From contig OY101125.1 of assembly GCA_956465555.1 (NCBI GenBank), positions 188,501 to 252,500 on the forward strand: a DNA stretch of 64,000 bases, read 5' to 3'. The notes under the pieces are model-generated. The model worked only from the letters and a program-made list of their open reading frames with translations. It did no database searches and was not told where the DNA came from. This DNA comes from Nitzschia sp. pyKryTriq1 (lineage: Eukaryota > Bacillariophyta > Bacillariophyceae > Bacillariales > Bacillariaceae). Both the position numbers and the translations under genes were made by a program. Of this stretch, positions 1-64,000 are shown in pieces. The number at the start of each line of letters is the position of its first letter. Positions within the stretch are counted from its first letter, which is position 1.

Positions 1-118
1 AGGAAGAGGATACACTCGACATCACTTCGAAACAGCTGTTGGGTTGATTGATCCGGCATCGCTATCATGTTCATCTTGTGCTATTAGTTCATCTTAGGAA
101 GCAACTTTTTTTACTGCA

Positions 119-2468
119 TCATCGACGAGTTTCGACATGACCAGCGAAGTTCACCGCTTTGCTGGGGCTCTGTCTTTGGTCGTGCCTATGTAAAGATGCA
201 TTGTCGTCCGAGTCATCGGAAGTATCTCCGTGTCCTTCTGGAAGAGGCAGCCGATTGAGTCTCTGTATTGAGCGATATCCCCCAAAGACGACAAGAGCAG
301 CGAATCCAAGGCAGACACCCAGGACGACAGTATCCCGGTGTAGAAGTAGCTCTGCGACAGAAGGTTCTTCGCCGAGCTCTTCTTGAACCGCGACAAATAA
401 ATTAAACATGCAAAGATGAACCACTGATCCCCAGAATACAGATCGGCTAAGTCCGATGTGAACTAGGGCTCGCTTCTTGCTGTTGAACCACTTCTCCAAC
501 ATCTCAGTCGGTAAAGCTCGTCCTCGTTCGTCGAAAGCCTCCAAGAATTTGATCTTCTCCGTAGTGCCATCCTCAGTCTTGATTTCCATACCGAGATCGG
601 TCGGTACCCAAAGGAATTCTCCTGCACACACGATAAATGGGTCAGCCAAGGCCATCAAGGACAGCCCATAATTGGCTACTGCAAATTTCACTACCAAAAG
701 TGCCAAGAAGCCACTCGCTACCCAAAGGTCCCACCAATCTGTCTCTGTTTCTGGCGCAGACTCGAACACAAGCCTTCTCGCCGCTGTCGCATTGGTGCAA
801 ATAGAGGTATTTCCAAGAAAAGTGATATTCTCGTTCGGTGTGTAGAGCATGCCTAATATACCGTATACACAAATAGAGAACCAAAACGACACGCATTGAA
901 TGAGATGATGTGGAAATGCTTTGACGCACTTCATGGCCCGGACAAAACTTACAGTCGCTACCAGAGTATCCGTCTTCACAGACCTCAATAGGAACGTCAA
1001 ATCCTATCCTGGTCGCATTCTGAAGAAAGGCTTCTCGAATCCCTGACATGTGCTGGTTCGGGAAGGGGCAGCCACAATCGTCCTCGAAATGCACTACTTC
1101 CTTCAAGGTATCAATGATCGTGATTGCCGAAGAGCGGAACTGTGGTACCATTGGCACCAACTCTTCACATATCTCATTCAGTACCCATTGTCGATCCAGC
1201 AGATAGTCAGCGTCAACAAAACAAGGATCTCCGGCCCGCAGATTGTTCACAAACAATCGAATATCTGGGCTGTACCAAATGCCTCGAAAATATTCAACAC
1301 CCCACCATGCGGCAACAACAATACAAATAAAATATGGCTTTTGGACGCCAAATAAGAATCGTTTGATACCAGCCCATGCTGGCATCCGAAATAGGATCAA
1401 TGGCGAGGGGAAGAAGAGTGCAAGACACTGGTACCCAATGTACAGATAGCTGGCAACATCCACTTGGAACAAAATCTTCTCGGCTGTTTTCGTGGCAGTC
1501 GAAACAACGTTTTCAGGCACAGACACTGGGAAGCCCATAGTATAATTTCGACGTCGTTGTTCCGCGAATTGAAATTGATGGAATCGGTAGTCGTCCAGTT
1601 CTTGTTCATCTTCTGCCGTATGCTTTGGACATGGATAGGGGAAGGAGATGCACACCTCCCCACAGAATCTCTCACCGGCAAGGCCAGTTGCTTCGAATAC
1701 GATAGAATCCGGCAAAGTAGGACAGTCACACACCTCGGAGATGCATTCTCGACTCTGAGCTGCATCAATGGCTGCTTCAAGCGCCTTTTCGCAGTAACCT
1801 GGGAAGAACGAGCCCTGCTTCGTCCAGTCCTCCTTCTTGCCGGATACGACACCCGCGTTGGGGCATTGGAATGGCGGAACTCCGTACAATGCAGTGTCAT
1901 TGATAAGAGCTTGGTGAAAATTGGACATCAAGCCGAATTGTTGCCTCGCAGTTTCCAAGTTTGTCATGGTGAGCAGGCTCTGCCTTAATTCAGCAACCCC
2001 TGCATCTTTTATCTCGGCCACGCATAAATCTGCTTCGAGGGTTGAAAGCGAAACCCCTAGCTGTTCGGTCACAAGATCGGGGGAGAGTAAAATAGTGGCA
2101 ATCATTACGAATATGCAAGTTGTCCAAATGCCCAAATTATAGGGAATGGGACTCCAACCCGGGAATCTTTTTACGCGCATGGATTCTAATTTCACCGTCC
2201 CCAAGACCCACGCAAATGCAAAATCTTGGTTCATCACGAGCGCATCATTGAACATTTCGGCTAGTGCTTGAAAGTTGTTGGATATGATATCACTGGAATG
2301 TTTCAACTCTTCCTGTTCTTTTTCCAACGCTGTGACCGCCGAGACGCTGCTCTCCATTTGGCTTTTACGGTTCGTCCACCGACGCATCGCTCGGATCACG
2401 AAGTAGTTCACTATGAAGCACACGTCCAGCATTAGCAAGACGCCAAGCATCCCGAAAGAAACCCCCAT
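119..2468 (-). CDS. Multi-pass membrane protein with large Cys-rich ectodomain, two exons
   Basis: Two overlapping reading frames join cleanly: exon 1 is 2468-953, a 100-bp GTAAGT...TAG intron covers 952-853, and exon 2 is 852-119. The junction rebuilds a Cys codon (phase 1) and gives 749 aa. The start is the ATG at 2468, directly followed by a hydrophobic stretch (residues about 6-25). Further membrane segments are seen near residues 110-132, 335-355 and 365-385 and three in exon 2. Between them lie Cys-rich regions with several N-x-S/T sites; the one just before the intron reads CEDGYSGSDC, like the end of an EGF module. The tail is short, acidic and Ser/His-rich. I do not recognise the family; multi-pass proteins of this type with long Cys-rich loops are common in stramenopile genomes. 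Function unknown. The intron is well supported by phase and by continuity of sequence character on both sides. Confidence 0.72.
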
Positions 2469-3193
2469 GGTTGCAAAGGATAGAGGGATAGCTACTGGTA
2501 GCTTGACTTAACGGTAGATACTACTATTGTTCCTGACCCTGATCGTTTCTGGTGGTGAGATCCGAGATCCTGTTGTCGGGCGCACATAATACCGATAGTC
2601 TATCCTCGTACCTACATAATACCGCGGTATATCTGAGATACGGCATCGCGTATCATCTCGTGCGCGTCCTCTTGGAATTGTGGCATTTGGCGAGGTGTCT
2701 AGTGCACCGACCGGCGCGCACCATTCTGGATTTCGATACTAAAATTCAAAATTAACGCTTCTTTAGAAACTACTTTTTACTATGACGTTGAAAGGCGGTT
2801 ATTAATTTCAGGTCGATGATGAAGGTGCGCTTAGAAAATCCGAAAGAGAGGAAAACGCAACAAAAAGAGAAAAGAAATCAAATCAAGCCTCTCGCAGCCC
2901 TACCGGTAGTTGTGTAAAAGTACCATACGTACATATATATGCAGGATACTGAAGCTGTTTCTCACGAAAGTCCCAGCATGAGACAAACAACGCAAATGGA
3001 GAACCACTATGGTACTTGTACTCGGACTGCTAGTATCAACAGTACGGCTACAAACATGCGGGCGGACCGGTACTTGTATTACCGAGGAAGAATGAATCAT
3101 CATCATCATCAGCATCATCACCACCCCTGTGAGATCTATCGGATCCTTGATTACACTTTTGTGACCTTTGTCCTACAGTATTATTGATGATAG
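2469..3193. other. Intergenic, divergent promoter region
   Basis: Spacer between two divergently transcribed genes, so it should hold both promoters. Visible items are a perfect palindrome ATACCGCGGTAT near 2619, a TACCGGTA palindrome near 2900, a purine-rich stretch at 2840-2880 and a CATCATCATCA run near 3098-3120. The short open frames here have no coding character. Confidence 0.5.
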
Positions 3194-4318
3194 ATGCAAA
3201 TATCGACTATGCATTTCTCTCCCTTGTTCAAGAGTGCCCGCACGATTGGATGTTCGGTTTGGTTTCTCCTTGGTTCCCTTGTTTTTCTGCTACTCCAAAT
3301 CGGGACACTACAACGATCAATCTTCCTCGAAAGGAGTACTCGTTATTCAAAAGCATCCAACCACTATCACGAAGATTCGGAGGGCGACGAGGACTCAGTA
3401 TGGGTACAAATGACAGCTAGCTTGGAATACGAGTCGGACCTTATCCCCCACACCATTGATCACTACGTCAACAAGCTCGGCGCCGACCCAAATTTTGTCC
3501 TACTTGCCCTCCATCACACTGATTACTCCTCGAAAGAGAATAACGCAACGGATCATCTCTTTGAGGAAGTCGAAATGAAATACCGAAAAGAATACGGGCT
3601 GCGCCATTTTTATCGATGGGGTGGAACATATGACTCCAATCGACTCTGGGAGACGAGACAGACCCATCGTGCGTTGGTCAATCTGCAGCCATGTGATTGG
3701 ATTGTTCGGTCGGACGCGGACGAATTCCCCGATATCCCGGGGAATGATTTGAGACAATTTTTGAAGAACGTTGGCGTCCAAGGGTATGACTCTGTCTTTG
3801 GCAAGTTCAATGATCGAGTCGCCCTGGAAGGTGTTCTGACGAACATTTCTTCCGCTCCTCCTAGTTTGAGTGAGCAATTTCCACTGTCGTGCAACCTAAC
3901 AGAAGCGATTGCGGGGGGCGACGTCCTCAAGGCGGTAGCCTTTCGTGGATATCACAAAGAAAATCGAGGGGGGCACCACCTCCTGCAGACGTCTAGACAG
4001 GCTCCTGAATTCCGAAAAGAGATTGGGTCGGACCATTGCGGCTATCCGCCAGTGATACGAATCAATCATTACAAATGGATTTCTAGTGTTTTCCAAAAGA
4101 TCCTCACTCGATACGAACGCTACAAAGAGCTAAACATGGGACACTATGTGCAGTCAGAACGTCTGATTGGTCACATACAAAAGCATAACGGCAGGATAGG
4201 AGTTGATGATCTGAATTGTACAATGATGAATTCCTTGACGACCAGGACACTCATCAACTATGAAACAATATACGTTGATGGAGTTAGCTGCCAAAGTCTA
4301 AATCAGACTTGTCATTAA
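3194..4318 (+). CDS. Type II membrane glycosyltransferase, GT2/GT92-like
   Basis: Single-exon 374-aa protein. A short cytoplasmic N-terminus is followed by a signal anchor (about residues 20-37, WFLLGSLVFLLLQIG), then a lumenal catalytic region. The motif DWIVRSDADEF around residue 174 is the metal- and nucleotide-sugar-binding acidic cluster of the glycosyltransferase 2-like family (Pfam Glyco_tranf_2_4 type). The segment INHYKWISSVFQKILTRYE and the closing Cys residues are also typical of that family. Several N-x-S/T sites are present. Likely a Golgi enzyme adding sugar to protein or polysaccharide; donor and acceptor cannot be told. An in-frame stop immediately before the ATG fixes the start. 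It is convergent with the prolyl 4-hydroxylase gene downstream (about 150 bp between stops). Confidence 0.85.
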   Translation: MQISTMHFSPLFKSARTIGCSVWFLLGSLVFLLLQIGTLQRSIFLERSTRYSKASNHYHEDSEGDEDSVWVQMTASLEYESDLIPHTIDHYVNKLGADPNFVLLALHHTDYSSKENNATDHLFEEVEMKYRKEYGLRHFYRWGGTYDSNRLWETRQTHRALVNLQPCDWIVRSDADEFPDIPGNDLRQFLKNVGVQGYDSVFGKFNDRVALEGVLTNISSAPPSLSEQFPLSCNLTEAIAGGDVLKAVAFRGYHKENRGGHHLLQTSRQAPEFRKEIGSDHCGYPPVIRINHYKWISSVFQKILTRYERYKELNMGHYVQSERLIGHIQKHNGRIGVDDLNCTMMNSLTTRTLINYETIYVDGVSCQSLNQTCH

Positions 4319-4472
4319 AAGGGAATGATGCGCTAAGGAGTGTATATATTTCTTTATGAAATTAGCCAACCGATAATATCGTGACGATAGCTTTGAATAT
4401 TGAATCTTCCGGTTGATGAGGCATTTCATCTTCGATCTTGACGATATATATTGTACCGTATTGAAGAGAGCC

Positions 4473-5719
4473 TTACACGCACGTCTTGGCAAACGCATCG
4501 GAAAAGTCTCTCTGATGGACCCATATATTCGCACCGAATTTCAAGCCTCCTTCTACAGGTAAAGCTTCGTGATCCGTCCTTCCATCCATTTTGGTAGGGT
4601 CGGAATCCAGCACACTGGGCCAGATGAGAACGCGTCCTGTCTTGGGAGTGATATCCAAGCCGCCACCGCCTGCTCGTCTTATTGAGTTGAACCGCGTCCC
4701 TCCTCCCGCCGGAACATCATTTAGATAAATGTAGACTGTCAAAATCCGATTGCCTTGAGGCCGATATAACTCTTTTGGATTGTAGTCATGGTGTCGCTTG
4801 TAGTACTCACCGACCTGATATTTCAAGAGCTGAAAATCTGTCGAGATAAGTATATTACATGCAGTCAGTGTGAGCAAGGAAGAAAGTGTTTGTGAGGGGT
4901 CCTATCGTCTAGAAAGTTTGTGTTCAGGAGATACGGACAATACGACGTACATTCGTAGTGTATTCTTGAAATACCCAACATCGCTTCTAGCCGGTCCAGG
5001 ACAGCCTGTGTGACTTGATCCTCGTAGCATCCCTCCAGGCACCAAGCGTTGGTGGACGTTCGAAAATCCGAAACTATGGTGTCCATAGTCCCATCTGGCA
5101 GTATTTTACCCGCATCCACGGATCTTTCGAATTCCCTTTTGTGTCCCCAGTCGATGAGTGTCTGACACTCTTGCTCCGACAAAAAGTCATCGATCGTCAA
5201 TACCCAGGGTTCTTCCGACCAGACGACGGCGTTGTAGTCGCGGACGATCCGTTTCATGAGCGCATCCACCTTGCCCGTTTCGTTCCAAACAAGTTGCTTT
5301 GGATCAAAGGGGCACCTCAAAGTCCAGTCTAGTTGATCGCAAGACTGGCAGGATGGAGCACATTTGTAGCGCATGTAAGAAGGGTTATTGTCGCACTCGC
5401 CGAGCGCTGCCCACTGACTGCAGTGCGCGTGGTCGAACTTGCACTTGCCCCACACGTTTTGGTACGCAGCGTCTACCAGGACCACCTCCTTCATGTACCT
5501 TTCTGCTGCTCGATAATTTGCCAGCGCACCGGGATTGTCCTGGAGGTCTTGCTCGACTCCCCAATCATCACCATGAGAAGGAGAGGCGCAAGTTGCATCG
5601 TCTACAGAGCAGCTTCCCCCGCCTTCCCCCGCCTCGGCGCCATGAATTGCAGCTAAATCTGCAAGAAGTAGAAGAAGCGGAAGAAAAGTCAACACGACCC
5701 ATTGCGATATCCACAGCAT
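4473..5719 (-). CDS. Prolyl 4-hydroxylase (2OG-Fe(II) oxygenase) with ShK domain, two exons
   Basis: Exon 1 is 5719-4951, intron 4950-4838 (113 bp, GTACGT...CAG, phase 1), exon 2 4837-4473; 377 aa. Residues 1-27 form a signal peptide. A ShKT-type six-Cys module follows at about residues 95-130 (CKFDHAHC...CAPSCQSC), as in plant and algal P4Hs although usually C-terminal there. The catalytic jelly-roll has the iron triad HxD (in YYKRHHDYNP) and the distal His of TDHEALPVEGG, with the 2-oxoglutarate Lys in GLKFGANIWVHQR. The junction gives HYEYFQLLKYQVGEYYK, matching the conserved strand before HxD, which supports the intron strongly. It should hydroxylate peptidyl proline in the ER; the many Pro-rich secreted proteins in this window are plausible substrates (inference). 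Confidence 0.92.
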
Positions 5720-6292
5720 TGTGAGATGTGGGACTTCTAGCTAGCTATACGAGTTCTCTTGTGGAGTTGTTCTGTAGTACCTGTATACTCGTGCTGAATG
5801 TGAAGATCCCGTCATCTTTGCCGTCGTATTATTCATAATATCATCGTCGCCATCGCCGCATCATCTTTCGAATTTCGCCTGCCAGCAACGTTCAACGTCG
5901 GTCTGTTGTACGTGTAAAGCGGAAGGTTCGTGTAAAGCGCTGGCCGATGCCCTATCCGGCGCGCTAGGTCAATTCATTGAATCCATTCCTGTAGCATGTA
6001 TATTTGCATGCACGCTCGCCCTACGTGACATGGCACATTTCTTTATATGCCCTCGCATTTATTAAATGTGCCCGGAAAAAACACAGAAAATCGCCGATCT
6101 CCTGCTTCGGCGATTTCATTCTGCTCCGTCCGTCACAAAATCCGACACTGAAGAAGAATCGGCGAAACTTCTGTGATCATACTTTCCTTGTTCCAAGGCA
6201 GAGCGTTGCTCAATACTTTATCATTCGAACGAAGTTTCCTCAACACAAAAAAATCGTGTGACAAGAAAAATAAGGCAATCATCAACAAAAGA
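5720..6292. promoter_or_regulatory. Divergent intergenic region, prolyl hydroxylase and mucin-like gene 1
   Basis: Spacer between divergent starts at 5719 and 6293, so it should contain both promoters. I see no confident TATA or named element. The stretch 6100-6290 is A-rich close to the mucin-like start, consistent with a 5' leader. Short open frames here look non-coding. Confidence 0.4.
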
Positions 6293-8409
6293 ATGGTGTT
6301 GCTGAAAACCCGCGTTTCGGCTTCGTACTTGGTGGTGCTTCTTCTGATTCTCGGATGCGGTTCGGCGGTCGGAAGTGGTCCGAAAAATGCCGCAGTACGC
6401 AACGACGAAAAGAGTAAAGAACAGCGTTTCTTGGACGAGTTGGACAAATTTGACAGTTTCTTTGACGTGGATACTGCAGCTGGCGGCGAACGAAACCATC
6501 CCGGTGGCGGCTATCCTGCTCCATCAAATCCTCCCTACGGAGCGTACTTTCCAGGAGACTATGGCGATGGAATGATGAGTATGCCAACGCACAAACCATC
6601 GCCAACCCAGACACCACCACCGGTAATGACGCCCACACCACTACCAACTCTTCCTCCACCACCAACCTCTCCTCCGACGTTGCCAACAACACCGCGCCCA
6701 ACTTCGGGCCCAGTAGCCCGTCCAACGGTTCCCCCATATCCGGCTCCTACTTTGAAACCGACCAGGGCGCCCACTCCACCCACCATCGCTCCAACCGCAT
6801 ATCCTACACGGGCTCCTGTCACTTATCCGCCTACACCGGCTCCTTTCACGTACGCACCTACACCGGCTCCTATTGCAACAGCAGCCCCTGTAACGCCAAA
6901 GCCAACAATGCCGCCGTATGGTCCTCCAGTAAGTTTTTTAAATGCATATTGTCGCTGGCCATTCATTTTATTTATTTCAAGCTAACGTTCCCAACAATAC
7001 TCCTGATGCAGCCCACTCCTCCACCTTATCCACTGCCGACAACTCCATATCCAACTCCATATCCGACTCCATATCCGACTCCATATCCGACCAGTTCCCC
7101 TACTGCAAATCCTACGGTTTCGCCCTCAGCAAGTCCCTCGGCGAGACCTTCTGCAAGCCCATCGACAGAAGTACCTTCGGCTAAACCGAGTGCATCACCT
7201 AGTGCGGCTCCTTCTGCTTCTCCATCGTCTTCTCCCACTCGCTCGCCTACAATCTCCCCGTCGCGTGCTCCATCTGTAAGCCCAACCATTAGTCCGTTCC
7301 CGAGTGCAAGCCCATCCGAAAGTGATGCGCCAAGCTTGGAGCCGTCGTCGAGCCAGGCCCCAAGTGACGAGCCCTCATCCTCGTTCAGTCCATCCGAAGA
7401 GCCTTCACTATCAGCAGAACCATCTGTGGGACCCACTTTTACTAATGCACCCAGTGAACAACCCAGCTCGTCGGCGGAACCCTCGACTTCGGTTGAGCCC
7501 TCAGAAATGCCAACCAAGGAAGAAACCGAAGACATCGTGGAGTTCACCGTTCGCTACAGCGACCTCAGCCTCACCCTTTTTGGTATTAAGGACCTAAAAA
7601 AAGGCGACGAGGGTGATTGGGAGGACATTACTGCCGAGTGCATCGAGGATTTCTTCGCAAGGGAACGTCGTATTGATATCGCTGTTACTTTGGAGATCTC
7701 GAAGGTCAATGGCCGCATGATCAATCGCACGGATACGCGAGCACTCGAAGAGGAAGTCCTCCTGCGAAAATCTTCTAAAAAAGATTATGAAGCCGAGATC
7801 GAATATGACATGGAGGTGCGTATGTCGTTCGATGCCCGTGAGATTGAAATTGGTGACCTAGCTACTCAGTGGCTTGATCTTGAAGTCGACCGAGATGCTT
7901 ATGTGGAAAAGCTTAATGGCAACAAGGAGTTTGAGGACGTTATCCGCGTGAGTGAGGTCACTGGGACGGGTCTTCCACCGAGTTCGATCAACGAACTCGT
8001 TCCTCTTGTTGTCAATGTGGACCCAATTGAGATGACGTTGTTTGGAATTGACACCTTTCAGGGCGCTACTCGAGGAAGATGGAAGGTTGCCACTAGAAGC
8101 TTCGTGGAAGACTTCGTCTCCAGAAACGGAGGCCAGTTTGATGTTGAGCGTTTCACAACGAATTTCCCTGCCAACCCAGTGGGTGCGCGGCGACAAAACT
8201 CGGTCATCCTTACCTACGACCAAAGGTTTACCTTTAGTACCAGTCGTGAGTCCTCGATACCCGAATTGGTGCAGAAGCTAACAGCTTTGCCCTTCTGTGC
8301 CGGGGCCGCAAGAGAAAGATATGTCAACCGCTTTTTGAACCCTCAAGAGGGGTTGGAAGATGTTACCGGGAGCAGCCGAGTCCGGGGCACCGATTTCAAT
8401 TGCCCTTAG
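6293..8409 (+). CDS. Secreted mucin-like protein 1 (Pro-Thr/Pro-Ser rich with duplicated C-terminal domain)
   Basis: Exon 1 6293-6928, intron 6929-7011 (83 bp, GTAAGT...GCAG, phase 0), exon 2 7012-8409; 677 aa. Start chosen at MVLLKT because it begins a clean signal peptide (to about residue 27). A short acidic propeptide-like stretch, then a PT-rich region (about 95-215), PTPYPTPY repeats and a long PS-rich region (about 230-385). The rest holds two related modules starting near residue 386 (VEFTVRYSDLSLTLFGIKDL) and 548 (VDPIEMTLFGIDTF), each continuing with W...T...(C/F)(I/V)EDF. The same module pair is in the three downstream paralogues. Likely O-glycosylated and hydroxylated cell-surface or matrix protein; exact function unknown. 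It is the most divergent of the four and has a different N-terminus, so it is not part of the recent duplication. Confidence 0.85.
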
Positions 8410-9778
8410 TAAAATTGCCATATTTTATGTAGCCATATTCCTGATTTGCCCGTCAATTGGCATTGCTGGATGTTTCTCCATTGTTCCACAACACTGCTGC
8501 CACCGTGTACCATTAGTTAGTATACCTCAATCACGATTCTTACTCTACACCAGACGATCTGTAACTTTATTGAAAATGCAGAATAGGACAGAAATATGCT
8601 ACACACGTGCAGTTCTTTTCTTGTTTTGCGCACTTGTTCCGCTGCGTTACGATGTACGAATATTCGTACCGGTAGTCTACAAATAGCAGCATAACTTTCT
8701 ACTTGTATGATGCCTCGTGTTTTCTCAAAACAGTATTCGAAGCCCGGGGGGCTACCGGTTAAGTACCAGTACAGGTACCAGTACCTGGTACGACTGTACA
8801 GTACCAGAATTATAGGTACTGTATTGAGTACAGTACCAGGTACTGGTACCATTGTCTAAAAGTAGTCAAACTCAATATCGTCTGCCATAGAGGCAGAAAT
8901 CCCAGCGATAAAATGTTACGAAATCCGAACAATGAGATTTTCAACCAAAACTATCGCGTGCTACACATGAATACTGGTACCGTTACGCACGGATAGATAG
9001 CTACTCTAGTAGAGTACGCCTCCTGCGATTTTGTCTTTTTAAAGAACGTGTCGTACGTAGAAGCCGCCCAGCATGCAATTTTGAACTTAATAAGCACGAT
9101 TGGCGGTAAACGCCACCTGTTGATGGGAGCGCCACCTGGGAAGGGGCACATATCCAATGGACGGCGGGGGCGGCGGCGGCGGCGGCGCCAATTAATTGTT
9201 TGAGACCGGCAGGCTAGAGCATGCTGGGAAATAGAGCAGGGGGGAAGAATCACGAGAGCAACCCCAACGGTAATGTACGTACGGTACGTACAAGTCTACT
9301 AGATAAAAAATAGCCCCTCTGTCTAATAGTCTCTACCGTACTACTGTAGGATCCTGTGTGTGTGTGTGTGGGGGGGGGGGGGGGGCAGACAGACTTACTG
9401 TAGCACGCGCACTCCCCTCCAGAAAACCCGTCAACGGATCCTTGGGCGATGCAAGCGATCTAAGTACCATATTTGATTACAAGAAAGGATGTCACAACTA
9501 TATCCTGAACTTTTAAATAACCATCGTTCAGACGATAGAGCGTCGCTAATGAGAAATATTTAGCTATGCTATCGTTCCAACGGAAATCTTGCATAGGTCA
9601 GCGCCGGCAGAGCTTCTCTAATTACACAAACTCAGTCAATATCGCTTTGTTCCTATCATTCCTAAATCCTCCTTTTCGTTTGGAATTTTGCATCTCGCAG
9701 AAATATTCATAATCTTTCTCGTCCCCCACAACTTCCTATCCCTCTCGATTATCAAATACCACAACATAGGAGTGTAGA
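8410..9778. other. Intergenic with GTAC-rich palindromes and a poly-G tract
   Basis: No gene seen. Near 8750-8850 the sequence is a thicket of GGTACC, AGTACT and GTACCAGTAC words on both strands that can fold into hairpins. At 9356-9386 there is a (GT)n run followed by a G tract of about 17. The last 240 bp before 9779 are the conserved upstream flank shared with mucin-like genes 3 and 4 and probably hold the promoter. Confidence 0.5.
9538..9778 (+). promoter_or_regulatory. Conserved upstream flank of mucin-like gene 2
   Basis: Begins with GAGCGTCGCTAATGAGAAAT and runs to the start codon. The same flank lies upstream of gene 3 (from 13501) and gene 4 (from 16323). It includes GCCAGCGCCGGCAGAG-like words, an AATTACACAAACTC box, a CGTTTGGAATTTTGC box and the ACAACATAGGAGTGTAGA leader just before the ATG. 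Part of the conservation reflects recent duplication, but copy 1 differs by several indels, so the preserved blocks are reasonable promoter candidates. Confidence 0.5.
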
Positions 9779-11569
9779 ATGAAGATGAAAATCGTCTTCC
9801 AAGCGTCCTTTCTCCTGTTTTTTAGTATTGGATGTGTTCAGGGAAAATCCTCTAACAATGATGTGGTGGTTGACGAGAGCGAAGACCGAGAAAGGCGGTT
9901 GCAATATGGACAGTACGCACCGGCGCCGGTTCCACCACCTCCAACGATGCCACCATATGGCCCGTAAGTGTTGAGAAAACATATGTGCTTTGCTGTTTTG
10001 GTGAAAGCTCAACACCGCAAGAATTCTCTGCTCTCCACAGCCCTCCAACGATTCCACCCTATGGCCCGTAAGTTTTGAGAAAACATATGTGTTTTGCTGT
10101 TTTGGTGAAAGCTCAACACCGCAAGAATTCTCTGCTCTCCACAGCCCTCCAACACCCCCGCCAGCGCAGTATTCACCACCGTAAGTTTGAAGAATGAGTA
10201 AATGGCGAAATGCTTTGTTTTTTGATCCGCAAAAATCTCATGACAGTTTTCCTTTTTTCATAGTCTGATGACACCTATACCGACTCAACAGCCGACAAAT
10301 GCGCCGACAACAAAGCCCACCGTTTCACCATCCGCGAGCCCGTCTAGTGCTCCCTCTGCCAAGCCGAGTGCATCGCCTAGTGCGTCACCTAGTGCATCAC
10401 CTAGTGCATCACCTAGTGCATCACCTAGTGCATCGCCTAGTGCTGCTCCCTCTGCTTCTCCATCTTCTTCCCCCAGCCGATCGCCTACGAACTTCCCGTC
10501 GCGTGCTCCATCTGTAAGCCCGAGCCAGTCCCCAAGTAACGAGCCTTCACTATCGATTGAGCCATCCCAAGCTCCTTCAGGGTCAGACGCTCCCAGCGAG
10601 GAACCAAGCTTCTCGGAGGACATTGTGGAGTTCACCGTTCGCTACAACGACCTCTGCGTCACTCTTTTCAATATCAAGGACTTACGAAAAGGCGACGAGG
10701 GTGATTGGGAGGACATTACTGCCGAGTGCATCGAGGATTTCTTCGATAGGAAACGTGGTATTGATATCGATGTTACGTTGGAGATCTCGAAGGTCAACGG
10801 CCGCATGATCAATCGTACAGATATCCTTATCAATAGCACAAATACTGGAACGCGAGGCCTCCAGTATGGACGACTCCAGAACATTATCCTGCGAGCTAAA
10901 GGAGACTCAGCAAAAGAAACAAAAGGTTCTATAAAGGAAGATGACGTCAAGATCTGTTATGACATGGAAGTGCGTATGTCATTCGATGAGGATGAGATTG
11001 AAATTGGAGACCTAGCTACTCAGTGGCTTGATCTTGAAGTCGACCGAGATGCTTATGTGGATAAGCTTCAAGGTTCCAACAACGATCGGTTGCAAGATGT
11101 TGACGATGTCAGCGAGGTGACCGGAAGGGGTCTTCCACCGTCAACAAACGAACTCGTTCCTCTTGTTGTCAATGTGGACCCAATCGAGATGACATTATTT
11201 GGAATCGACACGTTTCAGGGCGCTACTCGAGGAAGATGGAAGGTTGCCACTAGAAGCTTCGTGGAAGACTTCGTCTCCAGAAACGGAGGCCAGTTTGAAG
11301 TTGCACTTTTCGAAACGAACTTCCCCGCTGAACCTGCGGGCGACTCTCGACAAAATTCGGTCATCGTTACTTACGACCAAAGGTTTACGTTTCGTACGAG
11401 TCATGAATCCTCGATACCCTCATTGGTGCAGAAGCTAACAGCCTTGCCCTTCTGTACCGAGTCCGCTAGAGAAAGATACGTCGAGGACTATTTGAACGAT
11501 AATCGAGAGGGCTTGGAAGACGTCACTGGGAGCAGCCGAGTCCGGGGCACCGATTACGACTGCCCTTAA
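9779..11569 (+). CDS. Secreted mucin-like protein 2 (four exons, with duplicated micro-exon)
   Basis: Exons 9779-9963, 10041-10067 (27 nt), 10145-10180 (36 nt) and 10264-11569, all joined in phase 2; 517 aa. Introns are GTAAGT...AG of 77, 77 and 83 bp; the first two are almost the same sequence. Residues 1-22 are a signal peptide, followed by an acidic stretch and DRERRLQYG, where RRL matches the R-x-L processing site described for diatom silaffins and cingulins (inference). Then PP-rich micro-exons, PTQQPTNAPT, a run of PSAS repeats (five near-identical SPSA units), and the two-module C-terminal domain from about residue 201. Compared with gene 3 it lacks much of the SDEPS repeat region and has one extra micro-exon. 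Extracellular structural or adhesive role is likely; not proven. Confidence 0.85.
10041..10144 (+). repeat. 104-bp exon-intron unit duplicated inside mucin-like gene 2
   Basis: The last 27 nt of exon 1 plus the 77-bp intron 1 recur next door as exon 2 plus intron 2. The introns differ at about two positions; the exon pieces both encode PPTMPPYGP/PPTIPPYGP. Genes 3 and 4 have only one such intron, so the copy arose in this gene or was lost in the others. Confidence 0.85.
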
Positions 11570-11819
11570 AAAATATCTTGTACACCTTCTTTACTTGTTG
11601 CTTGTAATGACATGATGGATTCATGCTTCATACCTCTACTTCCACATGGCAACCGTCTAAATGAATGAGCCGTGTGACCCCAATAATCGCCATAATGCTT
11701 TGTGTCCCACTTAATAATAGTATTTTTCATTGATTCTATACCAAGAGTAATTGACGTAACTTTTCAGAAAAGAGAATATAGGACCTTATTGACTGTAGGT
11801 CAGCATCCTCCCCGATCTC
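11570..11819. other. Spacer between convergent genes
   Basis: 3' regions of mucin-like gene 2 and the methyltransferase gene. The same 250 bp, including the ACACCTTCTTTACTTGTTGC and CCGTGTG...CCCAATAATCG words, follows genes 3 and 4, which shows that the duplicated block extends through it. Confidence 0.6.
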
Positions 11820-12383
11820 TCAATCGAAACCCCCAAGCGCTTGCCGCCAGTCATATGCAATCAGTTGTACAGCAGAGGCAAGATTGAGAGAACCAAAAGA
11901 TGGATTGGTTGGAATCCCCAGCACAACATGGCATAGACTGAAATCTTCACTTCTAATGCCAAACCGTTCATTCCCAAAGACAAACGCAATGGAAGAAAAG
12001 CCGTTCTTTTCCTGGTCCGTATCATTCATCAACTTCCGAAAATAAGGCCTGGGCTCGATGTATATCTGCTGTCTCCTTTCCAGCGACATGTCCATCGGCA
12101 TACCGGTGGCACATTTGATATCCGATCCCTCCAAGGCTTCAGCTAGTGTATCCACCACTCGAGCGGCGTTCAAAACATCCACAGCGCCACTGGCCCCTTC
12201 TTTGGTTCGTTTTCGATTCAAAACCTTTGGATCGTGAGGCGACACGAGTACCAGCTCTCCAAACCCCATGGTTTTGATGGCTCGGGCGGCGGCACCGACA
12301 TTTCCGGGATGTGACGTTTGTGTCAAAATGAAACGGGTGCGAACGGAAGCAGCGAGCAGCATTGCGAAGACAATCCCGAGCAT
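11820..12383 (-). CDS. SPOUT (TrmH/TrmJ-like) RNA 2'-O-methyltransferase
   Basis: A 187-aa single-exon protein. It carries the three classic SPOUT motifs: NVGAAARAIKTMGF (motif 1, about residues 28-41), FVFGNERFGIRSEDF (motif 2, about 133-147) and IPTNPSFGSLNLASAVQLIAY (motif 3, near the end). The SLNLASAV core and the preceding CHVVLGIPTN are diagnostic of the TrmJ-type tRNA/rRNA (cytidine/uridine-2'-O-)-methyltransferase group, where these residues form the trefoil knot that binds S-adenosylmethionine. The length covers the catalytic domain only. The N-terminus MLGIVFAMLLAASVR is hydrophobic and might be a targeting sequence. Two partial copies of its 3' end lie at 15.8 and 18.8 kb, so this is the parent gene. 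Confidence 0.85.
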   Translation of the reverse strand: MLGIVFAMLLAASVRTRFILTQTSHPGNVGAAARAIKTMGFGELVLVSPHDPKVLNRKRTKEGASGAVDVLNAARVVDTLAEALEGSDIKCATGMPMDMSLERRQQIYIEPRPYFRKLMNDTDQEKNGFSSIAFVFGNERFGIRSEDFSLCHVVLGIPTNPSFGSLNLASAVQLIAYDWRQALGGFD

Positions 12384-13320
12384 GCTCAGCAGCTCAGCTC
12401 CTCCGATACTGCCAACTTGTGCTCTTCGTGAACCGTAAATATGCTGCTAGCTGGTGGTGGCGATTTTCATTGTAGTATCAGCAGAGGATATCGCTCAGTC
12501 TGTGGTGGGCCTGGTCTCTGGGAGTATGAGTATGTCACTTGTACGGTTACTGCAACTATGAACCCTGACGACTATTCATACATAGCACGCATCACAGGTG
12601 TCGTGATCGGTGTCGGGAGATGTATGACTGTGTTAAATTGTGGGATCCTTCGCGTAGACGCGCGTGGCCTATGGTACAAAACTCATCGCAGAACTCGGTA
12701 CAAAATGAAGCAGCGGCCAGACCGCGTAATAATTCTTCGTGATAATCGAGTTTTGAAAAAATGAGTTCCAGCCGTGGTAAATTGTGCAGTGCGATAGCGC
12801 GAAATACGCCGATCAACGCTGTAGTAATTACCACGGCTGTCTCGCCTTAATTTGTTTGTTAACGAATAAAACAAATTAACACGGGATTTTGACGCCCTTC
12901 TTTGCGCAGAATTTCGGTGGTAGGACAGACTCCTACCAGGTTCTACACACGCTACTACGCGTTTCCGCTTTTTTGGTACAGCCATAAAGAGTGAGTCTAT
13001 CATTCTACTCTACTGATCCTCCAGGAGGGCCCAAGCTACCGGTAGAGGCGATGAGGTTTGTGGTGATCCGGACTCTCACGGTCTGTCCGTCGCCCGTGTC
13101 CAGTTGAGCCAGTCGAGCCTGACAATCGGGTTCATGGTTCATCCGTTTCATCGCGTGTCGCGTGTCCACCGCTCTCTTCTACCTGTAGCTTGATATCGGT
13201 CCGTGCGCTTCCGCGAGAAAGACCCCCAGCTAGGTAACACCTGGTACCGGTACAGTTCGTACCAGGTACTTGCACAGTACTTGTACAGTACGTACGTTAC
13301 CGGTACTACAGGCAGTGTGG
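12384..13320. other. Intergenic, no gene seen
   Basis: No reading frame with coding character. At 13235-13312 there is another dense group of GGTACC, GTACCGGTAC, AGTACTTGTACAGTAC words. The duplicated block carrying mucin-like gene 3 begins shortly after, at about 13320. Confidence 0.5.
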
Positions 13321-13730
13321 AAATGAAAAGGGCCTGTGTTAGTGCGACATGCATTAATGTCATAATATACAAGTCTGATGAAGGGGATTTAAATTGGTCC
13401 TAAGTAGTTAAGTGGATTTACTTAACTGGCGAGGACGTGATGGTCGATTTCCCCTGTCACATACGTGAAGTCCATAATAGTGACAATCGATCAGACGACA
13501 GAGCGTCGCTAATGAGAAATATTTAGCTATGTGAATACGATAATATTAATAGGCCAGCGCCGGCAGAGCGTCTCGAATTACACAAACTCCCTCCTTCGTC
13601 GAAATCGCTTATCCCATCATTCCTCCTTCGTTTGGAATTTTGCCTCTCGCAGAAATATTCATAATTTTAATCTTCCTCCACAAATTCCGATACCTCTCGA
13701 TTATCAGATTCCACAACATAGGAGTGTAGA

Positions 13731-15531
13731 ATGAAGATGAAAATCGTCTTCCAAGCGTCGTTTCTCCTGTTTTTTAGTATTGGATGTGTTCAGGGAAAAT
13801 CCTCTAACAATGATGTGGTGGTTGACGAGAGCGAAGACCGAGAAAGGCGGTTGCAATATGGACAGTACGCACCAGCGCCGGTTCCCCCACCTCCAACGAT
13901 GCCACCATATGGCCCGTAAGTGTTGAGAAAACATATGTGCTTTGCTGTTTTGGTGAAAGCTCAACACCGCAAGAATTCTCTGCTCTCCACAGCCCTCCAA
14001 CGCCCCCGCCGGCGCAGTATTCACCACCGTAAGTTTGAAGAATGAGTAAAGAATGGCGAAATGCTTTGTTTTTTGATCCGCAAAAATGTCATAACAATTT
14101 TCCTTTTTTCATAGTCTGATGACACCTATGCCGACTCAACAGCCGACAAATGCGCCGACAGCAAAGCCCACCGTTTCACCTTCCGCGAGCCCGTCCAGTG
14201 CTCCCTCTGCCAAGCCTAGTGCATCGCCTAGTGCATTGCCTAGTGCATCGCCTAGTGCATCGCCTAGTGCGGCTCCCTCTGCTTCTCCATCTTCTTCCCC
14301 CAGCCGATCGCCTACGAACTTCCCGTCGCGTGCTCCATCTGTAAGCCCGAGCCAGTCCCCAAGTAACGAGCCTTCACTATCGATTGAGCCATCCCAAGCA
14401 CCTTCAGGGTCAGACGAACCCAGTTTCAGCCCAAGTGACGAGCCCTCATTATCGCTTGAGCCATCCCAAGCACCTTCAGGGTCAGACGAACCAAGTTTTA
14501 TTAAGTCGCGAGCTCCATCAGATGCTCCAAGCGAGGAACCAAGTGAGGAACCCACCATGGAAGAAAAGGAAGACATTGTGGAGTTCACGGTTCGCTACGA
14601 CGACCTCTGCGTCACTCTTTTCGGTATCAAGGACTTACGAACAGGCGACGAGGATGAATGGGAGGACATTACGGCCGAGTGCATCGAGGACTTCTTCGCT
14701 AGGAAACGTGGTATTGATATCGATGTTACGCTGGAGATCTCGAAGGTCAACGGCCGCATGATCAATCGCACAGATATCCTTATCAATAGCACAAATACTG
14801 GAACGCGAGGCCTCCAGTATGGACGACTCCAGAACATTATCCTGCGAGCAAAAGGAGACTCAGCAAAAGGAGCAAAAGGAACAAAAGGTTCTATAAAGGA
14901 AGATGACGTCAAGATCTGTTATGACATGGAAGTGCGTATGTCATTCGATGAAGATGAGATTGAAATTGGAGACCTAGCTACTCAGTGGCTTGATCTTGAA
15001 GTCGACCGAGATGCTTATGTGGACAAGCTTCAAGGTTCCAACAACGATCGGTTGCAAGAAGTTGACGACGTCAGCGAGGTGACCGGAAGGGGTCTTCCAC
15101 CGTCAACAAACGAACTCGTTCCTCTTGTTGTCAATGTGGACCCAATCGAGATGACATTATTTGGAATCGACACGTTTCAGGGCGCTACTCGAGGAAGATG
15201 GAAGGTTGCCACTAGAAGCTTCGTGGAAGACTTCGTCTCCAGAAACGGCGGCCAGTTTGAAGTTGCACTTTTCGAAACGAACTTCCCCGCTGAACCTGCG
15301 GGCGACTCTCGACAAAATTCTGTCATCGTTACTTACGACCAAAGGTTTACGTTTCGCACGAGTCATGAATCCTCGATACCCTCATTGGTGCAGAAGCTAA
15401 CAGCCTTGCCCTTCTGTACCGAGTCCGCTAGAGAAAGATACGTCGAGGACTATTTGAACGATGATCGAGAGGGGTTGGAAGATGTTACCAGGAGCAGCCG
15501 AGTCCGGGGTACCGATTACGTCTGTCCTTAA
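13731..15531 (+). CDS. Secreted mucin-like protein 3
   Basis: Exons 13731-13915, 13993-14028 (36 nt) and 14115-15531, phase 2 throughout; 545 aa. Exon 1 encodes the same 62 residues as genes 2 and 4: signal peptide, acidic stretch and DRERRLQYG. The linker holds four SPSA units (one as LPSA), then repeats of EPSLS-EPSQAPSGSDEPS. The two-module domain starts near residue 226 (VEFTVRYDDLCVTLFGIKDL) with the second module at VDPIEMTLFGIDTF. Between module 1 strands sits a short Lys-rich insert (RAKGDSAKGAKGTKGSIKEDD). An INSTNTGTR segment holds an N-glycosylation site. Nearly the same as gene 2 over the C-terminal half. Extracellular matrix or adhesive function is inferred only from architecture. 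Confidence 0.85.
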
Positions 15532-15781
15532 AAAATATCTTGTACACCTTCTTTACTTGTTGCTTGTAATGACATGATGGAATCATGTTTCATACCTCTA
15601 CTTCCACATGGCAACCGTCTAAATGAATGAGCCGTGTGGTCCCAATAATCGCCATAATGCTTTGTGTCCCACTTAATAATAGTATTTTTCATTGATTCTA
15701 TACCAAGAGTAATTGACGTAACTTTTCAGAAAAGAGAATATAAGACCTTATTGATTGCAGGTCAGAATCCTCCCCGATCTC

Positions 15782-15980
15782 TCAATCGAAACCCCCAAGC
15801 GCTTGCCGCCAGTCATATGCGATCAGTTGTACAGCAGAGGCAAGATTGAGAGAACCAAAAGATGGATTGGTTGGAATCCCCAGCACAACATGGCATAGGC
15901 TGAAATCTTCACTTCTAATGCCAAACCGTTCATTCCCAAAGTCAAACGCCCTGGAAGAAAAGTCGTTCTTTTCCTGGTCA
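15782..15980 (-). pseudogene. Truncated copy of the SPOUT methyltransferase 3' end
   Basis: Encodes about 66 residues matching the C-terminus of the gene at 11820-12383 (motifs 2 and 3, FGNERFGIRSEDF...SLNLASAVQLIAYDW, and the same stop). The reading frame is still open, but similarity ends upstream of residue about 121 and motif 1 is absent, so no SAM-binding knot could form. It has changes at conserved sites (for example AFVFGNERF is AFDFGNERF). A passenger of the segmental duplication. Confidence 0.8.
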
Positions 15981-16552
15981 ATGATTTGTGTGTCGAAGTT
16001 CCCCTTCCTTATGTCCGAGTTCGTGGTGCTGCATTCGGACAAATTCGCTTGGAATTCGACTTTATTCAATGGTTTCGATGAGATTCCCTGATGCCCGACT
16101 CTTCTACGGGTACCTTTACAGTACCGGTACATCAGAAGGATATGGGAAATGAAAAGGGTTTGTGTGAGATGTGAATCAATATCATATTATACAAATCTTG
16201 TGACGGGGATATATATTTGTCGTACGTAGTTAACAGTGTTTACTTAACTGGCGAGGACGTGATGGTCGATTTCCCCTGTCACATACGTGAAGTCCATAAT
16301 AGTGACAATCGATCATACGACAGAGCGTCGCTAATGAGAAATATTTAGCTATGTGAATACGATAATATTAATAGGCCAGCGCCGGCAGAGCGTCTCGAAT
16401 TACACAAACTCCCCCCTTCGTCGAAATCGCTTATCCCATCATTCCTCCTTCGTTTGGAATTTTGCCTCTCGCAGAAATATTCATAATTTTAATCTTCCTC
16501 CACAACTTCCGATACCTCTCGATTATCAGATTCCACAACATAGGAGTGTAGA

Positions 16553-18527
16553 ATGAAGATGAAAATCGTCTTCCAAGCGTCGTTTCTCCTGTTTTTTAGT
16601 ATTGGATGTGTTCAGGGAAAATCCTCTAACAATGATGTGGTGGTTGACGAGAGCGAAGACCGAGAAAGGCGGTTGCAATATGGACAGTATGCACCGGCAC
16701 CGGTTCCACCACCTCCAACGATGCCACCATATGGCCCGTAAGTGTTGAGAAAACATATGTGCTTTGCTGTTTTGGTGAAAGCTCAACACCGCAAGAATTC
16801 TCTGCTCTCCACAGCCCTCCAACGCCCCCGCCGGCGCAGTATTATCCACCACCGTAAGTTTGAAGAATGAGTAAAGAATGGCGAAATGCTTTGTTTTTTG
16901 ATCCGCAAAAATGTCATAACAATTTTCCTTTTTTCATAGTCTGATGACACCTATGCCGACTCAACAGCCGACAAATGCGCCGACAACAAAGCCCACCGTT
17001 TCACCTTCCGCGAGCCCGTCCAGTGCTCCCTCTGCCAAGCCTAGTGCATCGCCTAGTGCATTGCCTAGTGCATCGCCTAGTGCATCGCCTAGTGCGGCTC
17101 CCTCTGCTTCTCCATCTTCTTCCCCCAGCCGATCGCCTACGAACTTCCCGTCGCGTGCTCCATCTGTAAGCCCGAGCCAGTCCCCAAGTAACGAGCCTTC
17201 ACTATCGATTGAGCCATCCCAAGCTCCTTCAGGGTCAGACGAACCAAGTGTCAGCCCAAGTGACGAGCCCTCATTGTCGCTTGAGCCATCCCAAGCACCT
17301 TCAGGGTCAGACGAACCAAGTTTTATTAAGTCGCGTGCTCCATCTGTGATCCCGAGCCAGGCCCCAAGTAACGAGCCCTCATTATCGCTTGAGCCATCCC
17401 AAGCACCTTCAGGGTCAGACGAACCAAGTTTTATTAAGTCGCGTGCTCCATCAGATGCTCCAAGCGAGGAGCCAAGCGAGGAACCAAGCTCGTCTGAGGA
17501 ACCCACCATGGAAGAAAAGGAAGACATTGTGGAGTTCACCGTTCGCTACAACGACCTCTGCGTCACTCTTTTCGGTATCAAGGGCCTCCGAAAAGTAGAC
17601 GAGCGTGATTGGGAGGACATTACTGCCGAGTGCATCGAGGATTTCTTCGCAACGGAACGTGATATTAATATCGATGTTACCTTGGAGATCTCGAAGGTCA
17701 ATGGTCGTAAGATCAATCGCGCAAATACGTTGACCAATAGTACGGATACTGGAACCCGAACACTCCAGTATGGACGACTTCAGAACATCGTCCTGCGAGG
17801 AAAAGGCGAAGGAGGGAAAGGAGAAGGCGGAAAAGGAGCAGAGGGGAAAGGAGGAAAAGGAGAGGGAGGAAAAGGAGGGAAAGGTTCCATAAAGGACGAC
17901 GAAGTCAAGGTCTGTTATGACATGGAGGTGCGTATGTCATTCGATGAAGATGAAATTCAAATTGGTGACCTAGCTACTCAGTGGCTTGAAAGTGAAAACG
18001 ACCGAACGGCATATGTGGAAAAGCTTCAAGGTTCCAACAACGATCGGTTGCAAAATGTTGACGACGTCAGCATTGTCACCGGAAAGGGTCTCCCGCCAAG
18101 TTCGATAAACGAACTCGTTCCTCTTGTTGTCAATGTGGACCCAATTGAGATGACGTTGTTTGGCATTGACACCTTTCAGGGCGCTACTCAAGGAAGATGG
18201 AAGGTTGCCACTAGAAGCTTCGTGGAAGACTTCGTCTCCAGAAACGACGGCCTATTCGACGTTGAGCGTTTCACGACGAATTTCCCGGCTGACCCTAAGG
18301 GCGAGCCTCGACAAAATTCTGTCATCGTTACTTACGACCAAAGGTTTACCTTTAGTACCAGTCGCGACAAGACAATACCCCCATTGGTGCAGAAGCTAAC
18401 AGCCTTGCCCTTCTGTACCGGGGACGCCAGACAACGATATGTCAACCGCTTTTTGATACCACAAAGGGGGTTGGAAGACGTCACTGGGAGCAGCCGAGTC
18501 CGGGGCACCGATTACGACTGTCCTTAA
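16553..18527 (+). CDS. Secreted mucin-like protein 4, with Lys-Gly expansion
   Basis: Exons 16553-16737, 16815-16853 (39 nt, one codon longer than in gene 3) and 16940-18527; 603 aa. Exon 1 and the PSAS region match genes 2 and 3. The Pro-Ser linker is the longest of the three, with an extra SDEPSFIKSRAPSVIPSQAP-type repeat. The two-module domain begins near residue 269. Inside module 1 (about residues 361-390) is a run of KGEGGKG-like units, where genes 2 and 3 have only a short AKG segment. The second half is closer to gene 1 than to genes 2 and 3 (shared SSINELV, DVERFTTNFP, FSTSR and RYVNRFL), which suggests gene conversion. Role as for its paralogues; the basic insert could bind acidic polymers or silica (speculative). 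Confidence 0.85.
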
Positions 18528-18754
18528 ATATCTTGTACTAGTACTACACCTTCTTTGCTTGTTGCTTGTAATGACATGATGGATTCATGCTTCATACCTC
18601 TTCTTCCACATGGCAACCGTCTAAATGAATGAGCCGTGTGGTCCCATTAATCGTCATAAATGCTTTGTGCCCCACTTAATAATCTTAATAATATTATTTT
18701 TCATTGATTCTATACCAAGAGTAATTGACGTAATTCTTTGTCAGAACAAATCCT

Positions 18755-18990
18755 CCCCGGCGATCTCTCAATCGAAACCCGCCCCAGCAAGCGCTTGCCG
18801 CCAATCATATGCCGGCGATCAGTTGTACAGCAGAGGCACGATTGAGAGAACCAAAAGATGGATTGGTTGGAATTCCCAGCACAACATGGCATACTGTAGA
18901 CTGAAATCTTCACTTCTAATGCCGCAAAACCGCGTTCATCCCCCCCCCCCCCCAAAGACAAACGCAATGGAAGAAGAAAAGCCGTTCTTT
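18755..18990 (-). pseudogene. Decayed copy of the SPOUT methyltransferase 3' end
   Basis: Third copy of the methyltransferase C-terminal region. The DNA words GAAACCC, AGCGCTTGCCGCCA, ATCAGTTGTACAGCAGAGGCA, GAGAGAACCAAAAGATGGATTGGTTGG and CAGCACAACATGGCATA are all kept in order. Several small insertions break the frame, and a C14 run replaces part of the conserved region. It cannot encode a working enzyme. Confidence 0.75.
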
Positions 18991-19973
18991 GCTTCCTGCG
19001 GTCAGGATGCCTAGACAAAGTAGTCGAATGAATCATCCATTTTTAGAGCCCGCGAGCTCTCTTTCGGCTTTATCGACGCCGCAGTAATTGGTAACATGTG
19101 TTCGAATAACTACATCGAACGTCCACGGAACGACGGACGGACGCGACCAGCGTTCACAATTACGCACGATCACGCACGACGCACGTCTCGATCACGACCC
19201 AGAGATTCTTTCTAAGACTATCGGAGACAGTCTATGATCCCCCAAGAAACTATAAGAAGCCCACAGACTTCTATCGAAATACATGTCAACGATTCAAGAA
19301 AATAGAAATGAACCAAAGTTCATTTCATCAGTTAGAGCAAGAGCTCATTAATTTATGTTAGCGCACTTCGTTAACCCACAGTCAAATTAGTCCTTTAGCC
19401 CGAATCCCACAATTACGCACGATCACGCACGACGCACGTCTCGATCACGACCCAGAGATTCTTTCTAAGACTATCGGAGACAGTCTATGATCCCCCAAGA
19501 AACTATAAGAAGCCCACAGACTTCTATCGAAATACATGTCAACGATTCAAGAAAATAGAAATGAACCAAAGTTCATTTCATCAGTTAGAGCAAGAGCTCA
19601 TTAATTTATGTTAGCGCACTTCGTTAACCCACAGTCAAATTAGTCCTTTAGCCCGAATCCCTGAGCCGCTAGCCACTGCCTAGAACTCACGGATTTTAAC
19701 AAACATGTACTGCACTGGAACGTACGAGTACCGTATTGTGCTTTCCCGCAATTGCGAGGTCTCAGAAGTGTCCTCGTACTGTACATACCTGTACTGAACT
19801 GCGTAGAAAGGAACCAAAAATAAAATCCGGCGACCGACCATGGCGCTGAGAGGCGACGGGAGTCGTCATCAGTCATCATTCACTGTGTTCATATATCATA
19901 TACCGCGGTATATTCAATGTAACAATAGCAATACAATAGGCTGCTGCTATACTACTAGAGCGTTGTTAGCATA
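18991..19973. other. Intergenic around the 253-bp repeats
   Basis: Apart from the direct repeat, the region holds a GTACGAGTACCGTA-type cluster at 19720-19800 and an ATACCGCGGTAT palindrome near 19903, identical to the one near 2619. The 3' part should contain the promoter of the MORN gene. No other gene seen. Confidence 0.45.
19155..19660. repeat. Two 253-bp direct repeats, head to tail
   Basis: The unit beginning CACAATTACGCACGATCACG at 19155 recurs at 19408 and ends with TTTAGCCCGAATCC at about 19660. I found no difference between the copies by eye over 253 bp. No reading frame, no obvious terminal inverted repeats and no poly-A. Inside are an inverted pair (AGACTATCGGAGACAGTCT), GAACCAAAGTTC and a CACGACGCACGTCTCGATCACGA stretch. 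It could be a recent unequal-crossing-over duplication or the remnant of a repetitive element. Confidence 0.85.
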
Positions 19974-22903
19974 ATGAGTACCGTCGCATTGCGAGGGACG
20001 CTGATCCGCAGCGAAGATGGTACAGTTTGGCAATGGAAGGGCATGTGGGCGTTTGGTAGTAGTTTGGCGACCGCACCAGCGCAGTCGCAGCAGGCGTTTT
20101 TGTACACCTTTCAACATGCGACGCATCCTTCGGAAATTGCCATTCCGGGAATCGTGATTGTGGAAGAAGAGGAGGAGGAGGAAGAAGAAGTAGAATCGGA
20201 ACACCGTGTCGCCCAGCAAAAGCAAGATGGCGGTGATGATGGAGCAGCACAAATTTTGGTGGACGGTGCTCCTGGTGAACATGATACTGCAACCAAAAAT
20301 GAAAACACGAATGAGAAAGAGCAGCCGGAGCCGAGCGGCGATGAAAAAGTTCAAGTTCAAGCACAAGCACAAGCACAAGCAAAAGAGGAAGCAGCTGCGC
20401 CTCCAGCAGACAAAGTAGCACCCCAAAAGGACGAAGAAGCAAGCAAGGAGACTCAGGGTGACAAACCTAATCCTGATACTGCTGCTGCTGCTGCTGCTGC
20501 TGCTCCTAGTACCAGTACCAAAGAGCCACAAACACATCCGCAGTACACCTTTGCTACAGTCCCCGAAGGACATCCCGCCTTTACGGATGCCTGTGAAAAA
20601 TACCCCGACAAACCTTGTCCGGTCAGTGGCCAATGGAAGGGATACTTTCAGAATAACCTGGCGGCGAGTGGGGGTAGTACCCGTCGGCCTACTGCTCGAG
20701 CCGATCAAAGAATTCAGAAGGTACAAGAAACCTTTTATCTATTTTTCAATGCCACTCCCGGTCCGGACGTCAAATATGTCTTTGATGATACCCCTCTTTC
20801 ACCGACGGTACATCAGGAATCATTGGTTCTAGTGCGAGGTGAGTAATAACTGTTCTGGCTGATACAGTATTATGTATTTGTTTCAACATGCCTCACTCAT
20901 GCACTGTCTTTATCTCTTCCCCTCCTTCTTTAGGTATGGGAACCAATCCATTTGGAACATTTGAATTGGTGGGGTATTTGGATTTGACTTCATCGGTCGT
21001 CGAGATTCAACGCCAATACGTCTTTTTGCCGCCAACGCCTCGTTCCAAACGAACTTCCAGCACCCACTCTCGAAAACGTCAGCAGCAACAGCAAAGTAGT
21101 AGTAGTAGTACCACTCGACACAAAAAGTCATATTTTACACGCAAACGACAGCCAAGTTGGAAACGAAAATCATTGGAAGAACAAGAAGAAGAAACAGCAT
21201 CAGCGAAACGGCAACGATCATCATCGATTGGGGGAGGAAAACGAGCCAAAGTTGTGGGTGACACAGGTCCTCCTGCGGATGGTCTCGTCAACATGGTTGT
21301 GCTGCCTCCTGGGACGACGGTTCCTACTGGGGTAACTGGGGCAGGGTCAGAACCCGGTGCTGTCGGAATGGAAGCGGGGGTCGTCCCCTGGTCTGGACTT
21401 ACGAATACTACTACTTCTACTTCTAGTAGTAGTGCTCCTATGGCACTTTCCATTCAAGTCCCGACGGGCGACACATCCGCCCTTGGCATGGTGCCTGGAG
21501 CAGCAGGTTCTGCTACTACGTTGATTTCAAACACCACCACCGTCGTCTTTCCTGGCTCCATGCCGTTGGCTTCCACTGTTCCTCTGTCCGCAGCCCCATC
21601 ACGGACCGGTATTGCCGCTCCTCCGGGGACGGCCAAACGAAGCAAGACGCCCCGCAAACGCAGCAGCGCCGCATCTACTGCTGGAGGATCGGTCAAATCT
21701 ACAACGTTGGGAGGTGGCAGTACGAATGCTGGTACTGGTACTAGTAGTAGCGGTAGTAGTGGTAGTCTCTTTTTGAAACTACCACCGGTTGGAGAACCGA
21801 AAAAGGCACGATGGAGGGCCGCTCACTTTTTATATTATCAGCGACACGACCCCGAGGAAGGGGCAGCACCTCCCGAACTATCCAATGCCGTCGCCAAGAC
21901 ACCAGCCGCGGCGGCGACTGCTCCTTCTTCTGCCGCCACAACAAGTACTTCTGCTGCTGCCAGCAGCAGCATTAGTAGCACTCAAAATCCTCGTTATGTC
22001 GTATATGAAGGAGAAATGGTTAATGCTCATCGAGAAGGACGTGGCATTTGTTTGTATTCCAATGGAATGTTGTATGAAGGACAATGGAAACGAAACAAAG
22101 AACATGGGAGAGGACAGCTGTGGACGGCCGATCGTCGACGATTGATTTATGATGGAGAATGGGAACGGGGGCGTATGCAAGGACAAGGCACTTATTACTA
22201 CGGAAATACTCTTGGCAGTAGCAGCAATAATGCGAACAAATCGAATGCTCCCAATCTTCATCCTTCTGGTGGATCGCGGTATATTGGTGAATTCAAGGAG
22301 AATATGAGAAATGGTTTGGGTCAATACATCTTGCCGGATGGTTCAGTATACGATGGAATGTGGAATCAAGGCAAAATGAATGGGCGAGGAATCTTTACCT
22401 GGCCGGATTATTCGGTCTATGATGGAGAATGGAAGGATGGAGAACGACACGGCCAAGGCTTGCTCAAGACGTCGGATGGTTTTGTCTACGATGGCATGTG
22501 GGTCCACAACTCGATGGAAGGAAGAGGTATTGCTCAATACCCCAATGGTCAAACTTATGAAGGTCTCTTTGCCAACGGACGTCGGGAAGGGCGAGGGACG
22601 ATGCATTTTACAAATGGAGCTGTCTACGAAGGCCGATTCCGAGATGATGCTGTGGATGGACAAGGAACAATGAAAATGTCCCGGGCTTTGATTGTTCCGA
22701 ATGATAATAATGATGAGACAACAACAATGAATGGTGCTGGTGCTGGTGCTGGTCGTGACAACAAGGACGACTCGAGTAGTGCTCCTCCTCCTCCTCCTCC
22801 TACGGAAACCAAGAAAAAGCCGGATTTCATGATTCCAATTTCCTTTCAATCCGACATGACTCACATTCATGCCAAGGCTGGTTTTACGGCCATTGGGGAC
22901 TAA
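19974..22903 (+). CDS. MORN-repeat protein, two exons
   Basis: Exon 1 19974-20838, intron 20839-20933 (95 bp, GTGAGT...TTTAG, phase 1), exon 2 20934-22903; 944 aa. The joined sequence SLVLVRGMGTNPFGTFELVG reads through a folded N-terminal domain split by acidic (E10), Gln-Ala and poly-Ala runs. A middle segment is Lys/Arg-rich with SKRTSS, KRQPSWKRK and AKRSKTPRKRSS motifs that look like nuclear localisation signals. From about residue 680 there are nine MORN repeats of the Y-x-G-x-(W/F)-x(5-7)-G-x-G type (YEGQWKRNKEHGRGQ, YDGEWERGRMQGQG and so on), interrupted once by an Asn/Ser insert. MORN repeats usually act in membrane or protein scaffolding. No catalytic domain is visible, so a scaffold role is the most that can be said. 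Confidence 0.88.
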
Positions 22904-23276
22904 CGGCTACTATAGTCTTGGTTTCACACACATTTTGGATCCAATAGCAGCGGTGGGCCTCAACATTGTCCATTGGCCAGTGAACAATGGCCAACATATT
23001 TCATTGCAGGGCGACCACTCTACTACTACTAGTAGAGCGACGAAATAGAAGATGAAAACAACGGCAGGGTAGCCTTGGAACAACACTGGCCGGAAAGCAA
23101 GTGCTAGAATCGATCGAATATGCTATCCACTGAATATTTGTTTCTAACTTATATCGGCGGTGTCTATTGGGACTGACTTGCAGCCAAAACTTGAAGACTC
23201 CTCCCCTTCCCATCCCTCGCCAAAGTCTTAACTTCCAACCCAAACATCTTTCAAGCAAAAGGCGGCTGTACACTGC
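22904..23276. other. Spacer between convergent genes
   Basis: 3' regions of the MORN gene and of the first small secreted gene. It contains a short inverted repeat (GTCCATTGGCC...GGCC) near 22968-22995. The words GTTTCTAACTTA and GACTGACTTGCAG near 23140-23185 recur at 24143-24190 downstream of the second small gene, so the duplication includes the 3' region. Confidence 0.5.
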
Positions 23277-23576
23277 TTAACAGTAGTAATCATCGTTGCA
23301 GCAGAGTCCGCAAGACTGGCCGGAGGTCTCCTTCATCTTGCGGCCTCCCTCCTTGTCCTCGGTAGTGGCGTCGGGGGTCCCATGGTCCTCGACGTTCGAC
23401 CCACGAAGCTCGCGCTTCTTCTCATCGCCAGTATCGACGGCGGCTTCGGGAGCGGGAACATCGGCGGCGGCAGCAAGAGTGTTATCCCCGCCGGGGCTGG
23501 CAGCTTCGGGAGCTGTAGCAGCATGGCCCGAAACAAGGAGGGCGGCAAAGAGAGTGGCGAGAGCAGTGAACTTCAT
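23277..23576 (-). CDS. Small secreted protein with Cys-rich C-terminus, copy 1
   Basis: A 99-aa protein. Residues 1-19 (MKFTALATLFAALLVSGHA) are a clear signal peptide. The middle is Ala/Pro/Glu rich, then GDEKKRELRGSNVED, which holds a dibasic KKR site and an R-x-L motif (REL). The C-terminus ends SGQSCGLCCNDDYYC, with four Cys in the last eleven residues. The overall plan, signal peptide, acidic pro-region, basic cleavage site and short Cys tail, fits a processed secreted peptide. No family recognised. Its sister lies 1.08 kb away on the same strand and the last 20 residues are the same in both. Confidence 0.8.
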   Translation of the reverse strand: MKFTALATLFAALLVSGHAATAPEAASPGGDNTLAAAADVPAPEAAVDTGDEKKRELRGSNVEDHGTPDATTEDKEGGRKMKETSGQSCGLCCNDDYYC

Positions 23577-23765
23577 TTTGAAATCTTGTTGGCTTGATTG
23601 CGGGAGGGTTTACAAAAACTGGTCTGATGAAATTGTGAGCTTTCGAGTTGCTTGGCAAATGATTTTTTGGAAGAGACCCGACAACCACGAAATGCTGGAA
23701 TCCTGGTACTGGTTGAACAGAGACGTCGTAGGATCTTTCTTTGGAGCACCGATTCCTTCCCTTTT

Positions 23766-23945
23766 GAGAAGCTTTTCGGCTAGTAGTGCCAGCACTTTTC
23801 GGTAGCAAAAGCTTCTCAAACCCAGTTGAATGGACGCAGATATGGTTCGGAAGATCAGGACAAAAAGCTTCTCAATTCGTCTGGTTGCCGTATGGCAATG
23901 AAAATGATAGCTGCTCCTCGTCGTGGATCCTTTTGAGAAGCTTTT
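23766..23945. promoter_or_regulatory. GAGAAGCTTTT box cluster upstream of copy 1
   Basis: Four copies of GAGAAGCTTTT (or AAAAGCTTCTC on the other strand): 23766-23776, 23807-23817, 23863-23873 and 23935-23945. They lie 190-370 bp upstream of the small gene starting at 23576. The core AAGCTT is a palindrome but the flanks give it an orientation, and both orientations occur. The intervening sequence is unrelated between copies, so this is a repeated short site and not a tandem repeat. Candidate transcription factor site (inference). Confidence 0.6.
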
Positions 23946-24335
23946 TCCACCACCCTCCTTCTTTTGCGTCGTATCAACGCTCTCTCGACGTTTGGAATGA
24001 GGAATGCGAATGAAATGGAATTGCCGCGGGCGAAAGGAGAATAGCTTTACGAATGGCAACGAAATCTTCACCTTCCGAGAATTGAATGTCGATGAGATCA
24101 TCTGCTACTACTCCAGGATAATCAAAGTTGACTGAAACTTCTGTTTCTAACTTAATTGTGGAAGCTACATGCACTCCGACTGACTTGCAGTCGCCTTGTT
24201 TGAGATACCACTGTCCGCCCCACGCTCGAACTCAAATCTTTGCTTCTTTCCCAAACCAAGAATCTCCCTTCCAAGATTCCAAAGCAGCAGTGCAACAAGC
24301 TGCCATGATGATGATGATGCGCGTATACATACTGT

Positions 24336-24656
24336 TTAACAGTAGTAATCATCGTTGCAGCAGAGTCCGCAAGACTGGCCGGAGGTCTCCTTCATCTTGC
24401 GGCCTGCCTCCTTGTCCTCCGTGGTGGCTTTGTCCTCGGTGGTGGCTTCGGGGGTCCCATTGTCCTCGACGTTCGACCCACGAAGCTCGCGCTTCTTCTC
24501 ATCGTCGCCAGTATCGACGGCGGCTTCGGGAGCGGGAACATTGGCGGCGGCGGCAGGAGTGTTACCCTCGCCGGCGCTGGTAGCTTCGGGAGCTGTAGCA
24601 GCATGACCCGAAACAAGGAGGGCGGCAAAGAGAGTGGCGAGAGCAGTGAACTTCAT
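24336..24656 (-). CDS. Small secreted protein with Cys-rich C-terminus, copy 2
   Basis: A 106-aa paralogue of the gene at 23277. The start at 24656 is preferred over an upstream in-frame ATG because it begins the same signal peptide as the sister. It differs by an extra ATTEDK repeat in the acidic region and a few substitutions. The KKRELRGSNVED segment and the CGLCCNDDYYC tail are unchanged, which points to selection on those two parts. The upstream 45 bp including CAAAAACTGGTCTGATGAAATTGTGAGC are also shared, so the promoter-proximal region was copied too. Confidence 0.8.
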   Translation of the reverse strand: MKFTALATLFAALLVSGHAATAPEATSAGEGNTPAAAANVPAPEAAVDTGDDEKKRELRGSNVEDNGTPEATTEDKATTEDKEAGRKMKETSGQSCGLCCNDDYYC

Positions 24657-25616
24657 TTTGAATGTTGGCTTTGCAAAAACTGGTCTGATGAAATTGTGAG
24701 CTCTTTTCAAGTTGCTTGGGAAATGAAGTGGAGGACGAGAAGATATCGTCTAGAGTAGTAGTATCGAAAAATACCGACTTTCTTGTACTACTAGTAGACT
24801 AGAGTATCGGAACGGCAACACCTGGTACTAGAGTACGCTATCTTATAAAAGCTTCTCATCAGACAAGTCTTTTTTCGATATTCTGTTTTTGCGAAGCTTT
24901 TCGTTACCTGCTCTAGTTACCTGCTCTAGTGTTTGTACTTTGAGAAGCTTTTATTGCTCTCGTAGTAGCTATTAGCTACTCTGGTAAAAAATGATGTCGG
25001 CCAATGCTTGTTCTCTCGTATAGGAAGTATGAAATTCTTGTTGAGAAGCTTTTGGCAGCACCTTGCTTCTCGAGGGAGCTGAAAAAAGCTACCAATAGAA
25101 AGCTAGTACAAGTCTGGTAGAGGTAGAGAGAGAGAGAGTTCTACGGCGTCAACTGATTTCTACTTCTTCTCTTCTCGGAGTTACGACTACCACTCTAGAG
25201 TAGCTACTAGCTAGTAGTAGTAGTAGTAGCAGTAGCAGCAGGGTGAATATCGTTGTCTACAGTAGTAGTACTACTACATACTGTAGACTACCGTTATTCC
25301 GTACGAATGCAGTCCTCGAGCTAGAGTCGTGCTAGCTAGGCGGACAAATTTTATAAAGAACACAATAATGTTCTAGAATGTCCGAACTCTTGCTGTCATC
25401 AATCTCGCTGTTCTTCGTTCGCCGTTTTCTTACGGCCTTTTCGACGCTCTTAGTGTACCGCGGTGGTATACCTGGTACCTTGCTCCTACCGTACTACAGT
25501 ACGACCACTTTCATGCACGTGTACGAGTAAAATACTGATACCGCAGTATGGTTTGATGCGAGAGCCCGATACACAATACACGATAAACGATACCGTCATT
25601 ATTACTATCATCATCA
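24657..25616. other. Intergenic, upstream of small secreted gene copy 2
   Basis: Besides the GAGAAGCTTTT boxes, it is filled with CTACTAGTAG, CTCTAGAGTA and AGTAGTAGTAG words and, near 25455-25500, GTACCGCGGTGGTATACC-type palindromes. No gene seen. Confidence 0.45.
24847..25053. promoter_or_regulatory. GAGAAGCTTTT box cluster upstream of copy 2
   Basis: Copies at 24847-24857 (reverse), 24891-24901 (GCGAAGCTTTT, one change), 24942-24952 and 25043-25053, i.e. 190-400 bp upstream of the small gene starting at 24656. The same box and distance range are found upstream of its sister at 23576. Confidence 0.6.
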
Positions 25617-26628
25617 TGGGTTTCTACTCATCGTACAGCAGCAAGCCGCATCGTCGCCCTGCCTGTAGGCAATCTAAGCGTGTGGCGGACCAGGGGGGAT
25701 GACGATCAGTTTGAGCGACACCACTGTCACTACTTATGGTTTGACCGAAGCGGAAATCCAAGCTGCCAACCTCGAGTTCCGTTGGCGGTCGGCCTTGGAA
25801 ATCCGTATTGTGTCCTCCAATGTTCCGATCTCGAGGAACTACAGTAAAGCGCCAAAAGGCAAAGAAATCAGAGGACAAGAAAGAGCAAGACCTTATCGAC
25901 CAGTATGGTGGTGTCGAGGGGCTCGCCAAAAAAGATGCGTCGTGAGGCCCAAGAAAAGAAGGAAGCGGAAGCTGCGGCCGCCAAGGAAAAGAAGGAAGCG
26001 GAAGCTCGTGCTGCCAGAGTCAAAGAAGAACACCGCTCCAAGAAGAAGGATGTACGGGGGGGAGGTGGACGCTGCTCATGGAACTCGAAGGCATTGCAAA
26101 AAGCATGGATGGCATTCTCGTGGCCTAGACAACTCTCAATGACAAGGATCTCGATGGTCTTGTTGGATTGCCAACTGGGCGGTCTGTCAAGTATGCGTTG
26201 CGGGATATCATTGATACGGCGGCACGAAAGCACTCCATCCAGACACTGGAAGGTACTCTCAAGTCCAAGGCCAACTCGTTGGCTCTTGCCTACCTAGCTG
26301 CCGAGTTTCGGAAGCAGAATTTTCAAGAAAGGCTGGAGATATATCTCCACGCGATTTGAAGGCAGAAGCCCATGACGATGCTCTGGCAAGTCTCAAACAG
26401 AAGGTCGTAGAGAGCGATACCAAGGTCAAAGCTGCGGAGCGTGAGCGCGCGGCAACGAAACGTTAACTTGACGCCTTTCAACAGTGGTACCACTTGAACG
26501 ACAACTCCTCCACCATCATTTCTTCTACTACTAGCAAGAAGCCGCCGGCGCTTCTTGGGGATTCGACCAACAACAAGAGGAGCGGCCAGTACGAAGCTTC
26601 GCCGACTGAAAAAAAGGCCAAACTCTAG
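25617..26628 (+). pseudogene. Decayed coiled-coil protein gene
   Basis: Protein-like sequence continues through this stretch but changes frame several times and meets in-frame stops. Recognisable parts, in order: MTISLSDTTVTTYGLTEAE; DLIDQYGGVEGLAKK; a Lys/Glu/Ala helix (KKEAEAAAAKEKKEAEARAA); ELEGIAKSMDGILVA; GLPTGRSVKYALRDIIDTAA; and a C-terminal stretch ending PTEKKAKL before a stop at 26628. Two of the frame changes are at A6 and G8 runs, so sequencing error could explain some but not all. The charged helical character suggests a cytoplasmic or nuclear coiled-coil protein. Family not recognised; I treat it as a host gene in decay. Confidence 0.5.
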
Positions 26629-26982
26629 AGTAGAGCCTCGAAGTAAGATGCATCTTGTTGCCACCTACTCTACTAAATCGAGCTACGGTAGTCGTTGACT
26701 ACATTCTACTCTACGCTACTTTTGTAATGGTACTACTTGTGGAATTTTTGTTCTTGGTAGATACGATCTATTCTCTGCATCGTACTGTAGAGAGTAGATT
26801 GTATTTAGTCAGTACAAGTGCATACTTCGTCACCATATTCGTACGAATCTACCATATACAAGTCAATCAGGCCGTAGATTAAGGAATTTTATTGAAAACG
26901 ATGCATTTTTAATGTACAATAGGGGTGCAATATCTTTGCTGTTCCTAATCCTAGTCGTCATGCTGATGACAATCCTTATCCA

Positions 26983-29900
26983 CTAAGTGCAGCAGCGCGT
27001 TACCAGACACGCGGAATCGCAATCGGTGGTGGGAAGATTTTGGCAATCCGAACCTTGGAAATTGTCAATCCCAATATAGTTCCCATTCCCAACGCAACAT
27101 CCGCAATACAATCCACTATTGCCTATTGCGCCTTGTTTAATTTGCTGTGCACCTCCATTGCAAACTAGACTGCCTTCGTTGGGACTCTTTTTACTGGTTA
27201 AGACATCTGTGCCACCACCGGCCAGCTGAGGACACCGGTCATTGGCATTCGCACCAGTCGTGGGAGCGGGTGTCGGAGCGAGTGTCGGAGCGAGTGTCGG
27301 AGCAGGTGTGGGGCCGGGTGTCGGAGCAGGTGTCGGGCCGGGTGTCGGAGCAGGTATCGGAGCAGGTGTCGGAGCAGGTGTTGGAGCAGGTGTCGGAGCG
27401 AGTGTCGGAGCAGGTGTCGGAGCGAGTGTCGGAGCAGGTGTGGGGCCGGGTGTCGGAGCAGGTGTCGAGCCGGGTGTCGGAGCAAGTGTCAAACCGGCTG
27501 TGGGATCGGGTGTCGGACCTGGTGTCGGGGCGGGTGTCGGAACGGGTGTCGGAGCAGGTATCGGAGCAGGTGTCGGAACGGGTGTCGGACCCGTTGTCGG
27601 AGCAAGTGTGGGACCTGGTGTCGGAGCGGGTGTCAAACCGGCTGTGGGAACCAATGTCGGACCTGGAGTCGGGCCGGGTGTTGTTGGAAAAAGTGTTGGA
27701 CCGGGTGTTGGCTGCTTGGTACTCGGAGAGCCGGAAGGGGCACTGCTAGGTTGGCTTGTGGAAGGCGAATCACTAGGAATACTGCTTGGTGCAGCTGTTT
27801 TGGGGCTTGGCGCGCCACTTGGCGCCGCACTTGGCGATGGCGACGGTCCAGCCGATGGCGCGCTGGATGGACTACTCGTGGGATCTGCAGAAGGAGCGCT
27901 GGATGGCATAACAGTCGGTTTACCGCTTGGAGAACCTGACGGATCGTTTGATGGAGCTGGCGATTTCGATGGTGCGGACGAACCTTCCATCGTAGGCCTA
28001 TGGCTGGGCGAGGAGCTCGGCGCGGGAGATTCAGTGGGCACCTTGGAGGGACTCGCTGATGGCGCCCCGCTCGGGTCGACTGAGGGTAAACTCGTGGGAC
28101 CAGCAGAAGGTGACTGCGAGGGACCTGGGCTCGGGCCGGTACTTGGAGCCGGAGATTCGGTCGGGGCCAACGAGGGACTCGAAGATGGCACAGCGGTCGG
28201 GAATGCTGATGGCGCGATCGAAGGACCAGGTGACGGCGCGTCCGAGGGTGCGGTGAAGGGAATCGATGAAGGACTGCTGCTTGGAGCCCCGGTCGGACTT
28301 GTCGACGGAGCTGGTGAAGCCGTGGGCGACTCCGATGGACCTGCCGAGGGCGCGCTAGATGGCGTACTCGTGGGATCTACAGAAGGAGCGCTGGATGGCA
28401 TAACAGTCGGTTTACCGCTTGGCGAACCTGACGGATCATTCGATGGAGCAGCAGATTTCGACGGTGCGGCGGAACCTTCCATCGTGGGCCTATGGCTGGG
28501 CGAGGAGCTCGGAGCGGGAGATTCAGTGGGCACCTCGGAGGGACTCGGTGATGGCGCCCCGCTCGGGTCGACTGAGGGTACACTCGTTGGACCAGCAGAA
28601 GGTGACTGCGAGGGTCCTGGGCTCGGGCCGGTACTTGGAGCCGGAGATTCGGTCGGGGCCAACGAGGGACTCGAAGATGGCACAGCGGTCGGGACTGCTG
28701 ATGGCGCGATCGAAGGACCAGGTGACGGCGCGTCCGAAGGTGCGGTGGAGGGAACCGAGGTAGGACTGTCGCTTGGAGACGCCGTCGGACTTGTCGACGG
28801 AGCTGGTGAAGCCGTGGGCGACTCCGACGGACCAGCCGAGGGCGCGCTGGATGGACTACTCGTGGGATCTGCAGAAGGAGCGCTGGATGGCACAACAGTC
28901 GGTTTACCGCTTGGCGAACCTGACGGATCATTCGATGGAGCAGCAGATTTCGTCGGTGCATAGGTACCATCTATCGTAGGCCTATGGCTGGGCGAGGAGC
29001 TCGGAGCGGGAGATTCAGTGGGCACCTCGGAGGGACTCGGTGTTGGCGCCCCGCTCGGGTCGACTGAGGGTACACTCGTTGGACCAGCAGAGGGTGACTG
29101 CGACGGAACTGGGCTCGGGCCGGTACTTGGAGCCGGTGATTCAGTCGGGACCAACGAGGGACTCGACGATGGTACAGCGGTCGGGACTTCTGACGGCGTC
29201 TTTGAAGGAACAGGTGACGGCGCGTCCGAGGGTGCGGTGGAGGGAACCGAGGTAGGACTGTCGCTTGGACTCACAGTCGGGACAGTTGACGGAGCCGGAC
29301 TAGCGGAAGGTTGAGCACTGGGTGCCGGTGACGGTCCACCAGTAGGACTTGCCGACGGTCTGTTGGTTGGAACGTCGGTAGGGGAATCGGTGGGGTTGTC
29401 AGTGGGCACTGTCGTTGGTGCATCTGTCGGTACATCGGTGGGTGCCACAGTGGCGCCAAGTAGTGTGGGAAACTGAGTAACTGGTGCAACCGTTGTTGCA
29501 ATGGTTGTTGGTGCAATCGTGGTCGGTGCAATGGTTACTGGTGCAATCGTGGTCGGTGCAATGGTTGCTGGTGCAATCGTCGTCGGTGCTATCGTTGCTG
29601 GTGCAATCGTCGTTGGTGCATTGGTAAGAACCGCGGCGGCTCCAAGCGGTGTAGGAGACCCCGAAACTGGTGCGATGCTAGTAGGCGGCGACGAAGTAAT
29701 GGGCGGACCACTTTGCAGTACGGGTAGGATGGGAGCAGCAGTTGGTGCAATGACGGGCGCCATCGTGGATGGCCGAGTCGTCGTCGTACTCGCTGCGATA
29801 CTACTACTACCCGTAGTAGGCGCAGCAGTCGGGGGAAATACGGGCATTACTGTTGGAGGCCGTGTGGTTGGATCCTGTGGTATTGGATCCGGCAGTCCAT

Positions 29901-32561
29901 CGGACAAGGTCTCAGAGGAGGGCCTGGCACTCGGACGAAAAGTAGGCTCTACCGTTGTCGGTTTCAAGGTCGGTCGTTTCGTGGGCGTTGGACTCCCAGT
30001 TGGCTCGATTGTGGAAGTAGGACTTGTGGATGGCACAGTACTGGGCGCATCACTGAAAAATTTCCAAGAATCGTAAGGTGTGGCATTCAATACCCCAGCA
30101 ATCTGATCAGTTGTCAGCGTCTTGCCCTCTCCAATCGCGTTTCTCCATTGAGAAAACTCCCCAATGGTGATATTCATCTTTATCAAAAAGTCCAGCGCAT
30201 TAATCACCTGTCGTTCTGTCTGAAGGTTCCTCGTCCTCCTGCCTGGATTAAAATCGACAAACTGAGACACCGAGGCGATACCAGCATCACCACCAACATC
30301 TTGTTCGGTGAGACTGACTCCAAAGAGCGGCTCATATGGGCATTCGGGATAACACGACACCACAGCTTTCCAGTACGTGTCCATCCCATAGGTATCAGTA
30401 CGCGCCACTCTTTCTTGCAGTGTTGCAGACATCAGTTGCCTCTCAAAAAGTTCATTGCAACCTGGAGAAACTTGATTGTAAGCGTCCTTGAAAAGGCTTT
30501 CGAACGCAGTGTTCTTGGCTGGCAATTCGTCTGTTCGAAAGGATATAACCATATAACCCTCCTTTGTGACAGCGTCTTGTGGATGGCAAATCGTCAAGGC
30601 GGATTGAACGTTCGCCAGTGACTCGGCGGGATTGGTCAGGCCGGCATAGGTCGCCGCACCTCCCGTAATGGCCGCTACGGAGACTGCCGCGATGGCCGCC
30701 ATGGTAGCCATACTCGCTGCCGCCGCCCCTGCGGCGAGGGTACCGGCCATGGCGGTCGTCGCCGTAGCGGCGCCATTCGCGGCACTGTTGGCCGCATTGA
30801 CCGCCATGGTCTGCATGACTTGCGCATTGACGCCGGCCCCTCCCGAGGGATTGGCGGGCATGTAAAAGCCACCCACTTGACTATTAGACATGCTGGCCTG
30901 GGATATATCTCCCACATGAGCGGCAGAACTGGCAGCGTGTCCCAGGGTGACACCCCCATCACCGTGAGAAGCCACTGCTTGAGAAAGGTCGTTGATGTTG
31001 GAGGCACCATCAAAATGCATGTTACCCCCTACATCATTGTCTTGAGTTTGATCTCGAACAGTCTAGAGAGAGTTGAAATGATAATGAACAAAAGAGGAGT
31101 GTTGCTGGTGAGTTGAATGTTGCTGTTGCTGTTGCTGTTGCTGGTGCTGTTGCTACTACTAGAAGTACGAACAGACCATCATAGACCCAGACCTCGCACC
31201 AGCACCAGCACCATAATCATCATAATACTCTTTTTAAAAAAAACCCAACGTACCTTGTCAAATAGTTGGAGCACTCGTTTGCTGGCCCATCCCACCAAGG
31301 CCATCATTCCAGCACCTCCGACTGCATACATGAGTTGCCGACGAATCTTCTTTTCTTCTTCATCATCATCCTGAGCGGACATCATGTCCGAACCATCATC
31401 ATCGTCTTCATCATTAAAGCTACTGTCGAGACTTCCATTAGAAGAGGAGGATGCTCTATTAGCAGCAGCAACACCCCCCGCCGAAGAGGAGGAGGAGATG
31501 TGTCCATCGAACATGCCGCCGCTGCCGCCGCCGCCTTGTTTGAAAATATCCAGTGCATCGATACTCGAGTCGTCCTCGGAACCCCACCCCCTGCTGGAAA
31601 GAAGAATATTATTGGTATGAATGTGGTGGAAGACGACGGCCCCCGTCGTGGTCTCTTCAATAGGAGTCGCAATCATGGGAGCAAATCGAATCGTCTTTTT
31701 GTAGTACTGCGGATGACCATCATCATCGTAGTCGTAGTCGTAATCGTTCTTGTGGTTGTGGGATGTGGTGCTGGATGGACTGTTGTTGTTGTTGTTGCCA
31801 GCAGCACCAATATCGAGATCGAGGGAATGCTGATGCTGGGCGGAGGACATGATGGGAACTTGCAACAAACAACTGAGTCCAAAGGAGGAATTCAGACTGA
31901 TTGCTCCACTACTACCACCATCACCACCACCACCAATATCATCACCATCACCAACACCACCATAGTTCTCGTTCTCCTCCATGCTCATGGCATCTTGAAA
32001 GACATCATGATCATCATCTCCTCCTCCTCCTCCTCCTCCAATAATTGTCATGGGTGGTGCTAAGAGTACAGCTGCTTGGCGTTTCTTGCTCTTGCTGTTG
32101 CTGTTGCTGTTGCTGCTGCTACGATCCTTCTTGTTCTCCACGACATCCATCATCATGAAATCAATCGAACCATCTTCCGATCCATCATCGATTTGTCTTG
32201 ATGTTGTTGTGTCGGTAAAAACCTGTTCGTGTTCCTCCTGCTCCCCTTGCAGGATGGCTTGTTGTTGTTCCAAAAAGCTCGGATCAATAAAGGACTGAAT
32301 ATTATTATAATGAGTAATATTGTTATTATTGTTGTTGTTTGGAACCGCCCTATCGTTCAGGTCCATATCATAGTCTTCCTCAAAAGAGGAGGAGGAGGAT
32401 GCATCCTCCTCCTCCTCCTCACTCCGGCTGCTATGGGTGGTGGTGGTGACGCTTTCTTCCATCATTCTTAATTGCATGGAAGTTCCGGAATGATCCGTAT
32501 GATGATTCATATGATGATTCCTATGATGATGATGATGATGATTGTGATTGTGATGATTCAT
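26983..32561 (-). CDS. Giant mucin-like membrane protein, two exons
   Basis: Exon 1 32561-31254, intron 31253-31063 (191 bp, GTACGT...CTCTCTAG, phase 0), exon 2 31062-26983; about 1795 aa. Exon 1 encodes a low-complexity His/Asn/Asp/Ser-rich, probably cytoplasmic part, ending with a hydrophobic [19 protein letters not shown] segment. Exon 2 starts [13 protein letters not shown], then an Ala-rich transmembrane stretch ([21 protein letters not shown]) and a folded domain with Cys pairs ([10 protein letters not shown]). A very long PS/PT region follows, including three 164-aa repeats and a [11 protein letters not shown] tail. The last about 85 residues are Cys-rich (CPQLAGGG...YCGCCVGNG...CLVTRCC). 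Likely a heavily O-glycosylated surface protein. Splitting into two genes is possible, but phase and the shared hydrophobic context favour one. Confidence 0.72.
27830..29300 (-). repeat. Three 492-bp in-frame tandem repeats
   Basis: The word CGTGGGATCTGCAGAAGG (plus strand) recurs at 27877, 28369 and 28861, a period of exactly 492 bp, or 164 codons. Copies encode PS-rich segments with the same internal order ([44 protein letters not shown]). Since the period is a multiple of three, unit number can change without breaking the frame. Confidence 0.88.
31063..31253 (-). other. Intron with CAACAG/GCAACA microsatellite
   Basis: The 191-bp intron of the giant mucin-like gene contains a (GCAACA)n-type run (plus strand TGTTGCTGTTGC at about 31110-31150). 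It starts GTACGT and ends CTCTCTAG. Confidence 0.6.
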
Positions 32562-33604
32562 AATAGACTATAGAGAGGTCTCACTTGCTTGCTTATTGAG
32601 AGTTGTTGTGTTGAACGTTGAGAAGGAAGAAAAAGCACGTAGCAGCCGCTTAGAGAAAACTACCAGAACAAATAATAGTACCTGTACTCGCACAGTAGAC
32701 TATGTAATAGAAAGAGGGGTCGGCCGGCCTTGTTTTTCTTGATGATCGAACAACGATGATGCACGCTCTACTACTACTACTACTACTAGAGACTACAGTA
32801 GCTGGATCGATGCCATGAGATGAGAGGTGCGCAACCAGACCTCTCCTCTCACTATCTGGTTGGTTCTGCCGCCAACAATCATCATCGTAGAATTCGTGTA
32901 GAATTCAGTACATATTCCGGAACCAAATCGAACTTGCACGGACTGACTACAATTACAGCTACATAGTAGCTTGCCATGCCGCCAGCTGCTGCTCTGGAAG
33001 ATAGAAGAACTCCATTGTACCGTACGCACGTACAGTACCTGTTGCTATTGCGAGTACTACTTAACGACAAGCAGTCACAATGAAGGAACCCCACGATTAC
33101 CCGATACAAGCCATTCTCAATATATATAGCATGACGGCATTAATAGTCGGAACATCAACAGGTTCAGTAATGACCGTCCTTGAAGTGAATGCCCTAAGTA
33201 TTTTTCTCAAAGGACATTCCAAGTCTTAAAATATTCATTTTATATTGCTAGTACGTGAACGTGGCTTTCGGGCATTGTCCATTGGGGACGAGCAAAAGCT
33301 TCCTTTGATTTATCATACGTTCGATCTAATCAATCAATCGTTCCTACCGGTACGATGGACAGACGCAGCGGTCGATTTTGAATTTGAATTTCATTCTCTT
33401 CTAGTAGACTTCAGAACATCGCTCTCTCCCTCTTCTTCTTCGGCAACGCAACGCGATAATGCAACGCAATGCGCACTACCATCGACAATGATGATCTTCA
33501 TGTTCACGTTCATCTTTATCTTTATCTACTAGTAGACTAGTCTCCTAAAAGTACCTGGTACCAATAGTACCTCATCACACACTTAAACACACACACACAC
33601 ACAC
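32562..33604. other. Intergenic, divergent promoter region
   Basis: Lies between divergent starts at 32561 and 33605. It holds a (CTA)n run at 32766-32790, two GTACGT/TACCGGTA clusters (33020 and 33345) and a (CA)n run ending three bases before the ATG at 33605. No gene seen. Confidence 0.45.
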
Positions 33605-34807
33605 ATGATGATCATGATGTTGTGGAGAATATCCTTACTTCAATTTCGAGCAGTGTTTCTGCTTTGCACGGTGATCTCCATTTTGACGACGTGGAGGGCC
33701 ATTGGAGAACAAAGTCGTCAAATAATTTTGTTGGACAGCAACAGTGGTATGATTAATAATAATAGGCATGTGCAGTCCGCCGTAATGTTGTTTGCGACAA
33801 CAAGAACTAGTACGAGTACAACTACGAGAACGAGTACTCCAGTTGTCACCGCGGATTCATCATCATCATCTGCTTCTTCTTCTTTTGTCAGGAGCAATCA
33901 TCAAACAATCAATGCATCATCCTCTACCGGTACTGATAATAATATCGCAGGCCAACAGCAGCAGCAGCAACAACAAGAACAACCACCGCACCAATACGAA
34001 ATATGCTTTGTCACAAGTGTCTTTGCCGCCGATCTGGTATCCGCCGATACGGTAGGAAATGTGACGGAACATCGAAGGAGTAATCCTACCTTTGAGTATC
34101 TACTCTTTACCAATCGGGATGATATCGAGGCTCCCGGATGGACCCGCATCCTCGTCCTTTCCAATAAGTATCAGCGTCTCATTACGCAATCGCGACTGGC
34201 CAAATTTGTCCCGTGGCAAGTCCAGCATCCGCAAATAGCAGCAGAAAAGAAGTGTCGCATTATCTTTTATATGGATGGATATACGCTTCCAATCCATTCA
34301 CCTCGTGCGGTAAGTCTCTTTCGACAAGCCGCCACGCTCATTCGCAATCACAAATTTGGACTGGGACAATATCCCAAACGAGGATCTCGTATCCAACGAT
34401 TGGCCAAGGGTTTGGTACAAGAAGGAAAAGATACTGCTTCCAATATCAATACTACCATGACATGGCTGCAGTCCCAACCCGACTTTCGTTCTTCCTGTAC
34501 CGTGTATTTGAATCGACATTTTGGTTTGGATCCCAACAATGAGAATTATCGAAAACTTGCGTCGTACTTTTGGGATTTGTACAGTCAAGAGAATGGATCG
34601 TGGCGCGATCAACTCTTGTGGTGTTATGTCGTGGACAAATTCCAAGCCAATCCGGTCAACTTGTATCGAGAAGTTGGTCCGATGAAACATTTATTTGAGG
34701 AGCGAAGGGAAGGAATGGGTTATAATGGGCACAAATATGTCCTACTACAAGAAGAAGAAGAAAAACACCAAGAACAACCGGTAGTAACGGTAGTAGAGGA
34801 GGAGTAG
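33605..34807 (+). CDS. Type II membrane protein, DUF616/TOD1-MUCI70-like putative glycosyltransferase
   Basis: A 400-aa single-exon protein. A short N-terminus and signal anchor (residues about 6-30) are followed by a Ser/Thr/Gln low-complexity stem, including a Q8 run, and a lumenal domain from about residue 130 (YEICFVTSVFAAD). The order of motifs, FEYLLFTNRDD, SRLAKFVPWQV, CRIIFYMDGY and, near the end, WRDQLLWCYVV, matches the plan of the DUF616 family (plant TOD1 and MUCI70), thought to be Golgi glycosyltransferases. Similarity is by motif spacing read by eye, so the family call is moderate. It is 450 bp upstream of a second glycosyltransferase on the same strand. Confidence 0.7.
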   Translation: MMIMMLWRISLLQFRAVFLLCTVISILTTWRAIGEQSRQIILLDSNSGMINNNRHVQSAVMLFATTRTSTSTTTRTSTPVVTADSSSSSASSSFVRSNHQTINASSSTGTDNNIAGQQQQQQQQEQPPHQYEICFVTSVFAADLVSADTVGNVTEHRRSNPTFEYLLFTNRDDIEAPGWTRILVLSNKYQRLITQSRLAKFVPWQVQHPQIAAEKKCRIIFYMDGYTLPIHSPRAVSLFRQAATLIRNHKFGLGQYPKRGSRIQRLAKGLVQEGKDTASNINTTMTWLQSQPDFRSSCTVYLNRHFGLDPNNENYRKLASYFWDLYSQENGSWRDQLLWCYVVDKFQANPVNLYREVGPMKHLFEERREGMGYNGHKYVLLQEEEEKHQEQPVVTVVEEE

Positions 34808-35262
34808 ACGATCCACGTCGATGCGGAGACGAATCGTGATCATCAAACAGCTAGCACCGTAGGAATATCCTCCTCATATAGGGATCTTGAACTCTCTCTC
34901 TCTCTCTCTCTCTCTCTTTCTACCAGAGGTTGTTGTTCTACTACCTACTCTAGTAGTAGGAGGAGTACCGGTAGAGTGGAATTAGTATTTGTACTGCGGT
35001 ACAGTACTGTACCATTAGTTCCTTGTAGTCGGATAGATCGTTACACGCGCCCATCTCGCTCGCGCGCGGCTGGCGAGCCTGTCAGACGTTATTCTTCCGT
35101 TGAGAAACGGTCACTTTTTCTCCCCCATAACAACGATGCGGATGTATTTTACATTATTGCATTCGTTCATTCATTCATTCCCATTCATTCTAGTAGGCCT
35201 CTATTTTTTTATCGCTCTACGTACTATTAGCTCTACTAGTATAGAGAAGAGAAAATAGCAAG
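34808..35262. other. Intergenic with CT microsatellite
   Basis: Contains a (CT)12 run at about 34893-34916 and CTACTCTAGTAGTAG and AGTACCGGTAGAG words. It should hold the promoter of the fused glycosyltransferase gene. No gene seen. Confidence 0.45.
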
Positions 35263-37767
35263 ATGCAGCAGCGGAATATACAACTGGTAGTATCGGCAGT
35301 GTTGGCTCTCATTTTCGCGGCGCTTCAAGTGAATCAGAGTCGACTACAGACCCTGTACGTCCAAATGGCTATTTCGGAACATCGTGACGAGCCGTTCATC
35401 CCAATAATAATATTATCGCAGCAACAGCAGCAAAATAGTAATGACAATGATGTATCATCATCAACAACATCATCATCATCAAAGACAAACAATAATACGC
35501 TTCGAAAAAGGAAAGAACGTACAACGACGACTGGTGATGGTGGTGCTGGTACTATCGATTTCATCCCTTTGGAGGCCACCAGGCAGGCAGTGGTCGAGGC
35601 TGCTGAAACTAGTAGAAACATTTCTACTTCGATGACGCCATTACTCTTTCATCTTATCCACACGACAAATGAAGAAAGCTTTGGGAAAATGCAGAAACGG
35701 TGTTTGGAGAGTATTTTTTATCACCATCCCAATGCCAAAGTTATTTTGCATTCCAAGAATAACAATATGACCACGACCAAACGACCGGTTCAGTACATTA
35801 TCGACGCGGGGTATGATCTACAAGTCAAGCCGTATGATCCGGTGGATAGCCTGGAACGATTAAGGAAACAGGAGGTTCTTTCCGATGAAATCATTCGCAA
35901 GTTCATCAAGCGAGTCGACGGGTACGCCAAGGATCCCGAAGGAAACTGGTATAGCAATGAATCGAATCTCCTGCGAATGATCTTGATGTATTTGGAAGGG
36001 GGGATCTATCTCGGTACGTGAAGGTGTGTTATTTTGGCCGTCAAAGCAACGCAATCTTGCTGACTTTTTTGGTTCTTATGTATTTTAGATACCGATACTA
36101 TTGTAGTGAAACCATTGGATGGGCTTCCACGAAATGTCATTGGATTTCAAAACAAAATGAAGACATCTCTGAATGGCGCGATTATGCGTTTCGAACCGGG
36201 GCATGTTTACATCAAGGCTTGCCTGGAAGAGTTTTTGACCCATTTGAAAAATAGATTGTGGGGTGCCAATGGACCGCGGCTGTTGACGCGAGTGTACTTT
36301 TCCAAGAACCCCGAAAAGTGGAATCATCTGGAACCCGTGGATCCCCACTACTTTCAATACTTTAACTACAAAAACATACGAAAAGACTGCTACGAAGATT
36401 TGAGAGATTACAAACTACTTCAAAGAATGAATGGTATCCGAGAGAAGTCCTACGTCGTACATACCAACAATCATGTGAGAGCCAAGATAGTGGATGGGAG
36501 TGTGTGTGACTGTCTGTACAATACGTTTTGTCTTTCGGTGGACTGCAAAAAAATGGATCATTGTACACCTTTACTCGAGACACCCCCCAAGCAGAACATT
36601 GTCACGGGAGTGGAATATATCGACAGACTCCCTACAACCAACATGCTTTCCCTCCCGCTTGAAGAGTATTCCTCTGGGAAATCTGCTCCGAAAAAGGAGC
36701 ATTCTCCCTTGAAGATCTATGTTTACCGTACGACGGTGGCGGCTTCTATTGAGAGATGGAACAAGACTTCTGCAACTAACGCCGCGTTGATGAATCTATT
36801 CGAGACCTTCCCTGGACGTACATATGACGCCACACAAGCGGATTTATTTGTCGTGCCTCCCTCGTACTTGGATAGTACCATGGTGGGAGGAGCCGCACCG
36901 TGTCCGATTGCTGATTCTCTTGGGGAGGAGTGCAAGGGTGAACACCACACTCTAAACGCATCAGCGTTGGAATTTTACAGTGACAACCAAAGGGCGCATG
37001 TCTTTTTGCTTGCGGAAGAGTCTTTGCAATCTTTTGACGTGCAGCCGTTTGAGGAATCGTTGACTCTGTCCGTATTAGGCTCGACAAAGAATTTCACTCG
37101 AGGTTCTGAAATCCAGGTTCCAACCTTCAATCCACATCCGGCGTTACAGCCATCGGCCATTATCAATCGTCCAAGCAACTGGTGGACCAGACCTCGAAAA
37201 TATGCATTCACTGCCCATGATAATTCCGTCAATGAACAAATCGATCTTTCAAAGCTCTCCCGTGCGTTTGTCAAGCATGTCAGGGGCCGGAAGACGGTAG
37301 GGGATCTTCCGTTCACCCTACTAGACCCAAACGAGGTCGACGCGACAGAAGCATTGATATTCTTGCAGGAATCCATTTTTTGTCCATGCTTCTTTGACGG
37401 CGATGATAATTCTTCTCTGAATCACTTTTTCGATGCTATACTAAGTGGGTGCCTCCCAGTGGTACCACAAGGCGGCAATAATAAAGAAGACGACGCATTC
37501 AACTACAAATTCCTTCTTCCTTTCTCATCGCGAACAAACTACTCGGAGTTTGTTATAGAAGCGGATGCTTCGCAAGTATCCAAGGGGTCGGTTGTGCAAG
37601 CCATGAAGGACACAATCAAGGACAAATCCGATCTGCAACGGCGTCAAGAGAAACTTCGCGATTTCGCCGTCATGTTCTCCTACGGACTCGGCCACGATGC
37701 TCACGAGTACGATGACGCCTTCCAACATATCCTGAAGGATCTGGAAGAGTATCTCAACAAAAAGTAA
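35263..37767 (+). CDS. Fused glycosyltransferase: DXD (GT32-like) plus exostosin-like (GT47) domains
   Basis: Exon 1 35263-36013, intron 36014-36088 (75 bp, GTACGT...TTTTAG, phase 1), exon 2 36089-37767; 809 aa. An N-terminal signal anchor (about residues 8-22) and Ser/Asn stem are followed by a GT32-type domain; the spliced junction creates GGIYLDTDTIVVKPL, the textbook DXD motif, around residue 251. This domain ends near residue 390. From about residue 465 (LKIYVYRTTVA) a second domain has exostosin-like features: DLFVVPPSYL, then ESIFCPCFFDGDDNSS...ILSGCLPVV near residue 680. The linker is Cys-rich. Two sugar-transferring domains in one chain recall EXT1/EXT2 but with a different partner. 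Golgi polysaccharide or glycoprotein synthesis is likely. Confidence 0.85.
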
Positions 37768-37995
37768 TTGCCTCGTGATCGTGTACCATAGTTATGCCAC
37801 CAGCACTGCTACTCGACTAGAGAAGATAGGTAGACCCCACTACTATGCTAGCTATTATTTACCAGAGAGAGGGAGGGAAAGGGAGTCGTCTCTTGTAATC
37901 TCAAAATGTAGCCCAATCGCGTAACATTGTACGAATCCCGACTCACGACCGCAGTGTCGAGGTGCCTCTCCACGTTGACGATCCAACAAATGAAA

Positions 37996-40359
37996 TCACT
38001 CCTCGTCACTACTATTATCCAAGACGATGACTTCTGCTTCCGGAGGCGGTTGTGATCGCATTTGTTTGGCGGGTAGTCTCTGGTCCGTTGGATTGTCGGT
38101 ACTAGTAGTAGTTGTTGCGGCTTGACGAGCCATACTGGTTGAAGCGGCATTCTTCGGTCCAGCACTACTTCTACTAGTAGGAGGAGGAGATCTAATCGAT
38201 GCCTGAATTGCCCGCTGAAGTTGCTCATTGTCGCCGTCGTCGTCGTTTGCTTCGTGGTTCTCGTGCGCGAGAGCCTGAAAAGGAAGCTTTCGATCCTCGT
38301 CGGCTGTACTACTAGTGTTAGTTTGTTCATCCGTTTTCTTTTCCTCGTCAATAGCAGTGTCATGCTGGGACTTGCTCAAGGTGACGGCTGCTGCGGCGCA
38401 AGGACTAGTACAACTGCTACTACCTTTTGTAGTGGCATTCAGAGAGGCAGGAATGATGGCCTGTTGTAGTTCACATTCTTCGTCATCGTCTAGTAGATCA
38501 ATAGAAATGACAACGGGAGTCCCAGAAGTGCCTCCCGTGGATGCAGCAGCAGCAGCAGGTGATGATGTTGCTGGATTGTGTTTGGGCGGCTCAGGGTTGG
38601 CAGCATCAAGATCAATGGGAATGACAAGGGGAGTCGCGAAAGTTCCACCCGCCACCATAGATGCACGAGACGTTGTCTTGCTCGTCGGATTCGTTCGGCG
38701 TCGTTTGGGGGTTGGTGTTTGGAGTTCTGTGATGGAACTGGAAGCCGTTGTTGTTGGTCCCGCAACTATCATGACATCGGACTTGTCGACCAGTAGTAAC
38801 GTACGAGACAGCATCATATTCAAACACTGTCGTACAAATTCCCGACTATTCGACGACGACGACGACGACGACGAGTCCAAGAGATGATGATGGCGTCGCG
38901 GGACTGATGCCTGTGGCGGAGCTGGCTCGTATTGATCCCATCGTTGTAATTGCTCCAACAAGCGATTTTGCTTCAACCGAAAATGCAAATCAATCGCCTC
39001 TTGAAATTCGGGATACAATGATGATTTCTTATTGTTGTTGTTGTTGTTGTTGTTGTCGTAGTCACCACCACGTTTCAAAAATGGCAAAATGGCAGCCGCA
39101 CACGTGTAGTTCTGAATCCTTTGATTGTATTGCTGCGATTGTGCTTTTCCCACTGCAGTATTTCTTTGAAGTTCAAACCCAGGCTCATTGAAATAGGGTT
39201 CAGATTCTCCGAGAATCAAAGATTGGATGGAAATCAAGAGCTGGTAGAGAGTGGACTGGTTAGGTTCCCAGCTCGGCCCCTGCCACGTCCCCAAGAGACT
39301 CAAACAGACCTTGCCACATTCATACAAGTTGGGATTGAATCGATATTTTCCTCCACCCGTGGTCAAGAATTGACATTTCGGAGGTGTCTTGGGATAGTCT
39401 TGTAAAAAGAGGTCAAAGAAGAAACAACCATTGGCATAGGGCGTATCTTCTGGTCCGATAATCATGACACGGATATAATCCATGGAGCCTTCCATGGCTC
39501 TCACCAAAATACTCGACCCAAATTCAATGGGAAGATTGGTCTGGTAGTTGGAAAGTTCTTGGAAGAGTCGTTTGCGCTGCATTCCCGACATGATATTATT
39601 GGCGGGAATGTTGCTATTGTTGTTTTGTGTGTGTGATATTAGATGCGGAAGAAGAATACTACTGGTGGTGAATGTATTACCCCCACCACCAGTAGTAGAC
39701 GACGACGACCTGCTGTTCCCACGAAAGTGATGATGCGGCAATTCTTCACAAAAGGCAAAGGCGTACGGTCGAAGAGCCTGTCGGTAGTTATCTTGAGAAT
39801 CCGTGACCATGATATCCGGTGCCACGTACGTGTGCTGGGATGTCGTTCGAGCTCGTGGAAAGAGATCCAACACGAGCTGAGCATGCTGGAGTTCGAGATC
39901 GGAAGAACCTTCGGGATGAATGACCATCATTTGGCTCTTCTTGGCCGCTTCCTGCAAGGCCAGAAGCAACGAATCGTCGCCACTGTGCAAACATCCGATC
40001 GATTTGGCATGTTTTTGTAGAATATTCTCCACGATTTGAAGCGTCCAATCCATCAATTGCCCGTGTTGTTTTGCCTTCTTTTCGTCGGCGGGAATTCCAA
40101 AGTTCCTCAAAACTTGACGCATCAAGGTCAAGATGGATTCTGTGGGAGGAGGACTGGAAGCCGAAGACGAAGACGAAGACGACTGAAGTAATCGTAGTGC
40201 TTGCTGCAGCAACTGGCACTGCGATTTTGCGTCTTGCGCTTCCTTGGCCTGAGCTTTTTTCCGTCCCGCCGCTCGCTGCTTCTTGTCGTTGCCGTCCCCG
40301 GCGTACCCCGTCCCGCCGCCCGCCTCGCCAGACTTGTAATTACTTGGTTTCGATGACAT
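37996..40359 (-). CDS. Large E2-like ubiquitin-conjugating protein with UIM and SIM-like motifs
   Basis: A 787-aa single-exon protein. After a basic N-terminus and a helical region comes a UBC fold from about residue 260 (MQRKRLFQELSNYQ) to 420. The active-site region is NPNLYECGKVCLSLLGTW, with the catalytic Cys near 352, followed by WEPNQSTLYQLLISIQSL and EPYFNEPGFE. These features are closest to the large E2 group of BIRC6, UBE2O and UBC23-25. The C-terminal 270 residues are disordered. They contain a good ubiquitin-interacting motif (NEQLQRAIQASIRS) and acidic-flanked hydrophobic strings VVISIDLLDDDEE and the terminal VIVLDNSSDEE that look like SUMO-interacting motifs. It probably transfers ubiquitin to SUMO- or ubiquitin-marked targets (inference). 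Confidence 0.88.
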   Translation of the reverse strand: MSSKPSNYKSGEAGGGTGYAGDGNDKKQRAAGRKKAQAKEAQDAKSQCQLLQQALRLLQSSSSSSSASSPPPTESILTLMRQVLRNFGIPADEKKAKQHGQLMDWTLQIVENILQKHAKSIGCLHSGDDSLLLALQEAAKKSQMMVIHPEGSSDLELQHAQLVLDLFPRARTTSQHTYVAPDIMVTDSQDNYRQALRPYAFAFCEELPHHHFRGNSRSSSSTTGGGGNTFTTSSILLPHLISHTQNNNSNIPANNIMSGMQRKRLFQELSNYQTNLPIEFGSSILVRAMEGSMDYIRVMIIGPEDTPYANGCFFFDLFLQDYPKTPPKCQFLTTGGGKYRFNPNLYECGKVCLSLLGTWQGPSWEPNQSTLYQLLISIQSLILGESEPYFNEPGFELQRNTAVGKAQSQQYNQRIQNYTCAAAILPFLKRGGDYDNNNNNNNNKKSSLYPEFQEAIDLHFRLKQNRLLEQLQRWDQYEPAPPQASVPRRHHHLLDSSSSSSSSNSREFVRQCLNMMLSRTLLLVDKSDVMIVAGPTTTASSSITELQTPTPKRRRTNPTSKTTSRASMVAGGTFATPLVIPIDLDAANPEPPKHNPATSSPAAAAASTGGTSGTPVVISIDLLDDDEECELQQAIIPASLNATTKGSSSCTSPCAAAAVTLSKSQHDTAIDEEKKTDEQTNTSSTADEDRKLPFQALAHENHEANDDDGDNEQLQRAIQASIRSPPPTSRSSAGPKNAASTSMARQAATTTTSTDNPTDQRLPAKQMRSQPPPEAEVIVLDNSSDEE

Positions 40360-40734
40360 TGATATTATTACTACCGGTACAGTATATCATGAACAGTATT
40401 CACTGTATTGTTCTGTAGATTAGACTTCTTTCCTTTCTAATATAGACTCCAATGTTCCTTTTTCTATCGGATGAACAAGACAAACAACAAACAATATGAT
40501 GTGCTGATGCTTCGCAAGAAAATTTCTTGTTCGCAAAATTTCAGTCTTCGCGCGTAGTTTTACTACGGAGATAGATCGGGCGCAGAAACGTCGCGTAGAT
40601 GAATTAGAATCGTAGTAGTAGTCGTCGGATCTATTCTCTCTACAGTATATTATTAGTCGCGGAGATACTACTAGTAGCTAGTACTGTATAGCTACTCGTT
40701 CCCCTTCTTCTTCTACCGTATTACTGATGGTAGT
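40360..40734. other. Intergenic spacer
   Basis: The 5' region of the E2-like gene (minus strand) and the 3' region of the methyltransferase gene, whose stop is at 40735. Contains TACCGGTAC near 40372 and CTACTAGTAGCTAG near 40668. No gene seen. Confidence 0.4.
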
Positions 40735-42945
40735 CTATACCGGTACTCTCTGAACCTGAATGGTAGAATCCGTGACATGATTGATCCCAATAGCATTCAA
40801 CTTGCGTCGGAATCCTGAAGACGAGTTCAACGTGTGGACATAAGAAGTGGTGGTGGTGGTGCTGGTGGTGGTATTCTCCTCGTTGTTGTCGTCGTCGTCG
40901 TCGTTCTTCTTGTTGCTCTCTTTTCTTCTTTTTTCAAAGCTAATCAAGCCCGTCCGATTGTTCGGATCCAAAGGTACCACCAACACTCGATCCTCGCGAC
41001 CTGGAAGATCAAAGGAATATACCACAAAGGGGATTGAGGAGGAAAAGGAAGAAGCAGGAGCACCAGCATTGATACTGCTACCCCCATTCTTCTCTCCTAT
41101 TAGTAGTAGAACTTGGGCCAAAAGTTCCAGTGGTGGTAGGAACGACACGACATTGTGGTCTCGACAAGTATACCGCCCGGTACAATTGGGAAGAGGTTTC
41201 CATCGAAACGCTTGATACAGTCGGAGTAGATATCCTTCAATCTCTTCGGGAACATGCCCTTGAATGCCTTCTCCGATTGTGAGTTTTTGTGCTGGGGGGA
41301 CATTCTTATCCGCCACCGAGGACGAGGCAACTTGCTGTATTCCTCTTGTCGGACGACGAGAAGAGTCATCATCATCAGTAGTAGTAGTTGCTGTTGCTGT
41401 AGTAGTTGTTGTTGTTGCTGTCACTGGTGGTGACGATGGAAACAGGTGCAGCAGTTCTTTCATCAACAATGTCACGACGGACACATTGATGGAGTTCCCA
41501 ATGAGTTTATATTGATTCTCCAAACTGATGCTGCTGCTGACAACAATGTCCTCGTCGGATGATGATGGTGATGGTGATGATGAAGATGATGATGGAAAGG
41601 AAAAGGATTTTGGGAATCCAAACAGGGCCAATAGTTCGTTAGGTGTAAATCGTCGTAGTCGCCCACTGTACTGAAGCATGTCCGAGCGGTCAATGGGATG
41701 ATCGGCGACTGATATTCGATACTTTGTTGTTGTTGTCGTCGTCGTCGTGGTTGCTATTTTCATCGTTTCCATCTCCTCTTTTTCATCAGTGTCGGACGGC
41801 GGCGGCGTTATTGTTTCTTGTGCACGATCACGATCACGAAAGAGCAGCAAACTTCCAGTCGCTTTACTCAACATCCGACTGTATCCCGCAGTAAAGCAAT
41901 GCGTCGCTGTATCTTCAGTACCCACAATCCCCAAGTGTTGGGCCGCCCAGCCTTTGCTTAATATAGCATCACTGACAAGATATGGTTGCAATTCTTCCTG
42001 GAAGGATGAATCATCGTCCTGTAGGTAGTCTCCTACGACTTTTGGAGTACTGCTGCTGCTGCTGCTGCTTACGATTGTTCTCCAGTGGGCGGGTGGTTGC
42101 TGTATAATTGCTGATGGCGGATGCTGGGCCTTCTTCTTCTCGCCGTCTTGATCGAGAGACGACGGCCACCGAGTCGTCGAGGAGTCGTCAAGACGCTCGC
42201 AGAGAATATAATATCGGAGCCGATGGTTGGGAATTCCAATCTGGATCGGACTGAGGAGGTATTCTTGGTAGGAATATCCATTCTGTTCTAGGCACTCTTT
42301 CCATGCCTCACACATGCGACTTGTCGAAAATCCCTTGACATTTTCCAACAAGATCCATCGTGGCTTTTGAACCATTTCGCTGAGTATTCTCATGACCCCA
42401 TTCTTCAATCCATGACATCGTTTGTCGTCCATATCCAATCCCTTGGCTCCTTGCGTCTTGGTAAACGGTTGACAGGGAGGACTCATCGTCCATAGATCCG
42501 CCTTGCCGTCCAAATCAGAGACTTTGAGCTGCTCGACTAGTTTCGTCGATGCTTGGTCGCCTTTGAAATTGTGAGTATAGGTGCGATTGGCGTTCAAGCT
42601 AATGTCGTAGGCTCGACACGATGCGAGAAACATTTTGCTTCTGCTGCTGCTGCTGCTGCTGCTATCATTCTCATCCACTTGGTCTCGTAAAGCGGCTTCT
42701 ACCGCAAGTCGCATGCCTCCGATCCCACTAAAAAACTCAATCATGCGGAGTCCGCCCGATGAAGACGGAGAAGAATCAGCAGCAGCATCCACCATGATGG
42801 TGTTACTGACTGTACCAGTATTCGTCGCAACAGGTTTTGTAATGGACGTCGTCGCCTTCTTTGGATCCACCACCACAACACTATTACCGGTATTCAGAAG
42901 GCACAGACAGTAAACAGACAGTACACGGATCAAGGAACAGAGCAT
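40735..42945 (-). CDS. TRDMT1: DNMT2/TRDMT1-type tRNA cytosine-5 methyltransferase with extra C-terminal domain
   Basis: A 736-aa single-exon protein. Motif I is MIEFFSGIGGMRLAVEAAL near residue 68, motif IV MSPPCQPFTKTQGAKG carries the catalytic Cys, motif VI is ENVKGFS and motif VIII GIPNHRLRYY. The CFTAGY signature (CFTxGY) is specific to DNMT2, which methylates C38 of tRNA-Asp. Motifs IX-X appear as RLRRFTPNELLALFGFP and NQYKLIGNSINV. Low-complexity Ser and Thr runs interrupt the core. Normal DNMT2 is about 390 aa; here another roughly 210 residues follow, with a conserved-looking WKPLPNCTGRYTCRDHNVV segment and LPGREDRVLVVPLDPNN. I cannot name this domain. A hydrophobic N-terminus could be a targeting peptide or an over-extended start. 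Confidence 0.88.
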   Translation of the reverse strand: MLCSLIRVLSVYCLCLLNTGNSVVVVDPKKATTSITKPVATNTGTVSNTIMVDAAADSSPSSSGGLRMIEFFSGIGGMRLAVEAALRDQVDENDSSSSSSSRSKMFLASCRAYDISLNANRTYTHNFKGDQASTKLVEQLKVSDLDGKADLWTMSPPCQPFTKTQGAKGLDMDDKRCHGLKNGVMRILSEMVQKPRWILLENVKGFSTSRMCEAWKECLEQNGYSYQEYLLSPIQIGIPNHRLRYYILCERLDDSSTTRWPSSLDQDGEKKKAQHPPSAIIQQPPAHWRTIVSSSSSSSTPKVVGDYLQDDDSSFQEELQPYLVSDAILSKGWAAQHLGIVGTEDTATHCFTAGYSRMLSKATGSLLLFRDRDRAQETITPPPSDTDEKEEMETMKIATTTTTTTTTKYRISVADHPIDRSDMLQYSGRLRRFTPNELLALFGFPKSFSFPSSSSSSPSPSSSDEDIVVSSSISLENQYKLIGNSINVSVVTLLMKELLHLFPSSPPVTATTTTTTATATTTTDDDDSSRRPTRGIQQVASSSVADKNVPPAQKLTIGEGIQGHVPEEIEGYLLRLYQAFRWKPLPNCTGRYTCRDHNVVSFLPPLELLAQVLLLIGEKNGGSSINAGAPASSFSSSIPFVVYSFDLPGREDRVLVVPLDPNNRTGLISFEKRRKESNKKNDDDDDNNEENTTTSTTTTTSYVHTLNSSSGFRRKLNAIGINHVTDSTIQVQRVPV

Positions 42946-43502
42946 TTATTAGCTACGAGTGCACCAAAAAAATGAAAATGTCCTACTCGCGAGGCGTTTG
43001 GTGATGTGCATCTTATGATGCTGCGCCGTCCCATGTGTGCGTACGAAGTGTGTACGAAAACAAACAACGCCGCGGTAATAATATTAGCGCCATGGTCGCA
43101 AATTCCAAAAATACTGATAGTTTACAAAAAATAATACTTTTTTCCATAGTTGCGAGAGCGCGCGCGTGCGGGGAGGATAACAGGTGTCAAATATTTAGCT
43201 CGCGCTGCTGCACGCACACAATGTGAAACATGCTTACTCATGACGAGGTCGGGTTTTGGACGATAAGAGGATCTTTCGCGGATTTCGGATTTTTGCGTAC
43301 AGTAAGAATACTCCTCCTATTAGCTAGTAGCTAGTAGAGAAAGAGAGGAACGATATAGTGCACTACTTTGAAGACCATAGTACGGTACAATTCACTACTG
43401 CTCTCTACTTGTCGAGCAGCGGAGCGACAGATGGGCGCGATGATGTAATTACGAGAAGCGAAGCAATGTGGCTCGTTAATGCTGCCAGCAGTAGTGTATC
43501 TA
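42946..43502. other. Intergenic spacer
   Basis: 5' region of the DNMT2-like gene and 3' region of the first sugar transporter. Contains GAGCGCGCGCGTGCG near 43149 and several TAGCTAGTAGCTAG words near 43322. No gene seen. Confidence 0.4.
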
Positions 43503-45329
43503 CTATGTTGCTAGATTAATGCTGTTGCAATTCACATAACATTGATGAAACGTCCCACCAGAAGCAGCTTCTTTGTCCTCGTCACTTCTAGATTTCTTAG
43601 TTTCTTCCACATCGGCAACGACTTGAGCAGGCGTTTTCCCGTGCGTCTCGGGTAACGCTATCCAGGTAAAGAAAAAGGATACAATCAAGCCCAATGCAAA
43701 CGGTACAAACGTATATTCACCCAATAACTTGTGCATCGTCGGAAACACCAAACCCACGAAAAAATTGACAAACCAACTCCACTGACTAATGATAGACATG
43801 ATCACCGTCACGTACTTGGCCTCGAACATTTCGGCAATGACCAGCCATGGGATGGGTCCCATACCAATCTCGTAAAATGCAACATAGAAATTGACAGCCA
43901 CCAATGCGACTCCCGTTCCAAAGATACCCATCTGTGCGAGTACCAATGTAGAACATGCGAGAAACATGCCCTGGTAAAAGTAGCACCAGTACAACAAGAG
44001 AGAAGAACAGCAACAAGAATCAGACTGTGTTGGATTGTATGATTTGACGCGCGGCGTACCAAGTAGCACAACATCATCACTTACCCCGATGGACCAAAGA
44101 ATGAGAGACTTGCGACGGCAAGAGTCCATCAACAGCAAGGCGACGTAGGTAAAAATCACATTCACTGTTCCAATCAGAGTGGTTCCCACAAGAGGATCAT
44201 CAACGATGTTTTCAAATAAGGATGTCGAATAATAGAACACGGCACTGATCCCACACATTTGTTGTGCTGTATGTAGTGCAAATATACAAAAGAACATGTA
44301 TCGTTCCATGGGTCGGGATACCATCATTTCCATCATGATATCTCGTTGCGTTTCCTGTTCACCACCACCGTATCGCTTGGCGGCCCGGACGTAAATGGAA
44401 AACTCACGATCGATTGTATCGTCAATAGTATCAGGTCCTCGTAGATTCTGGAGCGCCTGTCTCGCTAATGTCGTATCCTCGGGATCCTGTTGAATCAACC
44501 AAACTGGACTCTCCACAACAAAAGGCATCATGGCCAACTGTATCACCGAAACAAAGACTGGCATTAAGAATAGGTGCCTCCAGCCATGTTCCGTGGCATA
44601 TCGAAAGGAGAGTAGATCTGCCGCAAGAATTCCCGTCACGAAAGCAAATTGATTGATGGTACCCAAGGTTCCACGTAAATGAGGCGGCGCCAGCTCTCCA
44701 AGATATATCGGTACGAGAACGGTGGCAATACCACTCGCAATACCAATGATGAATCGAGCCACGGTAAGAACGAGAAGGCTGGGAGCAAACGCCTGCAATA
44801 TTTCGCCCCCAAGAAATATGACACTGTTCCAAAATAACGTGAACCGTCGACCTTTCCCTGCGGATAGCCTTCCGCCAAAAATGGCTCCGATGGGTGCCCC
44901 CAGACTCAATGCCGCCACTGCAAAAGACCAAGCCCCCGTCTTGTGTCCAGGAAAAACATACTTTTCGGGAGTATTCAGTATCGCAATATTGTATCCGACC
45001 AGAAATTGCAGCGTTGCTGCGCTGACAGTTGCTATACAAAATTGCAGAGTCACCCTTCGTCTCGATCGCGGCTCTTTTGACGGCTCTTTTGACGGCGCTA
45101 TTCTACCTTGTTCTCGACCATCACATGCGTCACTCAAGGTTTCACTCAGGGTATCAAAAATAGCGCACTCATCTTCATGATGATGGGCCCTCGTTTGCAT
45201 ACCGTGGATAGCGGTAAAAGGAATTTCTGTGTATAGCTCACGATCGCCGCCAACGCCTGTGGAGGAGGTGTAGATGGAATATGTTCCGTCCGCATTGTCT
45301 CGCATGGTGCTTGGAAGGCTATTTTTCAT
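43503..45329 (-). CDS. Major facilitator (SLC2/GLUT-type) sugar transporter 1, two exons
   Basis: Exon 1 45329-44085, intron 44084-43971 (114 bp, GTAAGT...CAG, phase 0), exon 2 43970-43503; 570 aa. The intron has no stop and is a multiple of three, so an unspliced reading gives 608 aa, but comparison with the neighbouring paralogue (RRKSLLLWSLGGMFISCSTL) shows those 38 codons are foreign and the junction SIG-GMFLACSTL is right. Twelve membrane spans are expected. Signatures: GRRFTLFWN, VPIYLGELAPPHLRG after helix 4, QQMCGISAVFYYSTS in helix 7 and PETHGKTP at the end of helix 12. These mark the sugar-porter family; the QQ(M)xG helix-7 motif fits a hexose carrier. Cytoplasmic N-terminus of about 100 residues. 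Confidence 0.9.
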   Translation of the reverse strand: MKNSLPSTMRDNADGTYSIYTSSTGVGGDRELYTEIPFTAIHGMQTRAHHHEDECAIFDTLSETLSDACDGREQGRIAPSKEPSKEPRSRRRVTLQFCIATVSAATLQFLVGYNIAILNTPEKYVFPGHKTGAWSFAVAALSLGAPIGAIFGGRLSAGKGRRFTLFWNSVIFLGGEILQAFAPSLLVLTVARFIIGIASGIATVLVPIYLGELAPPHLRGTLGTINQFAFVTGILAADLLSFRYATEHGWRHLFLMPVFVSVIQLAMMPFVVESPVWLIQQDPEDTTLARQALQNLRGPDTIDDTIDREFSIYVRAAKRYGGGEQETQRDIMMEMMVSRPMERYMFFCIFALHTAQQMCGISAVFYYSTSLFENIVDDPLVGTTLIGTVNVIFTYVALLLMDSCRRKSLILWSIGVSDDVVLLGTPRVKSYNPTQSDSCCCSSLLLYWCYFYQGMFLACSTLVLAQMGIFGTGVALVAVNFYVAFYEIGMGPIPWLVIAEMFEAKYVTVIMSIISQWSWFVNFFVGLVFPTMHKLLGEYTFVPFALGLIVSFFFTWIALPETHGKTPAQVVADVEETKKSRSDEDKEAASGGTFHQCYVNCNSINLAT

Positions 45330-46172
45330 GGACGTGTGGCTACGAAATCGCCCAGTGATATGTATCGGATTGACGATGTTGTCGTATTGGTCTCGACTTT
45401 TTGTCTAATATTAACGAAGAAAAGAGCATGGAAAGAAGAAAACAAGGTAAGAATACAACGAAGGAACGATGTTGAAGGAGCAATCATGGTGAGGACCGAC
45501 CAAAGGAGGCTTACCATCGACGATGATAAGAGACTTTCCCCACGATTATTCATATTTGTTATTGTGTCCATCGCTTATTGACAGTTGATTGATGAGAGCT
45601 TGTGTCGTTTATGTCTGATGTCGCAAGATGATAGATGATGATGCGAGATACCGGTATGAAACGAAAAGAAGTCAAAATCCTCAAGTCTTGAGGAAAAAAA
45701 GTGAAGAATTGTATTTGCGCGTGGGATCGGCCGACGACAAACGGATTTTCATAAATTTATACAGTTATGAAGGTTTTAAATGTCCCCGCGCGAGCCATTC
45801 AATTGAGTCCTGGTAGTCGACACGATGATTTCGCGCCAAAATGCAAGGATGGGCACAACAAGAATAACGCACAGACATTCTGTCCGTAAAGTGGTCTGTA
45901 CGTACGTACGCGAACAGGCAGCACTGTACCACCGTTAGTCTGCGGACTAAAAGAAAGAAGAAGTATCATTAGATGTACCGGTATGCGGCAGCCTGCTAGA
46001 TAGTGTTATTGCAGAGCAGTGCTGTTGCTTTGATATGGTTGCTGTTCAAATGTGGTTCTATGGTATATTGGGGTAACGCAAGCTTAGCTAGTAGTATAGA
46101 TGTGTGTTTGTTCTGTCGTCTGTTGTTTGTCAGCAGCAGCAGGCGTAGTATGGCCTCTTGTACTCTAGGTCT
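45330..46172. other. Intergenic between tandem transporters
   Basis: Should hold the promoter of transporter 1. A GTACGTACGTACG stretch lies near 45899 and GATACCGGTATG near 45649. No gene seen. Confidence 0.4.
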
Positions 46173-48078
46173 TCATGCTAGCACTTTGTCTTTCCAGTCG
46201 CCACCACCAGAACACCCGCCGAGGTCCTTTATTGATAGTTTCTCAGCGTAGGAAGCTTTTAATTTGACGTCCACCAATACCTGAGCCGGTGTCCTCCCTT
46301 GAGTTTCTGGCAAGGCCGCCCAAACGAAGCCGAAAGATACAGCAATGTTGATCGCGAATGGAACAAAGGTGTAGACGCCCAGTACCCGATTGATTGACGG
46401 GAAGAGAAGACTGACCAAGAACTCTACACTCCATGCAAGTTGGCTACAGAGAATCATGATAGATGTCACATATTTCGCCTCGAACATTTCGGAAATGATG
46501 AGCCATGGGATGGGTCCCATGCCAATCTCAAAAAACGCCACGTACACATTCGTTGCTAGCAACGCCATTGGCTTCCAAAGTATGCCCGTTTGTGCCAATA
46601 TCAGAGTCGAACAGGAAATAAACATTCCACCCAATGACCAAAGGAGAAGCGATTTTCTTCGGCACGAGTCCATCAATACCAAGGCCACGTATGTAAAAAT
46701 CACATTCACGGTCCCGATCAGTGTCGTGGCGACCAGAGGATCGTCAATGAGACCCTCGAACAAAGAGGTGGAATAGTAGAATATAGCATTGACACCAGTC
46801 AATTTTTTCGCCGAATGTAGTATGACAATGCAGAAGAAAAGATAGCGGTCCTGCGTCCGAGTCATCATCTTGGCCAAAATTTTCATGTGGGAATTGCCTT
46901 CGGCTTGGTCGTGTGCTTTCGAAGCCTGAGTATATGTGGACAATTCATGATCCAACTCCTCGTTTGTCTCATAGCCTCGGAGCTTTTGCAATATTTGTTT
47001 GGCGAGGGGATCGTAAGGGTCCTTCTGAAGAAGCCATCTCGGACTCTCAACGACAAAACAAGATAGTAGCAACTGTACCAAAGTGACGACCACGGTTGCT
47101 GCAAAGAGTTTCCTCCAGCTGTCCTCGTTGGCAAATCGAAACGAAAGAAGATCTGCGGAAAGAATTCCAATCACATAGGCAAATTGGTTGATAGTCCCAA
47201 TGGATCCACGCAAGCTTGGCGGCGCAAGTTCTCCTAGATAGATTGGCACCAGAACCGTGGCGAAACCACTGGCAATTCCAATGATGAAGCGCGCCAAAGT
47301 GATAAATGCTAGTCTGGGTGCACAGGTTTGTATCGATCCACCCATCATAAAAATCATGATGTTCAGCCTGAGTGTGAAGCGTCGACCCCAATCGGAAGCA
47401 CATTTCCCCCCTAGCCAAGCTCCCATCGGTGCGCCGATGGCGAGTGCAGCTGCAAAAGAAAAAACAAGAAGAGTAGGAGGTAGTGTCAGTATAAGAAAAG
47501 GCAGTGATATTGGGATATCATATGCAAGCGAGATGCTTCAACTTACCCACAGCCATCGACCAATAAATCGTTCGATGCCCTGGAAATACATATTTCTCGG
47601 GAGTGTTGAGACTGACAACATTAAACCCCACGAGAAATTGCAATGACGCAGTGGTGACTGTAGCAATCAACAATGGAGTGGTAAAACCTCCCGCAGCCGA
47701 TGATTTCTTGGGCTCATTCTCATTTCCTTCCCATACTACCACTTCATTAAAATTATCCACACACGTACTGACGACATCGCATTCATCTCTCGCTCTCGTC
47801 TGCATGCCATGAAAAGCAAAGAATGGAATCTCCGTGAATAACTCGAATTTGCCCGACTCGTCATTGGCAGGTGTGAAAATGGATGCGGTACCATCAGAGT
47901 TGTGTCTCATCGTGCTTGGAAGTTCTCGAAGGGGCATGTGTTGGGACCCCGCTCTTCCCACGATCTGGAGAGGATGGATGATACTATCATTGCTTTCGTT
48001 ATTGTTAGTGTTTTCGCGAGGAAGATTTTGTGGTCGTTGAGACGTCGTTGGCAGAAGTCTTTCGTCGCCTCCTTTCAT
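46173..48078 (-). CDS. Major facilitator (SLC2/GLUT-type) sugar transporter 2, two exons
   Basis: Exon 1 48078-47547, intron 47546-47450 (97 bp, GTAAGT...GCAG, phase 1), exon 2 47449-46173; 602 aa. The junction gives SMAVAALAIGAPMGAWLGG, matching SFAVAALSLGAPIGAIFGG in the tandem paralogue, which confirms it. Same family signatures: VPIYLGELAPPSLRG, GVNAIFYYSTSLFEG and PETQGRTP. Helix 7 reads AKKLTGVNAIF instead of AQQMCGISAVF, so two Gln that often contact the sugar are replaced by Lys, hinting at a different substrate or a sensor role (inference). It has an extra N-terminal segment of about 55 residues. Both copies share the MRxNxDGTxSIxT and GMQTRA cytoplasmic motifs. Confidence 0.9.
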
Positions 48079-48595
48079 TATAAAAACGAGCTACTTGAAG
48101 ATTGCGAAATCTTGTTGATCGTTGTAGCGTTGGATGAAATAATGCAGTACTTGTACTTTGACATGGTCATCCACACAAGAGAGGATGATGATGATGCAAT
48201 GATGATGATATAATATGGTCCGATAGTCCGATTGTTGACTTTTTTTATTCTTGTGGGCGGAGTATTCGCCAACGCTTTGTCGACCGGCGACCGAGCGAGC
48301 CTGCCGGCGACGGTTTGGAAAGATATAACCGTTCCCACATACATCAAGGTCATGCATCCTATTCGCGCGTGTCTGACACTCGAAAATCTCTTTCTTCCAC
48401 GTGTAATGCGTTGGTGTTACGATCAATTTCCCGCCTTTTTTTCATACCATGAAGATACGCGGCGATGAAGAACACAACAACATCCAGTATTATCTCCACT
48501 ATTCCGCTACTATGGAAGAAAAGTCATTATTTTTAACCCAACCCAACCTTTGGACGGTCATGTATTGAGAAGGCTCTAATGCCCTAGTAGTAAAA
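48079..48595. promoter_or_regulatory. Divergent intergenic region, transporter 2 and MYND gene
   Basis: Between divergent starts at 48078 and 48596. Contains a GATGATGATG run near 48183 and CTTCCACGTGTAATG near 48394, which includes a CACGTG E-box/G-box. The same CTTCCACGTGTAATG word occurs again near 50232 upstream of the SET gene. No coding sequence seen. Confidence 0.45.
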
Positions 48596-50056
48596 ATGTC
48601 GACACTATTGAAGAACCAAGGCTTTTGCGGATACTGTGGCAAGCTAGAAGCTCCCATGCTGTGTGCCTGTAAAGGGGAAAATTACTGCAGCAAAGACTGT
48701 CAAAAAGCGGCATGGGCAGAGCACCGTCTCCGATGCTCCGCGATGGGGGCGGGTAATAGTAGCATCGATAACGACCCAAAATTACGACAGGGCGACATTG
48801 TTAAGATCTCGGGCTTACAAACTGCGCAGGGCCATCATGCCAATGGTCGGCTTGCAGAAGTCCAATCGTTTGACAAAGAAAAGCAGCGATACTCTGTCCT
48901 CTACGCTACCGGGGAGTTCCAAGTCAAAGCAGCATCACTAAAAGCAACCAACTTGGAGATCCAGCTTTCCGCCAAAGAAGCAGCACATAAGGCTGCCAAC
49001 AAAAAACGCCCTAAACTTAATGAGGATGAGCAGTCCTCCTATATGCATGACGCCAAGAAAGAGCAAAACAACGTTCGATCATTGAGTGGAAACGAGATCA
49101 TGAAGCGGCTCAAATCACAAGACGAAAAGAAGGCAGGCATTTTCTTGCAGGCCTTGCAGCTTGGAGGACAGAATCCAGTGCATCTTACCGAGCGGCAAAA
49201 GAAAGAAATGTTAGAGCACGGCCTTATTGATTTTTGCATGCAACAATTCAAATTTCCAGAAATGCTCGATGAGCCAGGACCCATGCCGATCAATGCAACG
49301 CTATTGTTACAAGAACTAGCCAATGCCTTAACAAAGGATGGTTTGGGTATGAGACCACACGATCAACAGTTGATCAACCGTTACCGCGTGGAAACGTGCC
49401 AAAAGATGTCACATCTTATTCTACTGGCCTCCAACAAGAAATTTAGGTTCTACCAAGACACCGCACTTTGGGTCGGTCTCCAATCTGCATTTTCATCCCT
49501 GCTATCGAACATGGCCATGGCGGAAGCTTTAGTAACTAGAGTCATGCTCAACGAATTGGATCCGCTCGTGACAACTGCTCTGCTCAACCACATTCTCTTT
49601 ATGATGTCTGTCGATCCGACTCTGTACCTTCGGACCAAATCCATCATGACCAAAAAGAACTCACTAGTCAAAGATGGATCCATGGGTGCATTGATAAAAA
49701 TGACAACGTTGCAGGCACTTATGGAACTTTGCGATCTGGGAAATAACATTCCCGAAGCCGCAGTGACCCGAATCGGTATGCTCAAGGTTCCAGCCGGGGC
49801 CAAGCACCTCGCAGGATCTATTTTCGCCTCTTGCTTCTTCGAGGTCGCAGCTGTCGTCATTGTCGAAGTAATGTCGCACGAAAATACAAAACAACGAGGA
49901 ATGCATGTCGTGGAAGAACTACAATACATGTTTTCCTGTTTTTGGCGGTGCTCACGGTTAGTGCCAATCATGCCGGCATTTGACAATGAATTCGCGTATG
50001 AGCTGACCAACCCCTCTGCCGCAATGCGCTGGGCTAGGAAAAAGCTCAAAGACTAG
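48596..50056 (+). CDS. MYND zinc-finger protein
   Basis: A 486-aa single-exon protein. The N-terminus is a complete MYND finger: CGYCGKLEAPMLCACKGENYCSKDCQKAAW then EHRLRC, giving the C-x2-C, C-x-C, YC-x3-C and H-x3-C ligand pattern (residues about 11-48). MYND domains bind Pro-rich peptides in protein partners. A short segment near residues 60-115 (RQGDIVKISGLQTAQGHHANGRLAEV...RYSVLY) resembles a small beta-barrel. The C-terminal 300 residues are helical with no known catalytic motif; in particular no SET domain is present, so it is not a SMYD methyltransferase. Possibly an adaptor. Confidence 0.85.
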   Translation: MSTLLKNQGFCGYCGKLEAPMLCACKGENYCSKDCQKAAWAEHRLRCSAMGAGNSSIDNDPKLRQGDIVKISGLQTAQGHHANGRLAEVQSFDKEKQRYSVLYATGEFQVKAASLKATNLEIQLSAKEAAHKAANKKRPKLNEDEQSSYMHDAKKEQNNVRSLSGNEIMKRLKSQDEKKAGIFLQALQLGGQNPVHLTERQKKEMLEHGLIDFCMQQFKFPEMLDEPGPMPINATLLLQELANALTKDGLGMRPHDQQLINRYRVETCQKMSHLILLASNKKFRFYQDTALWVGLQSAFSSLLSNMAMAEALVTRVMLNELDPLVTTALLNHILFMMSVDPTLYLRTKSIMTKKNSLVKDGSMGALIKMTTLQALMELCDLGNNIPEAAVTRIGMLKVPAGAKHLAGSIFASCFFEVAAVVIVEVMSHENTKQRGMHVVEELQYMFSCFWRCSRLVPIMPAFDNEFAYELTNPSAAMRWARKKLKD

Positions 50057-50467
50057 TTACGAGAAGTTCTCTAATTGTCTGCATCTTTCTTAGACTACTG
50101 CTTATCTACCGGTACAACAAAGGCGATCTAGAGTAGCGTTAGAAAATACAGTAACAAAAGTTTAGAACTACAGTAGTAGGGCTCCTACTGTCTGTTTGTC
50201 TGTGCGTCCGCACACGGCACGGAAGCTACTTCTTCCACGTGTAATGTCGTGGTGTGACGTACTTCTTTCTCTTTAGTATCCGCGAGAGGAGATCTATGAT
50301 GTGATCCATATTATCCAACATCATCGATCCACAACAACCATGGTACTAGTATAATTCGATCCCCATATTATTGGGACTTTGTTAACGATTAAAACCAAAC
50401 GTTGCGTTCCTCGAAGTATCTTTATCACTGTAGTAAAACGGAGGGTGTCGGTATACAACATTATATC
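50057..50467. promoter_or_regulatory. Upstream region of the SET-domain gene
   Basis: Contains CTTCCACGTGTAATG near 50232 with a CACGTG core, the same 15-bp word as near 48394. Also CTACCGGTAC near 50107. No coding sequence seen; an in-frame extension to 50402 begins at TTG, not ATG. Confidence 0.45.
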
Positions 50468-52003
50468 ATGACGATGAACAAGAACCGAGGGACGATTTCT
50501 TCGAGAACGGCGGCCCGCCGTCTGGTGGGGTTTTGGATTTGCTTGTTGTCTCCAAGAAAGACAATAATAATTTCCATCGAAGCATTCCTTATTGCCTCAT
50601 TTTCATTTCCTGGGATGAGGGCCAGTACTGCTGATTTGTCTCAATGTTCCGCATCCGGAGGAAATCATTCCCCCGATTTTGAGAAATGGGTTTCTTCTGA
50701 ACGCGAGTTTGAGGACTTGGATGCATGGGCGAGTCAAAATGGTATTCTGATGGAACACGGCTTTCAGTTGACCAAAAGCACCGTTCACCTAGACAACATG
50801 GATTACGACGACTGGAATGTTAACCTAAGAGAATCGGCGTCAGAAAGTGATAGGGTCCTTCACATCCCATCTCATTGGATATTCTCTGGGACACGCATGG
50901 AGGAAGAGCTCCGATCGGTGGACGGTTTCCAGGATGCGATAAACTATGTGTCAAAACGCAACTGTGAAGACCAGCTACCCCAATTTTTTCTTTGGATTAA
51001 GGTTCTTCAAGAATTTGAAAAAGGGCAAGACTCGTTGTGGTATCCTTGGATTCAGTCGCTTCCACGTAAATTTGGAAACGCTCTCTACCTAGATCCTGTG
51101 GAAATGGAGTGTTTGCCTCCGTATGCTTGGTCACTGGCGAAATTGGAGCTTCTTCATCTGGAGGTCTTTCAACAAGCCCTTCGTGACTTTATTCCGTCCG
51201 TCGTCTCGGAAGAATCGACCCGCACCGACACCGAATTGGCTCGATGGGCGTTGAGTGTAGTGTTCACAAGATGCTGGGGGAAGGCGGACGAGGACGACGA
51301 GGAGACGAAGGCAAAGAAACAAACGCATATCGCACCAATCGGCGATATGCTGAATCATGGAGACCCAGCCAACACTTTTATTTCCTATGACAGTGATGGC
51401 AACTGCAACATATTTCTCAAAACGAACGTGACAACGGCTGCTGGTGGATCAGCCCTCTCCCTTTCCTATGGACGAACAACCAACCCTTCTCGCTTCCTGG
51501 TGCTTTATGGATTTGTCGATTTGAGTAAGGCCAGGATATTTAGTCAAGTCCTTGTGACTCATCCTTCTCAGCAACACAAAGATATCGGCTACGATGTTTC
51601 TAAAATGGTCTTCTCGACGGACAATGGAGAAATTGCGGAAGAAGTGTTTGATGTGACCCTCTACTCGATACTTGAGCAGGTACCAGACCTTCAGAAGCTG
51701 TTCTACGAATCCCACATAAGGGGAGAGCGAGCAATGACACAGTCTCTCAAACAGCAGTATCATCTGGAGATATGCATCGTTTTGAAGAAACATGTGGATG
51801 GGAAATTGTTGGAGATGCGGAATCTTCTCCAGAAGATCGATTCCTTGTACTACGAGAACAAGAACGAGATCGTTCAGCAGCATCCACGACTACCGACCAT
51901 TTTTGAGCACAACAAATTTCTATATTTCACCTTCTCCAAAGTCAAGGCACGACTAGATCAAATGATCCAAGACGAAATGAAACAACGACAACAACTACAA
52001 TGA
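50468..52003 (+). CDS. SET-domain protein methyltransferase, Rubisco LSMT/SETD3-like
   Basis: Start taken as the ATG at 50468 (511 aa) since the longer frame lacks an ATG. The SET region is split, as in the Rubisco large-subunit methyltransferase/SETD3/SETD6 group: HGFQLTKSTV near the N-terminus, LPPYAWSLAKLELL, WALSVVFTRCWG, then PIGDMLNHGDPAN (NH of the SAM pocket) and LSYGRTTNPSRFLVLYGFV with the catalytic Tyr in the last. A Rubis-subs-bind-like helical region follows. The N-terminal 50 residues are basic then hydrophobic and contain IASFSFPGMRAS, which resembles the ASAFAP plastid-import motif with Phe after the cleavage site. Plastid import is therefore possible. Substrate not known; lysine or histidine methylation. 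Confidence 0.82.
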   Translation: MTMNKNRGTISSRTAARRLVGFWICLLSPRKTIIISIEAFLIASFSFPGMRASTADLSQCSASGGNHSPDFEKWVSSEREFEDLDAWASQNGILMEHGFQLTKSTVHLDNMDYDDWNVNLRESASESDRVLHIPSHWIFSGTRMEEELRSVDGFQDAINYVSKRNCEDQLPQFFLWIKVLQEFEKGQDSLWYPWIQSLPRKFGNALYLDPVEMECLPPYAWSLAKLELLHLEVFQQALRDFIPSVVSEESTRTDTELARWALSVVFTRCWGKADEDDEETKAKKQTHIAPIGDMLNHGDPANTFISYDSDGNCNIFLKTNVTTAAGGSALSLSYGRTTNPSRFLVLYGFVDLSKARIFSQVLVTHPSQQHKDIGYDVSKMVFSTDNGEIAEEVFDVTLYSILEQVPDLQKLFYESHIRGERAMTQSLKQQYHLEICIVLKKHVDGKLLEMRNLLQKIDSLYYENKNEIVQQHPRLPTIFEHNKFLYFTFSKVKARLDQMIQDEMKQRQQLQ

Positions 52004-52301
52004 AGTGAGAGCGATGAACAAAAGAGTCGTCTGATGCTTTCGATCGAATGAATCAATTTTGGCAGAGCCGGCCGGCCGAAGGAAGTCGGAGAGGTCAACT
52101 GTCCACGCGCGATTTTGTGCGCATGTGTTTTTGAATCTTGAAGATTTCCGATTTCCGTCCAGAGCGCTCTCTTCCTTGTCGCGAACGTAAAACACAACAC
52201 ATCATGACTTGTCTGGGTTGATGATCATCGCATAGACAACATACTTGTACTTCTTTCTCTACTCGCTATTCCCTTTTTAGCACAATATCGTTGTTATTGC
52301 C

Positions 52302-54557
52302 ATGGCAGGGAACCCAAAGCTTAACGACGCAGCCCAATGGCTTCCCGTGTTGATCATTCCGGGTTTCATGAGCAGTGGCTTGGAAATCAAAGAATCGAAA
52401 GCCCGGCCGTCTTGGGAAGGAAAGCGAATTTGGCTGAATTTGGGCTCGCTGGGGCTTTCCGCCTTGTACTTTGGGAATTCTCAAAAAAAGAAGGACTTAC
52501 CCGTAACCACAACGGACTCTAGCGGGGTCCCTCTGGGCGAAGAAGAGGAAGCTCAGCTTCGATACAAGTCGGCTTGGCTAGAGCACATGCGCCTCAATGC
52601 CAAAGATATGAGGACGGAAAATGACGGCATCAGCGTCCGTGCGATTCAGGGCTTGGAAGGGGTGGACTACTTGACCCCTGGAACGTTCACCAACCTCGTG
52701 AGCTATGTGTTTGGGCCGGTCATAAGTGCTCTTGTCAAAGAAGGCTATGAGGAAGGTGTCAATATCCAGGCGGCATCCTATGACTGGAGACTTCCACCGG
52801 TCGAGCTGGAACGCCGCGACGGATACTTCACTCGAACGATAAAACAGGTGGAGGAGATGTACACTGCAAACCACTCCACCCCTGTGGTATTGGTCGGACA
52901 TTCACTGGGCACAAAAACAGCACACTACTTTCTCAATTTTTGTCTAAAAGCGAAAGGTCAAGCGTGGATCGACAAGCACGTACATACATACCTACCGGTC
53001 GGGGCTCCGCATTTGGGAGCACCCAAGGCACTCCGCAGTATGATCTCGGGTGATAAGATGGGTCTCGATGCCTTTCTGAGTGACGAAGAGGCCTTGATAT
53101 TGGGGCGGAGTTTTGGGAGTGGTCCTTGGCTTCTGCCCCAGGCTCTACCGGCTGGGGTTCCCGCTAGTTCCTACCTTCTTCCTCACGGGGTGCTGGAAAT
53201 AACCATACCCCATGTAGTCGACACTCATAATCTGACAGAAAAGCGAATGGCGCACACCAAATCCTCCCGGTTTCAGTTGATTGCCATCCTCGGTGGTAGT
53301 AAACGAAGCATCAAAACACCTTTTCACTCGACTCTCAATACCAAGGTCATATTCGACGACAAGATTTCCTTCGCCACGCAACCCAAGCCACGCTCTCCAG
53401 GCGAAACAGCAATGCAGTTTTTCTTGCAGGAGCCTGGACTTTCTGTCGCAAAATATGAACGAGCCGACAAGGGTTGTAACCCTCTCCTGTGCTTGCTCAA
53501 TTGGATTTGTTGTTGTTGCCTTTGGACTTTGGCCCTTCGAATCGTGAGGGGGCTACTTTGTGGTTTTGTTCAAACGTTGGTTTTGAGTGCCGATGTCTTG
53601 ACGAGTGTCGCGGATCATAGTACGAATTTGGCCGTGTCCGATGTGGTCGGAATCCCGGCAAAAGTTTGGGAGGGAAAAGAAGCGGAAATCAAAGTTCCAC
53701 TCTATCACAAGGACGACTACGGGAAATACGATGGATTTTTGTGTTTCATGACAAAACGTCAGGCTCGCATGACAACCATGACTGTTAAAATGAAATGGTT
53801 TCCCTTCCGCAAAGATAAATCGTTTCGAAGAAAGTGCTCTTTGATTTGCGAGCCTAGCGTTGACGCTACGTCGTCGTCGCCCCAACTTGTCCAAGGTGAC
53901 AAAATGTATCAAGCGTTTCCCGGCTACGATATCATTGAACGGGAGGGGCTGGACGATGCACTTGAAATGATAAAGGATGCTTATGACGGCGATTCCACCT
54001 TGGACCCAAGAAAGAAGAGTTCCATCGATCCACCTCCAGTCAGTCGAATCCATGGTACGACGTGCATTTTGATTTTGTTTCGAGCCCAAGGATTTCACTG
54101 CTGGTCGATATTCTCACCCTATGTTATGTTTTTTTGGTGCTTCTTGTAAGCCATTTACGGTGTGAATCTTCCGACCGAGATCGGGTCTGTCTACAAACGC
54201 AATGACACGTGCTTTTCAGAATCCAAATTAAAGAATCTGTACCAACTGGATTCCAAAGCGGCCCTGCTGCTGGTGGGTGATTCCAACAAAAAAAAGTCGA
54301 ATGGTGGATACGAACTCAAGGGTGGAATTCTAATGGAAACAAAAAAGACGCCGCAGGAGGTTGCCGGAGGTCGGAAAGTATCTGGAGATGGGACTGTTCC
54401 ATATTGGTCGCTGCAACACTGCAAGACGTGGAAGGGGCCCAAACGCGACGTTACCGTCGTCGAGCTTGACAAGGCCGAGCATCGTGAGATCTTGGCTGAC
54501 GCTCGGTTTCACAAAGCTCTTCTTGACTACTGTCGCATAGAGAAGGAATCGGTTTGA
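52302..54557 (+). CDS. LCAT/PDAT-family acyltransferase, two exons
   Basis: Exon 1 52302-54054, intron 54055-54150 (96 bp, GTACGA...GTAAG, phase 1), exon 2 54151-54557; 719 aa. The alpha/beta-hydrolase core starts LPVLIIPGFMSSGLEI. The nucleophile is Ser201 in VVLVGHSLGTKTAHYF. The charge-relay His is in the closing EHREIL, preceded by SGDGTVPYWSLQHCKTW in exon 2; the Asp is in this GDGTVP motif region. These are marks of the lecithin:cholesterol / phospholipid:diacylglycerol acyltransferase family. A Cys-rich hydrophobic stretch (CNPLLCLLNWICCCCLW) near residue 395 may be a membrane or acylation segment and is unusual in the family. No N-terminal anchor as in classical PDAT, so phospholipase activity is equally possible. 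Confidence 0.88.
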
Positions 54558-56395
54558 AGACTACAAATCTTCTACAGTACACCTCGGCAATATTATGTCA
54601 GACATAAGTAATACCGGTAGTATAGCATTCTTGTTCTGTCTTGCAGAATCACTATTTTGCAAGGCTAACATACGAATCATCATCATCATCATTGAAAATG
54701 TTTGAATTCCATTCCATTCGTTTGTAGGTAGCAGCAAGGATAGAATCGTGATGGTATGGATTGGTCGTGGGGTTGTTGTTGTTGTGGCCAAGTCAAAGTC
54801 GCTGTTGATGAAGATAAGGTCGACTCACTCACAGTGACTCGCTCGCTCACTCGTTATGGTCCGTTCCAAATAATATTCTTGCAACTGTCCTTCGTACTGC
54901 TGTAGTTTCCGCTCCGCTCCGCTCCGCTGGATTGAATGAATGAATGAATGAATGAATGAACAAATCCAAGTCGATCGATGATTCTTGTAGTATTGTTCTA
55001 CCGGTAACAGCTGGGTAGAACAAGAAGAAGTATTGGTTGGTGTTGGTCTCCATTGGTTGTTTCCGAAATGTATTTGTACGTCGTGTCGGTCGTTGCGTCT
55101 TCTGGAGCATCAGACTTGCGTTCCCAGCATTTCTTCGGATGCAGTATTCAGTATTCATTCGTATTGTATTGGTAGCAGGTTCTTGTGCGAATACTGTACG
55201 TATAGGTGGAACATAGAGCGACGAGAGAGAGAGGAGCCATATCGTCGCCGCCGCCGCCGCCGCCATCTTTTGTCACCACACTGATTCGAAAGTCGTAACA
55301 CGGTACTCGTAGATAATAGACGCTCTCTTTTCTCTTTTGTTGTAGAGTTAGTTGATGGATGCGATGATTCGTCCATTGATTCATTTATTTATTTATTCAT
55401 TCAATCAAAATCAGTGACTGGCCACCATCATCAAGAATAAGAATCATGATCCGATTGTGATTAGTATTGTGATTATTGTTATTGGTCGGTGCGGGTGGGT
55501 AGGTATTCCAGGCTACGCTACGCTACGCTACGCTACGCTCCGATCCGAGCTCTCCGGACCAGCACAATAATCAGCGAGGAGGAGGGAAGGAAGGAAGGAA
55601 TGAATCAATCAATCAATCAATCATCATTAGGAACCGCTCTTTTCCCGCTGTTGATGGAGCATTGTGCATCATATCACCACACTCCAACAATATAACTCAC
55701 TCTCATCATGATGTCCTCACTCACTATGATACTTCTCGAAACACAATAACCTCGCCCTACTACTACTACCGGTACAGACAGTACATATATAATAGTAGCG
55801 AGCGTGTGCGAGAGATGCTTGCACCCAATGACGGCGAGAGACTACTGGTACGAGTACTGTACCGGTACATACGTACAACGACTCACTCGTCGAAAAGCAG
55901 GCCGCCTCGCGCGCGCGGCGAGCTCTTTCTTACCCCATTTTGGACTACAATGACTACATACATGCGGGCGAAACGACGACGACGACGACAACAACAAGAA
56001 CAACAACAACAAGTACTCCTCCTCCTCGTCTACTACTACTACTAGTATACAACTCAGTTATCCCTAGCAGCCGTTTGTCTTGCTCCTTCTCGTGACAATA
56101 CTACTACTGCTGAAGAAGAGAAGAAGAAGATGCAGCACCAGAACAACAAGGAGAATGATGATGATGATGATGATGATTAATACTTTATTCTTGTGAGTAC
56201 TACTACTACTTTAGAACACTGGTACCGGTAGTAGGATGATGCATGGTTGTTGTTCGTGGCTGGTACATATACGGTGTTGGGTGGTTGGTTGGTTGGTTGG
56301 TTCTTGGTGACGACGAGAAAGCGGAATGATCATGATAGTACTACTACTTAGTAGTACTCTCGTCGTCCTCCTCCTCCTGGTATGCTGCTCCTCGT
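54558..56395. other. Microsatellite-rich intergenic region
   Basis: No gene with coding character. It contains, in order: (CATCAT)n near 54680, (TTGTTG)n near 54772, (CTCCG)n near 54908, (GAAT)n at about 54936-54960, (CGC)n near 55245-55265, (TTTA/TTCA)n near 55382, (CTACG)n at 55511-55540, (ATCA)n near 55603-55622, (GATGAT)n at 56155-56176, (ACTACT)n, and (GGTT)n at about 56281-56300. Several GTACCGGTAC palindromes (55766, 55860, 56223) are mixed in. Promoters and 3' ends of neighbours must lie at the edges. Confidence 0.6.
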
Positions 56396-58036
56396 CTACA
56401 GGGTCAGACAGACGGTAGTGTCGGGGTAGAAATTATCACCATTGCACTGTTCGTTGCATTTCAAGTCCATGGCACCGTTGAAATAATATCCGCAGTTATT
56501 GCACGGATAGCCACCGCCGTTGCAAGTGTCATCTGCAATCTCGAGTTCGGTAACAAAGCCACTTCTACCACCAGCATAGGCGCAGCAATAACCTTGTTGA
56601 AGTAACTGCGGGGGGCAAGTACAAGATCCTTCGCCGACTACTAGTGGTGAACCACCTGCAGGAGATATTCCCCAACACGCATTCTTTCCAACGCAACTTG
56701 ATGCCTTAATTCGTATATAAGCACTGGCGTACCCGCTGAGATAGCAAGCGCGAGAATCACGGCATGCTGATTCGTAAATCACAATGTTCCTGCCGGAGTT
56801 GCCACCGAGTTTTTTGCATGAATAAGAGCCCGAGCAGGCATTGTCCTTTATCTCAACATTAACCACTCCAGCGTTGGCTCCGACGCTGAAACAGGACTCG
56901 TTGTACCCGTTACAAGCACCAATACCGATCGAAATGGTCCTATCCTGGGCGCCGCTGCTCCATCCCGTACACGCTCGCCTTCCACGACACGAGCGGGCAC
57001 AGACAGTCTGCACTCCCGGGAAGTTACAAAAGTCTGTGCTTGTGCCTCCTTCAGGAAAGAAAGGGTCAACGCAGCAACGCTGGTCGAGCGGCAGATTGCC
57101 GCACCAATCCAAAATCTGCTGGTTTGTACCGGTAAAACATGGGGGATCTGGTAGACTTGGTCCGCAATTGCCAACGTTGTCTGAATCATTGGCACAGTAT
57201 TCCAAAAGAGACGGGGCGACCTTTGTGGACTTGTTCGATGATTCCTCAAGAGGAGGGCAGCAGCCACAGTTTTCAAAGAAGCGCTCGTTTCCCAGATTCG
57301 CGCCCACGGAAACACTGGGGGCGACCTTCGATTCATCTACACAATCGGAATGGTAGTGATAGTCGGTTGAAGTCGAGCTCTTGGCGTGTTTGGTACAAAC
57401 GGGAACCTGGCCATCCTGGCATGGGTTGTCTTTTGGCGCCGAGCAAGAAGTCGTCGCTTGTAGCTTCCGCTTTGTTTGCTCTTTGCTCTTGGGAAGGTTC
57501 ATGAGACGGCCACTCTTTCGATTAGTAGTACTAGTGGTAGTGCGCTCCTTGTGGATGGACTCGTCGTCGTTGGGGGTCTGACTACTCTGATGTTCGCCTG
57601 CTTGCTCTCTCAAGAGTTGGCGAATACGATTGCCCTTGCCTTCCGAGGAATGTTCATGATGAGAAACAAAGTTCTTGCCGTTGTGCTATGATGATTCATT
57701 ATGTCAATGGCAAGAAGGAAAACGAGAACGAACCAAAGCACATTTGCGTTATACATGACGAAGCATTTGTATTGTAAGACGCAGTTATTCAAGGGCGAAA
57801 CTCACTCTGCTGCCTTCGTCGGTTTCATCTTTCCGCTGGTAGTAGAGGAGGGCGTTGAGACAGAAAGAGCGGAATGGGTGAGACTACGACTGGATTCGCC
57901 GCTCACACCAACCAATGAGGAGGCTCGTAAGAAAACATCACAATACCTTATCGTTTGAACGAGGAGGAGTCGCCTCAACCAGCAAGATAGACGAGGCTTT
58001 GGCGACAAGGAAGGCACATGCGATTCCGAACTTCAT
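56396..58036 (-). CDS. Secreted Cys-repeat protein, two or more exons
   Basis: Likely exon 1 58036-57947 encodes 30 residues with a signal peptide (MKFGIACAFLVAKASSILLVEA). Exon 2 57685-56396 opens after an acceptor TAG and runs 430 codons. They join in phase 0 across a 261-bp intron; a small middle exon cannot be excluded. The early part is His/Ser/Gln-rich and ends with KRKLQATTS, an R-x-L type site. The rest has about 40 Cys. Between about residues 240 and 370 a pattern C-x-G-x(2-3)-(A/S)-C, then a short beta strand, repeats four or five times (ACNGYNESC, ACSGSYSC, ACRDSRAC, SCVGKNAC), suggesting a beta-helix stabilised by Cys. The C-terminus has CNGGGYPCNNCGYY and CNEQCNGDNF. Secreted or cell-wall role; no enzyme motif. 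Confidence 0.65.
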
Positions 58037-60620
58037 TTTGTTTCTGTTGTTTGAGTGTTTGGCTCCTGTATGATGGCGCTGGTTTTGTTCTGGTATGGCG
58101 AGTGATGATCAACAAGCAATCGTGAGATTGAGATATTGTTGTGAGCAAGAGATTGATCATTGATCGTAGCGTCAGAAGATGATGCGTACATGTCGAAATC
58201 CGGACGTCGCCGTCGCTCGCCCTTCTCATTTTGCGTCGTAGCGCATGCTGCTCACAATCATCATCGTCGTCGTCAACAATCCAAACAACGAAGCAGTAGT
58301 AGAAAACAAAAAGGCATGCATGCTGCATCATACATACTACATACTGAATATTTCCTCTCGTCGTCTCACCTTGTTTGTCAAAGACCTTCTCGAGATTCGT
58401 CTCAAGCAGATTATGATGGTTGGGGTAGTTGGCATTTTCTCGAACGAGAAGAAAAAGGAAAGCACAGTCCTGATGCTGCGCTTCTGCGCTCCACCCGATC
58501 ACCGGCGTAAAATAAAAACATTTTTTTTGCCACTGTTTACCGAACATGCAATGACTTTCGTCGCAACGTAGCAACCCCAAAGTACGATTTTGCTGATCTA
58601 TTTTCACCCGGTCTTGAGCCAATCCGCATGCATGTTTCATATGTACTCCGCTATAGTAGTACCTGTAGAGTACAGTCCACTGCTGCAAGCGAAAAACATC
58701 AACAACAGTTCTCGTTCCTTTGTATTCTATTTTTTAGTTATTGCTAGTCGTAGTGAATGTCCTACGTACTGATAGCTCGCCATACCATTTGTCCATGAAT
58801 TCTCTGAGCATAAGCATGCACTATTCGGTACAGGTACTATTGGAGATGTTTTTCTTTGACTACTTGTGCTAGTACAAGTCTAACCGAGGACAGATGTAGA
58901 TTAGACTTCAATTGTGTACAGGTACTAGGTATCACACGACTTCTTCTCCCCAGATAAAAGAGAAGCTTCTTTGGGCTTATGTACATCCAGGCCGGTTTCC
59001 TTCGTGTTCATTTTTAATCGTGGTTGAACATCAACATCAACAACACAGAAAGGAGAAATAAGCCACTGGTAGAAAGTTCGACCGGCGGTAGAAAGTTCGA
59101 CCGGCGAACAAGTTTAAGGGCACATCTTCGGACTTGAATAGCCCTTTGCAAACATTTAAAGCCATCAATAGTGAACGTTAGACTACTTTATGTAGTTCGT
59201 TCGTACCCAGAACATGGCGACGAAAAACTAAGTATATTGATCCACAACAGTTCTCTCGCTCGGCCCGCTTACAGCTTGCTTACAGTACCGGTACAACCAA
59301 GAGGTATGGAACTAATGCCTTTCCGTCTGTCAATACCACCCAATACAACACGTCGTCTGTCCGAGGCCAGAAGGAACCCACTGGACGAAAGCATGCGTGA
59401 ATGAGAGAGGAGCAGCGGGGTAGTTGGGGAACTAGGACGGAGGAAGGTCAGACTTTGGCAGTCTTGAAAAGCCGCCGTGCCAATCTTCCCTTCGGTCCTC
59501 GAGCAGCAGGAGGGTCATCTAGAGGCCTGAAAAAAGGCCATAGCGGCCCAAACTCATGTCGCACCTGAAAACATTGGCCTATAACAGTAAGTACTTATAC
59601 ACGCCACTTTATACGGAACGTTGACAATACGGGTGTACGTGACATATTACTATCCTCTACTACACAACCCGCTACGTCACAGTCCCACAACTGCAAAATA
59701 AAAGTTTCCGCGCTGAATAAAAATCCTCAACTCTAAATAAATTCCTTTCCGCACCTCTGCAGTTTTTTTACTGCAACAACCGCACATAAACTGCAAACCA
59801 CCTCCTTTGGCGCCTAACTGATTATCCGCCCCCTAAAATTGACCCTGTACATTCCCCTTTACACCTATTTTTCACACACCACCCAAATAGTCATAAATTC
59901 AATTCTCGCCCGCAATGTCCAATCGCCGATCTTCTGTGAATACGTCCGTTGGGCCCACCGTGCCCCACTTACTTCACTGTATCCCTCCTCCTCAGTTGGG
60001 ATGTACTGGTGAAAACGGATAGTAGGATCGGTGTTGACTGAACAGCAATCGACGTTCTGAAACCAGTTTGTTTTTAGTTAATCCATGTCGGCGGCACCCA
60101 CAGGACCTACGGTCCCGATGGGGCCACGCAACTACTCCGAGTTCTACGGAACCTAGACTCTACTAAAACAAAAACAAAATGTGAGTAAATAATAATTAAG
60201 TTAGTTCCTCGCTCCCTCCGGGAGCCCGGACCGCGGGTCAACCATCGCTTAGCGTGGCGTGACAGCGGTATAAAAATAGACTTATTTACTCCCCAGTCTA
60301 GTAGATATCGATCTCGTACTTGTTTGAGTAACGAGTCGAGTCACGACGTCTGTACGTCTTTCGATGTGCGTCACAATCAATGATTCTCAACACGTGCGTG
60401 CGTCGTGCGTACGTTGTGAGGTTTGATTCATTCGACTTCATGGATGTTCGAAGAACTTCGATCGACATCATCATCCTCTATGCGTCACCGCGCGCGCATC
60501 GCCTTGAGAAGAAAGCGGTGCCAAAAATACGTGCAGCAGAACTTTTGCTTTTGACACGAAACACACAACAAGACAACAACATACTGTAATATAGCGATCG
60601 AAACAAAGCAAAACATCACC
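58037..60620. other. 2.6-kb region without a recognised gene
   Basis: The first 150 bp hold the promoter of the Cys-repeat gene. Reading frames elsewhere lack coding character. A 19-bp unit GGTAGAAAGTTCGACCGGC is repeated twice at 59068-59105. From about 59580 to 60250 base composition shifts to runs of A and C-rich strings with few repeats, unlike the rest of the window. A GTACCGGTAC palindrome lies near 59286. It might be the relic of an inserted element, but no protein remnant is convincing. Confidence 0.4.
60183..60291. repeat. 109-bp unit bounded by 10-bp inverted repeats
   Basis: GAGTAAATAA at 60183-60192 is matched by TTATTTACTC at 60282-60291. The interior is GC-rich (CTCCCTCCGGGAGCCCGGACCGCGGG) with its own small hairpin. 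No target-site duplication seen. Could be a MITE-like unit or a structured transcript end. Confidence 0.35.
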
Positions 60621-61859
60621 ATGGAGACGGATGATGCTGATCATCATACTCCCGCACAACGACAACCGCAGTGCATCCCGGTTTCTCTTTCCTTTCAAGG
60701 CCAAACGGTAGTCTTGGATGGAGGCATCATCACGACGGAAACGACAGGTCCTCAACTTTACGAACAAACGTTGCACGCACTCGGTTTGTCGGCGGAAACC
60801 TCTCTCAAAATTTTGGCCAAGGGCAAACGCATCGACAATGACACATCCACAACTCCAATGGCTGCATTTCTCAGTAAAACAACAGCCAGAACCAAGCCAC
60901 TCAAATTGCTCGTCATGGCCACCAGTCCGGTGGTACTCGCCGACATGGCCTTGAAGCGCTCCGATCCGACCATTCGTGGCTTTGACGATGAACTAAAACC
61001 AAAAGTGGCAGTCTACCAACCTTGGGGACCGATACTCTCCCAACAAGACAAGAATTATAAGTTTTGTCGTTTCGAGGCATGTACGTGGCAATCCTTTGGA
61101 CATAGACCCACAGACGGGACGACCCCTCATGCCTTTCAAGCGATGCAATTACTGGAAAAACTAGCTACGGATCCAGGAGTGGTAGCCGTCATGGTAGAAC
61201 GAGAATTAGTCGTAGGTACACTTGGGGAGATGGATCCGATTGATGATCGGGTCATGCAAAAGAAACAAAGCGAAAATGCTGGTGTATGCTTGTTGGGATA
61301 CAATACGAATGCTGGAGCACGGATTGATCTAAAACTACGAACGGACGATCTGAAAGGTTTTCGGCCGTATCCTAAATTGGTGAGTACCTTGTTGCATGAA
61401 TTGAGTCATAATTGGGTGGGAGAACATAACGCCTTGTTTTGGACCAACTTTGCCCAAATGCGAGCCGAATATTTGACACGACACAAGGCATTGCAATCGA
61501 CTGTAATAGAGGGAAGTACGACGGCCGAACGAGCTGGCTTAGTATTGCAAAAGGGCGTGCTACAACACATTCCTGAAACGATATTGAAGGAACTTCTTCC
61601 GGACATGGGACAACATGGATTGCATCCTCGAATGATTGAAGCTCCGATACGACAACGTTGTCAAGAGTTGGAACAAGAGTTTTTGCAAGGCCAAACATTG
61701 GGAAGTGGTGGAGTCGATACTACTACTACTAGTAGTAGTAGTCCAACGATGGCCGTAATGTCGGCACGAGAACGCGCCTTGGCGGCCGCAGAACAACGAC
61801 GAAAGCAGCAAGAACAAGAACAAGAGAAGAAACAAGGCGGCGATCACGAGAAATCATAG
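60621..61859 (+). CDS. Ubiquitin-like plus WLM (Wss1-type) metalloprotease
   Basis: A 412-aa single-exon protein. Residues about 18-95 form a ubiquitin-like domain (VSLSFQGQTVVL...LKILAKGKRIDN...LKLLVMAT). The WLM domain follows; the zinc site is HELSHNWVGEH at residues 259-269 (HExxHxxxxxH), in the context TLLHELSHNWVGEHNALFW, which is characteristic of Wss1/WLM metalloproteases. Yeast Wss1 and SPRTN clear proteins cross-linked to DNA. The Ub-WLM arrangement matches the plant and fungal branch. A C-terminal coiled, Gln/Lys/Glu-rich tail (RALAAAEQRRKQQEQEQEKKQ) follows a Ser/Thr run. No SHP or SIM motif stands out. Probably a nuclear DNA-protein crosslink repair protease. Confidence 0.9.
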   Translation: METDDADHHTPAQRQPQCIPVSLSFQGQTVVLDGGIITTETTGPQLYEQTLHALGLSAETSLKILAKGKRIDNDTSTTPMAAFLSKTTARTKPLKLLVMATSPVVLADMALKRSDPTIRGFDDELKPKVAVYQPWGPILSQQDKNYKFCRFEACTWQSFGHRPTDGTTPHAFQAMQLLEKLATDPGVVAVMVERELVVGTLGEMDPIDDRVMQKKQSENAGVCLLGYNTNAGARIDLKLRTDDLKGFRPYPKLVSTLLHELSHNWVGEHNALFWTNFAQMRAEYLTRHKALQSTVIEGSTTAERAGLVLQKGVLQHIPETILKELLPDMGQHGLHPRMIEAPIRQRCQELEQEFLQGQTLGSGGVDTTTTSSSSPTMAVMSARERALAAAEQRRKQQEQEQEKKQGGDHEKS

Positions 61860-62322
61860 CATTTATATTACAAAAAATAAAAGTACTATACTAGAAAAAA
61901 ATATCCATGCCACGCTGCACTATGTCGACCTGGCAAGTATCGCCTTCGCATGAAAATCCAATATGAACAAACCCTAGTCTACGTTTTATCAAATCGGAAA
62001 ACAGTCTCAGTTGCTGAATTTCTAACGCAAACACCGACTGCGCTGATTGTACCGCCGTGTTACGTAAAGTCTACTAGTACGAGAAAGAAAAGAAAGACTG
62101 GCGATTGAATCGTCACAACAACAAATACAGGGGCAACAAGTGAGTTGGCGCCGAATCAAGGCAGTACTGTTGATTCTCGATTTCAATATCTGGTGAATGG
62201 AACGAATGACACGGCGAACGGATTTGAACGCACAACATTAATTACAATTGTCGCGACGCTTGTTCGGCCATGGTCTCACACATTCGCAGGTCATTCAATA
62301 ATGATGTAAAAAAGTTGTTCTA
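61860..62322. other. Spacer between convergent genes
   Basis: 3' regions of the WLM gene and the small membrane protein gene. AATAAAAG near 61877 could be a polyadenylation signal for the WLM gene. Nothing else seen. Confidence 0.4.
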
Positions 62323-62717
62323 CTACGAAGAAGTAGCATCCATTCCCTTTTCTAGGTTACCAAGTTTGTCTAGCTCAAAGGGTCCATTCACTCCTTCACG
62401 TCTGGACTTGGACGAACTGAGACATTGCGTTATCCAAGTTTCTTCACTGAACCGGACTCCTTCCTGCAGACGATAATTGATCGCAGCGATCACAAAGACA
62501 GGCGTTGGGATTAGACTGGTGAGAATGGTCACATATATTCAGGTGCATATTCGTGCATTCGTACGACGACGACTCCTCACCTGCGTTCACGCTTGGCGTC
62601 GGACTTTTCCTTCTTGGCTGCGGCCTTTTCTGGGTTCGCCTTGGCTTTGTTTTCCTGCTTGATTTTCTTCTTTTCTCCCTGTGTGAGGGAGGCGTTGGTG
62701 GATGGCTTGGGCGGCAT
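62323..62717 (-). CDS. Small Lys-rich protein with one hydrophobic segment, two exons
   Basis: Exon 1 62717-62581, intron 62580-62516 (65 bp, GTGAGG...ACCAG, phase 2), exon 2 62515-62323; 109 aa. The joined protein begins MPPKPSTNASLTQGEKKKIK with an Ala/Lys/Glu helix, then LIPTPVFVIAAINYRLQEG as a possible membrane span and a polar C-terminus (WITQCLSSSKSRREGVNGP...LEKGMDATSS). If read without splicing, exon 1 stops after 46 codons. The matching phase and the change from basic helix to hydrophobic segment make the two-exon model reasonable but not certain. No family recognised. Confidence 0.5.
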
Positions 62718-63434
62718 GTTGTTGTTGGATGAAAGTAGATTACGATGAAAGCAATGAAGATGACATTTTAATGACAAGAATGACGGCCTGATGTTTGGAG
62801 GAGAAGGAAGTCAAAGAAGGCTGACGGCGAAACGTGTGGCTACTGTACCGGGACGGAGTAACGGCTAGAAAGGAACAACTCCCGTCGCTAGCCGATAGTC
62901 GATCGTACAGGGACAGTAGACTACTGTACCGGTACCGGTACGTTTTTGTTCGCCTCGTCATTGGAGGTACAATAAGTACAGGTGCTGTACGCACCCCAGC
63001 ATCTGCCGCAGGCTGCTTCTTTGGGGTCTCCGTCATCGTCGTTCGTCTCGGTCGGTGTCGAGTTTTCGTCTTTTTTTGATGATGGATTCTTCTCCATTCG
63101 TGTGTACTTCGTCGGCACCTTCGTAGCTTGCGCATGCGCGGGATCTTTTTTCGAATTCCGAGCGTGATCTTTTCTCCATCATGGCTGGCGATCTAATTGG
63201 GGTTGGGGTTGGGCTGGCGATCAAATATCATAGTAGCATTGCATTGCTAATGGTATGTGTGTATTCTACAGTACGACCAAGAATGAAAGTATAAACTAGA
63301 GTACTACTAGCTAGAGAGCAAAATATCCATTACGCCAAGCACACAGCCGCGCATGATGTTTGACCCATTTAAATACCAAAAGATCCTCCTGCACCAGCAG
63401 CTAGCAGCGCATCCTGCGTTTTTGTTATAATTTA
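62718..63434. other. Intergenic spacer
   Basis: Contains the promoter of the small minus-strand gene and the 3' region of the PIP-box gene. A doubled GTACCGGTACCGGTACG lies at about 62926-62942. Overlapping frames here on both strands lack a consistent coding signal. Confidence 0.4.
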
Positions 63435-64000
63435 TTATTTGGCCTCCACCACGGGTTTTGACGACGACGACGAGGAAAAGAAAAAGTTATCCAAGGTTCC
63501 TTGTCCCATTTTGGGTGTGGCCGGTGGCGTTTCCAATCGGGGAAATTGTTTCCAACACACGAGATAATAATTGAATCGCATCCAATTGGAATCCGTCAAG
63601 ACCCAGGACTTGCTCCGATCGGCCAAATCATTCGTAATGAGCGACAAATCTTCCATGGCCAATCGAATCGGTTCCAAAAGGATTTTTCGTTTGTTTAGTA
63701 GTTTGTTTTGGGTGTGGTTGTTGCTGGTGCTGGCGATCCTGTGTTGTTTATGGATGAGTGCCTCCAGCGCGGTATGCCAACAGGTCATGGAGAGTTGTAG
63801 GACTGCCAAACAAAGTGGCCCCTCTTCTCCATTGGTAACGATAGGACGCAACTTTTGGAGTGCCAGATAGGAATCCGCAAGAGCCTGAAAGGCGCAAGCG
63901 GTGACGGTGACGGTGACGGTAACGGTAACGGCGACGGCACCTGATGATGATTCTTGTTGAGGTTCATCCCAGGAAGACGAAGAAGAAGAAGAAGAAGAAG
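63435..64000 (-). CDS. C-terminal part of a PIP-box protein (runs off the window)
   Basis: Open from the window edge on the minus strand to a TAA at 63435, about 188 codons without a start. Upstream it reads SSSWDEPQQESSSGAVAV followed by a VT repeat, then ACAFQALADSYLALQKLRPI, GPLCLAVLQLSMTCWHTALEAL, PIRLAMEDLSLITNDLADRSK and WMRFNYYLVCWKQFP. The C-terminus holds QGTLDNFFF, a perfect PCNA-interacting (PIP) box (Q-x-x-L-x-x-F-F), followed by a Ser run and KPVVEAK. Such a terminal PIP box is usual in replication and repair proteins (FEN1, RFC-like, ligase). The rest is not diagnostic enough for a family name. Confidence 0.7.
   Translation of the reverse strand, partial: SSSSSSSSSWDEPQQESSSGAVAVTVTVTVTVTACAFQALADSYLALQKLRPIVTNGEEGPLCLAVLQLSMTCWHTALEALIHKQHRIASTSNNHTQNKLLNKRKILLEPIRLAMEDLSLITNDLADRSKSWVLTDSNWMRFNYYLVCWKQFPRLETPPATPKMGQGTLDNFFFSSSSSSKPVVEAK

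Follow-up and report, generated by a model that had tools for sequence, protein, structure and literature searches.

Small clusters of related genes that exchange sequence are known in several organisms. The SmPoMuc genes of Schistosoma mansoni form a small clustered multigene family of mucin-like proteins with mosaic members that are described as products of recombination between genes, and in which gene conversion keeps the repeats similar while other exons stay different (PMC2576457). The diatom family presented here resembles SmPoMuc in these respects. SmPoMuc breakpoints are described as evenly spread in the 3' constant region and the system as tied to host compatibility, whereas in the diatom family two tracts end at the junction between a stalk and a head, and the sequences are unrelated as far as tested (PMC2576457). 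The spiggin genes of the stickleback, which encode a secreted adhesive, are likewise mucin-derived and arranged in tandem; they are of animal MUC19 origin and are set beside the diatom array by description, not by sequence (PMC4989455). In diatoms, adjacent SIT paralogues owe their identity, as its authors propose, to gene conversion; the evidence presented there is two whole genes that are identical, whereas the mucin-like array shows tract ends inside its units (PMC6114903). As far as its authors were aware in 2018, non-crossover gene conversion had not yet been detected in any diatom genome (PMC6114903). Adhesive proteins of diatoms that carry vWD and GDPH domains are also described as secreted members of tandem-expanded families (PMC7335047), but a plain string search did not find the GDPH string in any of the 8 proteins of the present family. 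No paper was recognised as describing the diatom array among the best matches listed from open-licence PubMed Central, which is weak evidence of absence. Gene arrays of a patchwork kind are thus already known; in the present one, each piece tends to correspond to a part of the protein, stalk or head.

Organisation of the array

The array lies in a stretch of 64,000 nt from the diatom Nitzschia sp. pyKryTriq1, hereafter the window, where genes D, A, B and C stand side by side on the plus strand within 12.3 kb. Gene A (9779..11569) has four predicted exons (9779-9963, 10041-10067, 10145-10180 and 10264-11569) with an open spliced frame of 517 aa, while three exons are predicted for gene B (13731..15531; 13731-13915, 13993-14028 and 14115-15531; 545 aa) and for gene C (16553..18527; 16553-16737, 16815-16853 and 16940-18527; 603 aa). 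An earlier note on this DNA had counted three copies and overlooked gene D (6293..8409; exons 6293-6928 and 7012-8409; 677 aa), a fourth and more diverged paralogue whose head is 84-85% alike to those of A-C at the DNA level, with a different 5' part and different flanks.

The array genes encode predicted secreted mucin-like proteins which may act at the cell surface. The gene A product displays an N-terminal hydrophobic stretch, a P/S/T-rich stalk and a C-terminal head, in that order. The hydrophobic stretch is present in 8/8 family proteins by plain hydropathy, P, S and T make up a fraction of 0.56-0.65 of the stalk in A-D, and of the two array genes scanned, A (E 1.6e-10) and C, both carry the PT repeat PF04886 in their ORFs. 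Gene C has the longest stalk among A-C and a diverged head, and gene B is a mosaic of a C-like stalk and an A-like head. The head consists of two related domains of ~125 aa, for which a beta-alpha-beta-beta-alpha order, suggestive of a SEA-like head, would be a guess. Neither SEA nor another mucin-associated domain matched the head among known models or folds in Pfam and PDB sequences: with E values of 1 or less, the 9 domain segments returned 4 Pfam families, none of them in more than one segment and the best at 0.04, and the best PDB profile had an E of 0.049 over 26 residues, with no credible family in either search. NCBIfam gave 0 families for one head-containing ORF, AlphaFold models of window proteins were of low confidence (mean pLDDT 29.3 and 41.8), and neither Rfam nor ARAGORN gave a hit in the window.

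Self-comparison of the window matched B with C (13293-15971 vs 16117-18990, 83.7%), A with B (9520-12017 vs 13483-15979, 83.4%) and A with C (10498-12009 vs 17330-18990, 77.5%), with E = 0 in each case. By self-comparison and alignment, unit A occupies 9520..12017 on the plus strand and comprises 5' flank, gene A, 3' spacer and the 3' part of a methyltransferase gene; units B and C occupy 13293-15979 and 16117-19003, respectively. The three can be aligned across 5' flank, exons, introns, 3' spacer and methyltransferase tail. In agreement with the earlier note, the repeat is therefore a three-copy segmental one and not confined to the genes, since non-coding parts match as well. Its three units stand, with the correction that the B/C similarity starts at 13293/16117, slightly to the left of the proposed 13320/16140. 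The right ends fall at the same GGTC (12014-12017 in A, 15976-15979 in B and 19000-19003 in C), beyond which the next 40 nt display no similarity among units. B and C both cease to match A at this GGTC, so that the break in the methyltransferase gene does mark the right duplication boundary, as had been suggested. At the other end, the left extension of B (13293..13482), whose outer part is old relative to C and whose inner part is near-identical from 13417, has its counterpart at 16117..16304 in C; as previously noted, it is common to B and C and has no match in the left flank of A. With both outer boundaries in common, B and C are sisters by structure; the left end is compatible with an extension that A may have lost or that B and C may have gained.

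The complete methyltransferase gene is convergent to gene A (11820..12383, minus strand) and encodes a SpoU/TrmJ-like protein of 187 aa, in which PF00588 spans residues 17-177 (E 2.6e-24) and indicates the SpoU/TrmH superfamily. TrmJ (TIGR00050) is the best family (E 5e-37), although its score of 128 bits stays below the family cut-off of 167.15. A whole-genome DNA search returned 3 matches, one full copy and two tails, which confirms that only A keeps the whole gene. The shared piece had been described as the last codons; it is indeed common to the units, but it amounts to 198 nt in A and B, with the stop and 65 of the 187 codons, and so to more than a few codons. The tail in B (15782..15979, minus strand) lacks the 5' part and keeps its 65 codons open, and the one in C (18765..19003, minus strand) has its frame broken by small insertions and matches up to the GGTC. 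Dispersed sequences are also found here: a repeat of ~365 bp in the A-B spacer (12623..12986) is 98-99% identical to copies on contigs C1, C6 and C13, and a dispersed-repeat fragment that is 80-81% identical to 4 other places is fused to the broken end of B (15979..16099). A perfect tandem repeat of 254 bp lies next to the array, as do dispersed elements, and unit C contains a run of 14-15 C bases with several small insertions.

Abrupt changes in divergence within the units

Divergence between the copies changes abruptly along their length. In the outer left extension (13317-13416), B and C differ at 24 of 96 positions (25%), as compared with 13 differences in the adjoining 1,172 bases (13417-14588, 1.1%; Fisher P about 1e-19), and divergence rises again to 15.8% in the C-terminal head (148/937). 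Between A and B, divergence is 16.6% in the 5' flank (37/223) and 3.3% from the gene start onward (70/2123), and Fisher P values for the jumps within B/C and A/B range from 1e-13 to 1e-40. Two putative conversion tracts can thus be delimited on the plus strand: one between B and C (13417..14588), which ends at the head start (14572), and one between A and B (13713..15979 in B coordinates, with the 70/2,123 differences counted up to 15973), which covers stalk and head. In a permutation test on 2,314 columns without gaps, of which 268 were variable, the longest B/C run (30 sites) was matched in 0/10,000 shuffles and an A/B run of 24 sites in 4/10,000.

Coding constraint does not account for the low B/C divergence, since unconstrained DNA shares the tract: the non-coding part carries 3/477 differences and intron 1 shows 0/77 in all three pairs of A, B and C. 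The non-coding A/B difference on the 3' side is higher (14/445, P 0.006), so the B/C and A/B similarities are of two ages. As the outer extension differs by 25% next to 1,172 bases at 1.1%, the B/C split must be old and the near-identity due to later copying. A simple and recent order, with C derived from B or B from C, is therefore not supported. Nor does the tree behind that order predict that the 3' half of B is A-like, with heads that differ by 3.2% (96.8% alike, DNA), and that the C head differs from it by 15.5%.

The remaining comparisons add to this patchwork. Stalk differences are 5.7% for A-B, 5.4% for A-C and 1.3% between C and B. Compared with A, gene C differs by 0-4% in introns and exon 1, by 5% in the stalk repeats and by about 15% in the head and 5' flank, while its 3' spacer differs from A and B by 9.9%, below the head value. 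In the heads, A, C and D are about equidistant at silent sites (NG86 dS 0.33-0.37, compared with 0.09 for A-B), so that their divergence is not explained by selection acting solely on the head protein; dN/dS in pairs other than A-B is 0.37-0.40 (NG86) or 0.44-0.53 (YN00). The head of D is as close to A as the C head is, while the alignment of the intron and 5' part of D to those of A is poor or fails altogether. Finally, a short patch near the gene end groups A with C at 8/10 sites.

A tract of the same type was observed at a second locus. On contig C6, an inverted pair of family genes shows 3 differences in 638 nt of stalk, a run of 238 variable sites that was reached in 0/10,000 shuffles, and heads with a dS of 0.57; this is an independent, stalk-only tract. 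Low-divergence tracts with sharp ends within older divergence are thus seen both in the tandem array and in the C6 pair.

Probable gene conversion and competing explanations

We consider it likely that an old array was patched by non-allelic gene conversion, between A and B and then from B into C; the mechanism, order and direction are what we infer from the pattern. Genes A-D would form an old local array, in which unit A and the end of the methyltransferase gene would have been copied rightward with a break at the GGTC; a second round of copying, which took in this copy and the flank on its left, would have produced B and C. These duplications would be old enough for a difference of about 15-25% in unconstrained sequence. 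A first conversion would have homogenised A and B between the gene start and the point where the methyltransferase gene is broken off, a region in which they now differ by about 3%. A second one, from B into C, would have covered the inner part of the left extension, exons 1-2, the introns and the stalk, where about 1% of positions now differ, and would have stopped at the stalk/head junction. These two conversions would explain why B is C-like at its 5' side and A-like at its 3' side while the C head is old. The direction from B to C is suggested by the stalk of C, which is A-like although its head and 5' flank are about 15% different from A. Pairing may begin in the similar, repeat-rich stalk and end where the heads have diverged, a possible cause of the stop that would keep heads diverse and stalks alike.

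Several observations run against such a scheme. The A/B tract runs through the head and gene D shows the opposite pattern, with a close head and poorly alignable or unalignable intron and 5' part, which rules out that heads are always spared from conversion. The 3' spacer of C is closer to A and B than its head is, and the A-C patch near the gene end requires one further event.

An import of the C head, and perhaps of the D head, from a lost or unsampled paralogue or allele, with the rest of the unit keeping its own age, would account for a diverged C head between more similar flanks (stalk at 1.3% to B, 3' spacer at 9.9%) and for the equidistance of the A, C and D heads. We regard it as unlikely: the genome holds no donor, a head search giving the four array genes at high identity and others at about 30%, and the old outer left extension and old 5' flank of A are left unexplained. 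B could instead be a recent one-step hybrid produced by unequal crossing-over of A and C, with its 5' part from C and its 3' part from A. The order of A, the hybrid and C is exactly what one exchange gives, and the A-B and A-C stalks are about equally different. Yet such an exchange would place the whole methyltransferase and spacer of A after B, whereas B breaks at the GGTC of C and is followed by the repeat fragment. Given this break, the old outer left extension and the two ages of the halves of B, we rejected it as the main explanation and hold it to be improbable. That the pattern reflects collapsed repeats or joined haplotypes in the assembly might be suspected from the repeat-rich array, its neighbouring tandem repeat and dispersed elements, and the C run and small insertions in unit C; it is very unlikely, as the copies are distinct at many sites over most of their length and a tract of this type is also present at the second locus, which lies on a different contig. 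Least credible of all is a plain recent triplication from A to B to C with a C head changing fast by selection or relaxed constraint, which would fit the common outer boundaries of B and C and the amino acid changes in the heads, but which we rejected as the main explanation because silent-site divergence in the C head matches that of D and is unequal to that of introns and inner flank, and non-coding stretches (B/C outer left extension, A/B 5' flank) are old as well.

A predicted exon gain in unit A and the meaning of the array

Unit A has one exon and one intron more than B and C, which had been overlooked. Two 104-bp direct copies with 4 differences, present in unit A only (9938..10145, plus strand) and each starting in CCTCCAACG, lie between 9-bp repeats and give this unit an in-frame 27-nt exon and a 77-nt intron. 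In Drosophila, a short tandem duplication across an exon/intron border is reported to add an intron (PMC2891723), and unit A is alike in this respect. It is unlike the case as described there in that the duplicated piece brings along an entire old intron, including its two splice sites, so that no new splice site is required, and in that the duplication also makes the in-frame exon (PMC2891723). Unit A thus offers a young case of a whole predicted exon and intron gained jointly through a short duplication between 9-bp repeats.

For the family, gene conversion as proposed here means that a single gene is composed of segments of two or three ages, and whole-gene divergence counts would therefore misdate the copies. 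The tract ends are sharp enough for a direct test of gene conversion in a diatom through comparison of strains. A further, tentative reading, which we find rather doubtful, is that of a two-module family in which stalks are kept alike and renewed by conversion within each cluster, and heads are shielded by a stalk/head barrier that strengthens as they diverge; 2 of the 3 recognised conversion tracts end at this junction, a number too small to test clustering. If true, the family would combine a single shared spacer with an expanding repertoire of putative surface-binding heads, comparable in principle to polymorphic-mucin systems.

The tandem array and its right border

The genome searched spans 20 contigs and totals 40.65 Mb, and the window (G+C 48%) is C11:188501-252500. 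The host is a diatom, as judged from the silicon transporter family PF03842, which gave eight genome matches above cut-off, most at E < 1e-260; one of 14 control genomes matched, under the cut-off. Self-comparison of the window found the three direct repeats that the earlier note had proposed, units A (9520-12017), B (13293-15979) and C (16117-18990, the pairwise alignment extending to the GGTC at 19000-19003), which have non-coding as well as coding sequence in common. The array is real, and more than an artefact of coding similarity. The spliced mucin-like genes, predicted from sequence alone, have open frames of 517 (A), 545 (B) and 603 aa (C). Upstream of the three units, and in the same orientation, is a fourth paralogue, D (6293-8409; 677 aa, two exons), with a head whose DNA is 84-85% identical to that of the others. 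Flanks and spacers of D and the units were compared in seven pairings, none of which gave a match better than E 0.17; in the two that included D flanks the best was 0.40.

The A, B and C proteins share a hydrophobic N-terminal stretch, the motif RxL (residue 39), a stalk rich in P, S and T (P+S+T fraction 0.56-0.65 in A-D) and a C-terminal head; RxL motifs are processing marks of diatom wall proteins. Two related segments, each ~125 aa or longer, make up the head (nine segments aligned, with nine invariant columns), and no known family was found for it in Pfam, PDB sequences or NCBIfam. It is present in eight genes genome-wide, namely A-D on C11, three on contig C6 and one on C4; two head searches gave nine matches each, two genes being matched twice in one or other search. 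The C4 relative (L014, C4:3103554-3106934) combines a relative of the head with a different N-terminal part, perhaps resembling a cupredoxin, and its hydrophobic stretch close to the C terminus would fit a surface protein.

The whole methyltransferase gene (11820-12383, minus strand) is found in unit A only; it matches PF00588 (E 2.6e-24), and its best NCBIfam model is TrmJ/YjtD (TIGR00050, E 5e-37, under that model's cut-off). Unit B retains the final 65 codons, still open, and the frame of the C tail is broken. All matches among the units stop at GGTC (12014-12017 in A, 15976-15979 in B, 19000-19003 in C), and likeness over the next 40 nt is no better than in shuffles (1487, 863 and 1785 of 2,000 score as well). 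Thus, B and C have a common right break inside the methyltransferase, a part of the earlier note that held. Many small insertions (3-15 bases) and a C run mark the 3' spacer and tail of C (18524-19003); substitutions between these are few.

Dispersed repeats surround the units: a 121-bp fragment after B, found in four other places at 80-81% identity; a high-copy repeat after C (19098-19661; at least 48 genome matches, 40 of 94 candidates being scored), with a perfect 254-bp tandem duplication inside; and two in the A-B spacer, one at 12985-13125 and one of ~365 bp (12623-12986), which matches copies on C1, C6 and C13 at 98-99% and was thus recently active. Partly palindromic, GGTACC-rich stretches lie close to unit borders (8774-8850, 13240-13310, 16105-16130), and the motif is scattered elsewhere in the window. 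Further along are a direct repeat of ~85% identity (23272-23676 and 24331-24740), strong internal repeats (27249-29298) within an ORF of 1345 aa on the minus strand (26983-31020), where the window is richest in G+C, and an older duplicated gene pair on the minus strand (43621-45317 and 46279-47922; ~60-66% identity in pieces).

Pieces of unequal age

Divergence between B and C changes abruptly, with 24/96 differences at 13317-13416, 13/1172 at 13417-14588 and 148/937 at 14589-15528; between A and B it falls from 37/223 (13483-13712) to 70/2123 (13713-15973). Fisher tests of these steps (P = 1e-19, 4e-40 and 2e-13) are descriptive, the windows having been picked after the pattern was seen. Independently of window choice, 268 variable sites (from 2,314 ungapped columns) were permuted 10,000 times; no shuffle reached the longest run for B/C (30 sites), four did so for A/B (24) and one for A/C (6). 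By part, intron 1 shows 0/77 differences in every pair and intron 2 shows 0/86 in B/C, against 3/83 in each of the two pairs with A; stalk repeats diverge by 5.7% (A/B), 1.3% (B/C) and 5.4% (A/C), heads by 3.2%, 15.5% and 14.9% at the DNA level, and the 3' spacer by 2.9% for A/B and 9.9% for the other pairs (left-extension and methyltransferase-tail figures involving A were left out, as they included misaligned ends). Fast protein change does not account for the distinctness of the C head, since its silent sites are as diverged as expected for old copies: head dS (NG86) is 0.09 for A-B, 0.325 for A-C, 0.341 for A-D, 0.339 for B-C, 0.359 for B-D and 0.370 for C-D, with dN/dS of 0.37-0.40 (YN00 0.44-0.53) in the five pairs other than A-B.

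The simple history of the earlier note, with C copied from B or the reverse, falls short of this richer pattern. Old copying would have given A first, next the common ancestor of B and C, in which the methyltransferase was already broken, and last B and C themselves. An exchange between A and B, from the gene start to the broken methyltransferase end, may have followed much later, and later still a stretch of C, beginning at 13417 and reaching the stalk/head junction (14572-14588, B coordinates), would have been overwritten by B. This order is suggested by the non-coding differences (3/477 vs 14/445, P = 0.006), and the direction from B to C by the C stalk, which is A-like and would otherwise be expected to differ from A by ~15%. 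A small patch at 15483-15588, where 8 of 10 sites pair A with C and B has some bases in common with D (three sites), would need one more event. Gene D shows the reverse pattern, with an old 5' part, an intron aligning poorly to that of A and a head no older than that of C.

Unit A also carries direct copies at 9938-10041 and 10042-10145 (4 differences in 104), predicted to add a 27-nt exon in frame and to double the 77-nt intron, splice sites included. In B (13890 and 13994) and C (16712 and 16816) the 9-mer CCTCCAACG flanks intron 1 on both sides, 104 bp apart, and exactly the form of A would result if the two 9-mers underwent slippage or unequal exchange. The extra-exon state is probably derived, since D has the peptide motif in single form.

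Stalks and heads at a second locus

On C6, the genes L012 (minus) and L013 (plus) are arranged head to head. Their stalks show 3 differences in 638 nt (L012 coding positions 151-788), most aligned blocks before and after this stretch are 60-75% identical, and the heads have 104/405 differences (dS 0.57). The longest common run covers 238 sites variable with respect to L015, a length reached by none of 10,000 shuffles, and the identity stops ~20 codons ahead of the conserved head start. Genome searches with stalk DNA found no copies outside the own cluster (2 matches for the C6 pair, 5 on C11). Three long tracts were recognised; the A/B one passes through the head, and the other two stop at the stalk/head border.

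Schistosoma offers a known example of gene conversion among mucin-like genes (PMC2576457), and diatoms such as Seminavis have many tandem duplicates (PMC7335047); no description of this array was recognised in the open-licence literature searched. The array belongs to a type already known, that of mucin-like genes in tandem which are probably subject to patchy gene conversion. Altogether, the two loci suggest, without proving it, a possible general rule, in which stalks would be kept alike and heads different.
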